Below are positions 1 to 60,064 of a DNA stretch of 60,064 bases, piece after piece. The notes under the pieces were generated by a model. It was given only the letters and a program-made list of their open reading frames with translations. It made no database searches and was not told the DNA's origin. Within the stretch, counting starts at the first letter, position 1. Each line of letters begins with the position of its first letter. The stretch covers positions 1 to 60,064 of IMG/VR virus record IMGVR_UViG_3300029915_000030. One strand, 5' to 3'. Origin of the DNA: a virus. A program made the position numbers and the translations under genes.

Positions 1-318
1 GCCGCCGAGTTCGCTGAGATGGAAGACAAGTACGGCGATGAAGTTGCAGATGCGATTGCTTACTACCGCGTCCACATCGCTAAGCCGAAGTCCGGGCCGA
101 CTAATGCGGAAGTGCTCAAGGTCGCCAACTACTATGCCGGTGGGTGCCTGTGCGGACACTTCGAGAGTTGCAACGTGTGTAGCCGGGGTGAAGCGTCCCG
201 TGAGTTTGAACGTGTTGCCAGACAGGCAGCGGTGGAACTCCTCCGGGTACGTGGAGTAGAGCTTGAAGAAGTGAGCACTGGACTATGGTCTGGTGTACAA
301 TACAGCATCAAGGATTGA
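1..318 (+). CDS. Hypothetical protein, 5' end outside window
   Basis: The frame is open from base 1 and the codons before the first ATG (base 19) read like ordinary protein, so the gene probably begins upstream of the window. The visible part is about 105 residues. It has a Cys/His cluster (CLCGH, CNVC) in its middle that could bind a metal, then a charged helical tail. It ends 7 bases before the next gene, so the two are probably co-transcribed. No family recognised. Confidence 0.6.
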   Translation, partial: AAEFAEMEDKYGDEVADAIAYYRVHIAKPKSGPTNAEVLKVANYYAGGCLCGHFESCNVCSRGEASREFERVARQAAVELLRVRGVELEEVSTGLWSGVQYSIKD

Positions 319-325
319 GGTATCT

Positions 326-934
326 ATGAACCGTCGTAAGTTCCTTCTCACAGCCGGTGCCGCAGGGGTAACTCTCGCTGTCGCTCCTAAACTCCTTGCC
401 TCCGATAGGGGCTACCACAGCTATGTCTTCCCCCTCGATGCTATGGAGCCTAAGGTGTTCTCTATTGCTATGCTTGCCAACGCCTTCGGAGAAATCCACA
501 AGGACAACCTCCTCGTCGCCAACATGTGGCTGCACCCTGACGATGCCCCGGCATATAATAACGTGATGGCAGCGACTTATAGGGACTATGCTCCTGCCAG
601 CGAGGAATCTTCGGAATTTTTGGGATTCCTGTGGGGTGCCCATGTATGGACTCTGCCCGGTTTGAAGGAACGTGGTACTGTGTGGGTTAGCAGCGACTAC
701 CACAAGAGTCGCGTGAAGCTTGTCGGTCATCGCACTGACCGCACTGGTACCGGACTCATCTACCCTGATTCCAGCCGTGCAACGGATGCGGCCAACGATA
801 CCCACGTCATGAGCACGGTGCGTGACAGCATCCTTACGCTGAGCACCACCTTGCAGTCGTCATGGCGGGTATCCGTAAGACCGGTCAGCAAGTCCTGCCG
901 ACCTGCACCACGGAGGCCGAGAAACAACGGGTGA
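326..934 (+). CDS. Tat-signal protein with capsid-like segments (copy 1)
   Basis: The start at 326 (not the upstream ATG at 293) is preceded by GAGG and places a twin-arginine signal at the N-terminus (NRRKFLL, then a hydrophobic stretch to about residue 25). Two later segments resemble the major capsid protein encoded at 44911: LANAFGEI through HPDD (about residues 50-75; capsid MADGFGQVQ through NPRD) and FLGFLWGA (about residue 98; capsid VMGYLWGA). Two relatives lie at 5314 and 6158. The last 30 residues are Arg/Pro/Ser-rich and look like out-of-frame sequence; a better-looking frame overlaps from about 826 to 987, so a frameshift near the end is possible. Function unknown; export through Tat and capsid ancestry are inferences. 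Confidence 0.75.
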   Translation: MNRRKFLLTAGAAGVTLAVAPKLLASDRGYHSYVFPLDAMEPKVFSIAMLANAFGEIHKDNLLVANMWLHPDDAPAYNNVMAATYRDYAPASEESSEFLGFLWGAHVWTLPGLKERGTVWVSSDYHKSRVKLVGHRTDRTGTGLIYPDSSRATDAANDTHVMSTVRDSILTLSTTLQSSWRVSVRPVSKSCRPAPRRPRNNG

Positions 935-987
935 AAGATGCCATCAAAATCATCCGGGAGCACTGCCAGAATAATATTTCCGAATAA
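862..987 (+). CDS. Possible frameshifted C-terminus of the preceding gene, or small separate ORF
   Basis: This frame is open from 826 and encodes, from the ATG at 862, a 41-residue charged helical peptide (MAGIRKTGQQ..., ending NNISE). Its composition is more protein-like than the overlapping end of the gene at 326. There is no clear ribosome binding site at 862. The simplest reading is that the upstream protein continues here after a one-base shift, by mutation, sequencing error or recoding; a separate small gene is the alternative. Confidence 0.35.
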   Translation: MAGIRKTGQQVLPTCTTEAEKQRVKDAIKIIREHCQNNISE

Positions 988-1001
988 TTCAAAAATAAGT
1001 G

Positions 1002-1029
1002 TTCACTTTTCTGACTTTGTGTGTATTAT
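1002..1029 (+). promoter_or_regulatory. Candidate sigma70-like promoter
   Basis: TTCACT (1002-1007) and TATTAT (1024-1029) are separated by 16 bases, directly ahead of a long structured non-coding leader. The core GTATTAT is shared with candidate promoters near 6712 and 47412, each also ahead of a structured leader. Confidence 0.4.
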
Positions 1030-1039
1030 GTATGTAGAC

Positions 1040-1179
1040 GGTTGGACTGAGGGAGACCTTAGTTCAGCCACCATCTGGGAGGTAAAGTAAAATTTACCTT
1101 CCGGGCCATGCCCTACCTGAGGTCAAACTTGGATAGGGCTCCAAGCCGGAGTGATAGGGCAACCTGTCCTCCGGCACCA
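1040..1179 (+). ncRNA. Structured RNA leader with three successive stems
   Basis: The 374 bases between the genes at 987 and 1362 have no convincing ORF but strong dyads. Stem 1 is 1078-1102 (GGTAAA with TTTACC plus flanking pairs). Stem 2 is 1110-1139 (GCCCTA with TAGGGC). Stem 3 is 1145-1175 (GCCGGAG with CTCCGGC, 7 perfect pairs) and is followed at once by ACCA, like a tRNA acceptor end. A promoter-like element lies just upstream. It could be a small RNA or a regulatory leader; it matches no RNA family I recognise. Confidence 0.5.
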
Positions 1180-1323
1180 AAATACCATAGGAATACCGGA
1201 TTCTGAAAATGCGTCTTTCCGCTCAAACACGAATTACAACTACCACAACGCAAACCAGCGTCTGCGGCTTCGTGTGCGGAGGGATTGAAGACTAACCAGT
1301 CAAAAATTCTTCGATGTATACGA

Positions 1324-1345
1324 GCCGCCCAACAGGGCGGCTTTG
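1324..1345 (+). terminator. Intrinsic terminator-like hairpin
   Basis: GCCGCCC and GGGCGGC (7 pairs) with a 4-base loop, followed by TTTGGTGTTTT. It closes the non-coding leader region and lies 17 bases before the next start codon. The T-run is interrupted, so termination may be partial. Confidence 0.5.
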
Positions 1346-1361
1346 GTGTTTTGGAGAGGGT

Positions 1362-1592
1362 ATGAAAGTCACAGCAAAGATGACGTTAGCAGAACGGTGC
1401 AACCGGGCAATTTTAGAGTTTCGCGGGAGAGGGTACGGTGTCAGCTATCACCGCTATGACCCCTCCGAGTATTCTCTTCTCTTGAACCTGCCCAAGAACA
1501 CTGGAAAGAAATTCGCAGCACGCAACTGGCTCCGCCGTAGAGTCCGCTGTCTCAGAGTAATAGATGGGATACAAGCTCGTTACGGGAGATAA
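1362..1592 (+). CDS. Small basic hypothetical protein
   Basis: 76 residues, rich in Arg and Lys. The ATG at 1362 follows GGAGAGGG and is preferred over the in-frame upstream ATG at 1314, which lies in the terminator region. No domain recognised. The next reading frame begins 2 bases after its stop. Confidence 0.6.
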   Translation: MKVTAKMTLAERCNRAILEFRGRGYGVSYHRYDPSEYSLLLNLPKNTGKKFAARNWLRRRVRCLRVIDGIQARYGR

Positions 1593-1594
1593 GC

Positions 1595-1940
1595 ATGGCA
1601 GCATGGGAAGAGCATTGCAGGGATTGTGACCGCCTCTTGGGCAACAGATGCGAGGCAGTGAACGGGTGGATGGATGACCTGTTCAAGAAGTTCGGCGCTC
1701 CACCGGTTCGCTAGGCACCACTGGCGAGGGGTAGAGGAAGCGGGGCAGAAGTTCGGGCCTCTCGGTCGCACGACGGCGGCGATTCACATCCTCAAGGATT
1801 GTGGCTTCGTCCCGAAGGACAGAGATTGGAAAGAGCAGAAAGTTGACAGCCTCGGAATGTTGGTCGGGGCCGGGTTCAACGGGTACTGGGACCCATGGCA
1901 GTACGATGCAGCAGCAAAGAGTTTGTTAGAGAAGATGTAA
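1595..1940 (+). pseudogene. Hypothetical protein gene split by a frameshift
   Basis: The ATG at 1595 opens a 39-codon frame (Cys-rich start, CRDCDRLLGNRC) that stops at a TAG near 1713. The frame from about 1690 to 1940 continues as convincing protein (RFARHHWRGVEEAG..., ending SLLEKM). Joined by a one-base shift near 1690-1700 the two make one protein of about 115 residues. The downstream ATG at 1674 has no ribosome binding site of its own. Either a genuine mutation or a sequence error. Function unknown. Confidence 0.55.
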
Positions 1941-1945
1941 AGTTT

Positions 1946-2022
1946 GTACCCGTCGCCTAGTGGCTATGGCACTCAGCCGATTACTGAGCATTACGGGGGT
2001 TCGAGTCCCTCCGGGTACACCA
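1946..2022 (+). tRNA. tRNA-Ile(GAT)-like
   Basis: Acceptor GTACCCG pairs with CGGGTAC, then A and an encoded CCA. The anticodon stem CTCAG/CTGAG encloses CCGATTA, giving anticodon GAT. The T-loop is TTCGAGT. Position 33 is C instead of the near-universal T, so identity is slightly uncertain. First of the tRNA cluster, 6 bases after the preceding reading frame. Confidence 0.8.
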
Positions 2023-2024
2023 AA

Positions 2025-2099
2025 TGGCGAGTAGCTCAAAGGAAGAGCGCATTCCTGATAAGAATGAGGTTGGGATTTCAAAATTCCCCTCGCCAACCA
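2025..2099 (+). tRNA. tRNA-Ile(GAT)
   Basis: Acceptor TGGCGAG pairs with CTCGCCA, then A and encoded CCA. D-arm GCTC...GAGC. Anticodon stem CATTC/GAATG with loop CTGATAA, anticodon GAT. The T-stem has a mismatch at its loop-closing pair. It lies only 2 bases after the first tRNA; two genes with the same anticodon side by side is redundant unless one is modified or altered in identity. Confidence 0.85.
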
Positions 2100-2155
2100 G
2101 CTTAGTGGGTTAGAGTAAAAGTAAGTATAAAAATTGAGCTATAGAGTTCTGATAC

Positions 2156-2677
2156 ATGAGAACTTGTACACTTTGTAGCTCAGACATACCACTCACGGTG
2201 GTTATCGACGGGGTTGAACGGAACCTCCAACGTCGAAAGTATTGCTTAGTCTGCTCCCCGTTCGGGGCACACAACACTCGGTCTTTACGCCGGGATGACG
2301 ATGGAAGTCTTGTCGTTGTAAGTGTAAAGCGTGAAGGTGCTTCACTAATCTGTACCCGTTGTTTTAGGGTGTATGTGTTCGCCAAGAAGCAGGGTCACAC
2401 CCTGACTTTATGCAACTCTTGTGTTGCTAATAGGCAACGGACTCGGGTAAAGAGACGTTGTGTTGAATACAAAGGGGGTAAGTGCCAATCGTGCGGATAT
2501 TGTAAGTCAATGCGGGTTCTAAGTTTCCACCATAGAGACCCAGAACAAAAGGAGTTTAGCATCGCAGGGAAGATGACGTGGGCTTGGGCTCGGTTGATGA
2601 AGGAGTTGGATAAGTGCGACCTCCTCTGTGCCAACTGCCATCTTGAAACCCATGACGAAGAATTTACATTAGGCTAG
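2156..2677 (+). CDS. HNH homing endonuclease
   Basis: 173 residues. Several CxxC pairs lie in the N-terminal half, then an HNH nuclease core near the C-terminus: SFHHRDP, then CDLLCANCHLETH. This is typical of free-standing phage HNH endonucleases, which cut DNA and drive their own spread. It sits between tRNA genes and its stop codon overlaps the first 5 bases of the next tRNA. The start codon lies in the loop of a 6-bp hairpin (AGTTCT/AGAACT around 2150-2169), likely limiting translation. Confidence 0.85.
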   Translation: MRTCTLCSSDIPLTVVIDGVERNLQRRKYCLVCSPFGAHNTRSLRRDDDGSLVVVSVKREGASLICTRCFRVYVFAKKQGHTLTLCNSCVANRQRTRVKRRCVEYKGGKCQSCGYCKSMRVLSFHHRDPEQKEFSIAGKMTWAWARLMKELDKCDLLCANCHLETHDEEFTLG

Positions 2678-2755
2678 GTTGGCTCAGTGGCGACGGCACC
2701 GCTTTCGTAAAGCGGTATACAAACACCGAGGGTTCGAGTCCCTCACCTAGCTCCA
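2673..2755 (+). tRNA. tRNA-Thr(CGT) with long variable region
   Basis: Acceptor GCTAGGT pairs with ACCTAGC, discriminator T, encoded CCA. Anticodon stem CCGCT/AGCGG with loop TTCGTAA, anticodon CGT. The variable region is TATACAAACACC, 12 bases instead of the 4-5 normal for threonine tRNAs. The G1-C72 and C2-G71 pairs fit threonine identity. The upstream HNH gene's stop overlaps the 5' end. Confidence 0.85.
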
Positions 2756-2776
2756 GTTTCGCAGTATTAGGTGAGT

Positions 2777-2974
2777 ATGGAAAACTTGGATGAGGCCGCA
2801 GCAGCAATCGCTCAGCAGATGCTGGAGAACCTTCGCCACAACGTAGCAGAGGACAAGCGGCGACGTGCTCTGCTTCACGGAGTCACCTACTCCGAAGATG
2901 TTGATGAGTTTTTTGAAAAAGCGCACGAGACTGCACAGGAACTTGATAAGCAGATTAGTCGCTGTTGTAAGTAA
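2777..2974 (+). CDS. Small acidic helical hypothetical protein
   Basis: About 65 residues, strongly helical (MENLDEAAAAIAQQMLENLR...), ending with Cys-Cys-Lys. The ATG at 2777 follows AGGTGAG; a GTG at 2771 in frame is a possible alternative. It lies between two tRNA genes with a few bases on each side. No family recognised. Confidence 0.55.
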   Translation: MENLDEAAAAIAQQMLENLRHNVAEDKRRRALLHGVTYSEDVDEFFEKAHETAQELDKQISRCCK

Positions 2975-2980
2975 AGAAAG

Positions 2981-3056
2981 GCCGGTTAAGCATATATGGA
3001 TGTGTATTTGCTTGGTAAGCAAAAGGCAGAGGGTTCGAGTCCCTCAACCGGCTCCA
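2981..3056 (+). tRNA. tRNA-Thr(GGT)
   Basis: Acceptor GCCGGTT pairs with AACCGGC, discriminator T, encoded CCA. Anticodon stem TTTGC/GCAAA with loop TTGGTAA, anticodon GGT. The variable region is of normal size, unlike the other two threonine tRNAs here. T-loop TTCGAGT. Confidence 0.85.
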
Positions 3057-3059
3057 TTT

Positions 3060-3274
3060 TTAGCGGGACTTACCCTCCGCATAACGAACTCGACGCCAAT
3101 GCCTACCGTTGCCTCGGTTCTTCCCCTTTTGACGTAGGTAGTTGTATATCGCAGTTTGGGCAGTTGCACCGCAAGTTATTACGATGGTTGTTCATGTAAT
3201 TTCCATCAATATGGTCACTTGTTGGAGCAGAACTTTGGATTACTCGTGTCGGTATCACATTGAAGGCATTTCAT
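3060..3274 (-). pseudogene. Decayed HNH homing endonuclease remnant
   Basis: On the minus strand from 3274 the sequence reads MKCLQCDTDTSNPKFCSNK, the zinc-binding start common in phage HNH proteins, then a stop. It jumps to another frame reading HIDGNYMNNHRNNLRCNCPNC, the HNH core, and after an extra A in a short A-run to a third frame reading KNRGNGRHWRRVRYAEGK and a stop at 3060. The middle of the protein is missing. This is a deleted and frameshifted endonuclease gene, opposite in strand to its neighbours. Confidence 0.8.
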
Positions 3275-3324
3275 AAACCACTCCCTGATTATGGAAGTGG
3301 TATTGGAGAAATTGAAAGGGATGT

Positions 3325-3924
3325 ATGGAGCAGTACCCAAGTATCGAAGGAAGTTCCAAAGCCCCTCTAGGTAAGCAGTGCATCGCTTTCTACAAGTACG
3401 ATGGCTCGAACCTTCGTTGGGAGTGGAACCCCAAGAAGGGTTGGTTCAAGTTTGGTACCCGACATGAGTTGTTCGACAAGAGCAACCCGGTCTTCGGTGA
3501 AGCGATTCCGGTCTTCATGGATACCATGGCAGATGAGTTGACTCGCCGGGTGAAGGACTACGACCGGAACTGCCAGAGGACCACGGTCTTCACAGAGTTC
3601 TTCGGGGACTCAAGTTTCGCGGGTGTGCATACGCCGGGGGAGCCTAAGCAGCTTCGCTTGTTCGATGTGTACCTGTTCAAGAAGGGGATGATGTCGCCCC
3701 GGCAGTTTCTCAAGCAGTACGGAGACCTGCCATACGCGGCTGAAGTGGTTTACGAGGGCAACCTCAACAAGCAGTTCGTTGATGATGTCCGCAGCGGAAA
3801 GTATCCAGTGTGGGAAGGCGTCGTCGCCAAGGGTGACGATTTCATGGTCAAGATAAAGACCGATGCCTTCTTCAAGAAGTTGAACGAAGTATACGGAACG
3901 AACTATAGGCTGTACTGGGAGTGA
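3325..3924 (+). CDS. Small RNA/DNA ligase-like nucleotidyltransferase
   Basis: 199 residues carrying the motifs of the covalent nucleotidyltransferase (ligase) superfamily: KYDGSN at residues 24-29 (the Lys would be adenylated), FTEFFG (motif III-like), EGVVAK at about 163 (motif IV) and MVKIKT at about 174 (motif V). The size fits a bare adenylation domain of the T4 Rnl2-like class without a C-terminal domain. Lying in the tRNA cluster it probably seals nicked tRNAs or other RNA, but a DNA substrate is possible. The ATG at 3325 follows GAAAGGG. Confidence 0.75.
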   Translation: MEQYPSIEGSSKAPLGKQCIAFYKYDGSNLRWEWNPKKGWFKFGTRHELFDKSNPVFGEAIPVFMDTMADELTRRVKDYDRNCQRTTVFTEFFGDSSFAGVHTPGEPKQLRLFDVYLFKKGMMSPRQFLKQYGDLPYAAEVVYEGNLNKQFVDDVRSGKYPVWEGVVAKGDDFMVKIKTDAFFKKLNEVYGTNYRLYWE

Positions 3925-3927
3925 GCT

Positions 3928-4161
3928 ATGTTGATTGCGTGTCCAGCACCCGGTTGTGCAGATTATCGGCGTCATCACGAAGACCCTGACACCCCACGTG
4001 GGCCTCAGATGGTTGAGATGCCGGACGACCTGAGTCATCCTGTGTTCTGCTCTATCACGTGTGCAGCGTACGCCGGGTTCTACAACATTCGCGATAACAA
4101 GATTCGTGAGCGGAGCAACTGGAAGTTTGAGTGGCCTCCGAAGGATTTGGTCACAGCATAA
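3928..4161 (+). CDS. Hypothetical protein with Cys pairs
   Basis: 77 residues, 3 bases after the ligase stop, so translated with it. It has CPAPGC near the start and CSITC in the middle, which could bind zinc. It ends 5 bases before tRNA-Gln. No family recognised. Confidence 0.6.
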   Translation: MLIACPAPGCADYRRHHEDPDTPRGPQMVEMPDDLSHPVFCSITCAAYAGFYNIRDNKIRERSNWKFEWPPKDLVTA

Positions 4162-4166
4162 GTTAT

Positions 4167-4253
4167 TGGGGAGTCGTACCAATGGTAGGTCAAGGGCCTT
4201 TGAAGCCCCCGAGCGTAAGCTCATTGCAGGTTCGAATCCTGCCTCCCCAACCA
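4167..4253 (+). tRNA. tRNA-Gln(TTG) with a long variable arm
   Basis: Acceptor TGGGGAG pairs with CTCCCCA, discriminator A, encoded CCA. The D-arm resembles phage glutamine tRNAs. The anticodon loop CTTTGAA is closed by GGGC/GCCC, giving anticodon TTG; the outermost stem pair is a mismatch. A variable arm with its own hairpin (GAGC GTAA GCTC, within 4211-4222) is present. Such an arm is normal for Ser, Leu and Tyr but not for Gln. T-loop TTCGAAT. Confidence 0.75.
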
Positions 4254-4259
4254 AGATTC

Positions 4260-4332
4260 GGGCACATTGGTTCACCGTGGCACCCTGCCAAGGGAAACGG
4301 TGATTCGGGTTCAACTCCCGAAGTGCCCACCA
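4260..4332 (+). tRNA. tRNA-Gly(GCC), poorly paired anticodon stem
   Basis: Acceptor GGGCACA pairs with AGTGCCC for six of seven positions, discriminator A, encoded CCA. T-arm TCGGG TTCAACT CCCGA is perfect. The likely anticodon loop CTGCCAA gives GCC (glycine), but the anticodon stem is weak, so the gene may be degenerate or fold unusually. Confidence 0.6.
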
Positions 4333-4340
4333 AGATAAAG

Positions 4341-4407
4341 TCCCATATATGGAGCACTAACGGCTTTAGTGCTTCATATATGAGTCCAATGAGCCCTATC
4401 GGACTCA
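4341..4407 (+). promoter_or_regulatory. Tandem hairpins in the leader of the next gene
   Basis: A long imperfect hairpin at 4345-4381 (ATATATGGAGCACTAA against TTTAGTGCTTCATATAT, about 15 of 17 pairs) is followed by a 7-bp hairpin TGAGTCC/GGACTCA (4381-4407). They lie between the tRNAs and the ATG at 4422 and could process or stabilise the transcript. Neither has a T-run. Confidence 0.5.
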
Positions 4408-4421
4408 TACACGAGGCCAGC

Positions 4422-4730
4422 ATGAAATTGAAGATGTACGTTTTGGTGAAGGGCTCCATCCCGGTAGGTAACGCCATCGTGGCCGCAGCACACGGGCCTC
4501 TGTCGCTCTACCTGAACTTCCCCACCGACCCGGATATGGTCAAGTGGCTGCAAACGTCCTTCGCCAAGGTTGTGTGCAAGGTAACCGACGAGGAGTTCGA
4601 GAAGGCGAAGGAAGTGCCGAAGCATCAAGTCATCACCGAGTCCACGTTGAACGGACAAGAAGTTGCAATCGTTTTCATACCGAGAGAAGAGTACCCCAAG
4701 AACTTTGGATTCTTCCCGAAGTATAAGTAA
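4422..4730 (+). CDS. Peptidyl-tRNA hydrolase 2-like protein
   Basis: 102 residues. MYVLVKGSIPVGNAIVAAAHG then SLYLNFP, and FAKVVCKVTDEEFEKAKE, followed by a TLNGQEVAI strand, follow the order of PTH2-family proteins (N-terminal strand, small-residue helix, KVVxKV strand). PTH2 releases peptides from stalled peptidyl-tRNA in the cytoplasm. The assignment rests on pattern and on the tRNA-rich context; key catalytic residues cannot be confirmed by eye. The ATG at 4422 follows GAGG. Confidence 0.55.
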   Translation: MKLKMYVLVKGSIPVGNAIVAAAHGPLSLYLNFPTDPDMVKWLQTSFAKVVCKVTDEEFEKAKEVPKHQVITESTLNGQEVAIVFIPREEYPKNFGFFPKYK

Positions 4731-4738
4731 GAGGATAC

Positions 4739-5008
4739 ATGACCGATTTGAAGATTCAATGCATGGGCGTACCGGAGTCTGTGGGGTTTGTATCCACGGA
4801 CATTGAGAACTACAAGGGGAGATGTGAAAACTCGGCTGAGTTCTGGTGCCCTCCCGGCACAGGGGGTTGGTCGAGTGATTATCAAGACCACTCCTTCGAT
4901 GCGGGAGCGTTCTACTGTTCAGAATGTCATGCAAGGCACGAGGTTTGGAATAAAGAAGTCAGGGAGAGCTACCCAGATGTACCGGTACTCTCTTTTGTAA
5001 AAATGTAA
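4739..5008 (+). CDS. Hypothetical protein
   Basis: 89 residues, 8 bases after the PTH2-like gene, ATG preceded by AAGAGGA. It has scattered cysteines (CENSAEFWC, YCSECH) that might bind zinc. It stops 6 bases before tRNA-Thr(TGT). No family recognised. Confidence 0.65.
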   Translation: MTDLKIQCMGVPESVGFVSTDIENYKGRCENSAEFWCPPGTGGWSSDYQDHSFDAGAFYCSECHARHEVWNKEVRESYPDVPVLSFVKM

Positions 5009-5014
5009 AGGTAT

Positions 5015-5095
5015 GCTACGATGGCTGAGTGGTCGAATGCACCGCACTTGTAATGCGGCATACAAACACCGGGGGTTCGAATCCCTCTCGTAGCT
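5015..5095 (+). tRNA. tRNA-Thr(TGT) with long variable region
   Basis: Acceptor GCTACGA pairs with TCGTAGC, discriminator T, no encoded CCA. Anticodon stem CCGCA/TGCGG with loop CTTGTAA, anticodon TGT. The variable region CATACAAACACC nearly repeats that of tRNA-Thr(CGT) at 2673, so the two are related. The D-arm GGCTGAGTGGTCGAA looks like that of class II (Ser/Leu) tRNAs, while the G1-C72 and C2-G71 pairs fit threonine. Confidence 0.85.
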
Positions 5096-5104
5096 CTTTC
5101 GTGA

Positions 5105-5156
5105 CTATCAACCTCTTTAGTAGAGGTTAGCTCCTCAGCATCTGAGAGGTTGATAG
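5105..5156 (+). promoter_or_regulatory. Alternative hairpins ahead of an endonuclease remnant
   Basis: CTATCAACCTCT (5105-5116) pairs perfectly with AGAGGTTGATAG (5145-5156), covering the GAGAGG that would serve the ATG at 5161. A competing hairpin AACCTCT/AGAGGTT (5110-5128) uses the same left arm, so the two folds exclude each other, as in an attenuator. Confidence 0.55.
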
Positions 5157-5160
5157 GTTC

Positions 5161-5247
5161 ATGAGAAACTATAAGAAAGCTACAACCCGGTTTTACACAG
5201 TGTACCGGACACAGAACATCCTTAACGGAAGGTACTATTTTGGGTAG
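5161..5247 (+). pseudogene. GIY-YIG endonuclease remnant (N-terminus only)
   Basis: The ATG at 5161 opens 28 codons ending FYTVYRTQNILNGRYYFG, which matches the GIY-YIG start of the intact endonuclease at 36284 (FTVYKITNLLNSRYYLG). A TAG follows at once. The rest of the gene is missing and the sequence runs directly into a tRNA 3' half, so a deletion removed most of the endonuclease and the front of a tRNA. Confidence 0.75.
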
Positions 5248-5301
5248 GACACGGGTCTTTGAAGCCTTGAACTGGGGTTCGACTCCCTGCGCCGGAACTA
5301 G
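5243..5301 (+). pseudogene. tRNA 3'-half remnant
   Basis: GGTAGGACAC, GGGTCTTTGAAGCC, then T-arm CTGGGGTTCGACTCCCTG and CGCCGGA resemble the D-loop end, anticodon arm and 3' half of a tRNA like tRNA-Gln(TTG) at 4167. The matching 5' acceptor strand is absent. It joins directly to the endonuclease remnant. Confidence 0.6.
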
Positions 5302-5313
5302 AAATGAGGAATC

Positions 5314-5925
5314 ATGTTAGTATCGCGTCGAAATTTTCTCCAAACATCGGTGGCTCTCGCCCTCGTCTCTCCGCTCACAGCGTTGGCGAAGTACGTTCCC
5401 ACACCCCAGCCTATCAAGCTGACGCCGGGGCTATCTCCTGAAAGTATCAAGGACGCCTTCGACAAGATGGAAGCTCATGGGGATCGGGCGGAGGTTCTTT
5501 ACATCAACCCCGACAATCTTCTCTGGCTTGAAGACACCATTGGTTGGGAGGATTTTATGGGGGAGTCTCGATACAGCAGAGGGGCTAAGAAGTCATGGAG
5601 TAAGGGTCGTCACTTCAACGGTAGTCCCGGCGATATGGTCTGTGCGAGTTATCACTACACCGAGGGTCGCCCGGTCATGGGGTACATGTGGGGAGCCATC
5701 GTGGTGGGTGACCTCGACCTCCCCATGGATGAGATTCGTGTTCGTACCGAACGCCGGTACGTCGGAGACAGGCCGAAGAGTTACAGGGCGTCCGCACCTG
5801 TGGACTGGGTTGAGCTTTCTACTAAGGGGTTCTTCCATCACACTGCGACCTATACTCGCAAGCCCACTGATTGGAACGTCGTGCTGTTCGTGAACGAGAA
5901 AGTTGGGGAGCAGTTCTTCGCATGA
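5314..5925 (+). CDS. Tat-signal protein with capsid-like segments (copy 2)
   Basis: 203 residues. The N-terminus has a twin-arginine motif (SRRNFLQ) and a hydrophobic stretch ending TALA at about residue 26. Segments from about residue 40 (SPESIKDAFDKM through INPDN) and 121 (VMGYMWGA) align in order with the major capsid protein at 44911 (NSMADGFGQV through FNPRD; VMGYLWGA). About 60 other residues separate them. ATG preceded by TGAGGA. It overlaps the next gene by ATGA, so it heads a four-gene operon (5314-6680). Tat export and capsid ancestry are inferred; function unknown. Confidence 0.8.
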   Translation: MLVSRRNFLQTSVALALVSPLTALAKYVPTPQPIKLTPGLSPESIKDAFDKMEAHGDRAEVLYINPDNLLWLEDTIGWEDFMGESRYSRGAKKSWSKGRHFNGSPGDMVCASYHYTEGRPVMGYMWGAIVVGDLDLPMDEIRVRTERRYVGDRPKSYRASAPVDWVELSTKGFFHHTATYTRKPTDWNVVLFVNEKVGEQFFA

Positions 5926-6161
5926 GAGAAAAAGAAAAACATCTGCAAGCGATTGGTGACTGGGCCGGTACCCTGCCTCCAGAGGCATGGACTCCCGGAG
6001 CCCCCACCGATGAATCGAAGGAACGCTTCTTCGCAGTGAAGACTCAGACTGGTCGTATTCTCACCGGCACAGGTCGAGCATTCCGAATCATAAACTGCTG
6101 GAAGATTGCAGCCCAGCCGAAGTATGGTCCCATCACGCACTTCATGGAGGCAGGAGATTGA
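5922..6161 (+). CDS. Small hypothetical protein, operon gene 2
   Basis: 79 residues, starting at the ATG that overlaps the preceding stop (ATGA), so translationally coupled. The start region is charged (MREKEKHLQAIGDW). The middle, KTQTGRILTGTGRAFRIIN, may be beta-rich. It lies between two Tat-signal capsid-like genes. No family recognised. Confidence 0.65.
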   Translation: MREKEKHLQAIGDWAGTLPPEAWTPGAPTDESKERFFAVKTQTGRILTGTGRAFRIINCWKIAAQPKYGPITHFMEAGD

Positions 6162-6475
6162 ACCGTAGAAACTTTTTAGGCACCATGGTTGCAGTAGCGG
6201 TCGCGGCGGTACTCCCGACGCCAGCACCTGTTCCTGTTGACCTTGAGTTGCTGAAGCAGCGTGGCGTGATGGGGTATTTGTGGAACGTACCAACCCCCCA
6301 GCCCACTCCGGGTGCAATTACCCTTGAGGGTATGGCTGACGCCTTCGCAGAAGTCCAACGGTATGACCTTGCACCTACGTTCATGTTCGTCAACCCTCGG
6401 GTGTATAAAGAGTGGAACCCTGCGGGGTACGCAGAATTAGTGAGGTTACAGAATGAAACTTCTAATCCTACATAG
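6158..6475 (+). CDS. Tat-signal protein with capsid segments in swapped order (copy 3)
   Basis: 105 residues from a TTG at 6158, preceded by GGAGG and AGGAG and overlapping the previous stop. An NRRNFLG twin-arginine motif and hydrophobic stretch end near PTPAPVP. LLKQRGVMGYLW (residues 31-42) closely matches capsid KLLKTGVMGYLW. GMADAFAEVQRYDL through NPRVY (58-84) closely matches capsid SMADGFGQVQRHDL through NPRDY. In the capsid the second segment comes first (about residues 180-215, against 225-240), so the order is reversed here, as in a circular permutation. Function unknown. Confidence 0.75.
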   Translation: MNRRNFLGTMVAVAVAAVLPTPAPVPVDLELLKQRGVMGYLWNVPTPQPTPGAITLEGMADAFAEVQRYDLAPTFMFVNPRVYKEWNPAGYAELVRLQNETSNPT

Positions 6476-6680
6476 CTACTACGGTTGCGACTCCGGTTGC
6501 TGCGGCCATCGTGTCGAGACCGAAGACGGAGACCCTCGTAAGTTCCAGTTCGAGTTCCACCACCCCTCCGACTCCACGGAAGAGACTTACCGTGCGTTCG
6601 CGGCTGAGATGGTAGGCGAAGAGAACCTCGCCGATGTAGACTTCGAACACTCCGAAATCCGTGCATGGGATATGTGCTGA
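6453..6680 (+). CDS. Small protein with GCDSGCCGH motif, operon gene 4
   Basis: 75 residues, acidic, starting inside the end of the preceding gene (23-base overlap). YYGCDSGCCGHRVE near residue 10 is a compact Cys/His cluster suggestive of metal binding. Last gene of the Tat/capsid-like operon. No family recognised. Confidence 0.65.
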   Translation: MKLLILHSYYGCDSGCCGHRVETEDGDPRKFQFEFHHPSDSTEETYRAFAAEMVGEENLADVDFEHSEIRAWDMC

Positions 6681-6687
6681 AAAATAC

Positions 6688-6718
6688 TTCACACATTTTT
6701 CCATTTCTGTCGTATTAT
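6688..6718 (+). promoter_or_regulatory. Candidate promoter upstream of the TerD leader
   Basis: TTCACA (6688-6693) and TATTAT (6713-6718) with a 19-base spacer, longer than ideal. The GTATTAT core and position before a structured leader match the candidates at 1002 and 47413. Confidence 0.35.
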
Positions 6719-6725
6719 AGAAACT

Positions 6726-6795
6726 GGGCTGGCTATTGTGTCCCTTCCTTCTACACTTCTATTGGATGAGACTCAGGTACACTACTCCCTAGCCC
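6726..6795 (+). ncRNA. Repeated RNA motif, copy A
   Basis: GGGCT and AGCCC close the element. Inside are GGCTATT, four variable bases, CCCTTCCTTCT, a variable hairpin region, then AGGT and ACTACTCCC. The same order of conserved blocks recurs at 6801 and 9193. Conserved blocks with differing but complementary ends suggest a structured RNA, possibly ligand-binding. No known family recognised. Confidence 0.6.
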
Positions 6796-6800
6796 ATACT

Positions 6801-6877
6801 GGTCGGCTATTTCAGCCCTTCCTTCTCACTTAAAGCCTTCGGGCTTTGCCAACGATTAGGTCTGATGCTCCCCGACT
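6801..6877 (+). ncRNA. Repeated RNA motif, copy B
   Basis: GGTCGG pairs with CCGACT. It contains GGCTATT, CCCTTCCTTCT, an internal hairpin AAAGCC TTCG GGCTTT, then AGGT and TGATGCTCCCC. In tandem with copy A, 5 bases away, and ending 26 bases before the TerD-protein start codon, so the pair probably controls that gene. Confidence 0.6.
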
Positions 6878-6903
6878 ATTTTGCTTGAAAGAGGTAACGT
6901 CCA

Positions 6904-9093
6904 ATGAACGTCCAATCCATTCTTTTGCGTCGTAAGAACAAGGTTCTTCTCCCGGCAGGGACGAAGACTGCTCACAAGTTCACTTTGAATGTCCCGGCAG
7001 TATCGACGTTCAACTTGAACCTTCAGTCATTGGGCTACACCCTCTCCCCCACGCTCTTCCGTGCGTTGACGAACTTGAACGGCGTAACCGCGTTCAAGAT
7101 TTTTGATGACATCCTCGCTGTTCTCAAGGAGCAGAAGGGCGTCCGCAACTACACGCCCATGTACCCGAATTTCCCTCAGCAGGTCATCGAGGCCGACGCG
7201 GCGGAGTTGTACTTCAACGCCATCATCCACTACTTCTCGTTCCGACTGGTAGACGCGACCGGCGACCCGGACATGATTTGGTTGCCGAAGTACGCGAAGG
7301 ATAAGCGTGCCCCGCTCGATGAGCGTGTGAACCTGCGTGTCATTGAAGTTGCCACGGCAAATGAGGCAGACGAGATTGCCAACAACCTCGCCAAGTCGAA
7401 CACGTCTCTGTCGGCATCCGACAAGGAAGACCTGAAGGCTCTCATCACGGCTGGCTACGGCAACGTGGAAGAGTCCCTTGCTCTCATCAGCAACAAGGAG
7501 AACCTCGCTTTCGTGGGTTCCTTGCTGGTCAACGGTGTCATCGACCTCACTCCGTACTTCAAGACGGCCACGGACGTACTTCGTCTCGCTACGGCGATGA
7601 GCGGCGGTGACGTGTCTCTTACGGACAAGTCCAAGTTCAAGGCGTTCAAGCGTTCGGAGCGTCGTTACATTCTCGGCTTGCTGGAGCCCATCAAGAACAA
7701 GGCAGAGGACATGGCCCGTTGGCCGTCCCGCTGGATTCGTCTCGGTGAGCGTCTGCATCCGGGCGAGTTCCAGAAGAAGTTCCCTACCTCGTTCTATGCG
7801 TTCAAGGACTTGCGTAACAACAAGACCATTGAGACCTACCGTTCGCAGGTAGAAGCGTCCGTGCGTGCTGGCGAGACCATCAAGAGCATCACGTTGCTTC
7901 AGCAGCGTCCGGGTGAGTTCGCTCGTCGTCTCGACCACGTGCTCCGCAATGCGGCGGCTCGTACTCAGACTCGTGTCGCGGAGTCTTTCTTGGATGTAGC
8001 ATCGGATGTTTCTACGCCGGTACTGTTGCAGGTCATGACGCACTTCTCGAATCGTGCGGAGGGTTATGTTCTGCGTGTGGTATTCCCGAAGGGCAACGTG
8101 GCTCATTGCACGGCTCTGGAGAACGACCTGCCGACGCTGCGTCCCAGCATCTGCTTGCTCGTGGTCGATGGCATCAAGCGTGTTCTCGCTGAGCGGTTCT
8201 CCGCTCTGCCGAAGCTGGGCAAGGTCTACATTGACCCGGCTCTGAGGGAGTGCCTCGTGCCCTTCTCACAGCGTTCGGCAAGCAAGTCCCTGCGTACTCT
8301 CGTGCGTGGCTCGAAGCTGGCCTTCGGCAATGACAAGGACACCCTCCGCTTCTTCATCTGGTGGCATGACATGAAGGAGGACAAGGCGGACACCTACTGG
8401 GGCAACCGGGTAGACCTAGACTTGTCGGCGTCATCCTATGACGAGAACTGGAACGCTCTCGGTGCGGTCACGTTCTACAACCTGCGTGAAGGCTACGCGG
8501 TTCACAGCGGCGACATCACGTCGGCACCGAACGGTGCTGCGGAGTTCATCGACGTGGACATCCCAAAGGCTATCAAGCAGCGTGTACGTTACGTTGTCAT
8601 GACGGTTCACGGATACACGGAGCAGAACTTCTGCGACCTGCCGGAGTGCTTCGCTGGCTTCATGCTGCGTGAGAAGGCACAGTCGGGAGAAGTCTTTGAC
8701 CCTCGTACCATTGAGGACAAGGCTGACCTGTCGATGGCTGCACGCTCAGGTGTGCCCATGATTATCGACCTCGTTGACCGCAAGGTCATCTGGGCCGACG
8801 CTGCGATGAACTCGCGTCGTGACTACGGTTGGGGCGGGAACACTGTTGCCTCGACTCGCGGTACCATCGAACTTCTCGGTAGGGCTTTCACGAACATCAA
8901 GAAGCCGAACCTGTACGATTTGTTTGCTCTCCACGCCGCAGGACGTGGTAAGCTTGTAACTGACGAAACCAAGGCAGACGTGGTGTTCTCGGTAAAGGCC
9001 GGAACTCCCTTCGAACTGGATAAGATTGCGTCGGAGTTCATGACTGATGAAGTCGTGAAGCCGAAGGCAAAGTCCAAGGCGAAGTCGGCCTAA
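6904..9093 (+). CDS. TerD-domain protein of the MXAN_6230/SCO0854 kind
   Basis: 729 residues. The C-terminal third has TerD-family features: RVDLDLSA, VTFYNLR, HSGDITSAPNGAAEFIDVD, YVVMTVHGYT, DLPECFAGFMLRE and VPMIIDL. The long N-terminal part (about 470 residues) is helical and matches my memory of the large bacterial MXAN_6230/SCO0854 proteins. TerD domains bind calcium and act in tellurite and stress resistance; the role in a phage is unknown. The tail KPKAKSKAKSA is lysine-rich. ATG preceded by AAAGAGGT. Copies A and B of the RNA motif lie in its leader and copy C after its stop. Confidence 0.75.
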   Translation: MNVQSILLRRKNKVLLPAGTKTAHKFTLNVPAVSTFNLNLQSLGYTLSPTLFRALTNLNGVTAFKIFDDILAVLKEQKGVRNYTPMYPNFPQQVIEADAAELYFNAIIHYFSFRLVDATGDPDMIWLPKYAKDKRAPLDERVNLRVIEVATANEADEIANNLAKSNTSLSASDKEDLKALITAGYGNVEESLALISNKENLAFVGSLLVNGVIDLTPYFKTATDVLRLATAMSGGDVSLTDKSKFKAFKRSERRYILGLLEPIKNKAEDMARWPSRWIRLGERLHPGEFQKKFPTSFYAFKDLRNNKTIETYRSQVEASVRAGETIKSITLLQQRPGEFARRLDHVLRNAAARTQTRVAESFLDVASDVSTPVLLQVMTHFSNRAEGYVLRVVFPKGNVAHCTALENDLPTLRPSICLLVVDGIKRVLAERFSALPKLGKVYIDPALRECLVPFSQRSASKSLRTLVRGSKLAFGNDKDTLRFFIWWHDMKEDKADTYWGNRVDLDLSASSYDENWNALGAVTFYNLREGYAVHSGDITSAPNGAAEFIDVDIPKAIKQRVRYVVMTVHGYTEQNFCDLPECFAGFMLREKAQSGEVFDPRTIEDKADLSMAARSGVPMIIDLVDRKVIWADAAMNSRRDYGWGGNTVASTRGTIELLGRAFTNIKKPNLYDLFALHAAGRGKLVTDETKADVVFSVKAGTPFELDKIASEFMTDEVVKPKAKSKAKSA

Positions 9094-9098
9094 CAACT

Positions 9099-9185
9099 TT
9101 GACGAGGGCATGGTGCTACGCGAGATGCGTGGTCTAACAACCTCAGTGGCATATGCTGGGCGTGTATCTGAAACACCCTCGTCAA
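9099..9185 (+). ncRNA. Structured RNA closed by a 10-bp stem
   Basis: TTGACGAGGG (9099-9108) pairs perfectly with CCCTCGTCAA (9176-9185). Inside are a smaller hairpin ACGC/GCGT (about 9118-9130) and a second dyad around GCATATGC (near 9149-9156), an arrangement like a three-way junction. It starts 5 bases after the TerD gene and runs into copy C of the repeated motif. No known family recognised. Confidence 0.5.
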
Positions 9186-9192
9186 TCAAGAA

Positions 9193-9266
9193 TCGGCGGC
9201 TATTGTAACCCTTCCTTCTAAACCATTGACTTAAACTCAAAAATAAGGTCTACTGCTCTCCGCCGA
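9193..9266 (+). ncRNA. Repeated RNA motif, copy C
   Basis: TCGGCGG pairs with CCGCCGA. It contains GGCTATT, CCCTTCCTTCT, an A-rich middle, then AGGT and TACTGCTCTCC, in the same order as copies A and B. Followed within 10 bases by a strong terminator, so it could act in termination or read-through into the next operon. Confidence 0.6.
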
Positions 9267-9275
9267 GAAAAGTTG

Positions 9276-9305
9276 AAACGCCGTGAGGAGACTCACGGCG
9301 TTTTC
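9276..9305 (+). terminator. Intrinsic terminator
   Basis: AAACGCCGTGAG and CTCACGGCGTTT form 12 pairs around a GAGA loop, ending in TTTTC. It ends the TerD transcription unit. A TATAAT at 9309-9314 just beyond may be the -10 element for the next operon. Confidence 0.8.
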
Positions 9306-9331
9306 ATGTATAATGCCACAGGAGGTACACC

Positions 9332-9835
9332 ATGGCCAAGACTAAGTTGGAAAAGACAAACGACATTGGATTCGGAGAGTTTGCCATCCGCGTCTTCGCC
9401 ATCGCACGTGGCTCCTTGAAGAACCCCAACAACGACCGGGGCCGGGGTTACTACACTACGTGGGAGACGGTGAAGGATGCTGCTGACATCAATCGTCAGA
9501 CCCGTCTCGAAGGTTCTGAAGTTCACGTAGGTGGTATCTCTGGCGGTAGCTGCTGGGACACTGGAGAAGGTGGCGACCCGCACTACGCTTACACTGAGGC
9601 TCACGACGACCCCACCATTGAATGCCTTGACGACATCTTGGCAAAGTTCTGCCCGGAGATTACCTTCCTTCAGTACAAGCGTTTGGTGAAGGAAGCAGAA
9701 CTCACGAGCGAGGAGTCAGGTACCAACGACTACTACGGGAACTCATCCAACTACGTGCGGAAGGTATGCACGCCCTACAACCTCTACCTTGCGTTGGTGA
9801 CTGTTGGGGTCATCGGAGAGGCTGAGCCCAAATGA
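9332..9835 (+). CDS. Hypothetical protein
   Basis: 167 residues, ATG preceded by a strong AGGAGGT. Features are GGISGGSCWDTG, a Gly/Asp-rich middle and a helical C-terminal half (ECLDDILAKF, LQYKRLVKEA). First gene of an operon running to the helicase. It overlaps the next gene by ATGA. No family recognised. Confidence 0.65.
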   Translation: MAKTKLEKTNDIGFGEFAIRVFAIARGSLKNPNNDRGRGYYTTWETVKDAADINRQTRLEGSEVHVGGISGGSCWDTGEGGDPHYAYTEAHDDPTIECLDDILAKFCPEITFLQYKRLVKEAELTSEESGTNDYYGNSSNYVRKVCTPYNLYLALVTVGVIGEAEPK

Positions 9836-10227
9836 CAAAGTTCATTCTACTTGTCGGGTTACCGGGGAGCGGGAAGTCCTATTTTGGAAACAACTCAGGA
9901 CACCCGTTCCTCGATGACGTGACACAGACAGGAGAGTTGTATCGAGTGGTGCCAACCAGATTGCTTAGCAGCGGTACTATAGTTCTCTCAGACTATGGTT
10001 TCATCTTTCCTGACGTTCGCCACAATGCCGTCGCCTATCTCAAGGGCGTGAACTACGAGTGCCAGATTCAGTGGCTGGTGTGGGAGAACGACCCGGAGCA
10101 GTGTTGGAGAAACATCGAGACCCGGAACGATGGTCGGGTCATCAACCGGGATGCTCTGTTCGAGGCGTCAACTCGGTACATTTACCCCTGCGGCCCGAAC
10201 TTCCCCGTATACAAACCCAAGGACTGA
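9832..10227 (+). CDS. P-loop kinase-like protein
   Basis: 131 residues. Walker A GLPGSGKS at residues 9-16, then a short body with WLVWENDPEQCWRNIETRN resembling the lid or Arg-containing region of small nucleotide or polynucleotide kinases. It may phosphorylate a nucleotide or RNA end; the substrate cannot be read from sequence. Small for a full polynucleotide kinase and without a phosphatase domain. Overlaps the previous stop (ATGA). Confidence 0.6.
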   Translation: MTKFILLVGLPGSGKSYFGNNSGHPFLDDVTQTGELYRVVPTRLLSSGTIVLSDYGFIFPDVRHNAVAYLKGVNYECQIQWLVWENDPEQCWRNIETRNDGRVINRDALFEASTRYIYPCGPNFPVYKPKD

Positions 10228-10239
10228 GTATTATCCATC

Positions 10240-10743
10240 ATGTATAGAACAAAAGCCGGTCTCATCCTCGAAAAGCTTCTCTCAAGTAACCAAGCACGTT
10301 GGCTCTGGTGCTGGACAGGCAACGACTCATCTCCCTTTGCTGAAGCATATGACTGTGCCTGTTGCATGACATGGCAGGACGATAGTTTACTAAGCAACTG
10401 TGGTTGCCACTGCCACGCCCGTATCGAAGAGATGGCCTCGCTGCCTAACATCCGTATGTGGCTGCTTGCCGCAGAGGGAGCCGGGGAGTTACCAAGATTC
10501 TTCACGTCATATCATGACAAGCTGAAGTATTGTAGGGAAGTGGCATCCAAGCATGGTGAATGCACCTGTAGTTTCTGCGATTTCGCCAACAACGATTTGA
10601 AGATTCGCAAGTTCCCTCTCAATGGAGAAGACAATTCCAACGTGTCAGAGTATCAGTGCTCTATGTGCAATTGCGTGTTCCAACCAGACAAAGAAATGAT
10701 ACAGATGATTTGTCGTGAATGTGAGTTAGCGAAAGAGAGGTGA
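10240..10743 (+). CDS. Cysteine-rich hypothetical protein
   Basis: 167 residues. Several metal-binding-like clusters: CACC, CGCHCH, CTCSFC and, near the C-terminus, CSMCNC followed by CREC. Probably a zinc-binding protein of unknown function. 12 bases after the kinase-like gene and 3 before the next. Confidence 0.6.
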   Translation: MYRTKAGLILEKLLSSNQARWLWCWTGNDSSPFAEAYDCACCMTWQDDSLLSNCGCHCHARIEEMASLPNIRMWLLAAEGAGELPRFFTSYHDKLKYCREVASKHGECTCSFCDFANNDLKIRKFPLNGEDNSNVSEYQCSMCNCVFQPDKEMIQMICRECELAKER

Positions 10744-10746
10744 ACC

Positions 10747-11100
10747 ATGGTCGGCTGGACTCGTCGTAACAAGCGCAAGGAAGAGAAGAAGCCATCGGTC
10801 GCTCAGGTGTGCAAGGCTGGCGGCTGTACATGTTACTGCCACAAGCCTGTGCCTGATGAGGATGTCAAGAAAGGGATGTGGCTCAGTGGTATGCTGCTGT
10901 TTATCATCCTCGCCCCGTTCGTAGGTATGCCCCTGCTCATCTCCCACTGGGCTGAAGAGAGCCAGAAGGACTCCCCGCCACCCCCATACTATTGTGCAGG
11001 GCTCACGTCCACTGGTGCCCCAGCAGACTGCCATCCGGCCATCCTTTCACCTGATGTGCAGAAGCTCTATGAAGATCAGTGGAGAGAAGACCACAAATGA
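10747..11100 (+). CDS. Small membrane protein
   Basis: 117 residues. Basic N-terminus (RRNKRKEEKK), a Cys/His patch CTCYCH, one hydrophobic segment of about 20 residues (MLLFIILAPFVGMPLLI), then a Pro-rich part with two cysteines. Probably a single-pass inner membrane protein. Function unknown. It overlaps the next start by ATGA. Confidence 0.6.
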   Translation: MVGWTRRNKRKEEKKPSVAQVCKAGGCTCYCHKPVPDEDVKKGMWLSGMLLFIILAPFVGMPLLISHWAEESQKDSPPPPYYCAGLTSTGAPADCHPAILSPDVQKLYEDQWREDHK

Positions 11101-11501
11101 TATTTGTCTTCGGCTCTAACCTAGCAGGAGCCCACGGACTCGGTGCGGCTCTTATCGCCGCTCGACAACACGGGGCCAAGTATGGTCGCGGTAATGGTCA
11201 CCATGGCAACAGTTATGCTATCCCCACCAAGGATGCCAAGCTGGCTATCCTGCCTATCGACCGCATCAAGGGATTCGTGGACGAGTTCATCGCCTACGCT
11301 ATCGCCCACCCTGAACTGGCTTTCCAAATAACGCAGATTGGATGCGGGCACTCGAAGTACACCGCAGCCGATATGGCTCCGATGTTTGTTGCTGCTCCAG
11401 ATAACTGTCAGTTTGACTCGGCTTGGCAGTATTACCTAGAAGGTAAGACCTTTTGGGGAACCTACGAGAACAAGCCAGCCATAAGTAGAGTCAAGGAGTA
11501 A
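11097..11501 (+). CDS. Macro-domain-like protein (A1S_2505 type)
   Basis: 134 residues from the ATG overlapping the previous stop; a longer frame from 11079 is less likely. MIFVFGSNLAGAHGLGAAL, then YAIPTKD, HPELAFQITQIGCGHSKY and MAPMF follow the pattern of A1S_2505-type phage proteins related to macro domains, which bind or process ADP-ribose and related nucleotides. In a phage with NAD+ salvage genes a role in ADP-ribose handling is attractive but inferred. Confidence 0.6.
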   Translation: MIFVFGSNLAGAHGLGAALIAARQHGAKYGRGNGHHGNSYAIPTKDAKLAILPIDRIKGFVDEFIAYAIAHPELAFQITQIGCGHSKYTAADMAPMFVAAPDNCQFDSAWQYYLEGKTFWGTYENKPAISRVKE

Positions 11502-11506
11502 AACCG

Positions 11507-11683
11507 ATGGCAAGTGAAGATGATGAACTAAACGAGGAACTCACTATCGGTGAGCAAACAGCCAACGCTTTTGCGGAGCATCTCCATCGCATGGGTGCAG
11601 ACTATACCGAGAGAACTGTGATTCTCTCGGATGGAGCTATCTACAAAGTTACTGTTAGACACGAAGGTGGGGTCATAGTTTAA
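11507..11683 (+). CDS. Small acidic hypothetical protein
   Basis: 58 residues (MASEDDELNEEL..., ending GGVIV). ATG preceded by AAGGAG. Its stop overlaps the helicase start (TAATG), so it is coupled to it. No family recognised. Confidence 0.65.
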   Translation: MASEDDELNEELTIGEQTANAFAEHLHRMGADYTERTVILSDGAIYKVTVRHEGGVIV

Positions 11684-13617
11684 TGCAACTCAATGAAGAA
11701 CAGATGGCAGCGGTTGAACACCCGCTAGGTGCTCCTGCCTGTCTCATCGCCGGTGCGGGTTCCGGGAAGACCCGTGTACTAACAGAGCGTGTGAAGTGGC
11801 TTATCGCTCAGGGGGTGGAACCTAGACGAATTTGTTGCGTGACCTTCACCAATAAAGCGGCGGGTGAGCTTTTAGAGCGGTTGGACATATCCCCTGACTC
11901 ACTTTTCACCCCTAAGGTATCCACCATCCACTCCATTGCTCTCTCCGCGATTCGTAAGAACCCTGCTGGTTTTGGTTTACAGGAGCGAGTGACGCCGCTG
12001 GATGACTACGACCAGAGCCAGATGATTCGCCGGATTGTGGAACGTACGGTCAACGTCAAAGAAAAGGGTATTAGCCTTGGCTCATTTGTATACAAATTTT
12101 TAGAGAAGGTGAACTACCATCGCGCTCGTGGCCTCGGCTTTTGTGTAGACTACACCGATGATGTGCATGAACAGGCTCTTGTCGCCCACGCAGGTTATCA
12201 TGCGATGGAGCCCTTCGACTTACAAATCTGGAAGCTGTATGAGGAAGAAAAACATCGGGCCAACAACCTCGACTTCTCGGATATGTTGTGTTTCTTCAAT
12301 CGCCGATGTGAGCAAGACCCGGTGTGGTTAGCTCAGTTGCATAAGGCATTTACCATTGTGCTGGTGGACGAGGCTCAGGATTTATCTGTTCCCCAGTGGG
12401 GCGTCGTGAATGGGCTCCTCGCGCCCGACAACCCCAACCTGATGACGGTAGGAGATATTTCTCAGAGTATCATGGGCTTCAACGGCTCGGCTCCCCATCT
12501 CCTCAAGGAGTTCTCAGAGGGGTGGAGAGGACGCACCCCCATTCTCTACCGGATTGCTAAGAATCACCGCAGTCTTCCTCGCATTGTTTACCTCGCCAAT
12601 CACATACAGGCGAAGATGGTGGACACGGTGCCCCTTCGTATGTCCACCTTCCGTGGAGACGAGGAGAACAAGGGAACGGTTGAACTAACACGAGCCTCTC
12701 TGCCCATCGACATTGCCCTGCTCATCGCATCCGAAATCAACAAGGACAATATGCGGAAGAAGGGTCACATCGCATACAAGGACAACGCGATTCTCGTCCG
12801 CTCTGCTCGTCAGATTATGGACATTGAGAACGCCCTCGTTCGCTACCGCATCCCTTACGTGGTGCGTGGTGGTCGCGGCTTACTTCAGACAGAAGAGGTA
12901 CGCGATATTATCTCTTACTTGCGTCTTGTCGCCAACCCGAAAGACTTCACCGCTCTCGCTCGTGCAGTGAGCATACCGAAACGTGGTGTTGGTGATGTGG
13001 CTCTTGAACGCATCCGCAAGACGGCGAATGAGAAATATGATGGCGACCTGATTCAAGGCTGCAACATCATCGACAAGCTCAGCTTGTTTGTGTCTGCCAT
13101 GGAGAACATCCAGAGGTACCGAGAGTATCCGGTTCAGGCTCTCGACAAAATCATCTCGGCGATGGACTACAACAAGTACATCGACAACAAGTACAAGAAG
13201 GAACCGGACAAGATAAAGTCGAAGCTGGAGAACATCGAACGCTTCAAGGAACTTGTTCGCGGTCTCTCTGAAGACCAGAAGATGACTACCGAAGATGTGG
13301 TCTTCCAGATTACACTTGAACGGGCACGCGAGGATGACAAGGAAGGGCAAGTAACAGTGAGCACAATACATAGTGCTAAAGGTCTAGAGTTTCAAAGGGT
13401 GTATGTGACTAATGTAGTGGAGGGGAGTTTACCTCATCTCTTCTGTCAATCTCCCGAGGAAATTGAGGAAGAGCGCAGGCTATGGTACGTCGCCTGTACT
13501 AGAGCTAAAGACCAGTTGACTATTTGCGCTCATGCTATGGAACAGCGGGGGGCTGATGTACGTAGAGTAGCTCCTAGCCGGTTCCTTGTGGAATTGGGAT
13601 TAATTAATGATGATTAG
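11683..13617 (+). CDS. UvrD/Rep-family superfamily 1 DNA helicase
   Basis: 644 residues, close to the usual 650-720 of UvrD/PcrA/Rep. Walker A GAGSGKTRVLTER near residue 24, CVTFTNKAAGEL (motif Ia), DEAQDLS (motif II), TVGDISQSIMGFNGS (motif III), KNHRS (motif IV), TVSTIHSAKGLEFQRVYV (motif V) and LWYVACTRAK (motif VI). It unwinds DNA 3' to 5' in replication, repair or recombination. Last strong gene of the 9.3-13.6 kb operon. Confidence 0.93.
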   Translation: MQLNEEQMAAVEHPLGAPACLIAGAGSGKTRVLTERVKWLIAQGVEPRRICCVTFTNKAAGELLERLDISPDSLFTPKVSTIHSIALSAIRKNPAGFGLQERVTPLDDYDQSQMIRRIVERTVNVKEKGISLGSFVYKFLEKVNYHRARGLGFCVDYTDDVHEQALVAHAGYHAMEPFDLQIWKLYEEEKHRANNLDFSDMLCFFNRRCEQDPVWLAQLHKAFTIVLVDEAQDLSVPQWGVVNGLLAPDNPNLMTVGDISQSIMGFNGSAPHLLKEFSEGWRGRTPILYRIAKNHRSLPRIVYLANHIQAKMVDTVPLRMSTFRGDEENKGTVELTRASLPIDIALLIASEINKDNMRKKGHIAYKDNAILVRSARQIMDIENALVRYRIPYVVRGGRGLLQTEEVRDIISYLRLVANPKDFTALARAVSIPKRGVGDVALERIRKTANEKYDGDLIQGCNIIDKLSLFVSAMENIQRYREYPVQALDKIISAMDYNKYIDNKYKKEPDKIKSKLENIERFKELVRGLSEDQKMTTEDVVFQITLERAREDDKEGQVTVSTIHSAKGLEFQRVYVTNVVEGSLPHLFCQSPEEIEEERRLWYVACTRAKDQLTICAHAMEQRGADVRRVAPSRFLVELGLINDD

Positions 13618-13658
13618 TTAAATCAGCCCACAGGGGCAAACCAAAATCGCTAGATGCT

Positions 13659-13868
13659 ATGGCAAAAACCTTCATGGCTCAGCAAGCCAAAGGGGCCTTA
13701 TTTTCACTTAAAACATGTATCAAATATGGTCTACAGTTTGTACAACCTACGTGTCTCGTATGTTATACCCCCTTTACGCCTAAATCTAGCGGGGCTAAGA
13801 CTTGTGGTAGAGGCTGTCTCATTGAAATATCGCGTCAAGCGGCTATAAAAAGGTGGACGCCTCAGTAA
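13659..13868 (+). CDS. Small zinc-finger-like protein, possibly an endonuclease fragment
   Basis: 69 residues. CLVCYTPFTPKSSGAKTCGRGC is the four-cysteine pattern seen at the start of many phage HNH endonucleases, but no nuclease core follows. It could be a short DNA-binding protein or the remains of an endonuclease. No strong ribosome binding site. Confidence 0.4.
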   Translation: MAKTFMAQQAKGALFSLKTCIKYGLQFVQPTCLVCYTPFTPKSSGAKTCGRGCLIEISRQAAIKRWTPQ

Positions 13869-14278
13869 AAGTTTGTTCAAAACGTCCCCAGCGTGTGTAT
13901 ACTGTGGGTATGAGATGCGACGGCGAGTTCACTATCTACGTACTGGAAGCCCGGTACACCACTGGTAAGGACAAAAAGTGGTTCAGGGCAAGCCTTGACA
14001 GCTTCGGCACCCCTCCGGGATTCAGTGCTTCGGGTGAGTGCTGGCAGAAGACCGGCATCCATGGCACCTTTGATGAGGCTCAGGGCGTTGATGCTGCTAT
14101 GGTCATGGCTCGTGAGCATGTGGAGTTCGACTGGCGTTTGATGCGGCTGGAAGTCTCGCAGCATCACCACGATGTTGTCACCTTTTCGGCGAAGAAGCCC
14201 GGAGCACAGGCACCGGACGGTTACCCGGTCACCAAGGAAATGCGCGCTCGGTATGACGCGATTCACAAGGGGGCATGA
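13853..14278 (+). CDS. Hypothetical protein
   Basis: 141 residues from a GTG at 13853, or 122 from an ATG at 13910. Upstream of the ATG is TGTATACTG, promoter-like, which would leave almost no leader. Sequence is mixed alpha/beta (FTIYVLEARYTT, MVMAREHVEFDWRLMRLEV, HHHDVV). Overlaps the next gene. No family recognised. Confidence 0.6.
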   Translation: MDASVKVCSKRPQRVYTVGMRCDGEFTIYVLEARYTTGKDKKWFRASLDSFGTPPGFSASGECWQKTGIHGTFDEAQGVDAAMVMAREHVEFDWRLMRLEVSQHHHDVVTFSAKKPGAQAPDGYPVTKEMRARYDAIHKGA

Positions 14279-14475
14279 TGCGATTCGCTTTCTTTTTCCT
14301 CGTCTACTGTCTGTTGTTCCGTGGGATGCGAGGCTATGTTCGGGGGGTTGAAGCCGCTGGCGGAGAAGCTCCGTGGTGGATTACCTTCAACTACGACACC
14401 TATGATTTCTGTGTCATCGGTGTTACTATCGCCGTACTCTCAAGTTTTGTTATACTGATGTTCAAGCTCCCATAG
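14275..14475 (+). CDS. Small membrane protein
   Basis: 66 residues with two hydrophobic segments (FAFFFLVYCLLF and VIGVTIAVLSSFVILMF), probably crossing the inner membrane twice. It starts on the preceding stop (ATGATG). Could be a lysis or superinfection protein, but nothing shows that. Confidence 0.55.
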   Translation: MMRFAFFFLVYCLLFRGMRGYVRGVEAAGGEAPWWITFNYDTYDFCVIGVTIAVLSSFVILMFKLP

Positions 14476-14485
14476 GGAGGAAGTC

Positions 14486-14537
14486 ATGAAGGAGTCAACC
14501 ATGCATTAGCGCGGCCTAAGGAGCCGTACCTAATGCA
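14486..14537 (+). promoter_or_regulatory. Leader mini-ORF and hairpin before a small gene
   Basis: A strong GGAGG precedes the ATG at 14486, which opens only 7 codons (MKESTMH). The end of this mini-ORF (TGCATTAG) pairs with CTAATGCA at the start of the gene at 14533, with AAGGAG in the loop. Translation of the mini-ORF could open or close the downstream start. Confidence 0.35.
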
Positions 14538-14730
14538 ACGTACATTCATCAAGGGCTGCTGCCCTATCTGCGACGGCTACAAGCGTCATATCAAGTCAAC
14601 CCGCAACGGTGCCCGGAAGGTTCGCAAGTTGAACAAGGCCCTTCACCGGAAGTTCCGTCGCATGATGCTGGACAGGCTGGTCAACGGCGATTACGAGCCG
14701 GTGTTTTTATCTTACGAACGGTGGTTCTAA
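14533..14730 (+). CDS. Small basic protein
   Basis: 65 residues, Arg/Lys-rich, with CCPICDG near the start. Size and charge suggest a nucleic-acid-binding protein. AAGGAG lies 13 bases upstream. No family recognised. Confidence 0.55.
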   Translation: MQRTFIKGCCPICDGYKRHIKSTRNGARKVRKLNKALHRKFRRMMLDRLVNGDYEPVFLSYERWF

Positions 14731-14731
14731 C

Positions 14732-14899
14732 TTGAGCAACACGTGTCAACACCCGAAGGTCACATTTACCGGCCCGATGATTCAGACGGCGGACGCCATC
14801 TTCAACGTCGGTACTTGTGACTTTTGTCACGCAGAGGTCGAACAGGAGTTCGGCCCCAAACCCGTCCGGTTGCGGACGGTTGAAGTGCCGGAGAAATGA
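14732..14899 (+). CDS. Small Cys-containing hypothetical protein
   Basis: 55 residues from a TTG at 14732, with CQH and CDFCH clusters that could hold one zinc. Stop overlaps the next start (ATGATG). The start is uncertain; an ATG at 14777 is an alternative. Confidence 0.5.
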   Translation: MSNTCQHPKVTFTGPMIQTADAIFNVGTCDFCHAEVEQEFGPKPVRLRTVEVPEK

Positions 14900-15534
14900 T
14901 GAAACCCTTTGGTGTCTCGATATGGAGTTCGACGTGTCCCAAGCACCCAGAGTTCAACCCGGAGACCCCTCCTGAGTTGATACTGTGCGAGGGATGTTCG
15001 GCTCTGTTCGACTTCTACCAATCGGTGGTCTCTCTGAAAAAGGAAAGGGAAGCTCTACGTACAATCCTCGATGAACTGGATGAACGTAAAAAGGTAGTTC
15101 AGGAGAAACGCAAACAAGCTGAGAGGGCGGAGGCTATTGAGAAGGCGGAGTATGAGCGGGTGCTACGTGAGGCGGAGCAGGTTGCTATTTCTTTGAACCC
15201 CTCATCGGCCAGCCTCAATGCTATGTTTCGTGCGGCGGGTGAGCGGTCATGGCACAAACCAAATTACAACCCCACTCGGAGTGAGAAGCTGGCGATTTTC
15301 GCCAAGGTGTATGGCATTGTGAAGGCGGGATACAAGCCAATCGCTGCCGACCTCGCAGTCAGAGCATTTGGTTTGGATGGACGACCAGCGGTAACAAAAA
15401 CCACCGAACTGGCTAAGCTATTCAACGTGCCCTCAAGTGGTGTTGATTATCGGCTCGGCAGAGTGCTCAACGGATTGAACCGGGGCGTAAGGATATTGGA
15501 ACTCAACATGGAGGAAAGTAATGCAAAAGCCTAA
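14896..15534 (+). CDS. Coiled-coil protein with zinc-like N-terminus
   Basis: 212 residues. CPKHPEF and CEGC near the N-terminus suggest a zinc site. A long charged coiled coil (about residues 45-95) follows, then a helical C-terminal part with a possible helix-turn-helix (TTELAKLFNVPSSGVDYRLGR). May bind DNA. Overlaps the NadM-Nudix gene by 14 bases, so translated with it. No family recognised. Confidence 0.6.
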   Translation: MMKPFGVSIWSSTCPKHPEFNPETPPELILCEGCSALFDFYQSVVSLKKEREALRTILDELDERKKVVQEKRKQAERAEAIEKAEYERVLREAEQVAISLNPSSASLNAMFRAAGERSWHKPNYNPTRSEKLAIFAKVYGIVKAGYKPIAADLAVRAFGLDGRPAVTKTTELAKLFNVPSSGVDYRLGRVLNGLNRGVRILELNMEESNAKA

Positions 15535-16522
15535 CTACGGCGTTCTTGTCGCACGCTGCCAAGTCGATGCTCTTCACGCTGGACACAGAGCCCTGTTCGA
15601 TGAAGTAAGGGCACGGCACAGCAAGGTCATTCTGTTCCTCGGTCAGAAGTCCATTGGCTCGACCTACAACAACCCCCTCGACTTCGAGACTCGCAAGGCG
15701 ATGGTTCAGGCTGCGTATCCCGACTTCATGATTTTCCCCCTCACCGACACCAAGGAAGATGCAACGTGGTCGCGGAACTTGGACAGGGCTATTCGTGACG
15801 TAGTGGACTACGGCGACGTGACGCTGTACGGCTCTCGCGATTCTTTCGTACCGCACTACCATGGGGCGTACAAGCCGATTGAACTGACTCTCCCCAACAC
15901 GCTCGACGGCATCAGCGGCACCACCATCCGTGCGAAAATTACCAACACGGTCATGGAGTCCCCGGAGTTCCGTGCTGGCGTCATCTACGCCATGACCAAC
16001 ATCCGTCCTGCTGTGAAGGCGACGGTGGACGTGGTGATTTACCACAAGCCGGAGAACGACGACACCAAAACGCTGTTCCTGCTCGGTCGCAAGCCGGGTG
16101 AGACGCAGTGGCGGTTCATCGGTGGCTTCTCTGAGCCCTACACCCCCAGCTACGAGTACGACGCTGCCCGTGAAGCCATGGAGGAGACCAGCCTCGTGGT
16201 GAATGAACCTCAGTTCATCGGCTCTGCTCTCATCCCTGACTGGCGGTGGAAAGGGGAGCCCGACCAAATCAAGTCGCTCGTCTTCGCGGCGGAGTCACCC
16301 TCGCTCAATGCGATTGCTGGCGATGACATTGAAGAGGTTAAGTGGTTTCCCATCGACCAGATGAAGGCAGAACTGCTCATCGACACGCACCGGGAGAGTG
16401 TCTTCCCCGTCGTGTACAAGCACTTCGGCCTGTACGTGTGGGACACCATCGAGGTTGGCCGGATGAACGTCACCTACACGCACATGACGCCCAAGGAACT
16501 CGCAGCGGAAGGATTGAAATAA
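15521..16522 (+). CDS. nadM: Bifunctional NMN adenylyltransferase / Nudix hydrolase
   Basis: 333 residues. The N-terminal half is a nucleotidyltransferase: HAGH near residue 19 (the HxGH ATP site) and ISGTTIR near 130. It joins NMN and ATP to make NAD+. The C-terminal half is a Nudix domain with AAREAMEETSL; the first Glu and the final Gly of the classical box are replaced, so activity may differ. The fusion matches NadM-Nudix proteins such as NatV of vibriophage KVP40. ATG preceded by GGAGG. It works with the NAMPT at 18098. Confidence 0.88.
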   Translation: MQKPNYGVLVARCQVDALHAGHRALFDEVRARHSKVILFLGQKSIGSTYNNPLDFETRKAMVQAAYPDFMIFPLTDTKEDATWSRNLDRAIRDVVDYGDVTLYGSRDSFVPHYHGAYKPIELTLPNTLDGISGTTIRAKITNTVMESPEFRAGVIYAMTNIRPAVKATVDVVIYHKPENDDTKTLFLLGRKPGETQWRFIGGFSEPYTPSYEYDAAREAMEETSLVVNEPQFIGSALIPDWRWKGEPDQIKSLVFAAESPSLNAIAGDDIEEVKWFPIDQMKAELLIDTHRESVFPVVYKHFGLYVWDTIEVGRMNVTYTHMTPKELAAEGLK

Positions 16523-16569
16523 CCAGAGGTTTCTTGGGAACTAAATAAAATAATGAAAGGGATAAAACA

Positions 16570-17147
16570 ATGAAAACCGCCCTACTTTCTTTTGCCTTGA
16601 CCTTGATGGTTGTACTAGGAACTCCAGCAGCCTCTGCCAGTCAGTATTCTTTTTTCTTCAATTCAGCCGACACGCCTGACGGTATCCCCTATCTACCCCT
16701 CGCAGGACGCGGAACCTTCACAACCAATTCAGCCGGAATTATCACAGGACTCACGGGTGTGATATCGGATGCCCAGCATACTGCCTCCATGGTGTTGTCA
16801 GCCCCCGGTACGACATTCAACAACAACGTGTTGACTGCTTCCAGCCCGTGGTTTGAGGCGGCGACGGGGGTTGCATTTACGGGCTACAACGCGGTCTGGA
16901 GTATTCCCTATACGCTGGACTTACACGCACTTCGGAGGGCTTTGAGGCGGACGGGCTGGACTGGATTTCATTCATGAGTGGGGACACACCCGAAGGGGGG
17001 ATCGTAAGCCTGTCAGTCACGCCACTGGACACCTTCGCTGTCCCCATCCCAGCCCCGACTCCTGAGCCTTCCTCCTTGCTGCTGCTGGGCACAGGGCTGC
17101 TAGGGCTGGGTTACGTGTCAAGGAATAGGTATTTGAGAATAAACTAA
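16570..17147 (+). pseudogene. PEP-CTERM secreted protein, frameshifted
   Basis: From 16570 the frame encodes a Sec signal peptide (MKTALLSFALTLMVV, cleavage near ASAS) and a Gly/Thr/Ser-rich beta body, then turns Arg-rich and stops at 16977. A second frame reads SEGFEADGLDWISFMSGD and ends TPEPSSLLLLGTGLLGLG YVSRNR, a textbook PEP-CTERM signal (PEP, hydrophobic helix, basic tail), to 17147. One indel near 16920-16935 rejoins them into about 190 residues. PEP-CTERM proteins are sorted by exosortase in certain Gram-negative bacteria, so this gene was probably taken from such a host. Confidence 0.75.
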
Positions 17148-17160
17148 GTTACTGTTTGCA

Positions 17161-17189
17161 ATACCCACCCCTTAGTTAGAGGTGGGTAT
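17161..17189 (+). promoter_or_regulatory. Start-codon hairpin of the endonuclease gene
   Basis: ATACCCACC (17161-17169) pairs perfectly with GGTGGGTAT (17181-17189), burying the GAGGTGGG ribosome binding site and the ATG at 17188. Same logic as the hairpins before other homing endonucleases here. Confidence 0.65.
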
Positions 17190-18117
17190 GACGACACAGG
17201 AGTATTTGGTAGCAGTGCAACAGGTACACGGAGAGCGGTATGATTACTCCCGGTTGGTGTACAAAAACAAACGTAGCAAGGTAGAAATTGTGTGTCGAGA
17301 ACATGGTGTGTTTTGGCAACTCCCCTCATGTCACAGAGTGGGCCAGAACTGTCCTAAATGTGCTCGGAAGGAAGCAACATCAACGACTGAGAAGTTCATC
17401 GAGAAAGCAAGGAAGAAGCATGGTGATCTATACGACTATTCCAACGTTGTATACCGAACCACAACTTTGGACAAAGTAACAATTCTTTGTCCGGTTCACG
17501 GGGGGTTTGAGATGACCCCGAATAACCATTTGAATGGGTGTGGCTGTCCAAAATGTGGGATAGTACAGAGGAGCGATAAAAAGCGTAAGTCCCCCGAAGA
17601 TTTCATCATCGAAGCTCGAAGGCTCCACGGTGACCGCTATGGTTATGACCGACTAGGTTACACCTACTCTTTGAAATCGGTTACCATTACATGTAAGGTG
17701 CATGGGGACTTTAAACAACTGGCGAGTAATCATCTTCGGGGTGCAGGTTGTCCAAAATGCTTTTCACGGTACTATTCGTGGGGCGAGGAGGAAGTTAGAA
17801 AGTGTTTGGAAGCGTGGAGTTGGAAGTACAAACCACAGAAGTGTTTCCCCGGACTCATAAACCCAAAGTCAGGTCGCCATCTACGGTATGACTTCTGTGT
17901 TGAGGGGATGAAGCTACTCATTGAATTTGATGGAGCACAGCATTACAAGGTATTGACAGGGAAGAAGCCCGAGGACTTGGAACGCATACGAAGTTTGGAC
18001 AAGTTGAAAGACCAGTGGGCGGAAGATAACGGATACCAAATGGTGAGAATCCCGTTCTTCATAAATGATGTAAAGGCTTTTTTGAAGGAGAAAACAAGTG
18101 CAAAAACTGAGAGTTAA
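17188..18117 (+). CDS. Homing endonuclease: DUF723-like zinc repeats plus Vsr-like nuclease
   Basis: 309 residues. Three repeats of about 65 residues, each with HGxxYDYS, a C...HG pair and a CPKC (near residues 15-55, 80-125 and 145-190), form zinc-binding modules. The C-terminal part (RYDFCVEGMKLLIEFDGAQHY, then DQWAEDNGYQMVRIP) fits the Vsr-like PD-(D/E)xK nuclease fold. The gene lies between the PEP-CTERM gene and NAMPT and overlaps the NAMPT start by 20 bases, so it has inserted into the NAD+ gene set. Confidence 0.8.
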   Translation: MTTQEYLVAVQQVHGERYDYSRLVYKNKRSKVEIVCREHGVFWQLPSCHRVGQNCPKCARKEATSTTEKFIEKARKKHGDLYDYSNVVYRTTTLDKVTILCPVHGGFEMTPNNHLNGCGCPKCGIVQRSDKKRKSPEDFIIEARRLHGDRYGYDRLGYTYSLKSVTITCKVHGDFKQLASNHLRGAGCPKCFSRYYSWGEEEVRKCLEAWSWKYKPQKCFPGLINPKSGRHLRYDFCVEGMKLLIEFDGAQHYKVLTGKKPEDLERIRSLDKLKDQWAEDNGYQMVRIPFFINDVKAFLKEKTSAKTES

Positions 18118-19513
18118 CCCCCTACTGACAACGGACAGTTACAAGCTTTCCCACCATTTTCAGTACCCCCCAGATACTCGAACTATTTACTCCCACCTTA
18201 TGTCTCGCGGAGGTTTTTGGAAGGACACGATGTTCTTCGGTCTTCAGTACACCCTCAAGACCTACTTGGTCGGTAAGGTCTTCACTAAGGAAGACGTAGA
18301 CGAGGCTCAAGCATTTGCGGCGGCTCACTTTGGCTCCGATAAGGTATTCAATACGACGGGTTGGCTCAGGTTGCTGGAGAAGCACGACGGTCGCCTTCCC
18401 CTCAAGATTCGTGCGGTGCCGGAGGGTACAGTTGTTTCTGTGAAGAACGCCCTGCTGACCATTGAGAACACGGATGATGAGTTTCCTTGGCTGACAAACT
18501 GGGCGGAGACCATCATCCTCCGAGGAACATGGTACCCCATCACGGTCGGCACCCTGTCATGGCACATCAAGCAGGAAATTGGCAAGGACTTGGTTCGCAC
18601 CGGAACTCCTGCTGGCTTGCCGTTCAAGCTGCATGACTTTGGAGCCCGTGGCGTCTCCTCGCAAGAATCGGCGGCTATCGGCGGAGCAGCACATCTGGTC
18701 AACTTCATGGGCTCAGACACGATGGAAGCGGCCATACTGCTACGTGACTATTACGGAGCCAAGGATATGCCGGGGTTCTCTATCCCTGCTATGGAACACA
18801 GCACGGTCACGTCATGGGGTCAGGCTAACGAGCGTGATGCCTACGAGAACATGCTCGACAAGTCGCCCACTGCGCTTCTCGCGTGCGTGGTTGACAGCTA
18901 CGACACGCACAACGCGGTCGCTGAAATCTTCGGCAACCAGCTTCGTGAGAAGGTTCTGCGTCGGGACGGTACTGTCGTGCTTCGCCCGGACTCAGGTGAC
19001 CCTGTGGTTGTCCTCGAAGACATCTTCAACGCAGTTGCGGAGAAGTTCGGCTTCGAGACCAACGCCAAGGGCTACAAGGTTCTCCCGGCACAGATTCGTG
19101 CGATTCAGGGCGACGGCGTGAACTATCAGAACATCCTTCGCATCAACTCCTCCCTCACCCGGTCGGGTTGGTCGATGGACAACTGGGGCTACGGCATGGG
19201 CGGTGCCCTGTTGCAGCAGCAGAACCGCGACACGATGCGCTTTGCTATCAAGTGCTCGGCCATCAACCGGGCAGGGCAGTGGAGTCCGGTCTTCAAGAAC
19301 CCGAAGACGGATTCTTCGAAGGCATCCATCGGTGGCCGCTTCAACCTGTTCAACAGCGACGGCGGCTGGCGTACTATCGACACCACGGAAGAGGACAGCT
19401 ACGGCAACTACCTCAAGACCGTGTTCCTCAACGGCGAACTGAAGAAGGATTTCACGCTGGATGAGGTTCGCAGTACCGCAGCCAGCTTCGACTACTTTCA
19501 GGACGCGGAGTAA
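18098..19513 (+). CDS. nadV: Nicotinamide phosphoribosyltransferase (NAMPT)
   Basis: 471 residues, the normal length. It converts nicotinamide and PRPP to NMN, the first step of NAD+ salvage. Diagnostic stretches: LLTTDSYKLSHHFQYP at the N-terminus, HDFGARGVSSQESAAIGG near residue 190, MEHSTVTSWGQ, DSYD (near 265), VLRPDSGDP near 295 and IQGDGVNY near 340 (PRPP and nicotinamide sites). GTG start preceded by AAGGAG. With the NMN adenylyltransferase at 15521 it completes nicotinamide to NAD+, as in phage KVP40 and the NARP2 anti-defence pathway. Confidence 0.95.
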   Translation: MQKLRVNPLLTTDSYKLSHHFQYPPDTRTIYSHLMSRGGFWKDTMFFGLQYTLKTYLVGKVFTKEDVDEAQAFAAAHFGSDKVFNTTGWLRLLEKHDGRLPLKIRAVPEGTVVSVKNALLTIENTDDEFPWLTNWAETIILRGTWYPITVGTLSWHIKQEIGKDLVRTGTPAGLPFKLHDFGARGVSSQESAAIGGAAHLVNFMGSDTMEAAILLRDYYGAKDMPGFSIPAMEHSTVTSWGQANERDAYENMLDKSPTALLACVVDSYDTHNAVAEIFGNQLREKVLRRDGTVVLRPDSGDPVVVLEDIFNAVAEKFGFETNAKGYKVLPAQIRAIQGDGVNYQNILRINSSLTRSGWSMDNWGYGMGGALLQQQNRDTMRFAIKCSAINRAGQWSPVFKNPKTDSSKASIGGRFNLFNSDGGWRTIDTTEEDSYGNYLKTVFLNGELKKDFTLDEVRSTAASFDYFQDAE

Positions 19514-19514
19514 C

Positions 19515-19640
19515 ATGAGCGGAACACATACAAGACGAGGAAGGTCACCGGGCGGCTGCACTTCTATCAATTCCACGGAAAAGATAGTCTGTGTGGTCGC
19601 ACGGATGACCAGACCCGTCTCACCAATGAACCTATCAAGG
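19515..19640 (+). pseudogene. Small hypothetical gene, probably frameshifted
   Basis: An ATG at 19515, preceded by GCGGAG, opens a 42-codon frame of odd composition. The overlapping frame reads TRKVTGRLHFYQFHGKDSLCGRTDDQT and ends KVTGN, which looks like real protein but lacks a start. A one-base shift after about 19527 would join them into one small protein. Function unknown. Confidence 0.4.
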
Positions 19641-19655
19641 TGACAGGAAACTGAA

Positions 19656-19784
19656 ATGAACGTTAAGAAACTCGAACTTCTCGCCGACCGCCTCGCTGAC
19701 TTCTTTTCGTACCCGATGGACAAGGTGATAGTCTTGATAATCATAGCGGAACCCATTGTGACCGCATGGACAGGGGAACTATGA
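19656..19784 (+). CDS. Short single-pass membrane peptide
   Basis: 42 residues (MNVKKLELLADRLADF...), with a hydrophobic segment VIVLIIIAEPIV. ATG preceded by AGGAAA. Stop overlaps the next start (ATGA), so it is coupled to the following gene. Function unknown. Confidence 0.5.
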   Translation: MNVKKLELLADRLADFFSYPMDKVIVLIIIAEPIVTAWTGEL

Positions 19785-20245
19785 AAGATATTCTTCGCAA
19801 GTACGAACAGGGTGGGCATCTTACTGACAGTGAGATGCAACTCTTGATGGATGCTTACCAGAAGGTTGTAGATGCCACGCAACCCTTCGGTGAACTCTAC
19901 CGACTGGTGCTGAACGATGCGGTGCAGCAGTCACGCGCTCTCGATATGTTCATGTTCAATCGCGGCTTGAAGAAGGAAGAGCAGCAAACTTGGGATGAAC
20001 TCCCCACTGAGCCGATTCATTTGATTGTGCCGATTCATTTGATTGTGGCGAACCGGAAGTACGACGGCAACACGTCTGCGTTCCTTGTGCATCAGTCGCA
20101 CATCGACAATCGTAAGCCCATCGGCACGAAGGGCACCTTCTACGGCACCGTACCGGGTGCTGGCGGAGACCTGTTTTGGGTCAAGCACGAGGATGATTCG
20201 GTTGCGGCCTACGTACAGACCGAACTCAAACAGGTGAAGAAATGA
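19781..20245 (+). CDS. Hypothetical protein with a duplicated PIHLIV
   Basis: 154 residues from 19781 (AGGGGA upstream; an in-frame ATG at 19766 is possible). Helical N-terminal half, then a beta-rich part. An 18-base perfect tandem duplication at 20012-20047 gives PIHLIVPIHLIV. No family recognised. Confidence 0.6.
   Translation: MKDILRKYEQGGHLTDSEMQLLMDAYQKVVDATQPFGELYRLVLNDAVQQSRALDMFMFNRGLKKEEQQTWDELPTEPIHLIVPIHLIVANRKYDGNTSAFLVHQSHIDNRKPIGTKGTFYGTVPGAGGDLFWVKHEDDSVAAYVQTELKQVKK
20012..20047 (+). repeat. 18-bp tandem duplication inside a gene
   Basis: The unit CCGATTCATTTGATTGTG occurs twice back to back and keeps frame, adding six residues. A recent slippage event. Confidence 0.9.
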
Positions 20246-20336
20246 AGTCGTGGCTGGCATCGGACAGATGTACCCCACGTTGGAACTGACCGCTCCTCGC
20301 TACTGCGAGAGGCAAGGGATAACATAGGAGGAAGTC

Positions 20337-20990
20337 ATGTCATTTAACCCACCAGCAGGCGCGACCAAGGAACAAGTGGAAGCCCATATGTCCGCTATGA
20401 AGGCACGGTTCAGTGCTCATCCCTCCAGCGACCCCGAGCCCATCCAGCCCTCGCAGGATGAAGTCCTTGGGATGATGGTGCGGGACTTCACACAGGTGGG
20501 TCTCGGTCCCACCAAGTCAGAAGTGCGACGTCGTATCCTTGACTTTGCCAAGGCGTACAAGCCGGAGCCTGAACCACCGTCAGAAGGGGTGCGGCACTAC
20601 TTCGAGAGAAAAGGCATGACCAGATTTCAGAAGAAAGCATTTAAGCTTCGCGTAGATTTCATCATCAAGCATCGCATACCGGGGCTTAGCTGGCTCTCTC
20701 AGTCGGCGGTCGCTTATCTTCGCAAGGGCTGCGTCTTCGTGGTGGACTATGAGAGACCAATAGTCGCAAAGGGTATCTCCCACGTTCCAGAGTGGGTACG
20801 CACCTATGGCATCTTCGATACACGGGGAAACAGGATACGCGGCTTCGGTCGCGTCACCTTGGAGGCTCTGAGGGACGCGAGACTCGTACAGGCCCCACGT
20901 GTGTCCAAGTTCGCTGGAGAAAAGCCACCAGCAAAGGTATATCGCCTGATAGGAAACTCATCTATAGCCAGTATTATGGGATATGAGTGA
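20337..20990 (+). CDS. Hypothetical protein
   Basis: 217 residues. Pro-rich N-terminal 80 residues, then a basic region with YFERKGMTRFQKKAFKLR and GNRIRGFGRVTLEALRDARL. The basic C-terminal half may bind nucleic acid. Strong AGGAGG before the ATG. Overlaps the next gene by 8 bases. Confidence 0.65.
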   Translation: MSFNPPAGATKEQVEAHMSAMKARFSAHPSSDPEPIQPSQDEVLGMMVRDFTQVGLGPTKSEVRRRILDFAKAYKPEPEPPSEGVRHYFERKGMTRFQKKAFKLRVDFIIKHRIPGLSWLSQSAVAYLRKGCVFVVDYERPIVAKGISHVPEWVRTYGIFDTRGNRIRGFGRVTLEALRDARLVQAPRVSKFAGEKPPAKVYRLIGNSSIASIMGYE

Positions 20991-21756
20991 AGCCCTGAAC
21001 GGTACAGTATACTGGCAAGAGGTTCGAGAAGGTCTCTTCGTCCACAATGAATCTTGGGATAAGGTAATCGAACGACTACCCGACCTAATCTCCGCAGAAA
21101 AAGTTCTCTCCAAACTACAGTCCCCTACTCAGATTCTTAGCTCCGGCCTGACCGGCCTCGGTACTGTAGGCAACGAAATCATCACCGTCCGTCCCGACCC
21201 GGAGAAGCTGATTCAGTACGGTGTGCTGTTTGACGGCGGCTACTACAACGTGGAGAACCTTTTCCTTCAGTGGGTTTACAACTTCGTAATCGTTGAAGGC
21301 GTCTCCAACCATCTGCACAACGTCCTGCTCCCCCATTGGAACCCTTCCTTCGTTACTCTGGTTGAAGAGCACATGCATGTGATGACATACGTGGCGGCTC
21401 TCATCTACCTGTACGAACAGAACAAGTTCAAGGCACTCGTGGTGAACGACAATTTCCTATATACCGAATCCCATGTCAGGGATGCAGTGAAGGAACTCAC
21501 CAGCACACTATACTCTAAGGGTGCAGAGTATGGTGAAAGCTACCGTCGCCATGGCATTCAAGGTACACTACCCCGGCTGTGGGATAAGATTGCACGCTAT
21601 GCACAGCTTTCAGCTTTGGGACGGACGGCAACATACGAACCAAAGCTTGACTCAGCAAAAGACCTACTCGGTTACTGCATCATTGCATGGAGCCTCATAC
21701 ATGAACTCGATGAAGAAATTGTGGAAGAAGTTTCAGCAGAAGCGACGATTCAATAA
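20983..21756 (+). CDS. Protein with a DUF1599-like C-terminal domain
   Basis: 257 residues. The last 90 residues (STLYSKGAEYGESYRRHG, then LPRLWDKIARYAQL, DLLGYCIIAWSLI) match the DUF1599 helical domain, grouped with nucleotide-modification-associated proteins and distantly with MazG-like folds. The N-terminal 160 residues are of unknown fold. Possibly involved in nucleotide metabolism. Overlaps both neighbours. Confidence 0.6.
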   Translation: MSEALNGTVYWQEVREGLFVHNESWDKVIERLPDLISAEKVLSKLQSPTQILSSGLTGLGTVGNEIITVRPDPEKLIQYGVLFDGGYYNVENLFLQWVYNFVIVEGVSNHLHNVLLPHWNPSFVTLVEEHMHVMTYVAALIYLYEQNKFKALVVNDNFLYTESHVRDAVKELTSTLYSKGAEYGESYRRHGIQGTLPRLWDKIARYAQLSALGRTATYEPKLDSAKDLLGYCIIAWSLIHELDEEIVEEVSAEATIQ

Positions 21757-22102
21757 GGTCTTCGGACGGAACATGGGGCTGGTCGCTCGACGCGACGGTC
21801 AGCAAGGCTACCCCATGGCCTACGGCTGTGAGCACGGCTACTTGTTGTGGGCTCCCGGATGGGTCAAGCACCTGATATGCCGTGTCTGGAATCGGGTCAA
21901 CTGCACTATCTACGGGCATGACCGGATGGGAGTTGAAGGCTTCGAGAAGCATTTCTGGCCTGATGCCCCTCGCTGCATTAACTGTTCTTCTCTGCTTATG
22001 GTGGGGGGTAAGTACCCCACTCGTGAGGACATTGAGGAGAACAACCGCATTGTCTACGAACAGTGGGATAAGCTCCATTTGGATGAGTTGGGTGAAGAAT
22101 AA
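21701..22102 (+). CDS. Hypothetical basic protein
   Basis: 133 residues from an ATG at 21701 (GGAG 8 bases upstream), overlapping the DUF1599 gene by 56 bases. Very basic start (KKLWKKFQQKRRF), then CEHGYLLW, HLICRVWNRV and CINC. Possible metal site. No family recognised. Confidence 0.6.
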   Translation: MNSMKKLWKKFQQKRRFNKVFGRNMGLVARRDGQQGYPMAYGCEHGYLLWAPGWVKHLICRVWNRVNCTIYGHDRMGVEGFEKHFWPDAPRCINCSSLLMVGGKYPTREDIEENNRIVYEQWDKLHLDELGEE

Positions 22103-22112
22103 GTGAACTTTC

Positions 22113-22144
22113 AAACTCATAGGTAGAGACTTCCCATGAGTTTG
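22113..22144 (+). promoter_or_regulatory. Start-codon hairpin of HNH gene
   Basis: CAAACTCAT and ATGAGTTTG pair over 9 positions with the start codon of the HNH gene in the right arm, masking initiation. Confidence 0.65.
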
Positions 22145-22732
22145 AATATCACAGACGCACTACGAAAAGAGCTACGCCCCCAAGGTCGCCAGAATAAGGT
22201 GATGTACTTGTTCAAGTGTGCGACCGATAACTGTTCTAACGAACTGTGGGTGGAATCTAGCCGTTTATCAAGACGGCAGGGTAAGTGTAGGTCTTGCACT
22301 GGTCGAAACCTAATCCAGAAAAACTATCCCGGAAATCGAGGGTTGCGTAAGCGACCCTATGAGTGGCTTTGGCACCGACTTAAACAGCAAGCGGCGTCAC
22401 GCGGACTCGCGTTCACTATTACCTACGAACAATTCTTGACTTTTACTACAGTTAGTGTATGTCACTACTGCGGTTCACCTGTCACTTGGACAGCCCACAA
22501 TTTGGGTAAAGGTCACGCTCGAACTAACCTCGACCGAAAAAACAATGAAGAGGGGTACGTAGAGGACAACTTGGTGGTTGCATGTATTATTTGCAATCGA
22601 ATGAAAAACAACTACCTCTCCTACGAAGAGATGATGGAACTGAGTCCAACCCTTAGGCGCATTCTTCCTCAGAAAAACTGGGTTGAGATACACAAGAAAA
22701 AACGGTTTGGGCATCACTTACAGGAGGTGTAA
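22136..22732 (+). CDS. HNH homing endonuclease
   Basis: 198 residues. A zinc-like N-terminus (CATDNCSNELW, CRSC), a linker (YEWLWHRLKQQAASRG), then an HNH-type core: VCHYCGSPV, ARTNLDRKNNEEGY, DNLVVACIICNRMKNN. It ends 2 bases before the structural gene at 22735, at the edge of the virion gene block. Confidence 0.85.
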   Translation: MSLNITDALRKELRPQGRQNKVMYLFKCATDNCSNELWVESSRLSRRQGKCRSCTGRNLIQKNYPGNRGLRKRPYEWLWHRLKQQAASRGLAFTITYEQFLTFTTVSVCHYCGSPVTWTAHNLGKGHARTNLDRKNNEEGYVEDNLVVACIICNRMKNNYLSYEEMMELSPTLRRILPQKNWVEIHKKKRFGHHLQEV

Positions 22733-22734
22733 TT

Positions 22735-23661
22735 TTGGTAACTTTAACGCAAGGGATGGCTTTAGGCACAGGCAACCTGAACATTATCGTTCGGGACGCT
22801 ACTGGTGTGCTAGTAGACCCCGCACAAATAAGCTTCAGCATCTTCCAGATTTCGTCACAGGTGCCCATCAAGATTCGGGGTGCCTATGACTATGACCAGC
22901 AACAGCTTCAGTCGCTCCCAGTAGACTACAACCCGGAAGGGGCTATGCTGGTGGGTCAGCCGCGCATGATACCTATACGTGCGTCTCAGGGCATGTACTG
23001 GATCAACCTTACCATCCCTACAACGTGGCAGGGTGTGTATCGTCTAGTCTGGTACATGGTACAGTACCCCGGTAACGCTGAGCAGCAGGTAACCGAAGAC
23101 TTCGTGGTTCAGACCATTGACCCGACTTCGAACTCCTTTGAAGCTCCCTCTCAGATTCTTGCCCCGGCGAAGACGACCACCAGCAAGTATGCTCCGGCCA
23201 TCATGTACGTCAGGGAATTGATTAGCGATGAGAACCCCGACCGTAATTACCATTTCCGCCCACCCACTCCGGGTAAGGTGGTAGCCGGGTACACCACTCG
23301 CGTGGGGTACATCTGGCTTGATTCCACCATCCTTCGGATGCTGGATATTGCCATCTCCAAGCTCAACACATGGAACGTGAAGAACCTGTACGGCTGGACG
23401 CTGGACAACATCCCGATTGACTGGGGACGTTGTGCAGCCATCGGTGCTGCGTCTTCCTGCCTCACCAAGGAAGGGGCACGCTGGGCTGCGGATGAGTTTA
23501 GCTACAGCTTGAACGGTGTGTCCCTCGACATCAACAAGGCCAACCTCTACCAGTCGCTAGGTCAAACCTACTCCCAAGAGTTCAATGAGTGGGCTCCACT
23601 GATTACGGCGAACAGACCGTTCAGTGCAGGATTAAGACAGCAGCGTTGGCTTTTGGGTTGA
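22735..23661 (+). CDS. Probable virion (neck or baseplate) protein
   Basis: 308 residues from a TTG preceded by CAGGAGGTG. A beta-rich N-terminal part (GNLNIIVRDATGVLVDPAQISFSIF, then QGVYRLVWYMV) and a helical C-terminal half. First structural gene of the block, ahead of other large beta-rich proteins and the tail sheath. The exact role is not recognised; neck, adaptor or tail-completion are options. Confidence 0.5.
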   Translation: MVTLTQGMALGTGNLNIIVRDATGVLVDPAQISFSIFQISSQVPIKIRGAYDYDQQQLQSLPVDYNPEGAMLVGQPRMIPIRASQGMYWINLTIPTTWQGVYRLVWYMVQYPGNAEQQVTEDFVVQTIDPTSNSFEAPSQILAPAKTTTSKYAPAIMYVRELISDENPDRNYHFRPPTPGKVVAGYTTRVGYIWLDSTILRMLDIAISKLNTWNVKNLYGWTLDNIPIDWGRCAAIGAASSCLTKEGARWAADEFSYSLNGVSLDINKANLYQSLGQTYSQEFNEWAPLITANRPFSAGLRQQRWLLG

Positions 23662-23719
23662 CGACGATAAGTTGTTTAGTTTCAATAATTTGTGTTTTAT
23701 AACAAATCGAAACCCAACT

Positions 23720-23748
23720 ATGGACTCCTACAAGAGGAGTCCATTTTC
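23720..23748 (+). promoter_or_regulatory. Hairpin/terminator immediately before GIY-YIG start
   Basis: ATGGACTCCT and AGGAGTCCAT (10 pairs, 5-base loop) followed by TTTTC and then the start codon. Could end the upstream transcript and mask the endonuclease's ribosome binding site. Confidence 0.65.
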
Positions 23749-24477
23749 ATGTACATCTATGCCATCACTAACTCAATCACAGGGAAGATTTACATCGGCC
23801 AGCATAAGGGCAATAACTTGAAGAAGTACCTTCAAGACAAATTTTCTCATGCAAAGCGAAACAGAGGTTCATCCCATCTCTTCAACTCCATGCGTAAGCA
23901 CCCCAAGGAGGTTTGGTCGATAGAGCCTCTTTTCGAGGGTATCGAGACCAAAGAAGAGCTAGACCGACTCGAACGTTTACTCATCGCCCTTTACGACACC
24001 CGCAATCCAGAAATCGGCTACAACATCTGCCGGGGTGGAGAAGGGTTCACCGGCACTATGTCTGAAGAGACCAAGGCCAAATTGAAGGAAGTAGGTAACC
24101 CTGTGTTCCTGCGTTCGGCTGAACAAGAGGAGAAGCGTAAAGCTGCTGTTGAGCAAGCAAGACAGGAGCAGGGTGGCTCGTTTCTCACAGAAGACTCAGT
24201 GAAGAAAATAAAAACCAAACGTGCCCTTCAAGATGAATCTACTCGTATCGAGGCTTGTAGGAAGTGGGCTGACGAACACCCTGAGGAGATGCGTACCCGC
24301 ATGTCCCGTGAAGTTCACAGCCTCGGAGGCAAGTCAGGCTCTCGCGAAGCGAAGCAGAGAGCCGCCGCAGCTAGTGTTGCCAGCGGCAGTCTTATAAAGG
24401 CCAAGCATGTGCGTTGGCACACCAATCGTGGTCTGATTAATCCGAACTGCTCTTTTTGCACTACCCAAGTACCTTAG
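23749..24477 (+). CDS. GIY-YIG homing endonuclease
   Basis: 242 residues. The nuclease domain begins at once: MYIYAITNSITGKIYIGQH (the GIY and YIG strands), then HLFNSMRKHP, ERLLIALYDT and GYNICRGGEG. The rest is a basic, helical DNA-binding region with a CSFC near the end. It stands free between structural genes. Confidence 0.88.
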   Translation: MYIYAITNSITGKIYIGQHKGNNLKKYLQDKFSHAKRNRGSSHLFNSMRKHPKEVWSIEPLFEGIETKEELDRLERLLIALYDTRNPEIGYNICRGGEGFTGTMSEETKAKLKEVGNPVFLRSAEQEEKRKAAVEQARQEQGGSFLTEDSVKKIKTKRALQDESTRIEACRKWADEHPEEMRTRMSREVHSLGGKSGSREAKQRAAAASVASGSLIKAKHVRWHTNRGLINPNCSFCTTQVP

Positions 24478-24487
24478 TAGGAGCGAT

Positions 24488-24841
24488 ATGCACTGGAAAA
24501 GTAAGTTTCTAAAACAAGGGGTGTCCGTAGTTCCTGAGTTCTTGTATCACGGAACTGACGACAGTGTGCTGCCTGAGATTATTCGAGAGGGGTTGGTTGA
24601 AAGAAGCTACTTCACACTACCTGTTGCTGAGTGGTTCGCCAAAAACAAGGCGGGGAAAACAGGGGGAGCCCCCATAGTTCTCCGCATCCATGGTACCCAG
24701 TTTATAAAGAAAGACCTCGATTTGGTCAAACGACTCCTACCGGGTTCCCTGTCTAGTGCTAAGGATGTTCGAATATGGCGGTACTTGCACAGAGTTCCTG
24801 TGACTCCCATTGATGTCATCCGCCTCAGCGAGGGTAAATAG
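24488..24841 (+). CDS. Possible ADP-ribosyltransferase-fold protein
   Basis: 117 residues. FLYHGTDDSVLPEIIREGL, then YFTLPVAEWFAK and PIVLRIHG resemble the start of small ADP-ribosyltransferase-fold proteins such as KptA/Tpt1-like RNA phosphotransferases (HGT motif, helix to a Gly, then hydrophobic strands), which use NAD+. The catalytic set cannot be confirmed by eye. Lies between an endonuclease and a structural gene. ATG preceded by AGGAG. Confidence 0.45.
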   Translation: MHWKSKFLKQGVSVVPEFLYHGTDDSVLPEIIREGLVERSYFTLPVAEWFAKNKAGKTGGAPIVLRIHGTQFIKKDLDLVKRLLPGSLSSAKDVRIWRYLHRVPVTPIDVIRLSEGK

Positions 24842-24842
24842 T

Positions 24843-26144
24843 ATGATTCAAACCCTAATAGTTATGAACTCCAGTTACGTCGGCTCCCGCGACCTCTGGT
24901 GGCAGGACGACCCCGACGCTGCTCATGGCTACAATATCTACCGGGCCTTTGATGCCCCGGTGAACTGGCACAAACTAAATGTTAATCCATGGTCAGGTCA
25001 TTTCTACCGGGATCAAGTAGCTCTCCAGCAGGTCACGTACATTGTTCAGGAGCCCGACTGGGTAGACAAGGGAATCATGGGAAGGTGGGGCTTCCGAATC
25101 CCCGACACTCCATACGCTGATGTCGTGACCGGACGCCCCTTCGTCTCTATTCGTCCTCAGGACGTGACAGTGTACGTAGACGATGTTGCCCTCACCCCGG
25201 CTGAGGTTCAAGGTCTCGACCGCACCGTGTGGCTCCCCATGGACAATCAGTTGAAGCAGGGCGGTTACGTCACTGACTTGGCTGCGGTGAATAATGGTGT
25301 CGTGTGGAAGGCTGACTACTCCGGCGTGAAGGAGTTCAAGGTCGTCTACAACAAGCTCATCAACTATGTGGACATCTACACCGGTATGACCCGCACCTTC
25401 TATTGCATCGTTCCTTTGGGACCGGTGGGCGAGGAACTGCATAAGCCCGGTCACCCCGGCACCAAGATTGTCAACACGCAGGAAGTTGACCAGATGACGT
25501 GGGAGTATGCAGAGATGGTTCGCCGCAACGAGTGGCTGTTCGAACAGATAGGGGAGCCTGCCTACATCTTATTTCGCAAAACGCGGGGTAAGTTGTGCGG
25601 TTGCAGAGGGTCTGAAGGTGGATTAGGTCAAGCCAAGACTGGCTGCAAGATTTGCTTCGAGATTGGTATCGTCGGAGGATATTTTGGCCCCTACGACATC
25701 ACGTACGTTCCGCCAGACTCCGCTATCACTCGTGAACTGGATGAGGGTGGTGGCATCAAGGCAACCCGCGAGAGTCGTAGTTACCTTACCAACACGCCCA
25801 TCGTGCAGGACGGTGACCTCATCGTCCGTCGTAACGGTGAGCGTCTGGTTATCAGTGGTGTGACCTATAAGTCCCCGCGTGGCATTCTATTACAGCAGGA
25901 CTTCAACACGTCCCTGCTGCCTTGGGGCGATACTCGATACCTCATTCCCATCAACACAGGTATGCCCACCCTATTCAATCCAGTCGTCGGCAAGAACTAC
26001 CTTCAGGGTGAAGACCCGAACAATCTCAAGGGTGACGGTGAGCCTCTGTTCAACGCTCTGACCCAGCCGGGTAAGGCTCCATGGGAGAACAAGGCGGAGA
26101 TTCCTATTGGTCGGACGGTAACGTTCGGCAGAATCCAAACTTGA
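24843..26144 (+). CDS. Probable virion structural protein
   Basis: 433 residues. Starts with short beta strands (LIVMNSSYVGSRDLWW) and GYNIYRAFDAP, an Ig/fibronectin-like opening, and contains a compact Cys cluster CGCRGSEGG...GCKICFE near residue 260. The first ATG after the preceding stop has GAGGGT upstream; the longer frame from 24810 overlaps the previous gene. Probably neck or tail; exact role unknown. Confidence 0.5.
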   Translation: MIQTLIVMNSSYVGSRDLWWQDDPDAAHGYNIYRAFDAPVNWHKLNVNPWSGHFYRDQVALQQVTYIVQEPDWVDKGIMGRWGFRIPDTPYADVVTGRPFVSIRPQDVTVYVDDVALTPAEVQGLDRTVWLPMDNQLKQGGYVTDLAAVNNGVVWKADYSGVKEFKVVYNKLINYVDIYTGMTRTFYCIVPLGPVGEELHKPGHPGTKIVNTQEVDQMTWEYAEMVRRNEWLFEQIGEPAYILFRKTRGKLCGCRGSEGGLGQAKTGCKICFEIGIVGGYFGPYDITYVPPDSAITRELDEGGGIKATRESRSYLTNTPIVQDGDLIVRRNGERLVISGVTYKSPRGILLQQDFNTSLLPWGDTRYLIPINTGMPTLFNPVVGKNYLQGEDPNNLKGDGEPLFNALTQPGKAPWENKAEIPIGRTVTFGRIQT

Positions 26145-26197
26145 TGACAGGAAAATAACTTTTCGACTACCTGATTACAGAATTAGAGGGAAGAGCA

Positions 26198-26320
26198 ATG
26201 TCATTCGTACACCAGATAATTATCAACCCCAGCAGTCCGACGCAATGTGGCGAATGCGAATGGCGGGAATGGAACGACCGTGAAGGCTACTTTCGTTGCT
26301 CGGTATTTGGGGGGAACTGA
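26198..26320 (+). CDS. Tiny protein with CGEC cluster
   Basis: 40 residues (MSFVHQIIINPS..., CGECEWREW...FRC). ATG preceded by GAGGGAAGA. Four-cysteine-like pattern with one Cys missing. Followed by a hairpin TGTGGGT/ACCCACA (26325-26342). Function unknown. Confidence 0.5.
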   Translation: MSFVHQIIINPSSPTQCGECEWREWNDREGYFRCSVFGGN

Positions 26321-26366
26321 AAAATGTGGGTTTAGACCCACACTCTCAAAATTGGAAGGAAAAAAT

Positions 26367-26882
26367 ATGAACGCTTCGATGTTTGACGCCCTAGTAAAGC
26401 AAGCCCGTATCCTCTGCGAGGATGAAGAGGTCAACTCGGACTCCGCCCTACAGGGAATTGTGGGCGACCCAAATGACGCTCGTACCTCCACGTTCGTGCA
26501 GTTCAAGCCGAACCCCGGCACGATGCAGTCGCCAAGTCCCCTCTCGCCGATTGAAGGCGATGAAATCTTCTTTGCGTACATGATTCCCGGTGCGGTCTTC
26601 CAAGACCACGCAGGTTCTGAATGGAACATCCTGTCGTACTCCAGCAATGATGACATCGAGATTGAGAACCGCTGGTACCCCCGCTCTACGCCTCACGTCA
26701 GCCTGTGGGACATCCGCCGTTCGATTCACCAGTGGATTGAACCTATCACCCAGACAGTACCACCACCGCCTCCGGGTGTGGACTACTCTGCACAGCTTGT
26801 GCGTATGGTCGATAAGGATAGCGTCGGTTCGGCTGACGCTATCACCGACTACCAGAAAGACGACGGCACAGGTGGTTGGTAA
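26367..26882 (+). CDS. Probable virion-associated protein
   Basis: 171 residues, ATG preceded by GGAAGGA. Acidic helical start, a beta-rich middle (DEIFFAYMIPGAVF, GSEWNILSY), IRRSIHQWIEP and a Pro run. In the run of structural genes; may be a tail-completion or neck protein. No family recognised. Confidence 0.5.
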   Translation: MNASMFDALVKQARILCEDEEVNSDSALQGIVGDPNDARTSTFVQFKPNPGTMQSPSPLSPIEGDEIFFAYMIPGAVFQDHAGSEWNILSYSSNDDIEIENRWYPRSTPHVSLWDIRRSIHQWIEPITQTVPPPPPGVDYSAQLVRMVDKDSVGSADAITDYQKDDGTGGW

Positions 26883-27251
26883 ATGGGTGCTCTTAGCAAC
26901 AAGTTACGGTCACTGGAAGGAGGTCTTGTTTCCTTTTGGTGTCCGGGTTGCGAAGAGTACCATGGTATCAAGGTAGACGGTGACGACACACACCCCAAGT
27001 GGGGATGGAACCGCAATGTAGACCGGCCTACTTTCACTCCCAGCATCCTCGTTCGCTCAGGTCACTATGCTCCCGGTCATCAGTCGGACTCATGCTGGTG
27101 TACTTACAACGAGGAGCACCCGGAAGATAAAAATCCCTTCCTTTGCCGTGTGTGCCACAGCTTCGTGACCGATGGCAAGATTCAATTCCTTGACGACTCC
27201 ACGCACAAACTTGCCGGACAGACGGTTGAGATTCCTGATTGGGACTTTTAG
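26883..27251 (+). CDS. DUF6527-like protein
   Basis: 122 residues starting right at the previous stop. FWCPGCEEYHGI, then WGWNRNVDRPTFTPSIL and CRVCHSFVTDGKIQFLDDSTH, ending EIPDW, follow the pattern of DUF6527, a small zinc-binding phage protein sometimes mislabelled ammonia monooxygenase. Function unknown. Confidence 0.7.
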   Translation: MGALSNKLRSLEGGLVSFWCPGCEEYHGIKVDGDDTHPKWGWNRNVDRPTFTPSILVRSGHYAPGHQSDSCWCTYNEEHPEDKNPFLCRVCHSFVTDGKIQFLDDSTHKLAGQTVEIPDWDF

Positions 27252-27271
27252 ACCCTATTGTAGAGGCGTGT

Positions 27272-27322
27272 GTGTTCATCTACAAGGTAACCAACAAAAT
27301 AAACGGCAAGGTGACTCATTGA
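27272..27322 (+). pseudogene. GIY-YIG endonuclease remnant
   Basis: A GTG at 27272 opens FIYKVTNKINGK, the GIY-YIG opening shared with the gene at 23749 (YIYAITNSITGK), then VTH and a stop. Only the first strand survives. Confidence 0.6.
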
Positions 27323-27341
27323 AAGGGCTAAGTAACTGATT

Positions 27342-28967
27342 ATGCTGGACTTAACTGGTGCCAACCTTATAGGCTATTTGCTCAGAATTATCAGGGATTC
27401 CGTTTCTCGGAACCCCCGTTTCAATAACACACTCGGTCAAGTTACGTTTCAATCCAACAATTTTTTGAAGTACGGCGACACGCAGATTACCCTTCGCGAC
27501 ATCTCCGCATCAGGCAACCGCTTGAGCCCCGACTACTTCCTGTGCAACCAGTACGGCAGAGCCTTGGTCGCCAAAGTAGAAGGTAAGGAAGGCACGTTCA
27601 TCGAGTGGATTACTGAGACCGATAAAACGCTCGTGACTCCAGAGGCTGGCGTTTACTATCTCAACATTGATGCAGTCAACGAAGAAACCAACGACATCGA
27701 CATTACCGTGGAAAAGTATCGCTGGGTGCAGGGGCACTACACGAACGCGGTGGGTTCCCTCGTTTATCTCCGCCCCGGCATCGACGGCACTACGCTCACA
27801 GCCAAGGATGGAGCCACAGGAAACGCGGTTGCCATCGAAGGCTCCAGCAATTATGTGTATCTGCTTGTTCCCACTCAGACTCTTGAACTCTACGATTCGA
27901 ACAACAACCCCCTCACACCTATGACCGACTATTGGTACCAGCGTCTGGTACCTGAGGTCATCATTCAGAACACAGTAGGCGGTGCAGAGGTCGCTAACAT
28001 ACTCCCGCCATGGGTGTCATTCACTCTGGTTGACCAGACGGGCTACCAGCTTCGTCAGGGTATCGACTGGAATTTCTTCGGTCTCAACTTCATTCAGCTT
28101 AGTTCATCGGCTCCTCCGGGCAGCACCATCACGGCCAACGTCATCCGCAAGATTGACCCCAGCACAACGGTGGGCACTAATCCCGAGAATATTCTTCAGG
28201 TGGGTGTTCTCCCCACTGAATCGCTGGCTCCGGGGCAGGTCTTCATCCACACTACCGAGAATGACTATTACAATGCCATTGTTAACGCTGATGGTACTGT
28301 AACTCTTCCAACTCTGTTGAAGCCGGGAGACTGGGTGCGTTGGGAGGTCCGCATCGCCTCCGGTCAGACTACGTGTCGCGGTAAAAAATTCTCCCTGAAT
28401 GGTTTCTACGACACTTACTTGGATAAGAGCAACGTGGTTCAATTCGTCACTGATCCAACTACTAATTTGCGGACGGATACTATACCCGGACTGGCTATTG
28501 CAATCGGAGATTCTGTTGTGGTAGGAGACCAAGCGGCTATTATTGTAAACCCCACGACTACTGAGACTTATGATGTGTACGGTTCCAAGGAGAACCTAAA
28601 CTTCACGATTGACGTTCGCACCAACGACCTTCAAACATCTTCTGACCTCAGCGAACTTATCAAGCAGCAGATTCTTATCTACCGCCGCGAGAACATGGAA
28701 GCTGATGGCATTACTATCTTCGAGGCTCCCCGTTCTTTCCGCAGCGCACAGCGCGATAGTTCCGGGACCGCCCCCACCTACACTTACAGCATTTCAGTGT
28801 CGGCCATGGCTGACTGGAAGGTGTTCGTACCGAAAGTCACACGTCTTGTTTCTTTCATAATCACCGACACTGCGGGTCTGCCTGACTTTCAGGGGAAATT
28901 ACAGATGGCTCCTCGCGTTCAGGCTCTTGGCAACACGAGGTTCCAGTTTGTGCAGTCCTACAGTTGA
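27342..28967 (+). CDS. Probable virion structural protein (baseplate or tail)
   Basis: 541 residues, strongly beta-rich with many Thr, Val and Asn. A helical N-terminus (IGYLLRIIRDSVSRNP) is followed by long beta domains and a final SFIITDTAGLPDFQGKLQMAP. It precedes the tail sheath region. The ribosome binding site (AAAGGG) is distant. Exact role not recognised. Confidence 0.5.
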   Translation: MLDLTGANLIGYLLRIIRDSVSRNPRFNNTLGQVTFQSNNFLKYGDTQITLRDISASGNRLSPDYFLCNQYGRALVAKVEGKEGTFIEWITETDKTLVTPEAGVYYLNIDAVNEETNDIDITVEKYRWVQGHYTNAVGSLVYLRPGIDGTTLTAKDGATGNAVAIEGSSNYVYLLVPTQTLELYDSNNNPLTPMTDYWYQRLVPEVIIQNTVGGAEVANILPPWVSFTLVDQTGYQLRQGIDWNFFGLNFIQLSSSAPPGSTITANVIRKIDPSTTVGTNPENILQVGVLPTESLAPGQVFIHTTENDYYNAIVNADGTVTLPTLLKPGDWVRWEVRIASGQTTCRGKKFSLNGFYDTYLDKSNVVQFVTDPTTNLRTDTIPGLAIAIGDSVVVGDQAAIIVNPTTTETYDVYGSKENLNFTIDVRTNDLQTSSDLSELIKQQILIYRRENMEADGITIFEAPRSFRSAQRDSSGTAPTYTYSISVSAMADWKVFVPKVTRLVSFIITDTAGLPDFQGKLQMAPRVQALGNTRFQFVQSYS

Positions 28968-29093
28968 TCCATGGCTGAAAAATAGCACAGGTCAAAGGTC
29001 TATATGCAAGTGGACTTTCACTTGCTGTTATAGCAGAACACAATCGGGAATGAGGTTTGTCCGTAAGCATAACCGATTAAAAGGATGACATCC

Positions 29094-29609
29094 GTGCCCA
29101 CTAAGAAAATGTATCAATGCGTCCCTTGTAATTTCGAGTACGAATATCTGGACTTCGGGGTTAGTTTCCAAAAGCCAGTTCCTCCATGTCCTCTCTGTAT
29201 GTCAGCACTGACATACGACGAACCGATTAGTACCGAAGACTATAACTACCAGTGCTGGCAAAGTGAGGGTGGATGTGGACAAGTTTTCAGCGTAGAGCAC
29301 CCGACTGGTAAGGCTCCAGATACGTTCGCCTGTCCTATGTGCGGAGTAACAGCGAAATTGAAGTCGAGCTTTGCCATTGTTCATGGGAAAAACACGAGCA
29401 AGGGCGCAAGTATCGACATTGTAATTGGGCGCGATGCGGACACAAGGTGGAACAAAATACACGACCGGAAGACAGCACGGGATAGGGTCCGCAGGAAAAC
29501 CGGCACTCAGGCTTTGACAGCCACTGGAAGAGATGAATACCGACCAATTAAGGAAGGGCGGCTGGTTGGAGTAACCGTCCCTGAAAGAACCGTAAATCGG
29601 GATGAGTAG
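29094..29609 (+). CDS. Zinc-ribbon protein
   Basis: 171 residues from a GTG at 29094, whose AAAAGG is at good spacing; ATG at 29085 is an alternative. Starts with MYQCVPCNFEYEY and CPLC, a FmdB-like zinc ribbon, then a second pair set CWQSEGGCG and CPMCG, then a basic tail. Possibly a transcription or assembly factor. Unknown role. Confidence 0.55.
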   Translation: MPTKKMYQCVPCNFEYEYLDFGVSFQKPVPPCPLCMSALTYDEPISTEDYNYQCWQSEGGCGQVFSVEHPTGKAPDTFACPMCGVTAKLKSSFAIVHGKNTSKGASIDIVIGRDADTRWNKIHDRKTARDRVRRKTGTQALTATGRDEYRPIKEGRLVGVTVPERTVNRDE

Positions 29610-29642
29610 CGATTATTGCGGTGTCTTGAAAAAAGGAAAGTC

Positions 29643-29735
29643 ATGAGGCGGTTTTATTCTATGGCTACTATTTTTCAACATCAAGCACAAAAATTGACTA
29701 CTGACATCTTGGGTAGGGAACAAGCAGCAGCTTAA
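29643..29735 (+). CDS. 30-residue peptide before the sheath gene
   Basis: MRRFYSMATIFQHQAQ... to EQAAA, ATG preceded by AAAGGAAAG; its stop overlaps the AAGGAG region of the sheath gene. Could be a real small protein or a translated leader. Confidence 0.4.
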   Translation: MRRFYSMATIFQHQAQKLTTDILGREQAAA

Positions 29736-29748
29736 GGAGATTTACTTT

Positions 29749-32700
29749 ATGGCACTTTTTGGCAGTTACGCCGCTCCCGGCGTTTTTACAAGTGTGGTGA
29801 TAGACAACGGTGGTCAGCCGCTGTTCGGTTCCGCTCGTATCCCGGTAATCATTGGTGAAGGTCTCGAATACTTCACACAGAACAACCAAGAGATTCATCG
29901 CGGCTCTTCAGCCGTCGCCGATGACCAAGTTGTGGATGAGAACATTTCTGACCAAGTTACTGGCTTGACCAGCAACTTTAACACCACCTATTTCCCGGTG
30001 GTTACGGGTGATGGAAGTGGTACGGTTACCAATGACCCCTCCTTCATTCAGGTCACCGCTGATGGCGTTCCTGTCACTGTTGTTTCGCTGGTTGGCTCCA
30101 CTGGTGCTTTCCAGACTCAGGATATTGTGCTTCCGGGAACCAATTTTGACGTCAGTTACTACTTCAAGCGCATGGACACCCTCATTTCTAACGAGAATCT
30201 GTCGGCTCAAATTCCAGCCTTCGCTTCTCTGACTGTTGCCGGTGCCGGGGGGGCTCACGAGGTTGTTACCACAACCCTTCCGGGTGCGGTTGGTAACGAA
30301 GTGAGCATCCAGCTTATCGATTCAACCTTGCTGTCGCCCCCGACTCCGGGCGTGGTGGATGCTCTGGCGGTCTCTGGCTACGGCACCAACGCAATTGTCA
30401 TCAACATCCGCAAGTCCGACAACACCATCCGTACGGTGGTTGACCTTCACAATCTCATCGAGGCTGGTATTCTCACCCTCTCGGCGGGTTACTTGGTGGG
30501 TGCGACTCCGGTCGGTACCGGTGCTCTATCGGTCACAGGTGCTGCCTCTTTATCTGGTGGGGAAGGTCCGAACACTAACACCATCTTCAAGGTAAAGAAC
30601 AACCCCATCGTTGACGGTACCAACGGCGGAGTGGTCACCACAAATCCGGCCAATGTCACTGTCCTCGTGAACGGTTCCGCTGCCACGGTGACAGCGGTTG
30701 ATGGTGCTAATAGCCTCATCACTCTGGCCAACCCCGTTGTGTTTGGCTCGACTCTGACTGCGACCTACTACACCAACAACTACCAGAACACCTACGACCT
30801 GCTTCCGGCCACCACTGTATCCACCATCACTCAGGTTGGGTTCGGTCCTAACCGTGCAGACTTCATCGAAGACGTGGACTACGTGCTTAGCACGGATGCC
30901 GCTGGCAACCCTGTCATCCAATGGGGTGCCGCAGCATCGACTGCGGTTGGAACTTCGACCACGGGTTACACCCCGTTCGGCCCGACCCAGATTACCACCA
31001 CGCTGGTTGACGAGCATGTGTACCTCCAGTTCGCCGGCCACGGCAACGGTAACACTGCCACCTTCACCCTCCCGGATGTACCCACGGACGGAAGTGGTTT
31101 GGCTCGTCCTACTGATGACCCTACAAAGGTTACCGTGTATGTCGGGGTTGACCCCTTCACCGCCTATCAGGCTGGCGCAGTTCAAGTTTCCCGTCTCTCC
31201 GGCGACTCGGCGACTATCACCTTGTACAATCCGCCAGCATCCGGTCAGAAGGTGTATGCCAGCTACTACCGCAACACCATCAACGACCACGTCTACACGG
31301 TGACAGTTGTCAACCCGGCTCAGTCAGGGCAGGGCACCTACACCTTGAAGAACGAACTCGGTCAGGTTCTACCAGTTGTTTCCAACGGAACCAACACGGT
31401 TGCTGCGGGTGCTTTCGCAACCACGGGCATTGTCTATCCGCACTCTTTCTCAGATGCATGGGACGAACCAAACGCGGTTGACGAGACGGTTACCTTGACC
31501 TTCAACAACGATGGCTCTACGGTTATCACCCCGGCCATTCAGGCTTACTTGGACAAAACGTTCTCGGCTTCGACCGTTCACTTCTTGGCTTCGACTCCGG
31601 GGTCGGTTGGCAATGCGGTTACCATTGCCATCGACAACACGACCAACGCTGCTCCGACTATCTCTGGCAACGCGATTACCCTGCACAGCACAGGTAATGT
31701 GAACTCGCTTGTCGCGATGTTCCCGCTCACCGTCACTGTTGGTGTCATCACCGCAACTTTGACCGCTGGTACGGGTTCCGATGCCATCGGAACTTCTTCG
31801 GCTGCTGCCAATCTCGCCCACGGTGCCAACGCAATCACTCAACCTTACACTCACAGTTACACCGTGACTTCCTCGGCGAGTGCTGGCTCTGCTGGCGTTG
31901 GCTACCTCGACCAGACCTACATTGATGCCGCCACTGGTTTCAAGGTCACCGTTGTGAACCCGGCTGATGCTCTCGGCTATGGTTACACGTCGCTGCCTTC
32001 TCCTCAGTACAGCTTCGCCCCCGGCGACACTCTCACCTACGTTGTGAGCAAGGCTGCTGTCCGCTATACAGGTTCCACTTATGTACCGTTTGGTACTGCA
32101 CAGCCTAACAGCCTGATTGCCGTCTCTGGGCTTCAGACTGAGGTTGTCACAACCTTTGGTGCGAACACTGGCGACACGGCTATCATCACAACCAATCATG
32201 CTTCGGGTAATGAACCTGCGGTGGGAGAGTTCTACTATGTTTCGTTCACGGTCAACAAGACTGTGACAGATATGGCAATCAAACTCTTCACTAATGTGGC
32301 CGACGCTTACACCCAGTATGGTCAGCCAAATGTCACCAACCGTCTGTCGCTGGGTATCTCGCTTCTGAACCAGAACGGTGCTCAGGTCTTCGGTGCTATT
32401 CAGGTGCCTAAGCAGACCGGTCTCGCCGTGGCTTCGGACGCTTCCTTCATATCGGCCATTGGTACATTGACTGCTAACCTGCCGGGTCAAACCAGCAAGG
32501 CGAACGTCATTGTTCCTCTGTCCACCAGCACGACTGTTCATCAGTTCTTGAGCCGTCAGCTTACCACTCAGGCCACTGCCCGTTACAAGGGTGAGGCACT
32601 CGGCTTCGTCGGCTACTCGCAGTTCACCTCGCCCTATCAGGCTATTGCGAACGCGACCGGTTTGAAGAACTCCCGTATGATTGCCGTCGGTATGCCGGTT

Positions 32701-33291
32701 GCTGGTATTCAGGTGACCAACGGTTTGACCGGTGTTGCTCTTGAGTACGCCATCTCCGGCGAATTCATGGCGGCTGCTATGGCTGGTCTTGAAGTCAACC
32801 CGGCGAACGACGTTGCGACGACTCTGACCTTGCAGGACTTGGTTGGGTTCACTCGCCTCCTCGTTACCTACGACGATGCAACGCTCAACAACATGGCGTC
32901 ACAGGGTCTCGTGGTTCTCACCAACCAGAGCGGGGCTCTCCAGATTCGCCACTACAAGTCCACCGACCCGTCGAACCCCATCTACTCGGAGCCGACATGC
33001 ACTACCATCGTGGACTACACCCGTCAGTTGTTCCGTTCTGACCTTCAGCAGTTCATTGGTCGCAAGCTGGTTACCAGTCTTGTGAATGACATCACGGCGG
33101 TCTGCAACGCACGTCTCCGCTCCTTGGTTGCGAACGAGATTCTCGCAAGCTACCAGAACCTGAGTGTCATACCTGACCCGTCTGATCCGACCACGGTGAA
33201 CATCACCATGACCATCCAGCCGGTGTTCTCGTTGCTCTACATCAGCGTCACCTTCACGGTTACGACGACTTCAGCAACGTCGTCTAACTAA
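29749..33291 (+). CDS. Tail sheath protein, very large
   Basis: 1180 residues, about twice the usual sheath length. The N-terminus (SYAAPGVFTSVVIDNG, RIPVIIGEG) and the last 300 residues (DLVGFTRLLVTYDD, LQIRHYKSTDP, VDYTRQLFRSDLQQFIGRKL, IQPVFSLLYISVTFTV) have sheath character, and the sheath and tube genes share one block. About 700 residues between are Thr/Ser/Val-rich beta repeats, probably Ig-like domains on the tail surface. Sheath subunits contract to drive the tube through the envelope, which makes this a myovirus-type phage. Confidence 0.8.
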   Translation: MALFGSYAAPGVFTSVVIDNGGQPLFGSARIPVIIGEGLEYFTQNNQEIHRGSSAVADDQVVDENISDQVTGLTSNFNTTYFPVVTGDGSGTVTNDPSFIQVTADGVPVTVVSLVGSTGAFQTQDIVLPGTNFDVSYYFKRMDTLISNENLSAQIPAFASLTVAGAGGAHEVVTTTLPGAVGNEVSIQLIDSTLLSPPTPGVVDALAVSGYGTNAIVINIRKSDNTIRTVVDLHNLIEAGILTLSAGYLVGATPVGTGALSVTGAASLSGGEGPNTNTIFKVKNNPIVDGTNGGVVTTNPANVTVLVNGSAATVTAVDGANSLITLANPVVFGSTLTATYYTNNYQNTYDLLPATTVSTITQVGFGPNRADFIEDVDYVLSTDAAGNPVIQWGAAASTAVGTSTTGYTPFGPTQITTTLVDEHVYLQFAGHGNGNTATFTLPDVPTDGSGLARPTDDPTKVTVYVGVDPFTAYQAGAVQVSRLSGDSATITLYNPPASGQKVYASYYRNTINDHVYTVTVVNPAQSGQGTYTLKNELGQVLPVVSNGTNTVAAGAFATTGIVYPHSFSDAWDEPNAVDETVTLTFNNDGSTVITPAIQAYLDKTFSASTVHFLASTPGSVGNAVTIAIDNTTNAAPTISGNAITLHSTGNVNSLVAMFPLTVTVGVITATLTAGTGSDAIGTSSAAANLAHGANAITQPYTHSYTVTSSASAGSAGVGYLDQTYIDAATGFKVTVVNPADALGYGYTSLPSPQYSFAPGDTLTYVVSKAAVRYTGSTYVPFGTAQPNSLIAVSGLQTEVVTTFGANTGDTAIITTNHASGNEPAVGEFYYVSFTVNKTVTDMAIKLFTNVADAYTQYGQPNVTNRLSLGISLLNQNGAQVFGAIQVPKQTGLAVASDASFISAIGTLTANLPGQTSKANVIVPLSTSTTVHQFLSRQLTTQATARYKGEALGFVGYSQFTSPYQAIANATGLKNSRMIAVGMPVAGIQVTNGLTGVALEYAISGEFMAAAMAGLEVNPANDVATTLTLQDLVGFTRLLVTYDDATLNNMASQGLVVLTNQSGALQIRHYKSTDPSNPIYSEPTCTTIVDYTRQLFRSDLQQFIGRKLVTSLVNDITAVCNARLRSLVANEILASYQNLSVIPDPSDPTTVNITMTIQPVFSLLYISVTFTVTTTSATSSN

Positions 33292-33297
33292 CAAAAT

Positions 33298-33320
33298 GGG
33301 GGTGGAGTTCATCCACCCCC
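33298..33320 (+). terminator. Hairpin after the sheath gene
   Basis: GGGGGTGGA and TCCACCCCC (9 pairs, 5-base loop) just past the sheath stop. No T-run follows, so it may instead stabilise or process the mRNA. Confidence 0.5.
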
Positions 33321-33342
33321 GATGCACTTGGAGTTATATAGG

Positions 33343-33783
33343 ATGAAGCTGCATACCGTCACCACACAAGCAAACGGTATTATTAGCGTCACCATTCAAG
33401 CCTCCTTCGTGGGAGACATGACTGACGCGAATGATAAGGCGTTGATCGCTGCGTTCGGTGACCCTGAGGTCAACATCGCAGGTACCTTCACTGATCCCAA
33501 CAACACGATCTTTACCTTTCAGTTCCCCACTACGGAGAACTATGTAGGGGTTACAACTCAGCTTTCTTCACAGCAAGCTCAGTTCATGTTGGCACTCCCA
33601 ACGGCAGTGAACCCGAACCAGTACAACCTCGCTCCAGTTCAAGGTCCGATGGCATGTATCACCACTAACCCAAGTGAAGCAGCGGCAGCTTGGGTGAACG
33701 TAGTTACCAGCCGTATTATCGCGGCGTTCTCTGCACTCCGTGGTAAGACCTTGGTTCCCACTATCCCAGACGTGACGGTGTAA
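33343..33783 (+). CDS. Hypothetical virion protein
   Basis: 146 residues from ATG 33343 (in-frame ATG at 33322 lies in the hairpin flank). Beta-rich (ISVTIQASFVGDM, FTFQFPTTENYVG), then Ala-rich helices. Between sheath and a scaffold-like gene; tail or head completion is possible. No family recognised. Confidence 0.5.
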   Translation: MKLHTVTTQANGIISVTIQASFVGDMTDANDKALIAAFGDPEVNIAGTFTDPNNTIFTFQFPTTENYVGVTTQLSSQQAQFMLALPTAVNPNQYNLAPVQGPMACITTNPSEAAAAWVNVVTSRIIAAFSALRGKTLVPTIPDVTV

Positions 33784-33785
33784 GC

Positions 33786-35366
33786 ATGGCGTCGAAATTG
33801 ATAGTTCGTCGCAAGCAGCAGCCGAAGAAAGCAACTGTACTTGTATCCAAGCAGACTTTGGAGAGTGCGGTGCAGGAAGCAGAATCGCTGGTCTCGCAAC
33901 TTGTGGAGGCCGATGTACAGGATGAGCGTTTGGAACAGCTTGATGACGCCATCAGTTTTCTAACCAGTGTGCTGAACAAGGCTCCCTTGGATATGCGGCA
34001 AGAAGGTGCATCCTCTCTGGAAGATTACTTGGACGACACCGTAATGCCAGAGATGGCGACAAAAATTTCTGAGAATGTGAACTTGATTGCCAAGCTCAAA
34101 GGCGACGGGACACCTTCAGAAACCATGGGCAACTCGCCCGATAGGAATGTTGAAATGAAGAATGAGCAAACTTTCACTCCCGCTCCTCGCGCAGCCTCTG
34201 GCAGTGACAACTGGGTTACGGACAGGGAGAACGATGGCGAACCGAAAGAAGTAAAGGAAGCTTCTGGTAGCGACAACTGGGTCTCCGACCGCGTTGACGG
34301 AAAGCCGGAAGAGCCTGTACTGGCTGAAGTTCCTCGTCTCGCTTCAAAGATTACGGCTGAGTTGTTCTACGGCAAGAAGGCTGCTCCAGTTGCTGTACCT
34401 GCCAAGGCTCCTGCACCAGCCGCCTCTAATCCAGATGCAGACATCCAGCAGTTGTCCAGCGATGTTCTCGCTAAGATGCTGAAGGCTCTGTCCACTGCGG
34501 AAGACCTCATGAACGACAAGGCAGCGAATCGGTTTATTGGTGCTATCGCCAAGATTATCGCTGACCGTCCTGTTGAACAGGAAGCCCCTGAACCGGCTGC
34601 TGCTCCAGCGGCTGCTGCTCCTATGCCGATGGCCGCTTCATTCGCTGGCTTGAACTTGGCCAGTGCTGAGGAAGAAGAGGAGGAAGCAGACAGCCATGTT
34701 GCTGCTGACCGTCGCAAGAATCCTTTCGCCGATGACATGAAGCGTAAGAAGAAGGAAGAGGATGAGGACGGCAAGAAGAAGGAAGCTTCCAATCAGGGTG
34801 GTTCTTTCGTAAACGACGGCGAGACCGGGAGCATCGTTGAAGACGGGGGTCGCACTCCTGAAGTAGCCAAGGCCCACGCGGAGATTGACGACAACACCGG
34901 CATCAAGATTCCCGCGACTGAACTTGTCACCAAGTTCGCTGAGGACATGAGCACAGGTACTGCACTTAAGAAGGTTGAGAAGGCTGGCGATGACCTCAAG
35001 GCTCTGTACCTCGAAATCAAGAAGGTAACCAAGACTCTTGACTCCCGCCCCGTGCGTGAAGCCGTTGAATCGGTCTACCGTGCATACGACATGTTTGGCG
35101 AAGCTGCCAAGGTGTTGAACAAGCAAAAGATGCAGGAAGAAGCCGAAGCGCAGGCACTGGAAGTCAAGGAAAAGAACAAGGGTAAGAAGAGTTCAAAGGA
35201 GTTGTATTGCACCAAGTGCAAGAAGGATGTGACTCCAAAGTCAGTTAAAGGCAACGATGAATGTTCCGAGTGTGGGCGTATTCTCTTCAGCACCAAGCCT
35301 CATTCGTCCAAGAGTTCCTCCCTGCTCTTTGGGCTCAATGTTGCAGGGGAAGATGAAGAAGAGTAA
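33786..35366 (+). CDS. Acidic low-complexity virion-assembly protein with C-terminal zinc ribbon
   Basis: 526 residues. Helical N-terminus, then a degenerate repeat (ASGSDNWVTDR, ASGSDNWVSDR near 135-165), Ala/Pro linkers, a Glu-run near 300, a mixed Lys/Glu region and a helical C-terminal part. It ends with a zinc ribbon (CTKCKKD...CSECG near 480-500). Composition resembles scaffold or core proteins. No firm family. Confidence 0.5.
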   Translation: MASKLIVRRKQQPKKATVLVSKQTLESAVQEAESLVSQLVEADVQDERLEQLDDAISFLTSVLNKAPLDMRQEGASSLEDYLDDTVMPEMATKISENVNLIAKLKGDGTPSETMGNSPDRNVEMKNEQTFTPAPRAASGSDNWVTDRENDGEPKEVKEASGSDNWVSDRVDGKPEEPVLAEVPRLASKITAELFYGKKAAPVAVPAKAPAPAASNPDADIQQLSSDVLAKMLKALSTAEDLMNDKAANRFIGAIAKIIADRPVEQEAPEPAAAPAAAAPMPMAASFAGLNLASAEEEEEEADSHVAADRRKNPFADDMKRKKKEEDEDGKKKEASNQGGSFVNDGETGSIVEDGGRTPEVAKAHAEIDDNTGIKIPATELVTKFAEDMSTGTALKKVEKAGDDLKALYLEIKKVTKTLDSRPVREAVESVYRAYDMFGEAAKVLNKQKMQEEAEAQALEVKEKNKGKKSSKELYCTKCKKDVTPKSVKGNDECSECGRILFSTKPHSSKSSSLLFGLNVAGEDEEE

Positions 35367-35516
35367 GTATGGTTTGGTTTGATTGCGGCGTGTACATAAT
35401 TCGGAACACATAGGCAAGCAATTAAAGATGGATGGGCGCGGAGACGGTTATTTTTACAAAAGCAACTACCCGCTGCCTTATATGAGCAAGCAGTACAAGG
35501 TTAAGGAGATAAAAAC

Positions 35517-36182
35517 ATGGCACAGGGTGGGTATGTGTACCAGCAAGGAACGACAGCGCAAACGGAATCGGTGATTTCATCCCGATTTAAAATCTTCACC
35601 GACGTTGTAGACGTAGGTAAGTTCGTGAAGCTTGGCGTCACTTCGTCGTTCGATATTTCGGAATCAAAGAATATCGAGACTATCCGTGGTCTAGGGTATG
35701 GTGACCAAGTTGCCGAACTCGTGCCCGGTGTGACCGAGCCTATGAGCTTGACCATCACCCGTACCTGTCTGTATCTCGCCAACCTTCAGCAGGTTCTCGG
35801 ATACAAGGCTGGGGTATCTGGTGCTGTTCGCTCACTCCGTCATCACAAGTGGCCATTCGACATCAAGACGGAAATCGTCTTCTCGCAGCTTGCCTCTGAA
35901 GACCCTAACGTAGGTCAGGCTATTACTGCTGACATTCCTAACGAGGGCGGCTTGAACAATACTGGCAACCCCGGCCTGTTTGCCGTAGCTACGATATTTG
36001 AGGGATGTTGGATGTCGAGCTATCAAACCGGTTACGCTATTGAGACGGCGGCGGTGACGGAGAACTGCAACATCCTTGTCACAGACATCTTTGACGTGGC
36101 AGGTTCGGTTTACGGAGAATTTATTGATTCGGGCCTAAATACATCAGATACAACCGGGCGTAGCCTGCTGTATTCAATCTAG
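35517..36182 (+). CDS. Tail tube protein
   Basis: 221 residues. Beta-rich body with ISSRFKIFTDVVDVGKFVKLGVTSSFDISESKNIETIRGLGYGDQVAELVPG, the pattern of myovirus tail tube proteins that stack as hexameric rings. Position after sheath supports this. ATG preceded by AAGGAGA. The 150 bases upstream hold no convincing gene. Confidence 0.7.
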   Translation: MAQGGYVYQQGTTAQTESVISSRFKIFTDVVDVGKFVKLGVTSSFDISESKNIETIRGLGYGDQVAELVPGVTEPMSLTITRTCLYLANLQQVLGYKAGVSGAVRSLRHHKWPFDIKTEIVFSQLASEDPNVGQAITADIPNEGGLNNTGNPGLFAVATIFEGCWMSSYQTGYAIETAAVTENCNILVTDIFDVAGSVYGEFIDSGLNTSDTTGRSLLYSI

Positions 36183-36192
36183 TTACTGTTAT

Positions 36193-36231
36193 TTGATTCT
36201 GGTATCAGCCATTTATTGATAGTGGAATCAA
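36193..36231 (+). promoter_or_regulatory. Inverted repeat after the tail tube gene
   Basis: TTGATTC and GAATCAA (7 pairs) with internal TATC/GATA. No T-run. A further dyad GCGACT/AGTCGC brackets the next gene's ribosome binding site. Confidence 0.4.
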
Positions 36232-36283
36232 CTTTGCGACTTTCTGGGTATTAGTTAGAAGTAACTGATACTTGGAGAGTCGC

Positions 36284-37237
36284 ATGAGTGTTTTTACGGT
36301 CTACAAAATTACCAACCTTCTCAACTCTCGGTATTACCTTGGGGTTCACGAGACTAATAATCCCAACGATGATTATCTTGGCTCTGGTATTGTCATCAAA
36401 CGCGCTGTTAAGAAGTACGGTCGCCATAACTTTACCAAAGAAGTTATAACCCAATTCTCCCTTGCATCCGAGGCATATGCTAAAGAGGTAGAACTCCTCC
36501 AATCGGCCTGTCAAGACCAACTATGCTACAACCTCCATGAGGGGGGTCAGGGAGGTTTCAAATACATCAATGATAAGGGACTCTCTGACCCCGGTCGTGC
36601 GGGACGTATAGCCAAAGAAAAAGGTAACACGGGTAGGCGCAAGGGGGCAAAGACCCGTGTACACCCAATTTCTCCTGATGATAGGCTGCTGTGTGAGTAC
36701 GGCTGCTTCAACCCCGCCAAATTCCTTGTAGGTAAGAAGGAAACCCCTTGTTGTTCACACCATCAAGGTTCATGCTCAGCCTACAGTAAGCATAAGAAGA
36801 GCATGAAGGTAAAGATGATTGAAAAGGAAGCAGCTTGTGGCTATGGTTGTGGTGCTCAAGCTCTGTTCTTGTTGGGAAATAATGAGAAGCCGTGCTGTTC
36901 AAAGACCTTCTACGAATGCTCGGCACACTGGAGAAACAGACGTACTTTCGCCGACCCAGAGTTAAAACAAAAAGCAGAAACCACCATGCTGGCTAAGTAT
37001 GGGGTAACCAACCCAATTCTCAATTTGACACTACAAGCTAAGAAGAATGCGACCATACTAGAGCGATTTGGCGGCTTAAGCCCATCATGTCGCCCCGACA
37101 TAGAGAAGAAACGTATCAAGACTAACCAGCTACGTTATGGCGGCAACTCTCCGGCCTCTAGCCCTGATGTAATGGCGAAGATGCAAGAAACAAAGAGGAA
37201 ACACCAACTACCTATTCCTCTAGTGAAGGACATATAA
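36284..37237 (+). CDS. GIY-YIG homing endonuclease with Cys-rich tail
   Basis: 317 residues. FTVYKITNLLNSRYYLGVHE and AVKKYGRHNF begin a GIY-YIG nuclease. Then two similar Cys/His modules (CEYGCFNPAKFLVGKKETPCCSHH; CGYGCGAQALFLLGNNEKPCCSK) and repeated KYGVTNP-like segments, seen in NUMOD-type DNA-binding tails. It sits between the tail tube and next structural gene, with a hairpin before its start. Confidence 0.85.
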   Translation: MSVFTVYKITNLLNSRYYLGVHETNNPNDDYLGSGIVIKRAVKKYGRHNFTKEVITQFSLASEAYAKEVELLQSACQDQLCYNLHEGGQGGFKYINDKGLSDPGRAGRIAKEKGNTGRRKGAKTRVHPISPDDRLLCEYGCFNPAKFLVGKKETPCCSHHQGSCSAYSKHKKSMKVKMIEKEAACGYGCGAQALFLLGNNEKPCCSKTFYECSAHWRNRRTFADPELKQKAETTMLAKYGVTNPILNLTLQAKKNATILERFGGLSPSCRPDIEKKRIKTNQLRYGGNSPASSPDVMAKMQETKRKHQLPIPLVKDI

Positions 37238-37238
37238 A

Positions 37239-39245
37239 GTGAAGCCCAAGAATCCCCTTCTCCAAAAAGACGCACGTACTCCCCTCGACTTCGACTTGTT
37301 GTACGGGAAGGCGTTCAAAGTTACCGACCCTGAAGGCAACCCGAATAGGGAAGGCTTCAGCATCGTTACGCCTTCTAACGGTGGTGTGTTCAATGAGTGG
37401 AAGGAACGTCCCCAATTCAAAGAGATAGTACGCAAGAAGCTGAACGAGCCTGACTTTCTTGGCGACCACAAGTACAAGCAGATTATTGAGTCAGCTAGTA
37501 AGCTGGGTATTCGCCTTGCCTCAAGCAAGACCGCCCTTGACGCTCTACTTGAGCAAATCGCAGATGAAGATTACGCGACTCATCAGCACCACTCCGACCC
37601 AGACTTTACCACGCAGAACGGCAAGATGATGGGGAAGGGTACAGAGCAGGAGCAGGGTGCTTTGGATTCTCCTACAATCCCAGCCTCATCCATGATTGGA
37701 ATCCCCAATAATTTTGTATATGCATCCTACGATGCTAAGAAGAGGAAAGACCCTCGGGCCGGTGACTGTGGCATCCACACTGCGTCTCCCGTTCATGAGT
37801 TGGTGCAGCCCGTAGAGAATGAGATAGAAGACGCTACCTTCTTCAAGGAAGGCGATGAGGACTTCGCTGTGAGCCGAGTGGGAGGTAAGATAGCCGTTAC
37901 CCAGTCCTATGGCACCAGCACACCCTATGGTGTAACCCCCCCGGTTACCAATCCCAACGCAACTCCGGGTGTCGCACACATGACCCCAGAGCAGCGTTCG
38001 CAGTCTGCTGAGTCCACTACCATTGCTCCTGCACAGAAAGACCTACAACCACCCCCCGGCACGCTGCCCCAGCTACCTCAGGGTCAGCAGCAGACCGGTA
38101 TGGAGACACAGACGGGTCAACAGCAACAGCAGCCGGGTCAACCTACGCCTCCGGGTCAGCCTGTGCAACAACCGATGCAGCCGGGTATGGTACCTGACCC
38201 TCTCGAACAGTTGCGTCAGATGACAACTTCATCCGTCAAGCTCCGCCTCTCTTGTGCAGTGGACAAGGAGTTCGCTCCTTCCATAAGCACCGTTGTGAAG
38301 GCATCGGCTGAAGCGTTGGAGATGGCTGGATACACTATTCATAGAGCCACACAGAAGCTCTCATCTCTCGGAGCCAGCGAAGGTATCACACTTATTGTAG
38401 GTCACAAGAAGGGGTCGCAGGTAGATGTTAAGGACATCGCACGTCGTGTCAATGGTGCAGTCAACCCAGACTACTTTGTACGCACCGCCGACATCGAGCA
38501 AAAGACCAGCCCGAAGAGTCTCCCGCCCCGTAACGACATGCGCCGTCACCTTGACGAGGGTGCGAAGGATGAAGTCAAGGAAGGCATTGCTGACGTTCCT
38601 ACGCCAGTACCCCAGCAACAGATACAAGCCCCGCCCACGCCAGTACCCCAGCAACAGATACAAGCTCCGCCCACGGCTGAGCAACAGCTTCTGAACACGG
38701 TTCTTGCTACTGACAAGACCGCTATCCAGTGGGACTATGAGGATGATGATGAGGACGATGATGAAGGGGGGTCTATGGGTACTCTCTATGGTAAGCCGCT
38801 GGGAGGAACCACCACACCCTCGATTCAAGACCGTCTGGAGTACCTGAGAAGTCAGCTTCAAGCTGAATCTATCAGCCAAGGTGAACTCATGGAGCTACAG
38901 GACTTGGCCGACCATATCGAGCCGGGTGACGAACTGCTAGAAGCGGCAGGGGTTCCCGAGTTTGGAGAAGAGGAAGATGAGCCGGTAACTCCCTCACCTT
39001 CGAATCCCAAGAAGTACACCCCCCGCAGCAAGTTCGATAAGTGGTTCATGGATACTTTGAAAATCAAAGGGAGCACGGCTACTTCGTTTCCTTCCACAAC
39101 GGGCTTTGTCCCGCTTACTGAGGATGGGGTCAACCAAGTGTGTCCGGCGTGCTCCAGCCAGAACGTAAAAAAGTTTGAAAATTCGGACGCAGAAGATGGC
39201 AGCTTGGTTGAGTGTGTCGATTGCGGATGCTTTTTTGCGATGTGA
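37239..39245 (+). CDS. Large virion-assembly protein with P/Q-rich linkers and zinc ribbon
   Basis: 668 residues from a GTG preceded by AAGGA. N-terminal 220 residues of ordinary composition. A Pro/Gln-rich linker (about 250-325) leads into a folded region (KLRLSCAVDKEFAPSISTVVKAS). A direct repeat of TPVPQQQIQAPP (bases about 38611-38684), an Asp/Glu run and a C-terminal zinc ribbon CPAC...CVDCGC follow. Lies just before the protease; portal-associated or scaffold-related role is possible. Not recognised. Confidence 0.5.
   Translation: MKPKNPLLQKDARTPLDFDLLYGKAFKVTDPEGNPNREGFSIVTPSNGGVFNEWKERPQFKEIVRKKLNEPDFLGDHKYKQIIESASKLGIRLASSKTALDALLEQIADEDYATHQHHSDPDFTTQNGKMMGKGTEQEQGALDSPTIPASSMIGIPNNFVYASYDAKKRKDPRAGDCGIHTASPVHELVQPVENEIEDATFFKEGDEDFAVSRVGGKIAVTQSYGTSTPYGVTPPVTNPNATPGVAHMTPEQRSQSAESTTIAPAQKDLQPPPGTLPQLPQGQQQTGMETQTGQQQQQPGQPTPPGQPVQQPMQPGMVPDPLEQLRQMTTSSVKLRLSCAVDKEFAPSISTVVKASAEALEMAGYTIHRATQKLSSLGASEGITLIVGHKKGSQVDVKDIARRVNGAVNPDYFVRTADIEQKTSPKSLPPRNDMRRHLDEGAKDEVKEGIADVPTPVPQQQIQAPPTPVPQQQIQAPPTAEQQLLNTVLATDKTAIQWDYEDDDEDDDEGGSMGTLYGKPLGGTTTPSIQDRLEYLRSQLQAESISQGELMELQDLADHIEPGDELLEAAGVPEFGEEEDEPVTPSPSNPKKYTPRSKFDKWFMDTLKIKGSTATSFPSTTGFVPLTEDGVNQVCPACSSQNVKKFENSDAEDGSLVECVDCGCFFAM
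38611..38684 (+). repeat. 36-bp direct repeat inside the P/Q-rich protein gene
   Basis: Two near-identical units encode TPVPQQQIQAPP. Only one or two bases differ, suggesting recent duplication. Confidence 0.85.
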
Positions 39246-39283
39246 GAACCCAAAGAAAGTGAACTACGTATCCTCTAAGTAGT

Positions 39284-40174
39284 ATGTCATTCGAGAAGAT
39301 AGCCAACGCGGAACTTAAAGAACCTATCCTGAGTACACAGGATTGGAGCAAGCTGTATGGCACCCGTACGTTTGGGCAGAAAACCGCCGCCTTCAATAAA
39401 ATCGCAGCGGATCAAAGTAAATACCTTTTGTCTCACTGCACAATTATGAGCAGTTTAGCCACAGAGGCACCACCTTTCGACTATTTGGTGCGCCCCTCCT
39501 CCTCTCATCTTTTCAACAACAACGACGACGGTTGGTCCAACCCGGTTTTGCGCCTGTCGCACCGCTCCTTCGTTGGTGCCTTCAACTTCGTTGAACACTT
39601 CCAAAATTCGAAGTATGCGAAAGGCCATATTCTTGACTCGGTGCTCCGCAAGATTCATCTTGGCCCAGAAGCTGAAGATTGGGTTTACTTCTGCGACATT
39701 CTTGTTGCTACCGACCTTGCTCACGAGAAGCTCATCAATGACATTCGCAATGGTGAAGTTCGTTACCTGTCGATGGGCTGCGTGACTGACCTTGTTATCT
39801 GCTCCTTTTGCGGAGCCCATGTAACCGATCAGAGTTCTTATTGTGTTCATTTAAACTTCCAGAAGGGCCAATTTCTATTAGATGATGACGGCATCTCTCG
39901 TCGTGTAGGTGAACTCTGTGGTCATCACACTTTGCCCAACGGTGGAGTCAAGTTCGTGGAAGCCTCGTGGGTAGGTACCCCGGCCTTCCCCGGAGCAGTT
40001 AAGCGGTCAATCGTTTCTGATGAATGGGTCGGCCCTAAGACTCCCTACACCCGCAAATCAAGCAGTTTGGATGGGATTACGAAAGCAGCGTCAGAAGATA
40101 GTGAATATCGGACACCTAATTTAGGCGAGGTTTTAATGCAAGAAGATGACCTTCGTGGGAGAAGCATACGCTAA
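39284..40174 (+). CDS. Possible prohead protease
   Basis: 296 residues. FVEHFQNSKYAKGHIL, DILVATDLAHEKLINDI and RYLSMGC have the arrangement of large-phage head maturation proteases (His, then a conserved Ser in a strand). A Cys/His cluster CSFCGAH...CVH...CGHH may bind zinc. It lies immediately before the scaffold gene, the usual place for a protease that removes scaffold. The active site is not certain by eye. Confidence 0.55.
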   Translation: MSFEKIANAELKEPILSTQDWSKLYGTRTFGQKTAAFNKIAADQSKYLLSHCTIMSSLATEAPPFDYLVRPSSSHLFNNNDDGWSNPVLRLSHRSFVGAFNFVEHFQNSKYAKGHILDSVLRKIHLGPEAEDWVYFCDILVATDLAHEKLINDIRNGEVRYLSMGCVTDLVICSFCGAHVTDQSSYCVHLNFQKGQFLLDDDGISRRVGELCGHHTLPNGGVKFVEASWVGTPAFPGAVKRSIVSDEWVGPKTPYTRKSSSLDGITKAASEDSEYRTPNLGEVLMQEDDLRGRSIR

Positions 40175-42378
40175 TGGCAAACAAAGAAGCAACACAATCA
40201 ATTCTCAAGGTTATCGCGAACGTCAAGGCTAAGTTCGCTGAACTGGACATGCTCGATAACGAATTCGCTGACCTTGATGCCTCTATGCCTCAGGGCGAGG
40301 GTATGGAGCAGTTCAGCTTGCTCACCGATAAACGTGAGGAACTCGAAACCGAGATTCGCGCTATGCGTGAACGGGTACAGCTTATCTCCGAGTGGGAGAA
40401 GTTCAAAGGTTCGGGTTGGTCTGATGATGTACAGACTGAGCTAAACGCTCTCGACTCACAGTTTGCAACTATCGCCGATGGTGATGATGCGGGTATGGAC
40501 ATGATGTCCCCCGACATGCCTATGGCTCCTGATGCCCTCGCGGCTCCCGCTGCTCCGATGGCTCCCGAGGCACCGGCCTTGCCGGAAGTACCCCCCACCC
40601 CCGAAGTTCCGGCAGCGGATGCATCTGTTGCCACGCCAGAAGGTGATACAGCTTTGGAGCCAATGCCCGACGCGGCGATGGATGCTCCACCGGCTGAACC
40701 ACTCGAAGCACCTGTGGCAAGCAACAAAAATGCACAAACCAAACAAAAAAACAACTATGAAACTTCTGATAAGAAGGGGTCTGCTGCTGACTCCTCTCAC
40801 TTGAAGAAAGGCGATACTCACATGGCAAATACGAACAACCTCTCGCTGAAGGAAAAGCTGGCTGAGGTTAAGAACAAGCGGGAGGCAATTTCGAAGGAAG
40901 CAAAGACCCGTGTAGCTTCAGCTTGGGCTATCGCCAAGACTATGCTTCCCACGGCACCGACTTCTGTACAGAAGTCTCTCGCGGCTTCTCTTCTTTCGGG
41001 CAACAGCACAAAAGCCATCAAGGCTATGCTCCGTCAGACCGCTATCAACGCGCACTATCAGAAGCTTGCTGAGACTTTCAAGGAAGTCCACAAGGTCGAG
41101 TTGAACGACTTGCTCGAAGACCCGTCCGTTCTCAAGTCCGAGAAGTCGGCTGTGTCCTCGGAACTCAGTGGTGATGCGAAGAACGCCAACGTCAAGAAGG
41201 CTGACGACCGTAAAGAAAACGGACCTCAGGAAGGCACCTATGATGACGGTCGCGACGGCTCTGAGCCGAAGGAGATTGACGCATCCAAGGCTGCTGAGCG
41301 TCCCGACGCTGGCGAGAAGCCGGGTCAGACCCAGAATTTGTCCGATGGCAAGACCGAGAAGGCTGCTGCCAAGAAGACCGCTTGCGAAGGCAAGGATTGC
41401 AAGGGCTGCACCAACGCCGACTGCAAGGGCAAGAAGGCTTCCACCAAGAAGGCTGACGGCGAGTTCCCTCCTGCTGAAGAGACCGCTGCTCCCGCAGAGG
41501 CCGCTCCTGTAGAGGAAGCTGCTGCACCTGTCGAAGGTGAAATCGAAGCTCCGGCTGAGTTTCCCGAAGAAGTTCCCGGCGACCCAGAGGGTGAAGCAAC
41601 AGAAATTCTGACCGACGAGAAGAAGCAGGTTCTCGAAGAGAAGATTGACGAAGCTCAGGCTGCTATCAAGGCTATCGAAAGTGAAATCCTTGAAGAGGGG
41701 GATGAGGAACTTGACCTCGCCAAACTTGAGGGTGAGGAAGAGGCACTTGGTGGTATGGAAGGCGAAGGCGAAGGCGAAATCGAAGGTCTCGACGGCGAAG
41801 TAGTGGAAGGTGACCCAGAGGGTGACGAACTCGACTTCTCCAAGGTATTCGACGCCGACGCGATGGAAGAGAAGGCCGCTTCCTTGGCGAACGAGGGTGA
41901 AGAGAAGTCTGCTGCTGGTGAGGACGATTTCTTCGCTCCCTCTGGCAACCTTGGAGCCTCGATGGACGACGACGGCATGGGCGACATGCACGACATGTTC
42001 TCCTTGCAGGGCTCTGACGGTGATCCGCTTGCCTCTCTCATCGCTGGTCTGAAGGAAGCTGCCGGTGTTGACGGGTTCGACATTGTTCCGTCCTCAACCG
42101 GGGAAGCTGCCAACCACTTTGAGTCCGACGAAGCCACCGGTGAAGGCCGCGACAATGAGAACGACCACTCGGGCGACCTGTGGGCAGAGACCATCGAGGA
42201 CATCACCCCCGAAGAGCAGGGTGCCAAGCGTGTGAAGCAGGACTCGACCAACGAGCTTAAACTTCCCAAGGCTGCTTCCGCTCCCATCCTGAAGAAGATT
42301 CGTACCGCTGGTGGCCCGACCGTTGGTGCCCCTAAGTTCGACATCGGTCAGGCACTTTTCGGCTCCGACGACAACTAA
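40174..42378 (+). CDS. Scaffold/prohead core-like protein
   Basis: 734 residues, very acidic. A coiled-coil N-terminus (about 1-95), an Ala/Pro linker (to about 175) and a Lys-rich stretch. A second part begins HMANTNNLSLKEKLAEVKNKR near residue 215; it may have its own start at 40821. Long Glu/Ala-rich regions and a small CEGKDCKGCTNADC patch follow. Composition and position (after protease, ahead of the decoration and capsid genes) suit a head scaffold. Starts on the preceding stop. Confidence 0.6.
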   Translation: MANKEATQSILKVIANVKAKFAELDMLDNEFADLDASMPQGEGMEQFSLLTDKREELETEIRAMRERVQLISEWEKFKGSGWSDDVQTELNALDSQFATIADGDDAGMDMMSPDMPMAPDALAAPAAPMAPEAPALPEVPPTPEVPAADASVATPEGDTALEPMPDAAMDAPPAEPLEAPVASNKNAQTKQKNNYETSDKKGSAADSSHLKKGDTHMANTNNLSLKEKLAEVKNKREAISKEAKTRVASAWAIAKTMLPTAPTSVQKSLAASLLSGNSTKAIKAMLRQTAINAHYQKLAETFKEVHKVELNDLLEDPSVLKSEKSAVSSELSGDAKNANVKKADDRKENGPQEGTYDDGRDGSEPKEIDASKAAERPDAGEKPGQTQNLSDGKTEKAAAKKTACEGKDCKGCTNADCKGKKASTKKADGEFPPAEETAAPAEAAPVEEAAAPVEGEIEAPAEFPEEVPGDPEGEATEILTDEKKQVLEEKIDEAQAAIKAIESEILEEGDEELDLAKLEGEEEALGGMEGEGEGEIEGLDGEVVEGDPEGDELDFSKVFDADAMEEKAASLANEGEEKSAAGEDDFFAPSGNLGASMDDDGMGDMHDMFSLQGSDGDPLASLIAGLKEAAGVDGFDIVPSSTGEAANHFESDEATGEGRDNENDHSGDLWAETIEDITPEEQGAKRVKQDSTNELKLPKAASAPILKKIRTAGGPTVGAPKFDIGQALFGSDDN

Positions 42379-42400
42379 CCCTCTGTACAACAGAAACAGG

Positions 42401-42432
42401 AACGCCCCGAGAGTATCGGGGCGTTTTCTTTT
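42401..42432 (+). terminator. Strong bidirectional terminator
   Basis: AACGCCCCGA and TCGGGGCGTT (10 pairs) with TTTTCTTTT. It ends the head operon and faces the end of the minus-strand island. Confidence 0.85.
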
Positions 42433-42435
42433 GCC

Positions 42436-42726
42436 TTATACGCTGGGACGGTCGTGACAGCAAGGGCAGTTATCGTCATAGGTATCATCGTCATCTTCCC
42501 TGTGGAACCGGGAACATACTGCCTTCTCCGACTTCTTCCTATCGTTTCTGCTCCGGCCTTCGGCATAGCCCACAAGGTTAGCGATGAGAACCCCGACAGC
42601 AATCCTCACACAGTGCTGGGGTGCGATAAATACGAGGAGGTAGTACGGCAAGAGGATACCAAGTGCTGAGAAGAGAAGTGATACGGGACGAAGGCTGTCC
42701 CTGAGCGTGTCTTTCCAAAAACCCAT
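42436..42726 (-). CDS. Small membrane protein, minus strand
   Basis: 96 residues. One hydrophobic segment (LLFSALGILLPYYLLVFI), possibly a second weaker one, then a charged tail (REDDDDTYDDN) and CPCCH. Ribosome site GGAG lies 11 bases upstream of the ATG. Part of a minus-strand island. Function unknown. Confidence 0.55.
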   Translation of the reverse strand: MGFWKDTLRDSLRPVSLLFSALGILLPYYLLVFIAPQHCVRIAVGVLIANLVGYAEGRSRNDRKKSEKAVCSRFHREDDDDTYDDNCPCCHDRPSV

Positions 42727-42741
42727 AATGTTTGTTTCTCC

Positions 42742-42852
42742 TTAGTCGTCCAGAATGTCTTTCTCATAAGAGCCCTCAGCCGACTCACAGTCAGGGTCTT
42801 CATATGCATCACGGTGAACGTCGCTCAACTGCGAACGGAAACTCGACTTCAC
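42742..42852 (-). CDS. Short acidic ORF, possibly part of a frameshifted gene
   Basis: From a GTG at 42852 with AAGGA upstream: KSSFRSQLSDVHRDAYEDPDCE..., ending KDILDD. The frame before it (GENRIRDARR in another frame) looks like a natural N-terminal continuation, so a frameshifted larger gene is possible. Confidence 0.35.
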   Translation of the reverse strand: MKSSFRSQLSDVHRDAYEDPDCESAEGSYEKDILDD

Positions 42853-42905
42853 CAAATCCTTGATAGCCTACGCGGCGTGCATCCCGGATGCGGTTCTCCC
42901 CCGCG

Positions 42906-43175
42906 TCACCGACCACCCAGCTCGGTGAGCCGGAAGGTCATGATGAAGACGGAGAACGTCGGATTTACTCCCTTTACTCCCAAGTCCCGGTTGGCAATGT
43001 CCAGTAGCTCCTTGGCCTCATCCCAATTCCTGAACAACTGGGGTGAAGGGGCACCAAAAAGTGCCCTCATGTCTTTTGTGGTTACATAGCCAGTGAACTT
43101 CTGGCGGCGGTGTGGCTTCTTGATAGAGTTGTCCTCGTAGACGACCGTGTAGAACACATCGGATGGCTGATTCAT
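42906..43175 (-). CDS. Hypothetical protein, minus strand
   Basis: 89 residues, good AAAGGA before the ATG. DVFYTVVYEDNSIKKP, then QKFTGYVTTKDM and FRNWDEAKELLDIANRDLG. Mixed alpha/beta. No family recognised. Antisense to the surrounding head genes. Confidence 0.6.
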   Translation of the reverse strand: MNQPSDVFYTVVYEDNSIKKPHRRQKFTGYVTTKDMRALFGAPSPQLFRNWDEAKELLDIANRDLGVKGVNPTFSVFIMTFRLTELGGR

Positions 43176-43272
43176 ATATTTCCTTTTGACTAGACTAGAC
43201 GTAAAGCTGGGCTTTCGCCCTCACAGTAGTAGATACCAAGCTTTGCGGGAACTCGATAAAGAAAAAACTTCG

Positions 43273-43950
43273 CTAGGAGTCTAGTACCTCGTCTAGGGTC
43301 AGCCCAATTTCTTCTTCGACAATCTCAGACATTCTCTTCCAGTGTAGGCACGCCTTACGGTGCCCACCGTATACGCCTTTGGTAACTTGCTCAAACTCAT
43401 TCCCGCAGTCAGGGCATAGGTAGTCCTTCAGTTTCTTGTTTTCAATGTCATTGACGCGACGGGCTACCAACGCCTGTTTACTACGTCTAGCTTGGCCTAT
43501 AGGTGTGGTCTCATCCCACCAAGCAGCCATTTTCTTCCGCTGAATTATAGGCTTTGGCTTACCCTTGAAGAGGGCTGACGCAACTGCTCTCTGTTTTTTA
43601 GACGGAATCCGACCCATGGCCTTTTGTCTAATTTTTTCACGCACCTCCTCAGTTCCGGTAACCCCCTCACCTCCATAGGTCATATTGTACCCATATTTGG
43701 TGCTGTGAGTACCTAGTAACAAAATCCACATCTTCTCCAACTCGCTCAACTGTTCTGAGTTATTACATTCTGCGATAGTCTGTACATGAAAAGCGTCAAC
43801 CCCATACTTTCGAATAGCTCGGTATAGATGGTAGGGCAACCCCATCTTTGCGTTCTGAAGGTGGGTTTCCCACCGTCCCTTGACGGTTTTCGAGGTTTTT
43901 CCAATGTAGGCTTTGCCGTTTATCGTGTTGGTAACTAGGTATATGAACAT
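43273..43950 (-). CDS. GIY-YIG homing endonuclease, minus strand
   Basis: 225 residues from ATG at 43950; a longer GTG frame to 43971 is less likely, as the domain begins MFIYLVTNTINGKAYIGKT. Then HLYRAIRKYG, ELEKMWILLLGTHSTKYGYN, YGGEG and a C-terminal zinc-like DYLCPDCGNEF...H...C. A dyad GAAC/GTTC spans its start region. It lies about 220 bases before the group I intron-bearing gene but reads away from it. Confidence 0.87.
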   Translation of the reverse strand: MFIYLVTNTINGKAYIGKTSKTVKGRWETHLQNAKMGLPYHLYRAIRKYGVDAFHVQTIAECNNSEQLSELEKMWILLLGTHSTKYGYNMTYGGEGVTGTEEVREKIRQKAMGRIPSKKQRAVASALFKGKPKPIIQRKKMAAWWDETTPIGQARRSKQALVARRVNDIENKKLKDYLCPDCGNEFEQVTKGVYGGHRKACLHWKRMSEIVEEEIGLTLDEVLDS

Positions 43951-44154
43951 ACTAAGGTATAGGTAGTTCACTTATTTATTATGGACAGAAAAACGGGCAT
44001 AAAATTAAAATTTAATGTAAGTCTAGCTTTCTCCCAATACCCACCCCATAGGTATGTGAAGTAAGTCACTGCTCTATAGTTCAACGGTCGGTCTCCTCGA
44101 CTAAGAATTGGAGTGAGGGCTAATTCAAAACTTCTACATGGAGAAAAAGTCAAA

Positions 44155-44886
44155 ATGGCTCTTAAACTGACTTAATAGCTAGGCCAGTATAAACCCACTC
44201 TGATCGACTTGGAAGCTGAGATGCCAACAGGGGGCAAGCAAGTAACAAACAGTTACTGTGCAGCCTGAGAGACTAAGCGAGAGGGCACCTAAACGGTGAT
44301 GCGATAGTCCGCTCTTATAGGAAATAGTGAACTATAAGAGGTAGGCAGAAATGCCCTACCTCCACGAAAGTGGATAACACATAGGTATTACGGACAGAAC
44401 GACTCTCAGTGGTCGCCTGACGTTGTGCTCACGGGTGACCCCGGCACTGACCAGCAGACGTTGACTGCGGCTGGGTACCTCGGTGGCAAGATTGTTGCCC
44501 TCAAGGTTCCTGCTGTCAACACCTCGCTGGAAGCTGTCATCGTTCCCGCCGACACTGACACCGCTGCGGCACTTGTGCCCTTTGGCGTCCTGCTCAATGG
44601 TCCCGGCGAATTCGCTGGTGCGATTGGTCCCTCCGGTTCCAAGAAGGCTCCTATTGTCCGCGCCCTGTTTCAGGGCAACGTCAACTCTGAGTCTTACGAC
44701 ACAGTGAACTCGCCGACGTTTGTTATCGGTAAGTACATCTACTGTGGTGGAACCACTCACAGCAACATTGGTCTGTACACCGACACCACCAACAAGGGAA
44801 CGCTTTCTGGCAATCCTGCGGTCGGTATCTGCACCCATGTTCCTTCCGCTGCTGAGCCTTGGCTTGGCGTAGCTTCACTGCTCTAA
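44155..44886 (+). CDS. Head decoration-like protein, split by a group I intron
   Basis: Exon 1 is 44155-44172 (ATG and five codons: MALKLT), with GGAG 10 bases upstream. A stop codon follows immediately, so unspliced RNA gives only six residues. Exon 2 is 44386-44886, joining in frame as YYGQNDSQWSPDVV, then LTGDPGTDQQTL, GGKIVALKVPAV, AALVPFGVLLNGPGEFA and ending VASLL. The product is 172 residues, Gly-rich and beta-like, in the usual place of a head decoration protein just before the capsid gene. Splice sites are predicted. Confidence 0.7.
44173..44385 (+). ncRNA. Group I intron
   Basis: About 213 bases. P1: exon ACTGACT pairs with internal guide GGCCAGT, with a T-G wobble at the splice point. 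Conserved core GAGACTAAG ... GCGATAGTCC (P7), P8 CACC/GGTG, P9 CTCTTATAG/CTATAAGAG, then GGTAGGCA gaaa TGCCCTACC and TCCAC gaaa GTGGA hairpins, ending in G at 44385. GTAAC/GTTAC is a P5-type hairpin. No ORF inside. It should self-splice. Confidence 0.85.
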
Positions 44887-44910
44887 CGAGAGAAAAGGAA
44901 AAGGAATATT

Positions 44911-45867
44911 ATGGCTAATCTTTCTCGCACACAGCAGCAGACCGCGATGCTCGGACAGTTGCTTAAGACTGCCGGTGGTCGTCAGAAGCTTGCTGCCTCG
45001 CTTGGCCCGTCACTTCGTCGTCGTCGTGACTATATGTCCATCGCCCGTAAGGCGCTGATGGTTGAGACTTTGCCCGATGGTGCTCTGCCCATCTACGATA
45101 AGGAATTTGACACTGCTGCTATGACTGTGGGCTCGGCCCCCGGTGGTAGCTTCGTGGAAGCCTTCGTCGTCGGTGAAGAAGGTGGTGACATCGTTCGCGT
45201 GACAAAGCCGAAGCGTGTTACGGTTCCGACGTTCGAAATCGTATCCAACCCGATGATTCCTATCACCCAGATTAAGGAACGCCGCTTCGACCTCGTGGCC
45301 CGTTCGCTTAACTTGGCGAAGGCTGAAGTCGGTGCAGCAGAAGACGGCTACGTTTTCACCCTGTTTGACGCGGTTGCAACTGCCGCAGCAGGCAAGGCGC
45401 AGACCGACCCCGTGTACAACGTGGACATCGCGATTTCGGCTCCTATCGACATCAACAGCATGGCTGATGGTTTCGGTCAGGTTCAGCGTCACGACCTCTC
45501 GGTGGCTTTCTGCTTCTTCAACCCCCGCGACTACACTGACTTGCTCAAGTGGACACAGCAGAACATCGACCGTGAGACACAGCGCAAGCTCTTGAAGACC
45601 GGTGTTATGGGTTACCTGTGGGGCGCAACTCTGCTCCAGTCCCGTAAGGTTGGTTATGGCTGCGTGTACATTCTGGCCGACGCTGAGTTCCTCGGTGTCA
45701 TCCCAGAGCGTATCCCGCTAACCGTCATGAGTGCAGACCGTCCTGACCTCCGCCAGATTGGTTTCTCCATCTTCGAGAACCTCGGCTTCTTGGTCTTCAA
45801 CCCGTCCGGCGTACAGCGTCTGACTGTAAGTGGTCGCTTCGCTTCCCCGAACGTAGGCGAGAACTAA
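44911..45867 (+). CDS. Major capsid protein, HK97-like fold
   Basis: 318 residues. N-terminal helix (QQTAMLGQLLKTAGG), an extended segment (VTKPKRVTVPTFEIV), the helical ERRFDLVARSLNLAKAE, then MADGFGQVQRHDL, FFNPRDY and GVMGYLWGATL, and finally IPERIPLTVM and FSIFENLGFLVFNPSGVQRL. Order and content fit HK97-type capsid subunits. Preceded by the decoration gene and followed by a terminator. The MADGF and GYLWGA segments recur in three small Tat-signal proteins (326, 5314, 6158). Confidence 0.85.
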   Translation: MANLSRTQQQTAMLGQLLKTAGGRQKLAASLGPSLRRRRDYMSIARKALMVETLPDGALPIYDKEFDTAAMTVGSAPGGSFVEAFVVGEEGGDIVRVTKPKRVTVPTFEIVSNPMIPITQIKERRFDLVARSLNLAKAEVGAAEDGYVFTLFDAVATAAAGKAQTDPVYNVDIAISAPIDINSMADGFGQVQRHDLSVAFCFFNPRDYTDLLKWTQQNIDRETQRKLLKTGVMGYLWGATLLQSRKVGYGCVYILADAEFLGVIPERIPLTVMSADRPDLRQIGFSIFENLGFLVFNPSGVQRLTVSGRFASPNVGEN

Positions 45868-45889
45868 TCTAGGTGACTAGATAAGGTTA

Positions 45890-45925
45890 AAGGGACTGAG
45901 AGAAATCTCAGTCCCTTCGCTTTTT
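45890..45925 (+). terminator. Intrinsic terminator after the capsid gene
   Basis: AAGGGACTGAGA and TCTCAGTCCCTT (12 pairs, GAAA loop), then CGCTTTTT. The next gene begins 11 bases later. Confidence 0.88.
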
Positions 45926-45935
45926 GGGTATTAGT

Positions 45936-47369
45936 ATGGATATGCTGGGTATGCAGTGGAACCGACTTCGTCTTGACCCTCAGCAGGAGAACCTACCTCT
46001 TAATCTTAGGGTGTCTCATACGAAGTATCGGTTCGTGTGCTCCTGCGGTGGAACAAAAGAAATATCGTGGGCTTCTGTGCTGCGAGGGTTATCCAAGTCA
46101 TGTGGTTGTCTGGTAAAAGAGAGTCGCCAGAATCGTATCCCCAGTATGGTGGGCAGGAAATTCGGACGGCTTCTAGTTATAACATTAGACCACCAACGTA
46201 ACGAGGGGTCGTATAACGGTCAGTCATTCTGGCAGTGCTCTTGTGAATGTGGGGGCATGGCACTGGTATCCACTGCTCACTTGAATAGTGGACACACGTC
46301 TTCATGTGGTTGTTACATGAGAGAACAAGCCACACTCGCTAACTTCAAGGACATAGAAGGGCAGCGGTTCGGCGCTCTTACGACAACGACTGTACATGGA
46401 GTGGGTCAGGGGGGGAAGTACCAGTGGAATGTGACTTGTGATTGCGGGAACACGTCAGTGGTTTACGGCGACTCCCTCGTACAAGGACTGATTAAGTCCT
46501 GTGGATGTCACCGAATGGGTATGATGGCGAACTCTCCAGCCACCCATATTGCCGATTTCATTCGTAACGAATACCACGTTCCGGTAGAGATGGAAGTCCC
46601 TTTGTCCTCTTTGGTTCCCCAGTTTTCCAGACGACATACAGTGGATATCTACGTTCCTTCGGCCTCGTTAGCTATTGAGTACCATGGACTGATATGGCAC
46701 TCGGAGAGATACCTTCAAGGGTCTAAAGACGCCGATAAGTTTCAGTGGTTACAACAGGGCGCAACCCGCCTTCTCCAGATTTATCAGGATGAGTGGAATG
46801 AGAAACCTGATGTAGTTAAGGCACTCGTACGTTCGATGATTCAACCCCGGAGTGGGAAGCGCATCAAGCCGGTTTTTGCTATCCATCATGAAACTCCATT
46901 TGAAGCTCGAACCTTTCTAGATGCGTACCATTACCTCGGAGCCGCATCCGGTGGCCTGACGGTGACTGCCCACCATGGTACCCAACTTGTGGGTGTATGG
47001 GTTTTTATGAAACGTGAAGAGGGTGTCATCCTGTGGCATCGGGCTAGTTGGAATCATGAATATAAAGCATGGAATCCTCATGAAAAGGCTCTTCATCTAG
47101 CTCTTCCTGAGCTACGCTCTATGGGATTCAAGCGAATGGTCACCTTTAGTGATAATCGGTTTCACACGGGTGGGCTCTATGGAAAGCTGGGGTTCACATT
47201 CGAAGAGGAGTTAAAGCCGGATTACTCGTACACCAACGGTTCAGTTCGTAAAAGCAAGTACGCTCTAAGGGTCAAGGCAGGCATGGATGAGAAATCCGAA
47301 GCGGAAGCCAAGGGATGGTATCGTATTTGGGATAGCGGGAAGAAACGCTTCTCACTGAATATTAATTAG
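45936..47369 (+). CDS. Vsr-like homing endonuclease with zinc repeats
   Basis: 477 residues. Three N-terminal modules with CSCGG/CGC, CSCECGG/CGC and CDCGN/CGC (to about residue 195) look like zinc-binding units. Next, HTVDIYVPSASLAIEYHG, then GATRLLQIYQDEW suit a Vsr-like PD-(D/E)xK nuclease. A C-terminal part (AIHHETPFEARTFLDAYHYLG, GVWVFMKREEG, FKRMVTFSDNRFHTGG) resembles a GNAT-like domain attached to some phage endonucleases. Inserted right after the capsid gene. Confidence 0.8.
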   Translation: MDMLGMQWNRLRLDPQQENLPLNLRVSHTKYRFVCSCGGTKEISWASVLRGLSKSCGCLVKESRQNRIPSMVGRKFGRLLVITLDHQRNEGSYNGQSFWQCSCECGGMALVSTAHLNSGHTSSCGCYMREQATLANFKDIEGQRFGALTTTTVHGVGQGGKYQWNVTCDCGNTSVVYGDSLVQGLIKSCGCHRMGMMANSPATHIADFIRNEYHVPVEMEVPLSSLVPQFSRRHTVDIYVPSASLAIEYHGLIWHSERYLQGSKDADKFQWLQQGATRLLQIYQDEWNEKPDVVKALVRSMIQPRSGKRIKPVFAIHHETPFEARTFLDAYHYLGAASGGLTVTAHHGTQLVGVWVFMKREEGVILWHRASWNHEYKAWNPHEKALHLALPELRSMGFKRMVTFSDNRFHTGGLYGKLGFTFEEELKPDYSYTNGSVRKSKYALRVKAGMDEKSEAEAKGWYRIWDSGKKRFSLNIN

Positions 47370-47412
47370 GTATGACGACGAAAGAACAAATCATCAACTC
47401 ATTTTTTGTGAG

Positions 47413-47418
47413 TATTAT
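47413..47418 (+). promoter_or_regulatory. Candidate -10 element
   Basis: GTATTAT, as in the promoters at 1002 and 6688. No good -35 is visible at the right distance. Confidence 0.3.
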
Positions 47419-47453
47419 GTTACTGTAGGCTGTGGTTTTGGACGACCCCTAGT

Positions 47454-47513
47454 CTATGCATCATCGTTACCTCCTGCATAGGTGCCCAGTGGAAACTAAG
47501 CTCCACTGGGCAC
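47454..47513 (+). ncRNA. Paired hairpin leader
   Basis: CTATGCA/TGCATAG (47454-47481) is followed directly by GTGCCCAGTGG/CCACTGGGCAC (47482-47513, 11 pairs) and TTGTGTGTTTT. The second hairpin may be a terminator; the first may be its regulator. Confidence 0.5.
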
Positions 47514-47518
47514 TTGTG

Positions 47519-47925
47519 TGTTTTGGAACAAGTATTCGGGGGAACATCGCGAAAAGCTGAAAGGTGCTGATTGTGGATTTGCCCATGGGTTACATCCCCT
47601 CAAATTCAGCGGCATTCCTGATCGGTGGGGAGTTGGGAACCATCAGGGGCGATTTCATGGCCCGTGCTGTCTTCGATTCGAGCGTTGTACCAGCGGGCCG
47701 AAGTAGCGCCGTCGCGCCATGCGGTAAGCCGGTCATACCTACAGCGTTATCGTCCGCAACCCTAACTCTTGGAGCGCATCGACCGGCATCCATGAGGAGC
47801 TTGCCAACTGCGGTCACAATCACAAGAGCTTTGCGACTGCCCAAGCCTGCTAATAGGGGTGGATTTCATGCTGGCCTCCGAAGCCGTTCTAGATTGAGGT
47901 TTGTTGCCCCTCTATGTTTCTAAGG
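47519..47925 (+). other. Region without an assignable gene
   Basis: About 400 bases between the hairpin leader and the gene at 48038. Overlapping open frames occur on both strands (for example 47564-47923 on + and 47590-47844 on -), none with a good start signal. Fragments such as HTYSVIVRNPNSW and HEELANCGHNHKSF read well but in a frame with no start, suggesting a decayed gene. Confidence 0.4.
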
Positions 47926-48037
47926 GATTCCCGCACTCTTGTCAAGAGTTATTTCAAACTATTTTGCAGAAAGGGAATGAAGTCCCTTTTATAGACTACC
48001 AAGGTCTTATACAGAACTCAAGTTTAGGCGGCTTCGG

Positions 48038-48697
48038 ATGTCCATAGCATACGTACAATCAAATTCAGTGGGGTTTGCTGGTAGAGGCTCTCGGTCGTTG
48101 ACCTATCTAACCAACACCACGTTGGGTAACTTTTTAATAGCCTCGATGAGCGGAGGGGGCTCGTCCTGCTCTGACACTGCGGGTAACACATGGGTTGCTA
48201 CCGGAACAGGACTCTGGTACTGCTCAAGATGTGTAGGCGGACCCACCACTGTAACCATCAGCGGCTCGGAGGGGGTACAGGCCATGACTGTAGGGGAGTT
48301 TTCCGGTGTCAATGCCTACGACACTGGAAGTCTAATATCGGGAGCCGGACCCGACGCCATATGGAAGAGTCCTCCTCTCACTACCAGCTACATCAGTGAG
48401 TTATGCATCGCAGTGGTATCCAACGGTTATGGCAACCTTGGTATAGATTCCCCCTTCACCACGTTGGGCTCGGGGGAGAACTACTTCAGGGTGGGTTACT
48501 ACATAGCTCCAACATTTCAAACGGGGCTCATCTGTACTGGAAGTAACGGTAATGGAAACGGCAATAACCTATGGGGGTGCTCTCTAGATGGGTTCTATCA
48601 ACTAGGAGTAACCGGGATTACAGTGCTAGACAGCATAACAGGAGCACCCTTCGTCCTAAGCATAGTGAACGGAGCCGTGGATGTTACCCCCTCCTGA
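48038..48697 (+). CDS. Tail appendage-like beta protein
   Basis: 219 residues, Gly/Ser/Thr-rich beta sandwich pattern (AYVQSNSVGF, GPTTVTISGSEGVQAMTVGEFSGV). Ends with VTGITVLDSITGAPFVLSIVNGAVDVTP, a unit that recurs three times in the protein at 52079. No signal peptide. Probably a fibre or decoration protein. Not a recognised family. Confidence 0.55.
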   Translation: MSIAYVQSNSVGFAGRGSRSLTYLTNTTLGNFLIASMSGGGSSCSDTAGNTWVATGTGLWYCSRCVGGPTTVTISGSEGVQAMTVGEFSGVNAYDTGSLISGAGPDAIWKSPPLTTSYISELCIAVVSNGYGNLGIDSPFTTLGSGENYFRVGYYIAPTFQTGLICTGSNGNGNGNNLWGCSLDGFYQLGVTGITVLDSITGAPFVLSIVNGAVDVTPS

Positions 48698-48797
48698 TAG
48701 GGGGTAGGGGGTTATAACCTACTTTTACCAATATTCCCCCCTTTTGTAGGTGTTGAATCATAATTGCCTACTTGAGTAAGGTATAAGGGGATACAAG

Positions 48798-49235
48798 ATG
48801 CAGCGTAGTTACGTCGCAACTACCACCATTGATTTCATGGACTTCCACTTCTACGTCCGTCCGGGAGATGTGCTGGTGCATGACACGGGTAATCACAATC
48901 GACTCACCGTATACCGGAATGGTCAGATTGTGAAGGTGGTCAAACAGGAGCCGCTAGGCATCGGGGTCTTTCTTAAGAACAAGTTCATCGAACCTGTACT
49001 CGATACCCCCGCTGTGGCTCTTGTCCCTCCCCCAGCCCCCCAGTCTACCCCTGTCGTCGCAGAGACACCTGTAGCCGCGTCTGAGCCCAGCAAAGAGGAC
49101 AAGGATCGCGAACTGAAGCGTCGTAAGGCTCATCCCATCGAGCTTTCCGCTGATGAGGTTCCCTACCGCTTGAAGCAAGTCCTCCTCGAACTCAAACCAA
49201 AACCGGTTGAAGAGCCGGTAGAAACTGAGAAGTAA
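48798..49235 (+). CDS. Hypothetical protein with P-rich middle
   Basis: 145 residues. A beta-rich N-terminal domain (ATTTIDFMDFHFYVRPGDVLVHD, LTVYRNGQIVKVV), then a Pro/Val linker and a charged helix. Possibly a small virion assembly protein. No family recognised. Confidence 0.55.
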   Translation: MQRSYVATTTIDFMDFHFYVRPGDVLVHDTGNHNRLTVYRNGQIVKVVKQEPLGIGVFLKNKFIEPVLDTPAVALVPPPAPQSTPVVAETPVAASEPSKEDKDRELKRRKAHPIELSADEVPYRLKQVLLELKPKPVEEPVETEK

Positions 49236-49240
49236 TTTTC

Positions 49241-49585
49241 TTGTCCCGCATTTCTAGAACCCTTTGGATTGAAGCTATTAGAAAGTGTGAGGGGAGATGC
49301 TGGTTCTGTGGTCGGGAAGCTAAGACCATAGACCATGCCACTCCCCGCTGCATGGGTGGACAGAACACCATCGACAACCTCCTCCCCGCCTGTGAGTGGT
49401 GTAATAACACAAAGGCTGACCAAAATATAAGGGGGTTTCGAAAATACCTGAGAGCCCTCGTCGTTCGTCGCCTCCTTTCTATGGGGTACGCTGGGGTACC
49501 TAACCTACACAGTAGGATTCAAGTTGTTTTCTACGGTGAGAACAACAGTAGCCCATTCGACTTCCGCAGTCTCTCTGACAATTGA
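49241..49585 (+). CDS. HNH endonuclease
   Basis: 114 residues from a TTG at 49241. CWFCGREAKTIDHATPRCMGG, then NTIDNLLPACEWCNNTKAD is a compact HNH domain with zinc cysteines. No DNA-binding extension, so it may be a packaging-related or small mobile nuclease. No clear start-codon hairpin. Confidence 0.75.
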   Translation: MSRISRTLWIEAIRKCEGRCWFCGREAKTIDHATPRCMGGQNTIDNLLPACEWCNNTKADQNIRGFRKYLRALVVRRLLSMGYAGVPNLHSRIQVVFYGENNSSPFDFRSLSDN

Positions 49586-49620
49586 ACTACATGAATCTAT
49601 CATGAGGGCTTACTAGGTCA

Positions 49621-52092
49621 ATGGCTTCCTTTATCACCATCTCACTCGGCAACATCAGCTACCCGCAAACTAAAGTGGCGATTAGCGTACCCGAACTTGT
49701 GAGCCAGACGAATTCTTTTAGTATCAAGCGTCGTCCCGGCTGTACTCCCTCCCTGCTCGACTCGAACCCGAAGCAGTTGTTTCTTCGCTACAACGTTAAG
49801 TGCCGTGAGTCCTACTCAGACCCTGCCGGTCACGACGTGACGGTGAAGTTTGACGTGGACAAGGTGGAGGATACTCAGAACGCCAACGACCTTGATGTGA
49901 AGCTTAATTGTAGCTGCCCTGCCCATCTCTACTGGGGGGCTCAGTGGAACCTTCACCAGCGAGATGCCCTGCTGGGTGAGCCACGCCCGGAACTTACTGC
50001 TCCTACGAAGCGGCTTGACCTACGTAAGAATTTTGTTTTATGCGTAGCCCCCGGAACCCGCGTCCTGATGGGGGATGGTACTGAAAAACTGATTGAAAAT
50101 GTACAGGTGGGGGATTGGGTTGTCACTCATAAAGGGCGTGCTCGTAAAGTTACTCATGTTTCTGGACGACCTGCACATGTTGGAGAGATAGCTCGGGAGG
50201 TTAGAGCTAAAGGGGCATCCGAACCCCTGATTGTATCTAAAGAGCACCCACTAGCTGTTGTGCGAGGAAATGAAACCTGCTTCTGTGGCTGTAAAGGTTC
50301 ACTGCCCCTCGGTTATAGGGGGGTAAAGTGGGGGCGTAAGTTCTTGCCGGGTCACCACCGTAATCGTCCTTCTCGAAAACTCTCTGAGGAAGCAATAGCT
50401 GAGATACATTCAAGTATAGAAAATCAGTACACTCTGGCTGAGAGGTATGGGGTTAGTCAGGGCACTATATCCCGAGTGCAAAACCGGGTCGCCCATGTGG
50501 GCGATCCTGAAATTGAAGACTGCTCACAAGGCAAGTTGGGGTGGGTTGAATCGGATAAATTGGAGTTTCACGAGTACCTGTTTTTCCCAAAAATACAATG
50601 GGATGGAGGCACTGAAGTTGATTCCAACTTTGCTTCTTTGCTGGGGTATTATTTGGCAGAAGGTAGCCCAATATATAGAAAGGGAATCCCGAATAAGGTC
50701 AAGTCAGGCAGACCCACCACAAAAGGAGTGGTATGCGATATAAACGGGGTAACCTCTCGTGTATGGGGGGTAAACTTTACGATTAATCAGGACGAGGCCG
50801 AAACTCTTGGGCAGGATATCCAGTCCAAATTGTTTGGGGTTCTCGGGGCTGAAGCTGATATTCAAATTAAGTTTCGCAACTATGGGGGGAAAAAGTGGCT
50901 CAATGTCATTGTCAATGACGGTAAGTTTGCGGCTAAGATGATTCAATTGGCGGGGTGCGGCTCCCTTACGAAGCGCCTCGCTCCTGATGTGTTTAAGTGG
51001 AACACAGAGGCCATTCAAGCCCTTGTGTCATCTTACGCTTTGGGGGATGGGCATTTTGATGCTTCGGGGCAACAATATGTGTATTCAATCTCTCCTCATG
51101 TTGTATCCCAAATATCTACCATGCTGTATAGCATGGGTATTTGGCATGGGCGTCTCCACCAAGATTGGCGGGGTAAAAAGGAGGGGGTTAGAAAGAAAAA
51201 CAGGTATTTCCGCCTTTACTGGAATTACAAACAGTACCCCCAGCTTCTTGATTTGATGAGGGGTAGGTTGCGTACTCATGTTATCGACCAGTTGAATACA
51301 GGTCTTCCTAACCAAGAAACCGATGTATGGCAAGATGGGTTTACTAGAGTGCTTCACTCAGCGAATGATGTTGATGCCCCGGAATATTTTCACGATTTGA
51401 CCGTGGATGAAGATGAATCATTTATAGCTAATGGTGTGGTCGTACACAATTGCAAGCACGAAAAGGCTGTGCTGGAACGTATCCTACCCTCTGTGCAGCA
51501 CAACATTCAGAACATTATCCGTGAGAATACGGTTAAACGGAACAAGGACAAACAACAGCCCACGGAGAAGTCGGAGAAACTGAAGAAGGAACAGGACGCG
51601 ATGAAGAAGCGTCAGGAGATAAAGAAGCTCCGCGAGAAGAAAAACAAGAGCATCCAACAAAAGCTCATCGATGCCCTGCGTGAACAGGAAGAAGGTAAGA
51701 AGGCTCCCGAAGAGGAAGAAGTCCCCGGTGTTGTCGAACGTAATGAGAACGCGACAGAACCCTTGGTTGTGGACACGCCGAAGACTGAGGATGTGTCCAA
51801 GGAAGAGCCGGAGGGGGAAGACGACCTCAACGCTATGGTGGAGAACGAAGAACATAAGCTTGAGCAACAGGAGCACGACAAGATAAAGAAGGAACCCCAC
51901 TTGCATAAGGGGCTCCCCTATGAGACTGAGGCTGAGAAGGCAGAGCATGGACACAACGTTCCAACGGACGACGACCTGTTGAGCACCATGCGTAAAACCA
52001 AAGAACAGGTTGAACAGAAGATGAAGAAACGCAAGCAGACTTCACTAGAGATGAAACTGCTGTCTATGTTGGTGGGGGATGACGATGTTTAG
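49621..52092 (+). CDS. SWIM-type zinc protein interrupted by an intein
   Basis: 823 residues; after splicing 353. The N-extein (residues 1-140) is beta-rich with CSCPAH near 97, and the C-extein begins CKHEKAVLE, together a CxC...CxH SWIM zinc site. The first Cys after the intein both completes splicing and is a predicted zinc ligand. The remaining C-extein is a long charged coiled coil. The virion role is unknown; position among appendage genes suggests assembly or tail function. ATG in the late block. Confidence 0.75.
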   Translation: MASFITISLGNISYPQTKVAISVPELVSQTNSFSIKRRPGCTPSLLDSNPKQLFLRYNVKCRESYSDPAGHDVTVKFDVDKVEDTQNANDLDVKLNCSCPAHLYWGAQWNLHQRDALLGEPRPELTAPTKRLDLRKNFVLCVAPGTRVLMGDGTEKLIENVQVGDWVVTHKGRARKVTHVSGRPAHVGEIAREVRAKGASEPLIVSKEHPLAVVRGNETCFCGCKGSLPLGYRGVKWGRKFLPGHHRNRPSRKLSEEAIAEIHSSIENQYTLAERYGVSQGTISRVQNRVAHVGDPEIEDCSQGKLGWVESDKLEFHEYLFFPKIQWDGGTEVDSNFASLLGYYLAEGSPIYRKGIPNKVKSGRPTTKGVVCDINGVTSRVWGVNFTINQDEAETLGQDIQSKLFGVLGAEADIQIKFRNYGGKKWLNVIVNDGKFAAKMIQLAGCGSLTKRLAPDVFKWNTEAIQALVSSYALGDGHFDASGQQYVYSISPHVVSQISTMLYSMGIWHGRLHQDWRGKKEGVRKKNRYFRLYWNYKQYPQLLDLMRGRLRTHVIDQLNTGLPNQETDVWQDGFTRVLHSANDVDAPEYFHDLTVDEDESFIANGVVVHNCKHEKAVLERILPSVQHNIQNIIRENTVKRNKDKQQPTEKSEKLKKEQDAMKKRQEIKKLREKKNKSIQQKLIDALREQEEGKKAPEEEEVPGVVERNENATEPLVVDTPKTEDVSKEEPEGEDDLNAMVENEEHKLEQQEHDKIKKEPHLHKGLPYETEAEKAEHGHNVPTDDDLLSTMRKTKEQVEQKMKKRKQTSLEMKLLSMLVGDDDV
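50041..51450 (+). mobile_element. Intein with LAGLIDADG homing endonuclease
   Basis: 470 residues (141-610 of the host protein). Begins CVAPGTRVLMGDG (block A), then KEHPLAVV (block B). Endonuclease motifs LLGYYLAEGSP and LVSSYALGDGHFD follow, and it ends FHDLTVDEDESFIANGVVVHN before Cys (blocks F and G). An HTH-like insert (LAERYGVSQGTISRVQNR) lies between. Canonical C1 and terminal Asn suggest active splicing. Confidence 0.92.
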
Positions 52093-52975
52093 TTTTGAAA
52101 CCAATACCCCCTACCCTGACCGCATCCAGTGGATTCTGAATGACTACCTCGGTCCATTTGTGCAGGAAGGACCTCTAGGGGAGTTCGACCCTCGCCGCGA
52201 CCTTGAAGTGTATGTGGATGGGTACCTCACCCCGGTACGTACATTCGCGTTCGATGTCGAAAATAATAGGTACCTGCTCTATATGGACACTTCAATCAAC
52301 CTACAGGGAGTGATTCAAGCCATACACCACATGCCCAGACCCTTCTTTATAGACTCAGGGGTGAGGGGGTTACCCAGCTTCGCTTTGATAGCAGGGTACA
52401 GTAGCGCAGGAGACGTAGGAACAAACCCCACCCCAACTGCAATCCTTAGAGCTATCCCTAACTCGGTCACAGCCCTTTACGTCCCCCTCACCCTTATCTG
52501 GGAGACCACGGGTATTGTTCAAATTAGAATAACGGCGACGGGGTATGACTCTGGGCTCATCGATACAGGGGGCGTTGGGAGTGTGTTCTTTCCAGAAGGA
52601 GTGTCTACAACAACTCTCTTTACGTTGGACGCCTATGACGTGGTGGGGCACCTCGCACTTACTACAACGGCTCAAGTTACGGTGCTTGTATTCACATTTG
52701 TGGATACCGTTACAGAGGGTGCCTATAACGTTGTAGTTGCAGATGGAGCAGTGACTGTCATCCCTGTTGTAGTGGCAGCAGGCGTGAGTGAGGTGATACT
52801 GATTGACTCGGTTACGAGCAGCTTGTACCAGCTTCAAGTCACGAGTGGTGCATTGGAGTTTATCCCAGTGCTGAGTGGAGTGGGGGTTCCCTACCTGCCG
52901 TTTACTGACATTGAAACCAATCTCCCCTATAAGCTTTATATCACCAATGGTGCCTTTGACCTCATCTCTTTGTAG
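52079..52975 (+). CDS. Appendage protein with repeated beta units
   Basis: 298 residues from ATG 52079, or 52085. A N-terminal head-like part (RIQWILNDYLGPFVQE), then Ig-like strands, then three tandem units of about 27 residues such as LIDSVTSSLYQLQVTSGALEFIP and IETNLPYKLYITNGAFDLIS. One such unit ends the protein at 48038. Probably a fibre or tail-tip component. Starts within the end of the intein gene. Confidence 0.55.
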   Translation: MTMFSFETNTPYPDRIQWILNDYLGPFVQEGPLGEFDPRRDLEVYVDGYLTPVRTFAFDVENNRYLLYMDTSINLQGVIQAIHHMPRPFFIDSGVRGLPSFALIAGYSSAGDVGTNPTPTAILRAIPNSVTALYVPLTLIWETTGIVQIRITATGYDSGLIDTGGVGSVFFPEGVSTTTLFTLDAYDVVGHLALTTTAQVTVLVFTFVDTVTEGAYNVVVADGAVTVIPVVVAAGVSEVILIDSVTSSLYQLQVTSGALEFIPVLSGVGVPYLPFTDIETNLPYKLYITNGAFDLISL

Positions 52976-53025
52976 TCAAAGATAAAAACAGACTACGAGA
53001 TTCTTATATACAAGATGGAGGACAA

Positions 53026-56000
53026 ATGAAGCGACTTTTGTTGGTAATATTGGCGATGGCTGTTGGACTGGGTGTAGCCGCCCCCACCCCCCTTTCCGCC
53101 CAAATTACACGTACGCTGGTAGTATATCTGGGGGCGTGGAGTGGCTCAATATCCTATAACGTCAACGACATGGTTACCTATGGTGGGTTGACTTACATCT
53201 CCAAGGTCGCCAATAACTCGGGGCACACTCCGGCATCTCTATCCTCCTATTGGGATGCACTGTCCTCCAATGCTCCAGTCGCAACTAACTCAACCCTTGG
53301 ACTTATGAAGCCAGACGGAACTTCCTGCACGGTTTCAGCGGGAGTGCTCTCCTGTAGCGGGAGTGGGGGCAGTGGCTCGGTCGTAGGTCAAACCCCCAAT
53401 TATGTAGGTCTGGCAACTAATGCTAACACTATTGGTGGTCCCTCACACATCAACGAAAGCACGGCGGGTATTACGCAGGTTACACAGACGCTGGGCACCT
53501 CGACTCAGAATCTCACAGCACCCAATGCGTCATTCTTCACTCAACCGGGGGCGATCTACGGAGGTCTGTCCGCTTTTGAGGAAAACTACACCTTGCAACC
53601 TCCACTCACAAATGGGACATCAGGTCATACATTTAATATGACCTCGTATGGACCTTACTCTTTATCGAATGGGCTATTAGCCGCAGAAGGAACGTCTGCC
53701 ACCACGGTTCAAATTTATGACAATATGTCGGCGGCTTCGACAAAGCAGGCTTTGACTATCTGGCACTTTGCCCCTAGTGTAGGTGATACCGGAGGGATAT
53801 ATCTCTACAATGCATCGCAAGCTGGAAGGGCTTATTCCAGTGACGAAGGCAATGTCGCATTTCACGAATTGGGTGGTGAAGCAGTCCCCGACTCACCTAC
53901 CGTTGGAACCTACTCAGCACCGAACATAACCTTCTCGGCACATAATTGTGGTGGACCCGGTATTCCTCAGCAGTGCTGGCCTTCGGCGGGATCACAGCTT
54001 GTGGAAACTACTGCACCAATTGTTACTACTCAGTTGCGAGGATATTCGACGGGATTCACTGCGTGGTCTGCACCATGCAATACAGCAGCCCTTTATTGGA
54101 TGTACCAGATGGCGACTTCTGGTGGTCTTCCCACCACTTCAGTTGGTGGATGCGCAATTAACGTGAATCTGGAGCCTAACACAACGCCAGATGCTCCTGT
54201 GTCCACATCCATCGCCATGCAAGGAGGGTCAGGTACTTTTAGCATAGGAGACTCCGTTGCAGTAATTGGTAATCAGTTTCTTGAAGAGTCCAAAATCACA
54301 GGTGTATCCGGCTCGGCTCCGACTCAGACAATCACGTTGCCAATTACTCGTCCGAACGTCAGTGTCGTCGTCCTGAAAAGCCATCTTCACAACCTAACAT
54401 CAGCAGCCGACCTTGCCTCGCCTTACAACTTGCGTACGGGGTACTGGGCGACAGATTCTCTTGATGGGACAAACCTTATCTATATGACTGAAGGTACTTC
54501 GTCGGTCAACCCATTTCAACTTCCGCAACAATACTCTGAACAAATGCAAGTGTCTCTACCTGCTACTACGTCATTTGTGTACAACTACACAAACACCTAC
54601 GTGTTTGATGGTGTGAACGATCAGCAAAATATTACTACCTCATCTTGCACCTCTGGCAGCACTTTCCCAGCTTGGAATAGCTCTCTGAATGGACACACAA
54701 CGTGGGGAACCTGTACCTTTGCCAACCGGGGAACAACGCCATCGAACGTCACCCTTTATCCTGCCGCAAGAATTGTGAAGTCTGGGTCAGGAACTCCTCC
54801 GTCTACTTTTCAGCTAGGACCTAACGGTGGGACGTGGTCAGCAGAGGTAGTCTCTGACACTAACTTCGATGAACAAGGCACCGCATTCATACAAGGGACA
54901 AATCGGTGCCTTACTGCTGGTGAAGCCGGATGCCAAGGGTTCTTTTTTCAGGAATCTGGTCTCGGAGCGACTGCTAGTAACGGTGGTGCTATTGATATCG
55001 AAAATGCAAACGATGAGAGTTTTTACCTAAACGCTGACGGTTCGCTAAAAGGAGCCGCTCCTCCAACCTTTATGAGTGCTGGAACTGAGGGATTTGGAGG
55101 ATCGACATCTGGACTGTTTGGGTCCGACTTCATCAGTAATTTATCTCCATATGGTATTGCCTTTCAGTGGAACAACTGGGCTACCGGACAAACCAGTATG
55201 ACGGAGTTCAAAGACCCTGCTGGAAATACAATCAGCAGCAACACAAGTGGCCAGTGGTTGTTTAACGGTAACTCGGCTTGCTTCTCAGGTGGAACATTTT
55301 GTAACAGTAGCTATCTCGATTATGGAGTGACGCAAGGTGGTGTGATTTCAGCGAACGCTCCATTTGCGCCGCTGGATGGTGTTTTCGGCAATAGCAGCAC
55401 AGCCGGACATCTGCTTATGAGCGGAGAGTCTTTCGCCAGCATTGGTTCAACTTCAGACCGAATCGACTTGTACGCAAGCGGTTTTGGCTACCCTTCGGTA
55501 AATTCCTTTGCCGGTGGCGTCGCGCTAAGAGGCGAGAACGGACCCAATACCGGAATGGTCTGGATTGATAGTTACAACCCTTACAGCCTGTGGCCTGCCC
55601 ACGTTGGCAACGTAGGGCTGAACTGGACGGCTGGAAATGCCGTTCCGTACCCACTGTCAGTGCATGGCATCGCAGGATTCGGATGCTCCGGGTCGAGCAC
55701 CACTGTAGTTGGGACATGCCCGGCGCAGATCGATGCCAGTGGCGACGCAACGTTTGTAGCTCTCACGGCCACCGGTTCCCTCTCATCAGGGGTCTCTCCT
55801 CCTACGGGATGCTCTACAATCACGGGCGGGTGTTTAGGGCTGAACGAGGCTACGGGGTCAGGTACTCCGACGGTGGGTCAGTTCTATATGTATGTTCCAA
55901 TTTCAACCGGAAAGGTAACGTGGGATGTGGGTGCGGCGGGTGAGACAAGCATATGGAGTCCTGCTCAGGGCGGCTCGGGGGTAGCTAACACAGCAACTCT

Positions 56001-56805
56001 CACACTCGGAACGAGCAACCAGAATTGGGCTACTCTGGCTACAGGTATCGTCAAGAACACGACTACGACCGGAGCAATCTCGGATGCGGTAGCGGCTGAC
56101 GTGTACGGGTTGTGGTCTGGTTCCTGCTCATCGTCAACCTTCCTACGCGGCGACGGGGCTTGCGCTGCGGCAGGCGGTAGTGTAAGCAACCTATACACTA
56201 ACGCAGGCTCCCTTGGAATTGGTCCAACTACATTTGTGCCAACAGATACTTTGGACATACAGGATACAACGTCTGGAACTGGGAACACCGCCGTACGAAT
56301 TCTTTCTGGTCCCGGACAGTTGGGTGACCCTCTCGACATTAAGCTGCCTAACGGGTATTCCTTCCACTTCGACCTATATGGACACTTGGGTATACCGGGC
56401 GCAATCAACAATCTGGAAGGATTCCCAACGGTTGGCGTCGGGACATCAGCAGACCGTGCCGACACAGGTCAGATAGCTGCTACAGGTCCAATAGGCACAA
56501 CTACCTTGTTCAACGATTCGCAGAACCAGAGTGGGCCATGGTATTACGGTTGTTCTCTTTGGGTTACCACAGCTTGGGCTGGTACAGCGACAGTTACCCT
56601 TGGGTATACAGACCCAGCCGGAAATGCGCAGTCCTACTCCTACCCGGCGCTAAACACGACGACAGGGCACCCGAACCTCAACGGATCACCGATTCAGGTA
56701 TCCACCGTAGCAACGTTCGCGACTAATAACTTCACCTATGCTGTATCAACATCGGGTACTGTCGGTGGGTACACGGTGGACTGTACTCTTACACAGGCTA
56801 ACTAA
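53026..56805 (+). CDS. Giant secreted fibre-like protein
   Basis: 1259 residues. It has a Sec signal peptide (MKRLLLVILAMAVGLG..., cleavage LSAQ near residue 26). Then a carbohydrate-binding-like module (WSGSISYNVNDMVTYGGLTYISKVANN) and long Gly/Thr/Ser beta segments typical of tail fibres. It ends in a beta domain (WYYGCSLWVTTAWAGTATV). A signal peptide is unusual on a virion fibre and suggests export before assembly, or a secreted adhesin. ATG preceded by GGAGG. Confidence 0.6.
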   Translation: MKRLLLVILAMAVGLGVAAPTPLSAQITRTLVVYLGAWSGSISYNVNDMVTYGGLTYISKVANNSGHTPASLSSYWDALSSNAPVATNSTLGLMKPDGTSCTVSAGVLSCSGSGGSGSVVGQTPNYVGLATNANTIGGPSHINESTAGITQVTQTLGTSTQNLTAPNASFFTQPGAIYGGLSAFEENYTLQPPLTNGTSGHTFNMTSYGPYSLSNGLLAAEGTSATTVQIYDNMSAASTKQALTIWHFAPSVGDTGGIYLYNASQAGRAYSSDEGNVAFHELGGEAVPDSPTVGTYSAPNITFSAHNCGGPGIPQQCWPSAGSQLVETTAPIVTTQLRGYSTGFTAWSAPCNTAALYWMYQMATSGGLPTTSVGGCAINVNLEPNTTPDAPVSTSIAMQGGSGTFSIGDSVAVIGNQFLEESKITGVSGSAPTQTITLPITRPNVSVVVLKSHLHNLTSAADLASPYNLRTGYWATDSLDGTNLIYMTEGTSSVNPFQLPQQYSEQMQVSLPATTSFVYNYTNTYVFDGVNDQQNITTSSCTSGSTFPAWNSSLNGHTTWGTCTFANRGTTPSNVTLYPAARIVKSGSGTPPSTFQLGPNGGTWSAEVVSDTNFDEQGTAFIQGTNRCLTAGEAGCQGFFFQESGLGATASNGGAIDIENANDESFYLNADGSLKGAAPPTFMSAGTEGFGGSTSGLFGSDFISNLSPYGIAFQWNNWATGQTSMTEFKDPAGNTISSNTSGQWLFNGNSACFSGGTFCNSSYLDYGVTQGGVISANAPFAPLDGVFGNSSTAGHLLMSGESFASIGSTSDRIDLYASGFGYPSVNSFAGGVALRGENGPNTGMVWIDSYNPYSLWPAHVGNVGLNWTAGNAVPYPLSVHGIAGFGCSGSSTTVVGTCPAQIDASGDATFVALTATGSLSSGVSPPTGCSTITGGCLGLNEATGSGTPTVGQFYMYVPISTGKVTWDVGAAGETSIWSPAQGGSGVANTATLTLGTSNQNWATLATGIVKNTTTTGAISDAVAADVYGLWSGSCSSSTFLRGDGACAAAGGSVSNLYTNAGSLGIGPTTFVPTDTLDIQDTTSGTGNTAVRILSGPGQLGDPLDIKLPNGYSFHFDLYGHLGIPGAINNLEGFPTVGVGTSADRADTGQIAATGPIGTTTLFNDSQNQSGPWYYGCSLWVTTAWAGTATVTLGYTDPAGNAQSYSYPALNTTTGHPNLNGSPIQVSTVATFATNNFTYAVSTSGTVGGYTVDCTLTQAN

Positions 56806-56817
56806 GAGGGGTATGGC

Positions 56818-57012
56818 ATGGATGAACAGCAGAGCAGATTGCAGTTCAACAGCAGGTTACATTTCAACAAGCAGTGGGAGCGGTGGAAGTCGCGACACAT
56901 TTCTCCTGTCGCCGATTCGCTCCCGGTAATTGCAGGGGAAGAAAAGATGCGTGCTTTCGCAGTCTTATTCTGGGACGCGGGTATTAATTGGAAGAAGGAG
57001 CACGACCAGTGA
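56818..57012 (+). CDS. Small hypothetical protein
   Basis: 64 residues, basic and helical (NKQWERWKSRH, AVLFWDAGINWKKEH). ATG preceded by AAGAGGGG. Overlaps the next gene's GTG. No family recognised. Confidence 0.5.
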   Translation: MDEQQSRLQFNSRLHFNKQWERWKSRHISPVADSLPVIAGEEKMRAFAVLFWDAGINWKKEHDQ

Positions 57013-57332
57013 AGAATATTCGATTACTACTGTTCCTATTCTGCCTCCCCGCGATGGCTCAGACCATCGTATTCACCCCCCTCTACGTTATAGTAGGGGA
57101 CACGAAGCTGAATAAGATAGTTCTACCACACGGGGCACATCATAAAATTGGTACCTGTGCTGACTCGGTAACGCTCACAGGGTCGCCTTCAACCTGTGCT
57201 ACGGGAACGGGAACCTACGTGCAAATTAGGCAAACTGGTAATGAACAGAGAGTAAAAGTGGACGGTAAAACCATAATAATCCCCGCCGTTCAACACGGTC
57301 TTTCAGGAGTTCGGGTAACCAATGCTAAGTAA
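57009..57332 (+). CDS. Small secreted protein
   Basis: 107 residues from a GTG at 57009 (AAGGAG 9 bases upstream). A Sec signal peptide (MKNIRLLLFLFCLPAMAQ, cleavage after AMA) and a beta-rich body with two cysteines (CADSVTLTGSPSTC). Same operon as the glycoside hydrolase below. Function unknown. Confidence 0.6.
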   Translation: MKNIRLLLFLFCLPAMAQTIVFTPLYVIVGDTKLNKIVLPHGAHHKIGTCADSVTLTGSPSTCATGTGTYVQIRQTGNEQRVKVDGKTIIIPAVQHGLSGVRVTNAK

Positions 57333-59889
57333 AAACCTAGTTCTATTTTTGGTTTTATTGTTTTCAGGGGCTCTTTTTGCCCAGACGACGATCACGATTC
57401 CCGTGGCGTCGGGCGGCGGTATCCAATCCGTCCTGCCAACAGGTCCAAATGGGCACGTCTTTGGCGTCAATCTTGACGATGGCGCGCTCTATCTCAACGG
57501 TCAGATGTCGGCAAATCTGCTGGCCGCTGCGGGTGGTTCTTTTAACCCGCAGATGTGGAACATGGCAACAACCTGCCTTTCGGGAACCACATCGACATGG
57601 GTTGACCAGAACCAGTACTCCCCACAGCCTGCGAACTTCTGGCAGGGAGCTACTTTTCAGGTTGTTTACGGCGCAGACACGGGTGAGACAGGAACGATCA
57701 CGTCAAGCGACGCAGCCTCCGGGTCCAACGGGCAGACTCTCCATGGCACATGGGGAACAGGATGCTCGAACGGCGATTTGATGATCGTGCGGTGTACGTC
57801 GGCTCTCAGCACCTGCGCCGGTGGGTATACATCGACGGCGGCGAGTTCAGCGGGTTACTTTGGCTTGAGCAGCACAGCCAACGGCTCTTTCGAGACCACA
57901 GACCTGTCGCCATCTTCTACCGCCCCGCAGGCTCTCCATATGGTCGCGCCAAATACGCTGACCATGCAGGCCGATCAGCCTGCCCTTGGTAACGTGTGGA
58001 TCAACCTGAATGGGTCGTATACGCTGAGCTTCCGTGCCAAGGGCACCACAGGAACCCCGACGATTTCGTATCAGGTAAACCGAATTGGCGGTACATATTT
58101 CACCACTGGGACAGTGACTCCCACAGTTAATGCAACTGCCGGAGCCGGGTGGACGAACTACACCGAGACCTTCACAGCGTCTGAGACAGGCTCTCAAGTA
58201 ACCGAAGGAATCAACGTCCAACTCACGGTCGCCAGCGGCACAGTCATTGTGCAGGACGTGGCGCTCACCGAAGCACCCACCGGTGGCAACACAACACCGT
58301 TCCGCAACGCCGTCTACCAGCGGCTTCTAGCGTTGAAGCCGGGGATTCTACGTCTGATGACGGGAGGCATCTGGGGATGCACAGTCGAGAATGTCATGCT
58401 TCCCTACGAGTCGCGTGCGATGTGCGCAGCGAGTACTTTTGGTCAGTACGGCGGGATCATCGACATTGGATGGCCAGAGCAACTACAACTGGCGTCTGCA
58501 ATTGGTGCTGACCCGTGGATAACATTCTCCGCCTACGCAACCCCTTATGACGTGCAGAGTCTTGAGGCATATCTGTCAGGCACGTGCGGCAATGGCAATG
58601 CTTACACTACTATCCGTTGCAACTCGGGGCAGATTACCCCATGGACTTCGGTTTTTAACCACATCTATCTGGAGATGGGTAATGAGATTTGGAATGGCCC
58701 GAACGGGCAGAACCTGTATGCGAATCAGGGCTTAGTCTACGGCACCCTTCTCGGCGAGAATACGGCGATTTTCAGGGATTCGTCCTTTTACAACTCAAAG
58801 ATGAAGATGGTTGGTTCCGGCTTCGTGTTGGAGTCGAACGATAACGGCGGCTGGAACCAGAACGTCTTGACGCAAGCCGCCAGTTCGGGCTCTGCCCCCG
58901 ATTACATTGACGGCGCTCCATATGTCTTCAACATCATGACCGACACCAGTTCCAATGCCAACATTTTTGGACCGATGTTCGCCGAGCTTTCAAACTATAA
59001 TTCGGTGTCGTCTAATATTCCCGGCACAGGCTATACCTACTTCCTCCAGCACTATTCGCAATCAAACTTCGGCGTGCAGGGAGCGATCTACGAGACCAAC
59101 CTCGGCACCCAATGCGGACTGGCTGGAGTCACCCAAGGCACCATCAACGGCGTGGTAGCTGGTATTGGTTCAGGCTTGGATGCAACGCTCAATATGTTGC
59201 TCGGCGTGCGCGATGCTGGTGTACTGGTACAGAACGCCTTTGCGTTGCCGGAAGACGCCAACGCCTTTTATACAGCGACCAGCGACACGGCGGGAGCCTG
59301 CGGTACCTCCAGTGCGCTCAAGTCTCCCTTGTGGGGTTTTAATCGCATCATGCCGGGGCCGACGAATGCAAGCGTGGTGGACAGGCCGTCTGGAATCGCG
59401 CTGAATATGGTCAACGCCGCCATGCTGCCGAATCTGCTTGCCGTCACGCAGACGGGAACCCCGACCTACAGTTCACCAGCGGCGCAGCCCAATCCCGGCT
59501 GGACGACGCTCACCTATCAGATTGTCGCCAATCCCACCGTGCCCTATGTCCAGGCATTCGGCTTTGGGGATGGGGCGGGGAACTACTCGCTGATCGTCTA
59601 CAACGTGAATCTGACCAGCAGCGAGGCTGTGACGTTTGCAGGCGCTGCGGCTCCAACTGGCAGCGTGACCAAGACCGTGTTCACCAGCACGAACATCACG
59701 GATAACAATGAGAGTTCGACCATCTCCACAGGAACCCCTCCTATCGTCCAGCCGACGTCTACGACGGTGAGCAATCCCAGTGGCGACACGATTCCGCCCT
59801 TTGCCATGGTGACGTATCAGTGGTCTACAAGCGCAAGCGGACCGGCAACGATGTCGGGGATTTCAGCTTCTGGGGTGGTGATACGATGA
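57322..59889 (+). CDS. Secreted glycoside hydrolase-like protein
   Basis: 855 residues. A Sec signal peptide (VLFLVLLFSGALFAQ), a carbohydrate-binding-like domain (about 190-320), then a hydrolase-like region. Its LKPGILRLMTGG, PEQLQLASAIGADPWITFSAY and LEMGNEIWN (Asn-Glu, a likely acid/base pair) match clan A glycoside hydrolases such as arabinofuranosidase or cellulase relatives. The C-terminal 200 residues are beta-rich. It probably degrades a polysaccharide, perhaps host capsule, but as an exported enzyme, not clearly a tail part. Confidence 0.6.
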   Translation: MLSKNLVLFLVLLFSGALFAQTTITIPVASGGGIQSVLPTGPNGHVFGVNLDDGALYLNGQMSANLLAAAGGSFNPQMWNMATTCLSGTTSTWVDQNQYSPQPANFWQGATFQVVYGADTGETGTITSSDAASGSNGQTLHGTWGTGCSNGDLMIVRCTSALSTCAGGYTSTAASSAGYFGLSSTANGSFETTDLSPSSTAPQALHMVAPNTLTMQADQPALGNVWINLNGSYTLSFRAKGTTGTPTISYQVNRIGGTYFTTGTVTPTVNATAGAGWTNYTETFTASETGSQVTEGINVQLTVASGTVIVQDVALTEAPTGGNTTPFRNAVYQRLLALKPGILRLMTGGIWGCTVENVMLPYESRAMCAASTFGQYGGIIDIGWPEQLQLASAIGADPWITFSAYATPYDVQSLEAYLSGTCGNGNAYTTIRCNSGQITPWTSVFNHIYLEMGNEIWNGPNGQNLYANQGLVYGTLLGENTAIFRDSSFYNSKMKMVGSGFVLESNDNGGWNQNVLTQAASSGSAPDYIDGAPYVFNIMTDTSSNANIFGPMFAELSNYNSVSSNIPGTGYTYFLQHYSQSNFGVQGAIYETNLGTQCGLAGVTQGTINGVVAGIGSGLDATLNMLLGVRDAGVLVQNAFALPEDANAFYTATSDTAGACGTSSALKSPLWGFNRIMPGPTNASVVDRPSGIALNMVNAAMLPNLLAVTQTGTPTYSSPAAQPNPGWTTLTYQIVANPTVPYVQAFGFGDGAGNYSLIVYNVNLTSSEAVTFAGAAAPTGSVTKTVFTSTNITDNNESSTISTGTPPIVQPTSTTVSNPSGDTIPPFAMVTYQWSTSASGPATMSGISASGVVIR

Positions 59890-60041
59890 TTGGCCCTCCT
59901 CCCAAGACGATAATCCTGCTCGGCAAGGAGTATTTCCCCGCCGAACCTATGAAGCAGCAACTTAGAGACTTGCGGGCTGAGATTGCGCGGTTAGAATACG
60001 AAGTGAAGAGTTGGAAGTTGCAGGCGTTGGGGCCAACATAG
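59886..60041 (+). CDS. Small hypothetical protein
   Basis: 51 residues overlapping the hydrolase stop (ATGA). MIGPPPKTIILLGKEYFP, then a helical coiled tail (LRAEIARLEYEVKSWK). No family recognised. Confidence 0.5.
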   Translation: MIGPPPKTIILLGKEYFPAEPMKQQLRDLRAEIARLEYEVKSWKLQALGPT

Positions 60042-60064
60042 TGAAGCCCCTGTCCAGTAATAGG
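60042..60064 (+). CDS. Possible start of a next gene, cut by window end
   Basis: A GTG follows the preceding stop directly (TAGTG) and the frame stays open for the last eight codons. Too short to judge. Confidence 0.2.

Follow-up and report, generated by a model that had tools for sequence, protein, structure and literature searches.

Encapsulins re-use the HK97 fold of phage capsid proteins; they are cytoplasmic shells built from the whole fold and carry no twin-arginine (Tat) signal. The HK97-type capsid protein of Bacillus phage G and the Tunturi_5 group of phages (phrog_2522; Gp27, PDB 6wkk) is the described protein closest in sequence to the genes reported here. On the host side, CapRel, and Lit with the Gol peptide, recognise the major capsid protein (as cited in PMC9712102), and that paper describes CapRel contacts with the P-domain sheet, the spine helix and loops of the A-domain, placed by an AlphaFold model that was supported by HDX and escape mutants. 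Hitchhiker export by the Tat pathway is described for HybOC and PaoABC (PMC4273604): a protein that lacks a signal of its own crosses the membrane in company with a Tat-signal partner.

We analysed a stretch of viral DNA of 60,064 nucleotides (IMG/VR record IMGVR_UViG_3300029915_000030), hereafter called the window, which contains three small genes, P1, P2 and P3, that join a Tat signal to pieces of a capsid protein. These proteins and their counterparts in related phages share sequences of the A-domain, the P-domain strand, the N-arm and the C-terminal strand with the capsid protein of the phage G/Tunturi_5 group. In contrast to that protein, P1-P3 lack the full fold and begin with a Tat signal, and three of the fusion proteins (P3, gp172 of Tunturi_5 and T7b of a 238-kb phage) are permuted. 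Encapsulins, which also turned up when the P1 and P2 models were compared with known structures, comprise the whole HK97 fold, whereas P1-P3 contain only part of it. CapRel is the host's own sensor, whereas the phage genes would be capsid mimics, a candidate role; the copied stretches (the A-domain, and a P-domain strand that runs into the beginning of the spine helix) are of the kinds that CapRel contacts in PMC9712102, a likeness drawn by fold anatomy and not by alignment. In the passages of the CapRel account that we consulted, no capsid mimic made by a phage and carrying an export signal is described. The hitchhikers of PMC4273604 are host enzymes, whereas the cargo proposed here would be a captured immune protein. 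The initial annotation knew of no precedent for a phage that exports capsid-derived fragments by the host Tat system; the open-access full text that we searched nowhere described the pairing of Tat signals with capsid pieces, and we found no precedent for this class of phage genes.

Capsid-derived pieces in three Tat-signal proteins

The features are listed in Table 1. The product of the gene at 44911 matched phrog_2522, a major head protein, with an E-value of 4.6e-42 and phage G Gp27 (PDB 6wkk) with an E-value of 1.2e-52.

Table 1. Positions of the fusion genes, their parts and the capsid gene (window coordinates, except the last row, which refers to the Tunturi_5 genome).
Feature	Position	Strand	Start codon, basis or remark
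P1, Tat signal and capsid A-domain piece	326..934	+	ATG 326
Tat signal of P1, residues 1-27	326..406	+	TIGR01409; end placed by eye
A-domain piece of P1, residues 34-105, corresponding to capsid 168-239	425..640	+	Smith-Waterman shuffles and hhalign
P2, Tat signal followed by an A-domain piece of the capsid that has an insertion, and by an unassigned C-terminal part	5314..5925	+	ATG 5314
Tat signal of P2, residues 1-26	5314..5391	+	PF10518; end placed by eye
A-domain piece of P2, residues 35-155	5416..5778	+	hhalign
P3, Tat signal and two capsid pieces in permuted order	6158..6475	+	TTG 6158
P3 piece 1, corresponding to capsid 227-237 (LLKTGVMGYLW)	6251..6283	+	shuffles
P3 piece 2, corresponding to capsid 179-210 (MADAF...FVNPRVY)	6308..6418	+	hhalign and shuffles
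Major capsid protein, HK97 type	44911..45867	+	phrog_2522 and phage G Gp27 matches
Capsid residues 100-126 (PKRVTVPTFEI...KERRF)	45208..45288	+	stretch copied in T1d and gp172
Capsid residues 168-257	45412..45681	+	stretch copied in P1, P2, P3 and T7c (238-kb phage)
T5b, Tat protein of Tunturi_5 without capsid similarity	117114-117689	-	RRKL in place of RRxF

P1-P3 are 105-203 residues long, and their genes are preceded by a GGAGG site (P3) or by plausible GAGG-type sites (P1 and P2). The initial annotation had read a Tat signal at the start of each protein. By pattern this was borne out for all three, as each N-terminus has a twin-arginine motif with a hydrophobic stretch behind it. With the TIGR01409 profile (NCBIfam; curated cut-off of 16.7 bits), P1 and P3 scored above the cut-off, at 18.1 and 17.3 bits, and P2 scored below it, at 12.7 bits; with PF10518 (Pfam; cut-off of 22.7), P1, P2 and P3 were all below, at 15.6, 15.8 and 19.9, respectively. 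Judged from these sequences, the proteins are probably targeted to the Tat pathway and would then be exported. Inspection by eye revealed no good signal-peptidase site in P3 or in gp172.

Segments of the three proteins had also been matched to the capsid protein from the outset. We compared them by Smith-Waterman alignment with shuffled sequences, from which the signals had been removed beforehand. The scores of P1 (67) and P3 (87) against the capsid were each reached by none of 1000 shuffles. P2 scored 49 against its own capsid, which was reached by 3/1000, 2/1000 and 0/500 shuffles in separate runs, and 64 against the Tunturi_5 capsid (0/500). Additionally, hhalign against the capsid alignment A3, which is free of P1-P3, gave E-values of 3.1e-5, 1.1e-4 and 3.5e-7 for P1, P2 and P3, below those of two control Tat proteins that do not resemble the capsid (0.26 and 0.017; the latter alignment covered only the signal). 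Both tests agreed with the proposed matches, and the profile similarity went beyond chance. As T6, a protein of a related phage, is a row of A3, and P1 and P2 are rows of a further alignment, A1, the profile matches of T6 to A3 and of P1 and P2 to A1 are not evidence.

The order of the capsid sequence was kept in P1 and P2, which align only to approximately capsid residues 168-270. P3 aligns to residues 179-210 and 227-237, with the latter placed first, and the score of either half was reached by 0/2000 shuffles. By fold anatomy, we assign the pieces in P1-P3 to a single structural unit of the capsid protein, its axial (A) domain. None of the three has an N-arm, E-loop, P-domain and A-domain together; P1-P3 hold only part of the HK97 fold and are therefore not capsid proteins as such. 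We are highly confident that they are Tat signals joined to capsid-derived pieces.

AlphaFold modelled P1 with a mean pLDDT of 50.6 and P2 with one of 54.2, and 4 of the 9 rows of the input alignment were capsid segments. For these models, the best Foldseek E-values were 0.36 for P1 and 0.034 for P2, and the best VIA Z-scores were 6.9 and 7.3, which are weak matches. Capsids or encapsulins, counted by hand, made up 42 of the 50 VIA rows for P1 and 48 of the 50 for P2. An unrelated fold was not seen; the best matches of the two models were HK97-fold capsids and encapsulins, but these matches were weak and the input alignment included capsid sequences.

Fusions in related phages

Tat signals fused to capsid pieces were found firmly in four phages, namely the phage of the window, a 456-kb phage, a 238-kb phage (G007) and Tunturi_5, an isolated Acidobacteriota jumbo phage whose host is a soil bacterium (Tunturiibacter psychrotolerans X4BP1). 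The phage of the window has a fourth such protein, T1d, encoded outside the window. In Tunturi_5, gp172 (T5) consists of a Tat signal and a capsid piece, and it shares 42% identity with T1d along the whole length, signal included. T6 of the 456-kb phage is a Tat-tagged capsid paralogue that covers most of the protein and is 43% identical to its own capsid over 320 positions, as established by comparisons other than the A3 profile. The 238-kb phage encodes two clear proteins, T7b and T7c, and a weak one, T7a. The capsid part used differs among the fusions: it is the N-arm, the A-domain, a P-domain strand together with the beginning of the spine helix or, in T6, the greater part of the protein.

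We scanned 14,060 ORFs from seven genomes with a Tat pattern, and 12 passed, a count that leaves out T5b (RRKL, not RRxF) and the 619-kb record G033 (outside the seven). Eight of the 12 were clear capsid-piece proteins (P1, P2, P3, T1d, T5, T6, T7b and T7c) and two were weak (T7a and T11); the remaining two, G008:39631 and G008:4869, were taken for chance frames. A Tat signal was present in five of the seven non-capsid ORFs that matched the capsid HMM below an iE of 1e-3 (hypergeometric 3.6e-15). These results show that jumbo phages of the Tunturi_5 group hold accessory genes in which a Tat signal is fused to capsid pieces.

The weak members were no better than the controls in hhalign and aligned off the expected stretch: T11 (G011) had an E-value of 0.025 and shuffle counts of 25/1000 and 68/2000, and T7a had an E-value of 0.02 and a 16-residue match reached in 2/1000 shuffles. 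Two further Tunturi_5 proteins, gp219 and gp310, were also weak (4/1000 and 26/1000 shuffles). Capsid pieces without a Tat signal were present as well, clearly in N6 and N8 and by profile in others. Not every Tat protein is capsid-derived; T33a, T33b and T33c of the distant record G033 and T5b of Tunturi_5 had no capsid similarity, their scores being reached by 152, 925, 924 and 335 of 1000 shuffles, respectively; T5b and T33b were also the two hhalign controls. We found no convincing Tat gene in G004, G008 or G005 (in G005, the profile covered the genome in full and the pattern approximately 387 of 463 kb).

Among annotated phages, at E-values up to 10, P2 had no relatives, P1 matched one record (a Helicobacter phage, E-value of 7) and P3 matched eight, comprising the Tunturi_5 capsid gene (7e-4), the LR745208 capsid gene (E-value of 1) and six mycobacteriophages (6-10). 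In IMG/VR, a scan that reaches only close relatives found each of P1-P3 in two contigs, both from the same phage, and nowhere else. Of 163 capsid relatives, 80 were kept, and their capsid proteins are 88-100% identical to that of the window. Three profiles (A1, A3 and PF10518) were run on 26 of these 80; another 25, searched with A1 only, each yielded the capsid gene and nothing else (25/25); and the last 29, which are short contigs, received a motif search of the fetched stretches only. In a second set of at least 80 related records, 25 were searched, and extra pieces occurred only in G033 among these. A search for the capsid gene in bacterial assemblies gave 61 pattern matches and 0 relatives, so the assignment of Acidobacteriota as hosts rests on Tunturi_5.

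Divergence of the capsid-derived pieces

When nine pieces were compared with the capsid gene of the same phage, pS ranged from 0.59 to 0.90 and pN from 0.18 to 0.48. Divergence at synonymous sites greatly exceeds that of the protein, and the pieces are therefore not recent debris. Small partial copies were found for 12 of 55 core families, where for every family the ORFs lying up to 4 kb from one of its members were excluded; the capsid family led with six copies in five of the seven genomes, and the next best family had copies in three genomes. Other internal repeats in G001, G006, G007 and G008, judged by reading the sequences, mostly resembled homing endonucleases, repeats of tail proteins and small families of domains. 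T5 scored best with its own capsid (115 vs at most 103), and T1d, P1, T7b and T7c scored higher with first-group capsids than with the Tunturi_5 capsid. The Tunturi_5 capsid outscored the phage's own for P2 (64 vs 49), P3 (93 vs 87), T7a (54 vs 47) and N6 (127 vs 120), and thus these four do not simply track their own capsid.

Discussion

The initial annotation had suggested decoys, superinfection factors located in the envelope or receptor proteins as possible roles. Our leading guess on function, a tentative one, is a capsid decoy with export. The pieces would act as mimics of the capsid protein and attach to a host protein that detects capsid protein soon after its synthesis; the likeliest candidate is a CapRel-type defence protein that senses capsids. 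This binding would leave the activating contact of the sensor incomplete. The Tat signal would then take the complex of mimic and partner to the Tat translocase, and the partner would either be retained at the membrane or leave together with the mimic as a hitchhiker. Several points favour a decoy: Tat signals and capsid pieces occur together across genomes; the capsid family has small partial copies in more genomes than any other core family; pS exceeds pN in the nine pieces, and T1d and gp172 are alike over their whole length; the copied stretches correspond, by fold anatomy, to the capsid parts that CapRel contacts; and Tat export of signal-less partners is documented (PMC4273604). It is more doubtful that the host Tat pathway serves as an anti-immunity weapon of the phage, with Tat-tagged capsid mimics dragging capsid sensors from the cytoplasm to the membrane or beyond it. 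Against a decoy, some capsid pieces have no Tat signal, P1-P3 occurred in no other phage within the close relatives reached, and P2, P3, T7a and N6 do not simply track their own phage's capsid. Tat quality control prefers cargo in its folded state, and a protein of 85 residues with a single capsid strand might fail to fold.

Alternatively, the capsid ancestry may be incidental, a possibility that we also rate as tentative. A capsid paralogue would have gained a Tat signal, its exported product would have been re-used in the envelope, for instance in a superinfection block or a change of the host surface, and the fragments would be its worn descendants. T6 would be a natural ancestor, most of the genes have tRNA genes nearby and sit in apparent variable islands, and the wide divergence, with several pieces closer to the capsid of another phage, is consistent with this history. 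Wear from a single ancestor does not readily fit, however, because the 238-kb phage has separate Tat signals on different capsid parts (the N-arm in T7b and the A-domain in T7c), three proteins are permuted, and the P-domain stretch of T1d is still 74% identical to the capsid.

We consider it unlikely that the proteins tether head assembly, with the Tat-like helix as an inner-membrane anchor and the capsid piece binding nascent capsomers to nucleate or dock proheads. Capsid pieces could bind capsid protein, and P3 and gp172, with no good signal-peptidase site by eye, could remain anchored; however, an assembly factor would be expected to be conserved and encoded near the head genes, whereas P1-P3 are far from the capsid gene and confined to one phage among the close relatives reached, G004, G008 and G005 gave no convincing Tat gene in the stretches covered, and Tat would place the capsid piece outside the cytoplasm.

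Interference with co-infecting relatives appears improbable. The pieces would poison or sequester the capsid protein of competitors, and the Tat signal would remove the complex. The high capsid identity among the 80 relatives means that a piece could act across them, and the preference of P2, P3, T7a and N6 for the Tunturi_5 capsid and the lack of a Tat signal in some pieces are compatible with such a role, but the phage's own capsid protein would be bound too, and we saw no basis for sparing self.

Genetic debris, that is, capsid gene fragments caught in tRNA islands with frames left open by luck, is very improbable: the fragments are partial and shuffled and other stretches recur within these genomes too, but the Tat association, the conservation of the protein while synonymous sites diverged, and the similarity of T1d and gp172 over their whole length argue against it. 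Chance similarity of short motifs behind random RR-hydrophobic starts is scarcely credible and already contradicted by the shuffle and profile tests for P1, P3, T1d, T5, T6, T7b and T7c, although P2 against its own capsid is modest and T11, T7a, gp219 and gp310 are weak.

The recurrent joining of capsid pieces to Tat signals defines a class of phage genes. Tunturi_5 has been isolated and its host cultivated, and gp172 is therefore directly testable. If the pieces are mimics, they would point to the capsid surfaces that are watched by bacteria and would represent a route by which phages remove sensors.

Window genes with Tat signals and capsid-like segments

The window is an IMG/VR virus record of 60,064 bases. 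The initial annotation had described P1, P2 and P3 as small genes in which a Tat signal precedes segments of the capsid protein encoded at 44911. Open frames were present for all three (Table), and the 44911 product matched the major capsid protein family phrog_2522 at 4.6e-42. The window capsid protein shared 72.6% identity with its counterpart in Tunturi_5 (a phage of 308,711 bases isolated on Tunturiibacter psychrotolerans) and 35.6% with the capsid protein of Bacillus phage G, for which a solved structure exists (6wkk). Tat starts were confirmed in all three proteins, with P1 and P3 above and P2 below the TIGR01409 cut-off, and all three below the PF10518 cut-off. The capsid-like segments were also upheld: with the signals removed, the score against the window capsid protein was reached by 0 of 1000 shuffles each for P1 and P3 and by 3 of 1000 for P2 (2 of 1000 in a second run), and comparison with A3, a capsid profile containing none of the three, gave 3.1e-5 (P1), 1.1e-4 (P2) and 3.5e-7 (P3). 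From HK97 fold anatomy, we take the common stretch to be the axial (A-) domain. The copies of P1, P2 and P3 in G001, a 231-kb contig of the same phage, showed no differences in 609, 612 and 318 bases. The identification of Tat signal plus capsid piece is strong. The P1 tail reads differently from the rest of P1, and a frame overlapping it (MAGIRKTGQQVLPTC...) looks more protein-like; this may point to a frameshift or to a short gene that overlaps P1.

Structure prediction, which had been proposed as a check, gave weak matches for P1 and P2. The best Foldseek matches were HK97-fold capsids (E 0.36 for P1 and 0.034 for P2), and capsids or encapsulins made up 42 and 48, respectively, of the 50 VIA-align entries listed, with Z up to 6.9 and 7.3, values that may mean only a common arrangement according to the tool's warning. 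Mean AlphaFold confidence was low (50.6 and 54.2); ten-residue blocks across the A-domain core scored 56-75 in P1 and 66-80 in P2, the latter with a low insertion (38-46) between them. These matches represent agreement and not independent proof, because four of the nine alignment rows were capsid segments.

Capsid pieces in related phages

The capsid-profile search covered 29 records (26 IMG/VR contigs and three named phages), and 80 of 163 capsid relatives were kept. Tat-tagged pieces were found at several other loci (Table). T6 was a capsid paralogue that aligned with the true capsid protein of G006 across 320 positions at 43% identity (E 3.8e-76) and matched phrog_2522 at 4.4e-16. As G002, G027 and G028 repeat known genes (P1-P3, the T7 genes and T6, respectively), the pairing stands firmly in four phages and weakly in a fifth.

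Pieces without a Tat signal were also present. Among the seven distinct first-group phages with records above 200 kb (G001, G004, G005, G006, G007, G008 and Tunturi_5), six carried a capsid piece at E <1e-3, and G004 a weak one. Smaller, probably incomplete first-group records had the capsid gene alone, except G002 (same phage) and, weakly, G011; the profile search likewise found the capsid gene alone in phage G and in LR745208. The more distant G033 (619 kb) had weaker capsid pieces besides its N-arm and A-domain ones. In the other 24 records searched from this second clade (54 to 376 kb), nothing but the capsid gene itself matched at an E limit of 1. The CxxCxGxG-like stretches of two G033 frames were a second kind of attachment for capsid pieces, besides Tat.

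Table. Coordinates and properties of the features
Feature	Record	Position	Strand	Description	E
P1	window	326-934		Tat signal, capsid piece	
P1 tail	window	751-987			
Overlapping frame	window	862-987			
P2	window	5314-5925		Tat signal, capsid piece	
P3	window	6158-6475		Tat signal, capsid piece	
Capsid gene	window	44911-45867			
T1d	G001	146922-147179		Tat signal, VPTFEI stretch	2.5e-8
gp172 (XOB77615.1)	Tunturi_5			Tat signal, C-terminal capsid stretch, then VPTFEI stretch	1.6e-9
T6	G006 (456 kb)			Tat signal, capsid paralogue, 365 residues, starts MQRRNFLRGLLLAPLAGLFPTFTWAE, AGGAGG-type site upstream	
T7a	G007 (238 kb)			Tat signal, weak 16-residue capsid match	
T7b	G007			Tat signal, N-arm	1.9e-4; hhalign 4.1e-6
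T7c	G007			Tat signal, A-domain	1.1e-5; hhalign 1.4e-7
T11	G011			Tat signal, weak capsid match only	
N8	G008			A-domain, no Tat	1.1e-11
N6	G006			A-domain, no Tat	4.9e-10
N-arm piece	G005			no Tat	7.7e-7
N-arm piece	G006			no Tat, adjoins N6	0.0065
C-terminal piece	G004			no Tat	0.021
N-arm piece	G033 (L277)	218915-219058	minus	cysteine-rich, zinc-ribbon-like stretch in frame	6.3e-8
A-domain piece	G033 (L278)	241843-242007	minus	cysteine-rich, zinc-ribbon-like stretch in frame	2.7e-7
N-arm motif	G033 (L281)	315261-315311	minus	near-exact AASLSQPLRTRRDYG amid unrelated sequence, 188-residue frame	0.05, low significance because motif short
T5b	Tunturi_5 (L299:17114-17689)	117114-117689	minus	Tat, no capsid similarity	
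Three proteins	G033 (L278, L279, L280)			Tat, no capsid similarity	
Core-protein stretch	G006	177508-177900		in otherwise different frame	
Core-protein stretch	Tunturi_5	50075-51133		in otherwise different frame	
Six tRNA genes	window	1946-5096		2 Ile, 3 Thr, 1 Gln, interleaved with small frames	
Frame among tRNA genes	window	2156-2677		HNH-like by eye	
199-residue frame	window	3325-3924		KYDGSN and EGVVAKG motifs, presumably RNA ligase-like	
Capsid gene flanks	window	43273-43971, 45924-47369		presumably homing endonuclease-like (GIY-YIG-like; HNH or VSR-like)	

The T7 genes, T6 and N8 likewise had tRNA genes within a few kb, N6 did not, and the annotated stretch around gp172 includes none.

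Specificity of the association

Across the 29 records, PF10518 matched only P1, P2 and P3 (G001, G002), T6 and T7a at E <0.01; raising the limit to 10 added a 36-residue frame of G014 (0.066) and T11 (2.5). When all 14,060 ORFs of G001, G004, G006, G007, G008, G011 and Tunturi_5 were scanned, 12 passed the Tat pattern. These were P1, P2, P3, T1d, T5 (gp172), T6, T7b and T7c, together with two weak members (T7a and T11) and two G008 frames. The true-capsid HMM, applied independently of this pattern, defined seven non-capsid ORFs at <1e-3, five of which had a Tat signal (hypergeometric 3.6e-15, with ORFs treated as independent though relatives are not). Tat proteins lacking capsid similarity occurred in Tunturi_5 and G033; one of the three in G033 directly adjoined the capsid A-domain piece.

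To control for fragment duplication, the same ORFs were searched with HMMs built for 55 core families, a core family being one present in four or more of the seven genomes. The capsid family had six small partial copies in five genomes; the second-ranked family, which looks like a free lysozyme-type domain, reached three genomes, and 12 of 55 families had any such copy. Short stretches of an 830-residue core protein (G001:202481) were seen in two other genomes, possibly a second case of scattered core-protein pieces.

Divergence and order of the pieces

Nine pieces (T1d, T5, P3, P1, T7b, T7c, T6, N6 and N8; P2 and T7a were left out) were compared with the capsid gene of the same phage. The values were pS 0.59-0.90, pN 0.18-0.48 and pN/pS 0.21-0.70, a ratio that overstates constraint on the pieces because the capsid lineage is itself constrained; the pS and pN ranges indicate that the pieces are not recent debris. 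T1d kept 74% of residues over 27 codons in common with the capsid gene, at pS 0.85. Identity between T1d and gp172 was 42% from end to end; both have TRRQFF and, further downstream, a WM pair, and they agree at 13/30 residues in the signal region, 5/25 in the middle and 17/29 in the capsid stretch. No third member was found in 32 records or IMG/VR. Gene order had little in common: of 35 frames around T1d, two matched Tunturi_5, and the closer of these two matches lies some 13 kb away from gp172.

Three proteins carried capsid segments in permuted order: capsid 227-237 preceded 179-210 in P3, 267-296 preceded roughly 93-120 in gp172 (Tunturi_5 numbering), and 96-118 preceded 20-63 in T7b (G007 numbering). 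Taken alone, the first and second pieces of P3, the first of gp172 and the second of T7b were each reached by 0 of 2000 shuffles and the first of T7b by 1; the second part of gp172 was supported by E 1.6e-9. Simple truncation would not yield such an order.

Proposed role

The absence of a precedent for Tat-tagged capsid pieces in phages, as initially proposed, held in the open-access full text consulted: searches on capsid-linked Tat proteins of phages, on decoys of the capsid and on paralogues in jumbo phages found no description of the class, though preprints or subscription journals may contain such work, and neither "twin-arginine" nor "signal peptide" occurred in the main text consulted of the Tunturi paper (PMC11924767). 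The sequences combine a Tat signal with a capsid piece, and the signal is probably used. Of four roles weighed, the tentative best fit is a capsid mimic that would bind a capsid-sensing defence protein, which the Tat pathway would then carry away. On a capsid protein, CapRel is reported to bind the sheet of the P-domain together with the spine helix and the loops of the A-domain (PMC9712102), and Tat can reportedly export partners lacking a signal (PMC4273604). The pieces employ different capsid parts, remain capsid-like and differ between phages, as counter-defence genes do. Three points speak against this role: these hosts are not known to have a capsid sensor, some of the pieces lack a Tat signal, and the pieces do not simply track the capsid of the phage that carries them, since P2, P3, T7a and N6 scored higher against the Tunturi_5 capsid than against their own. 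Alternatively, the pieces may have been re-used in the envelope, may tether assembly to the membrane or may interfere with relatives. Genes for Tat-tagged capsid pieces form a genuine class that recurs in these phages and awaits an explanation.
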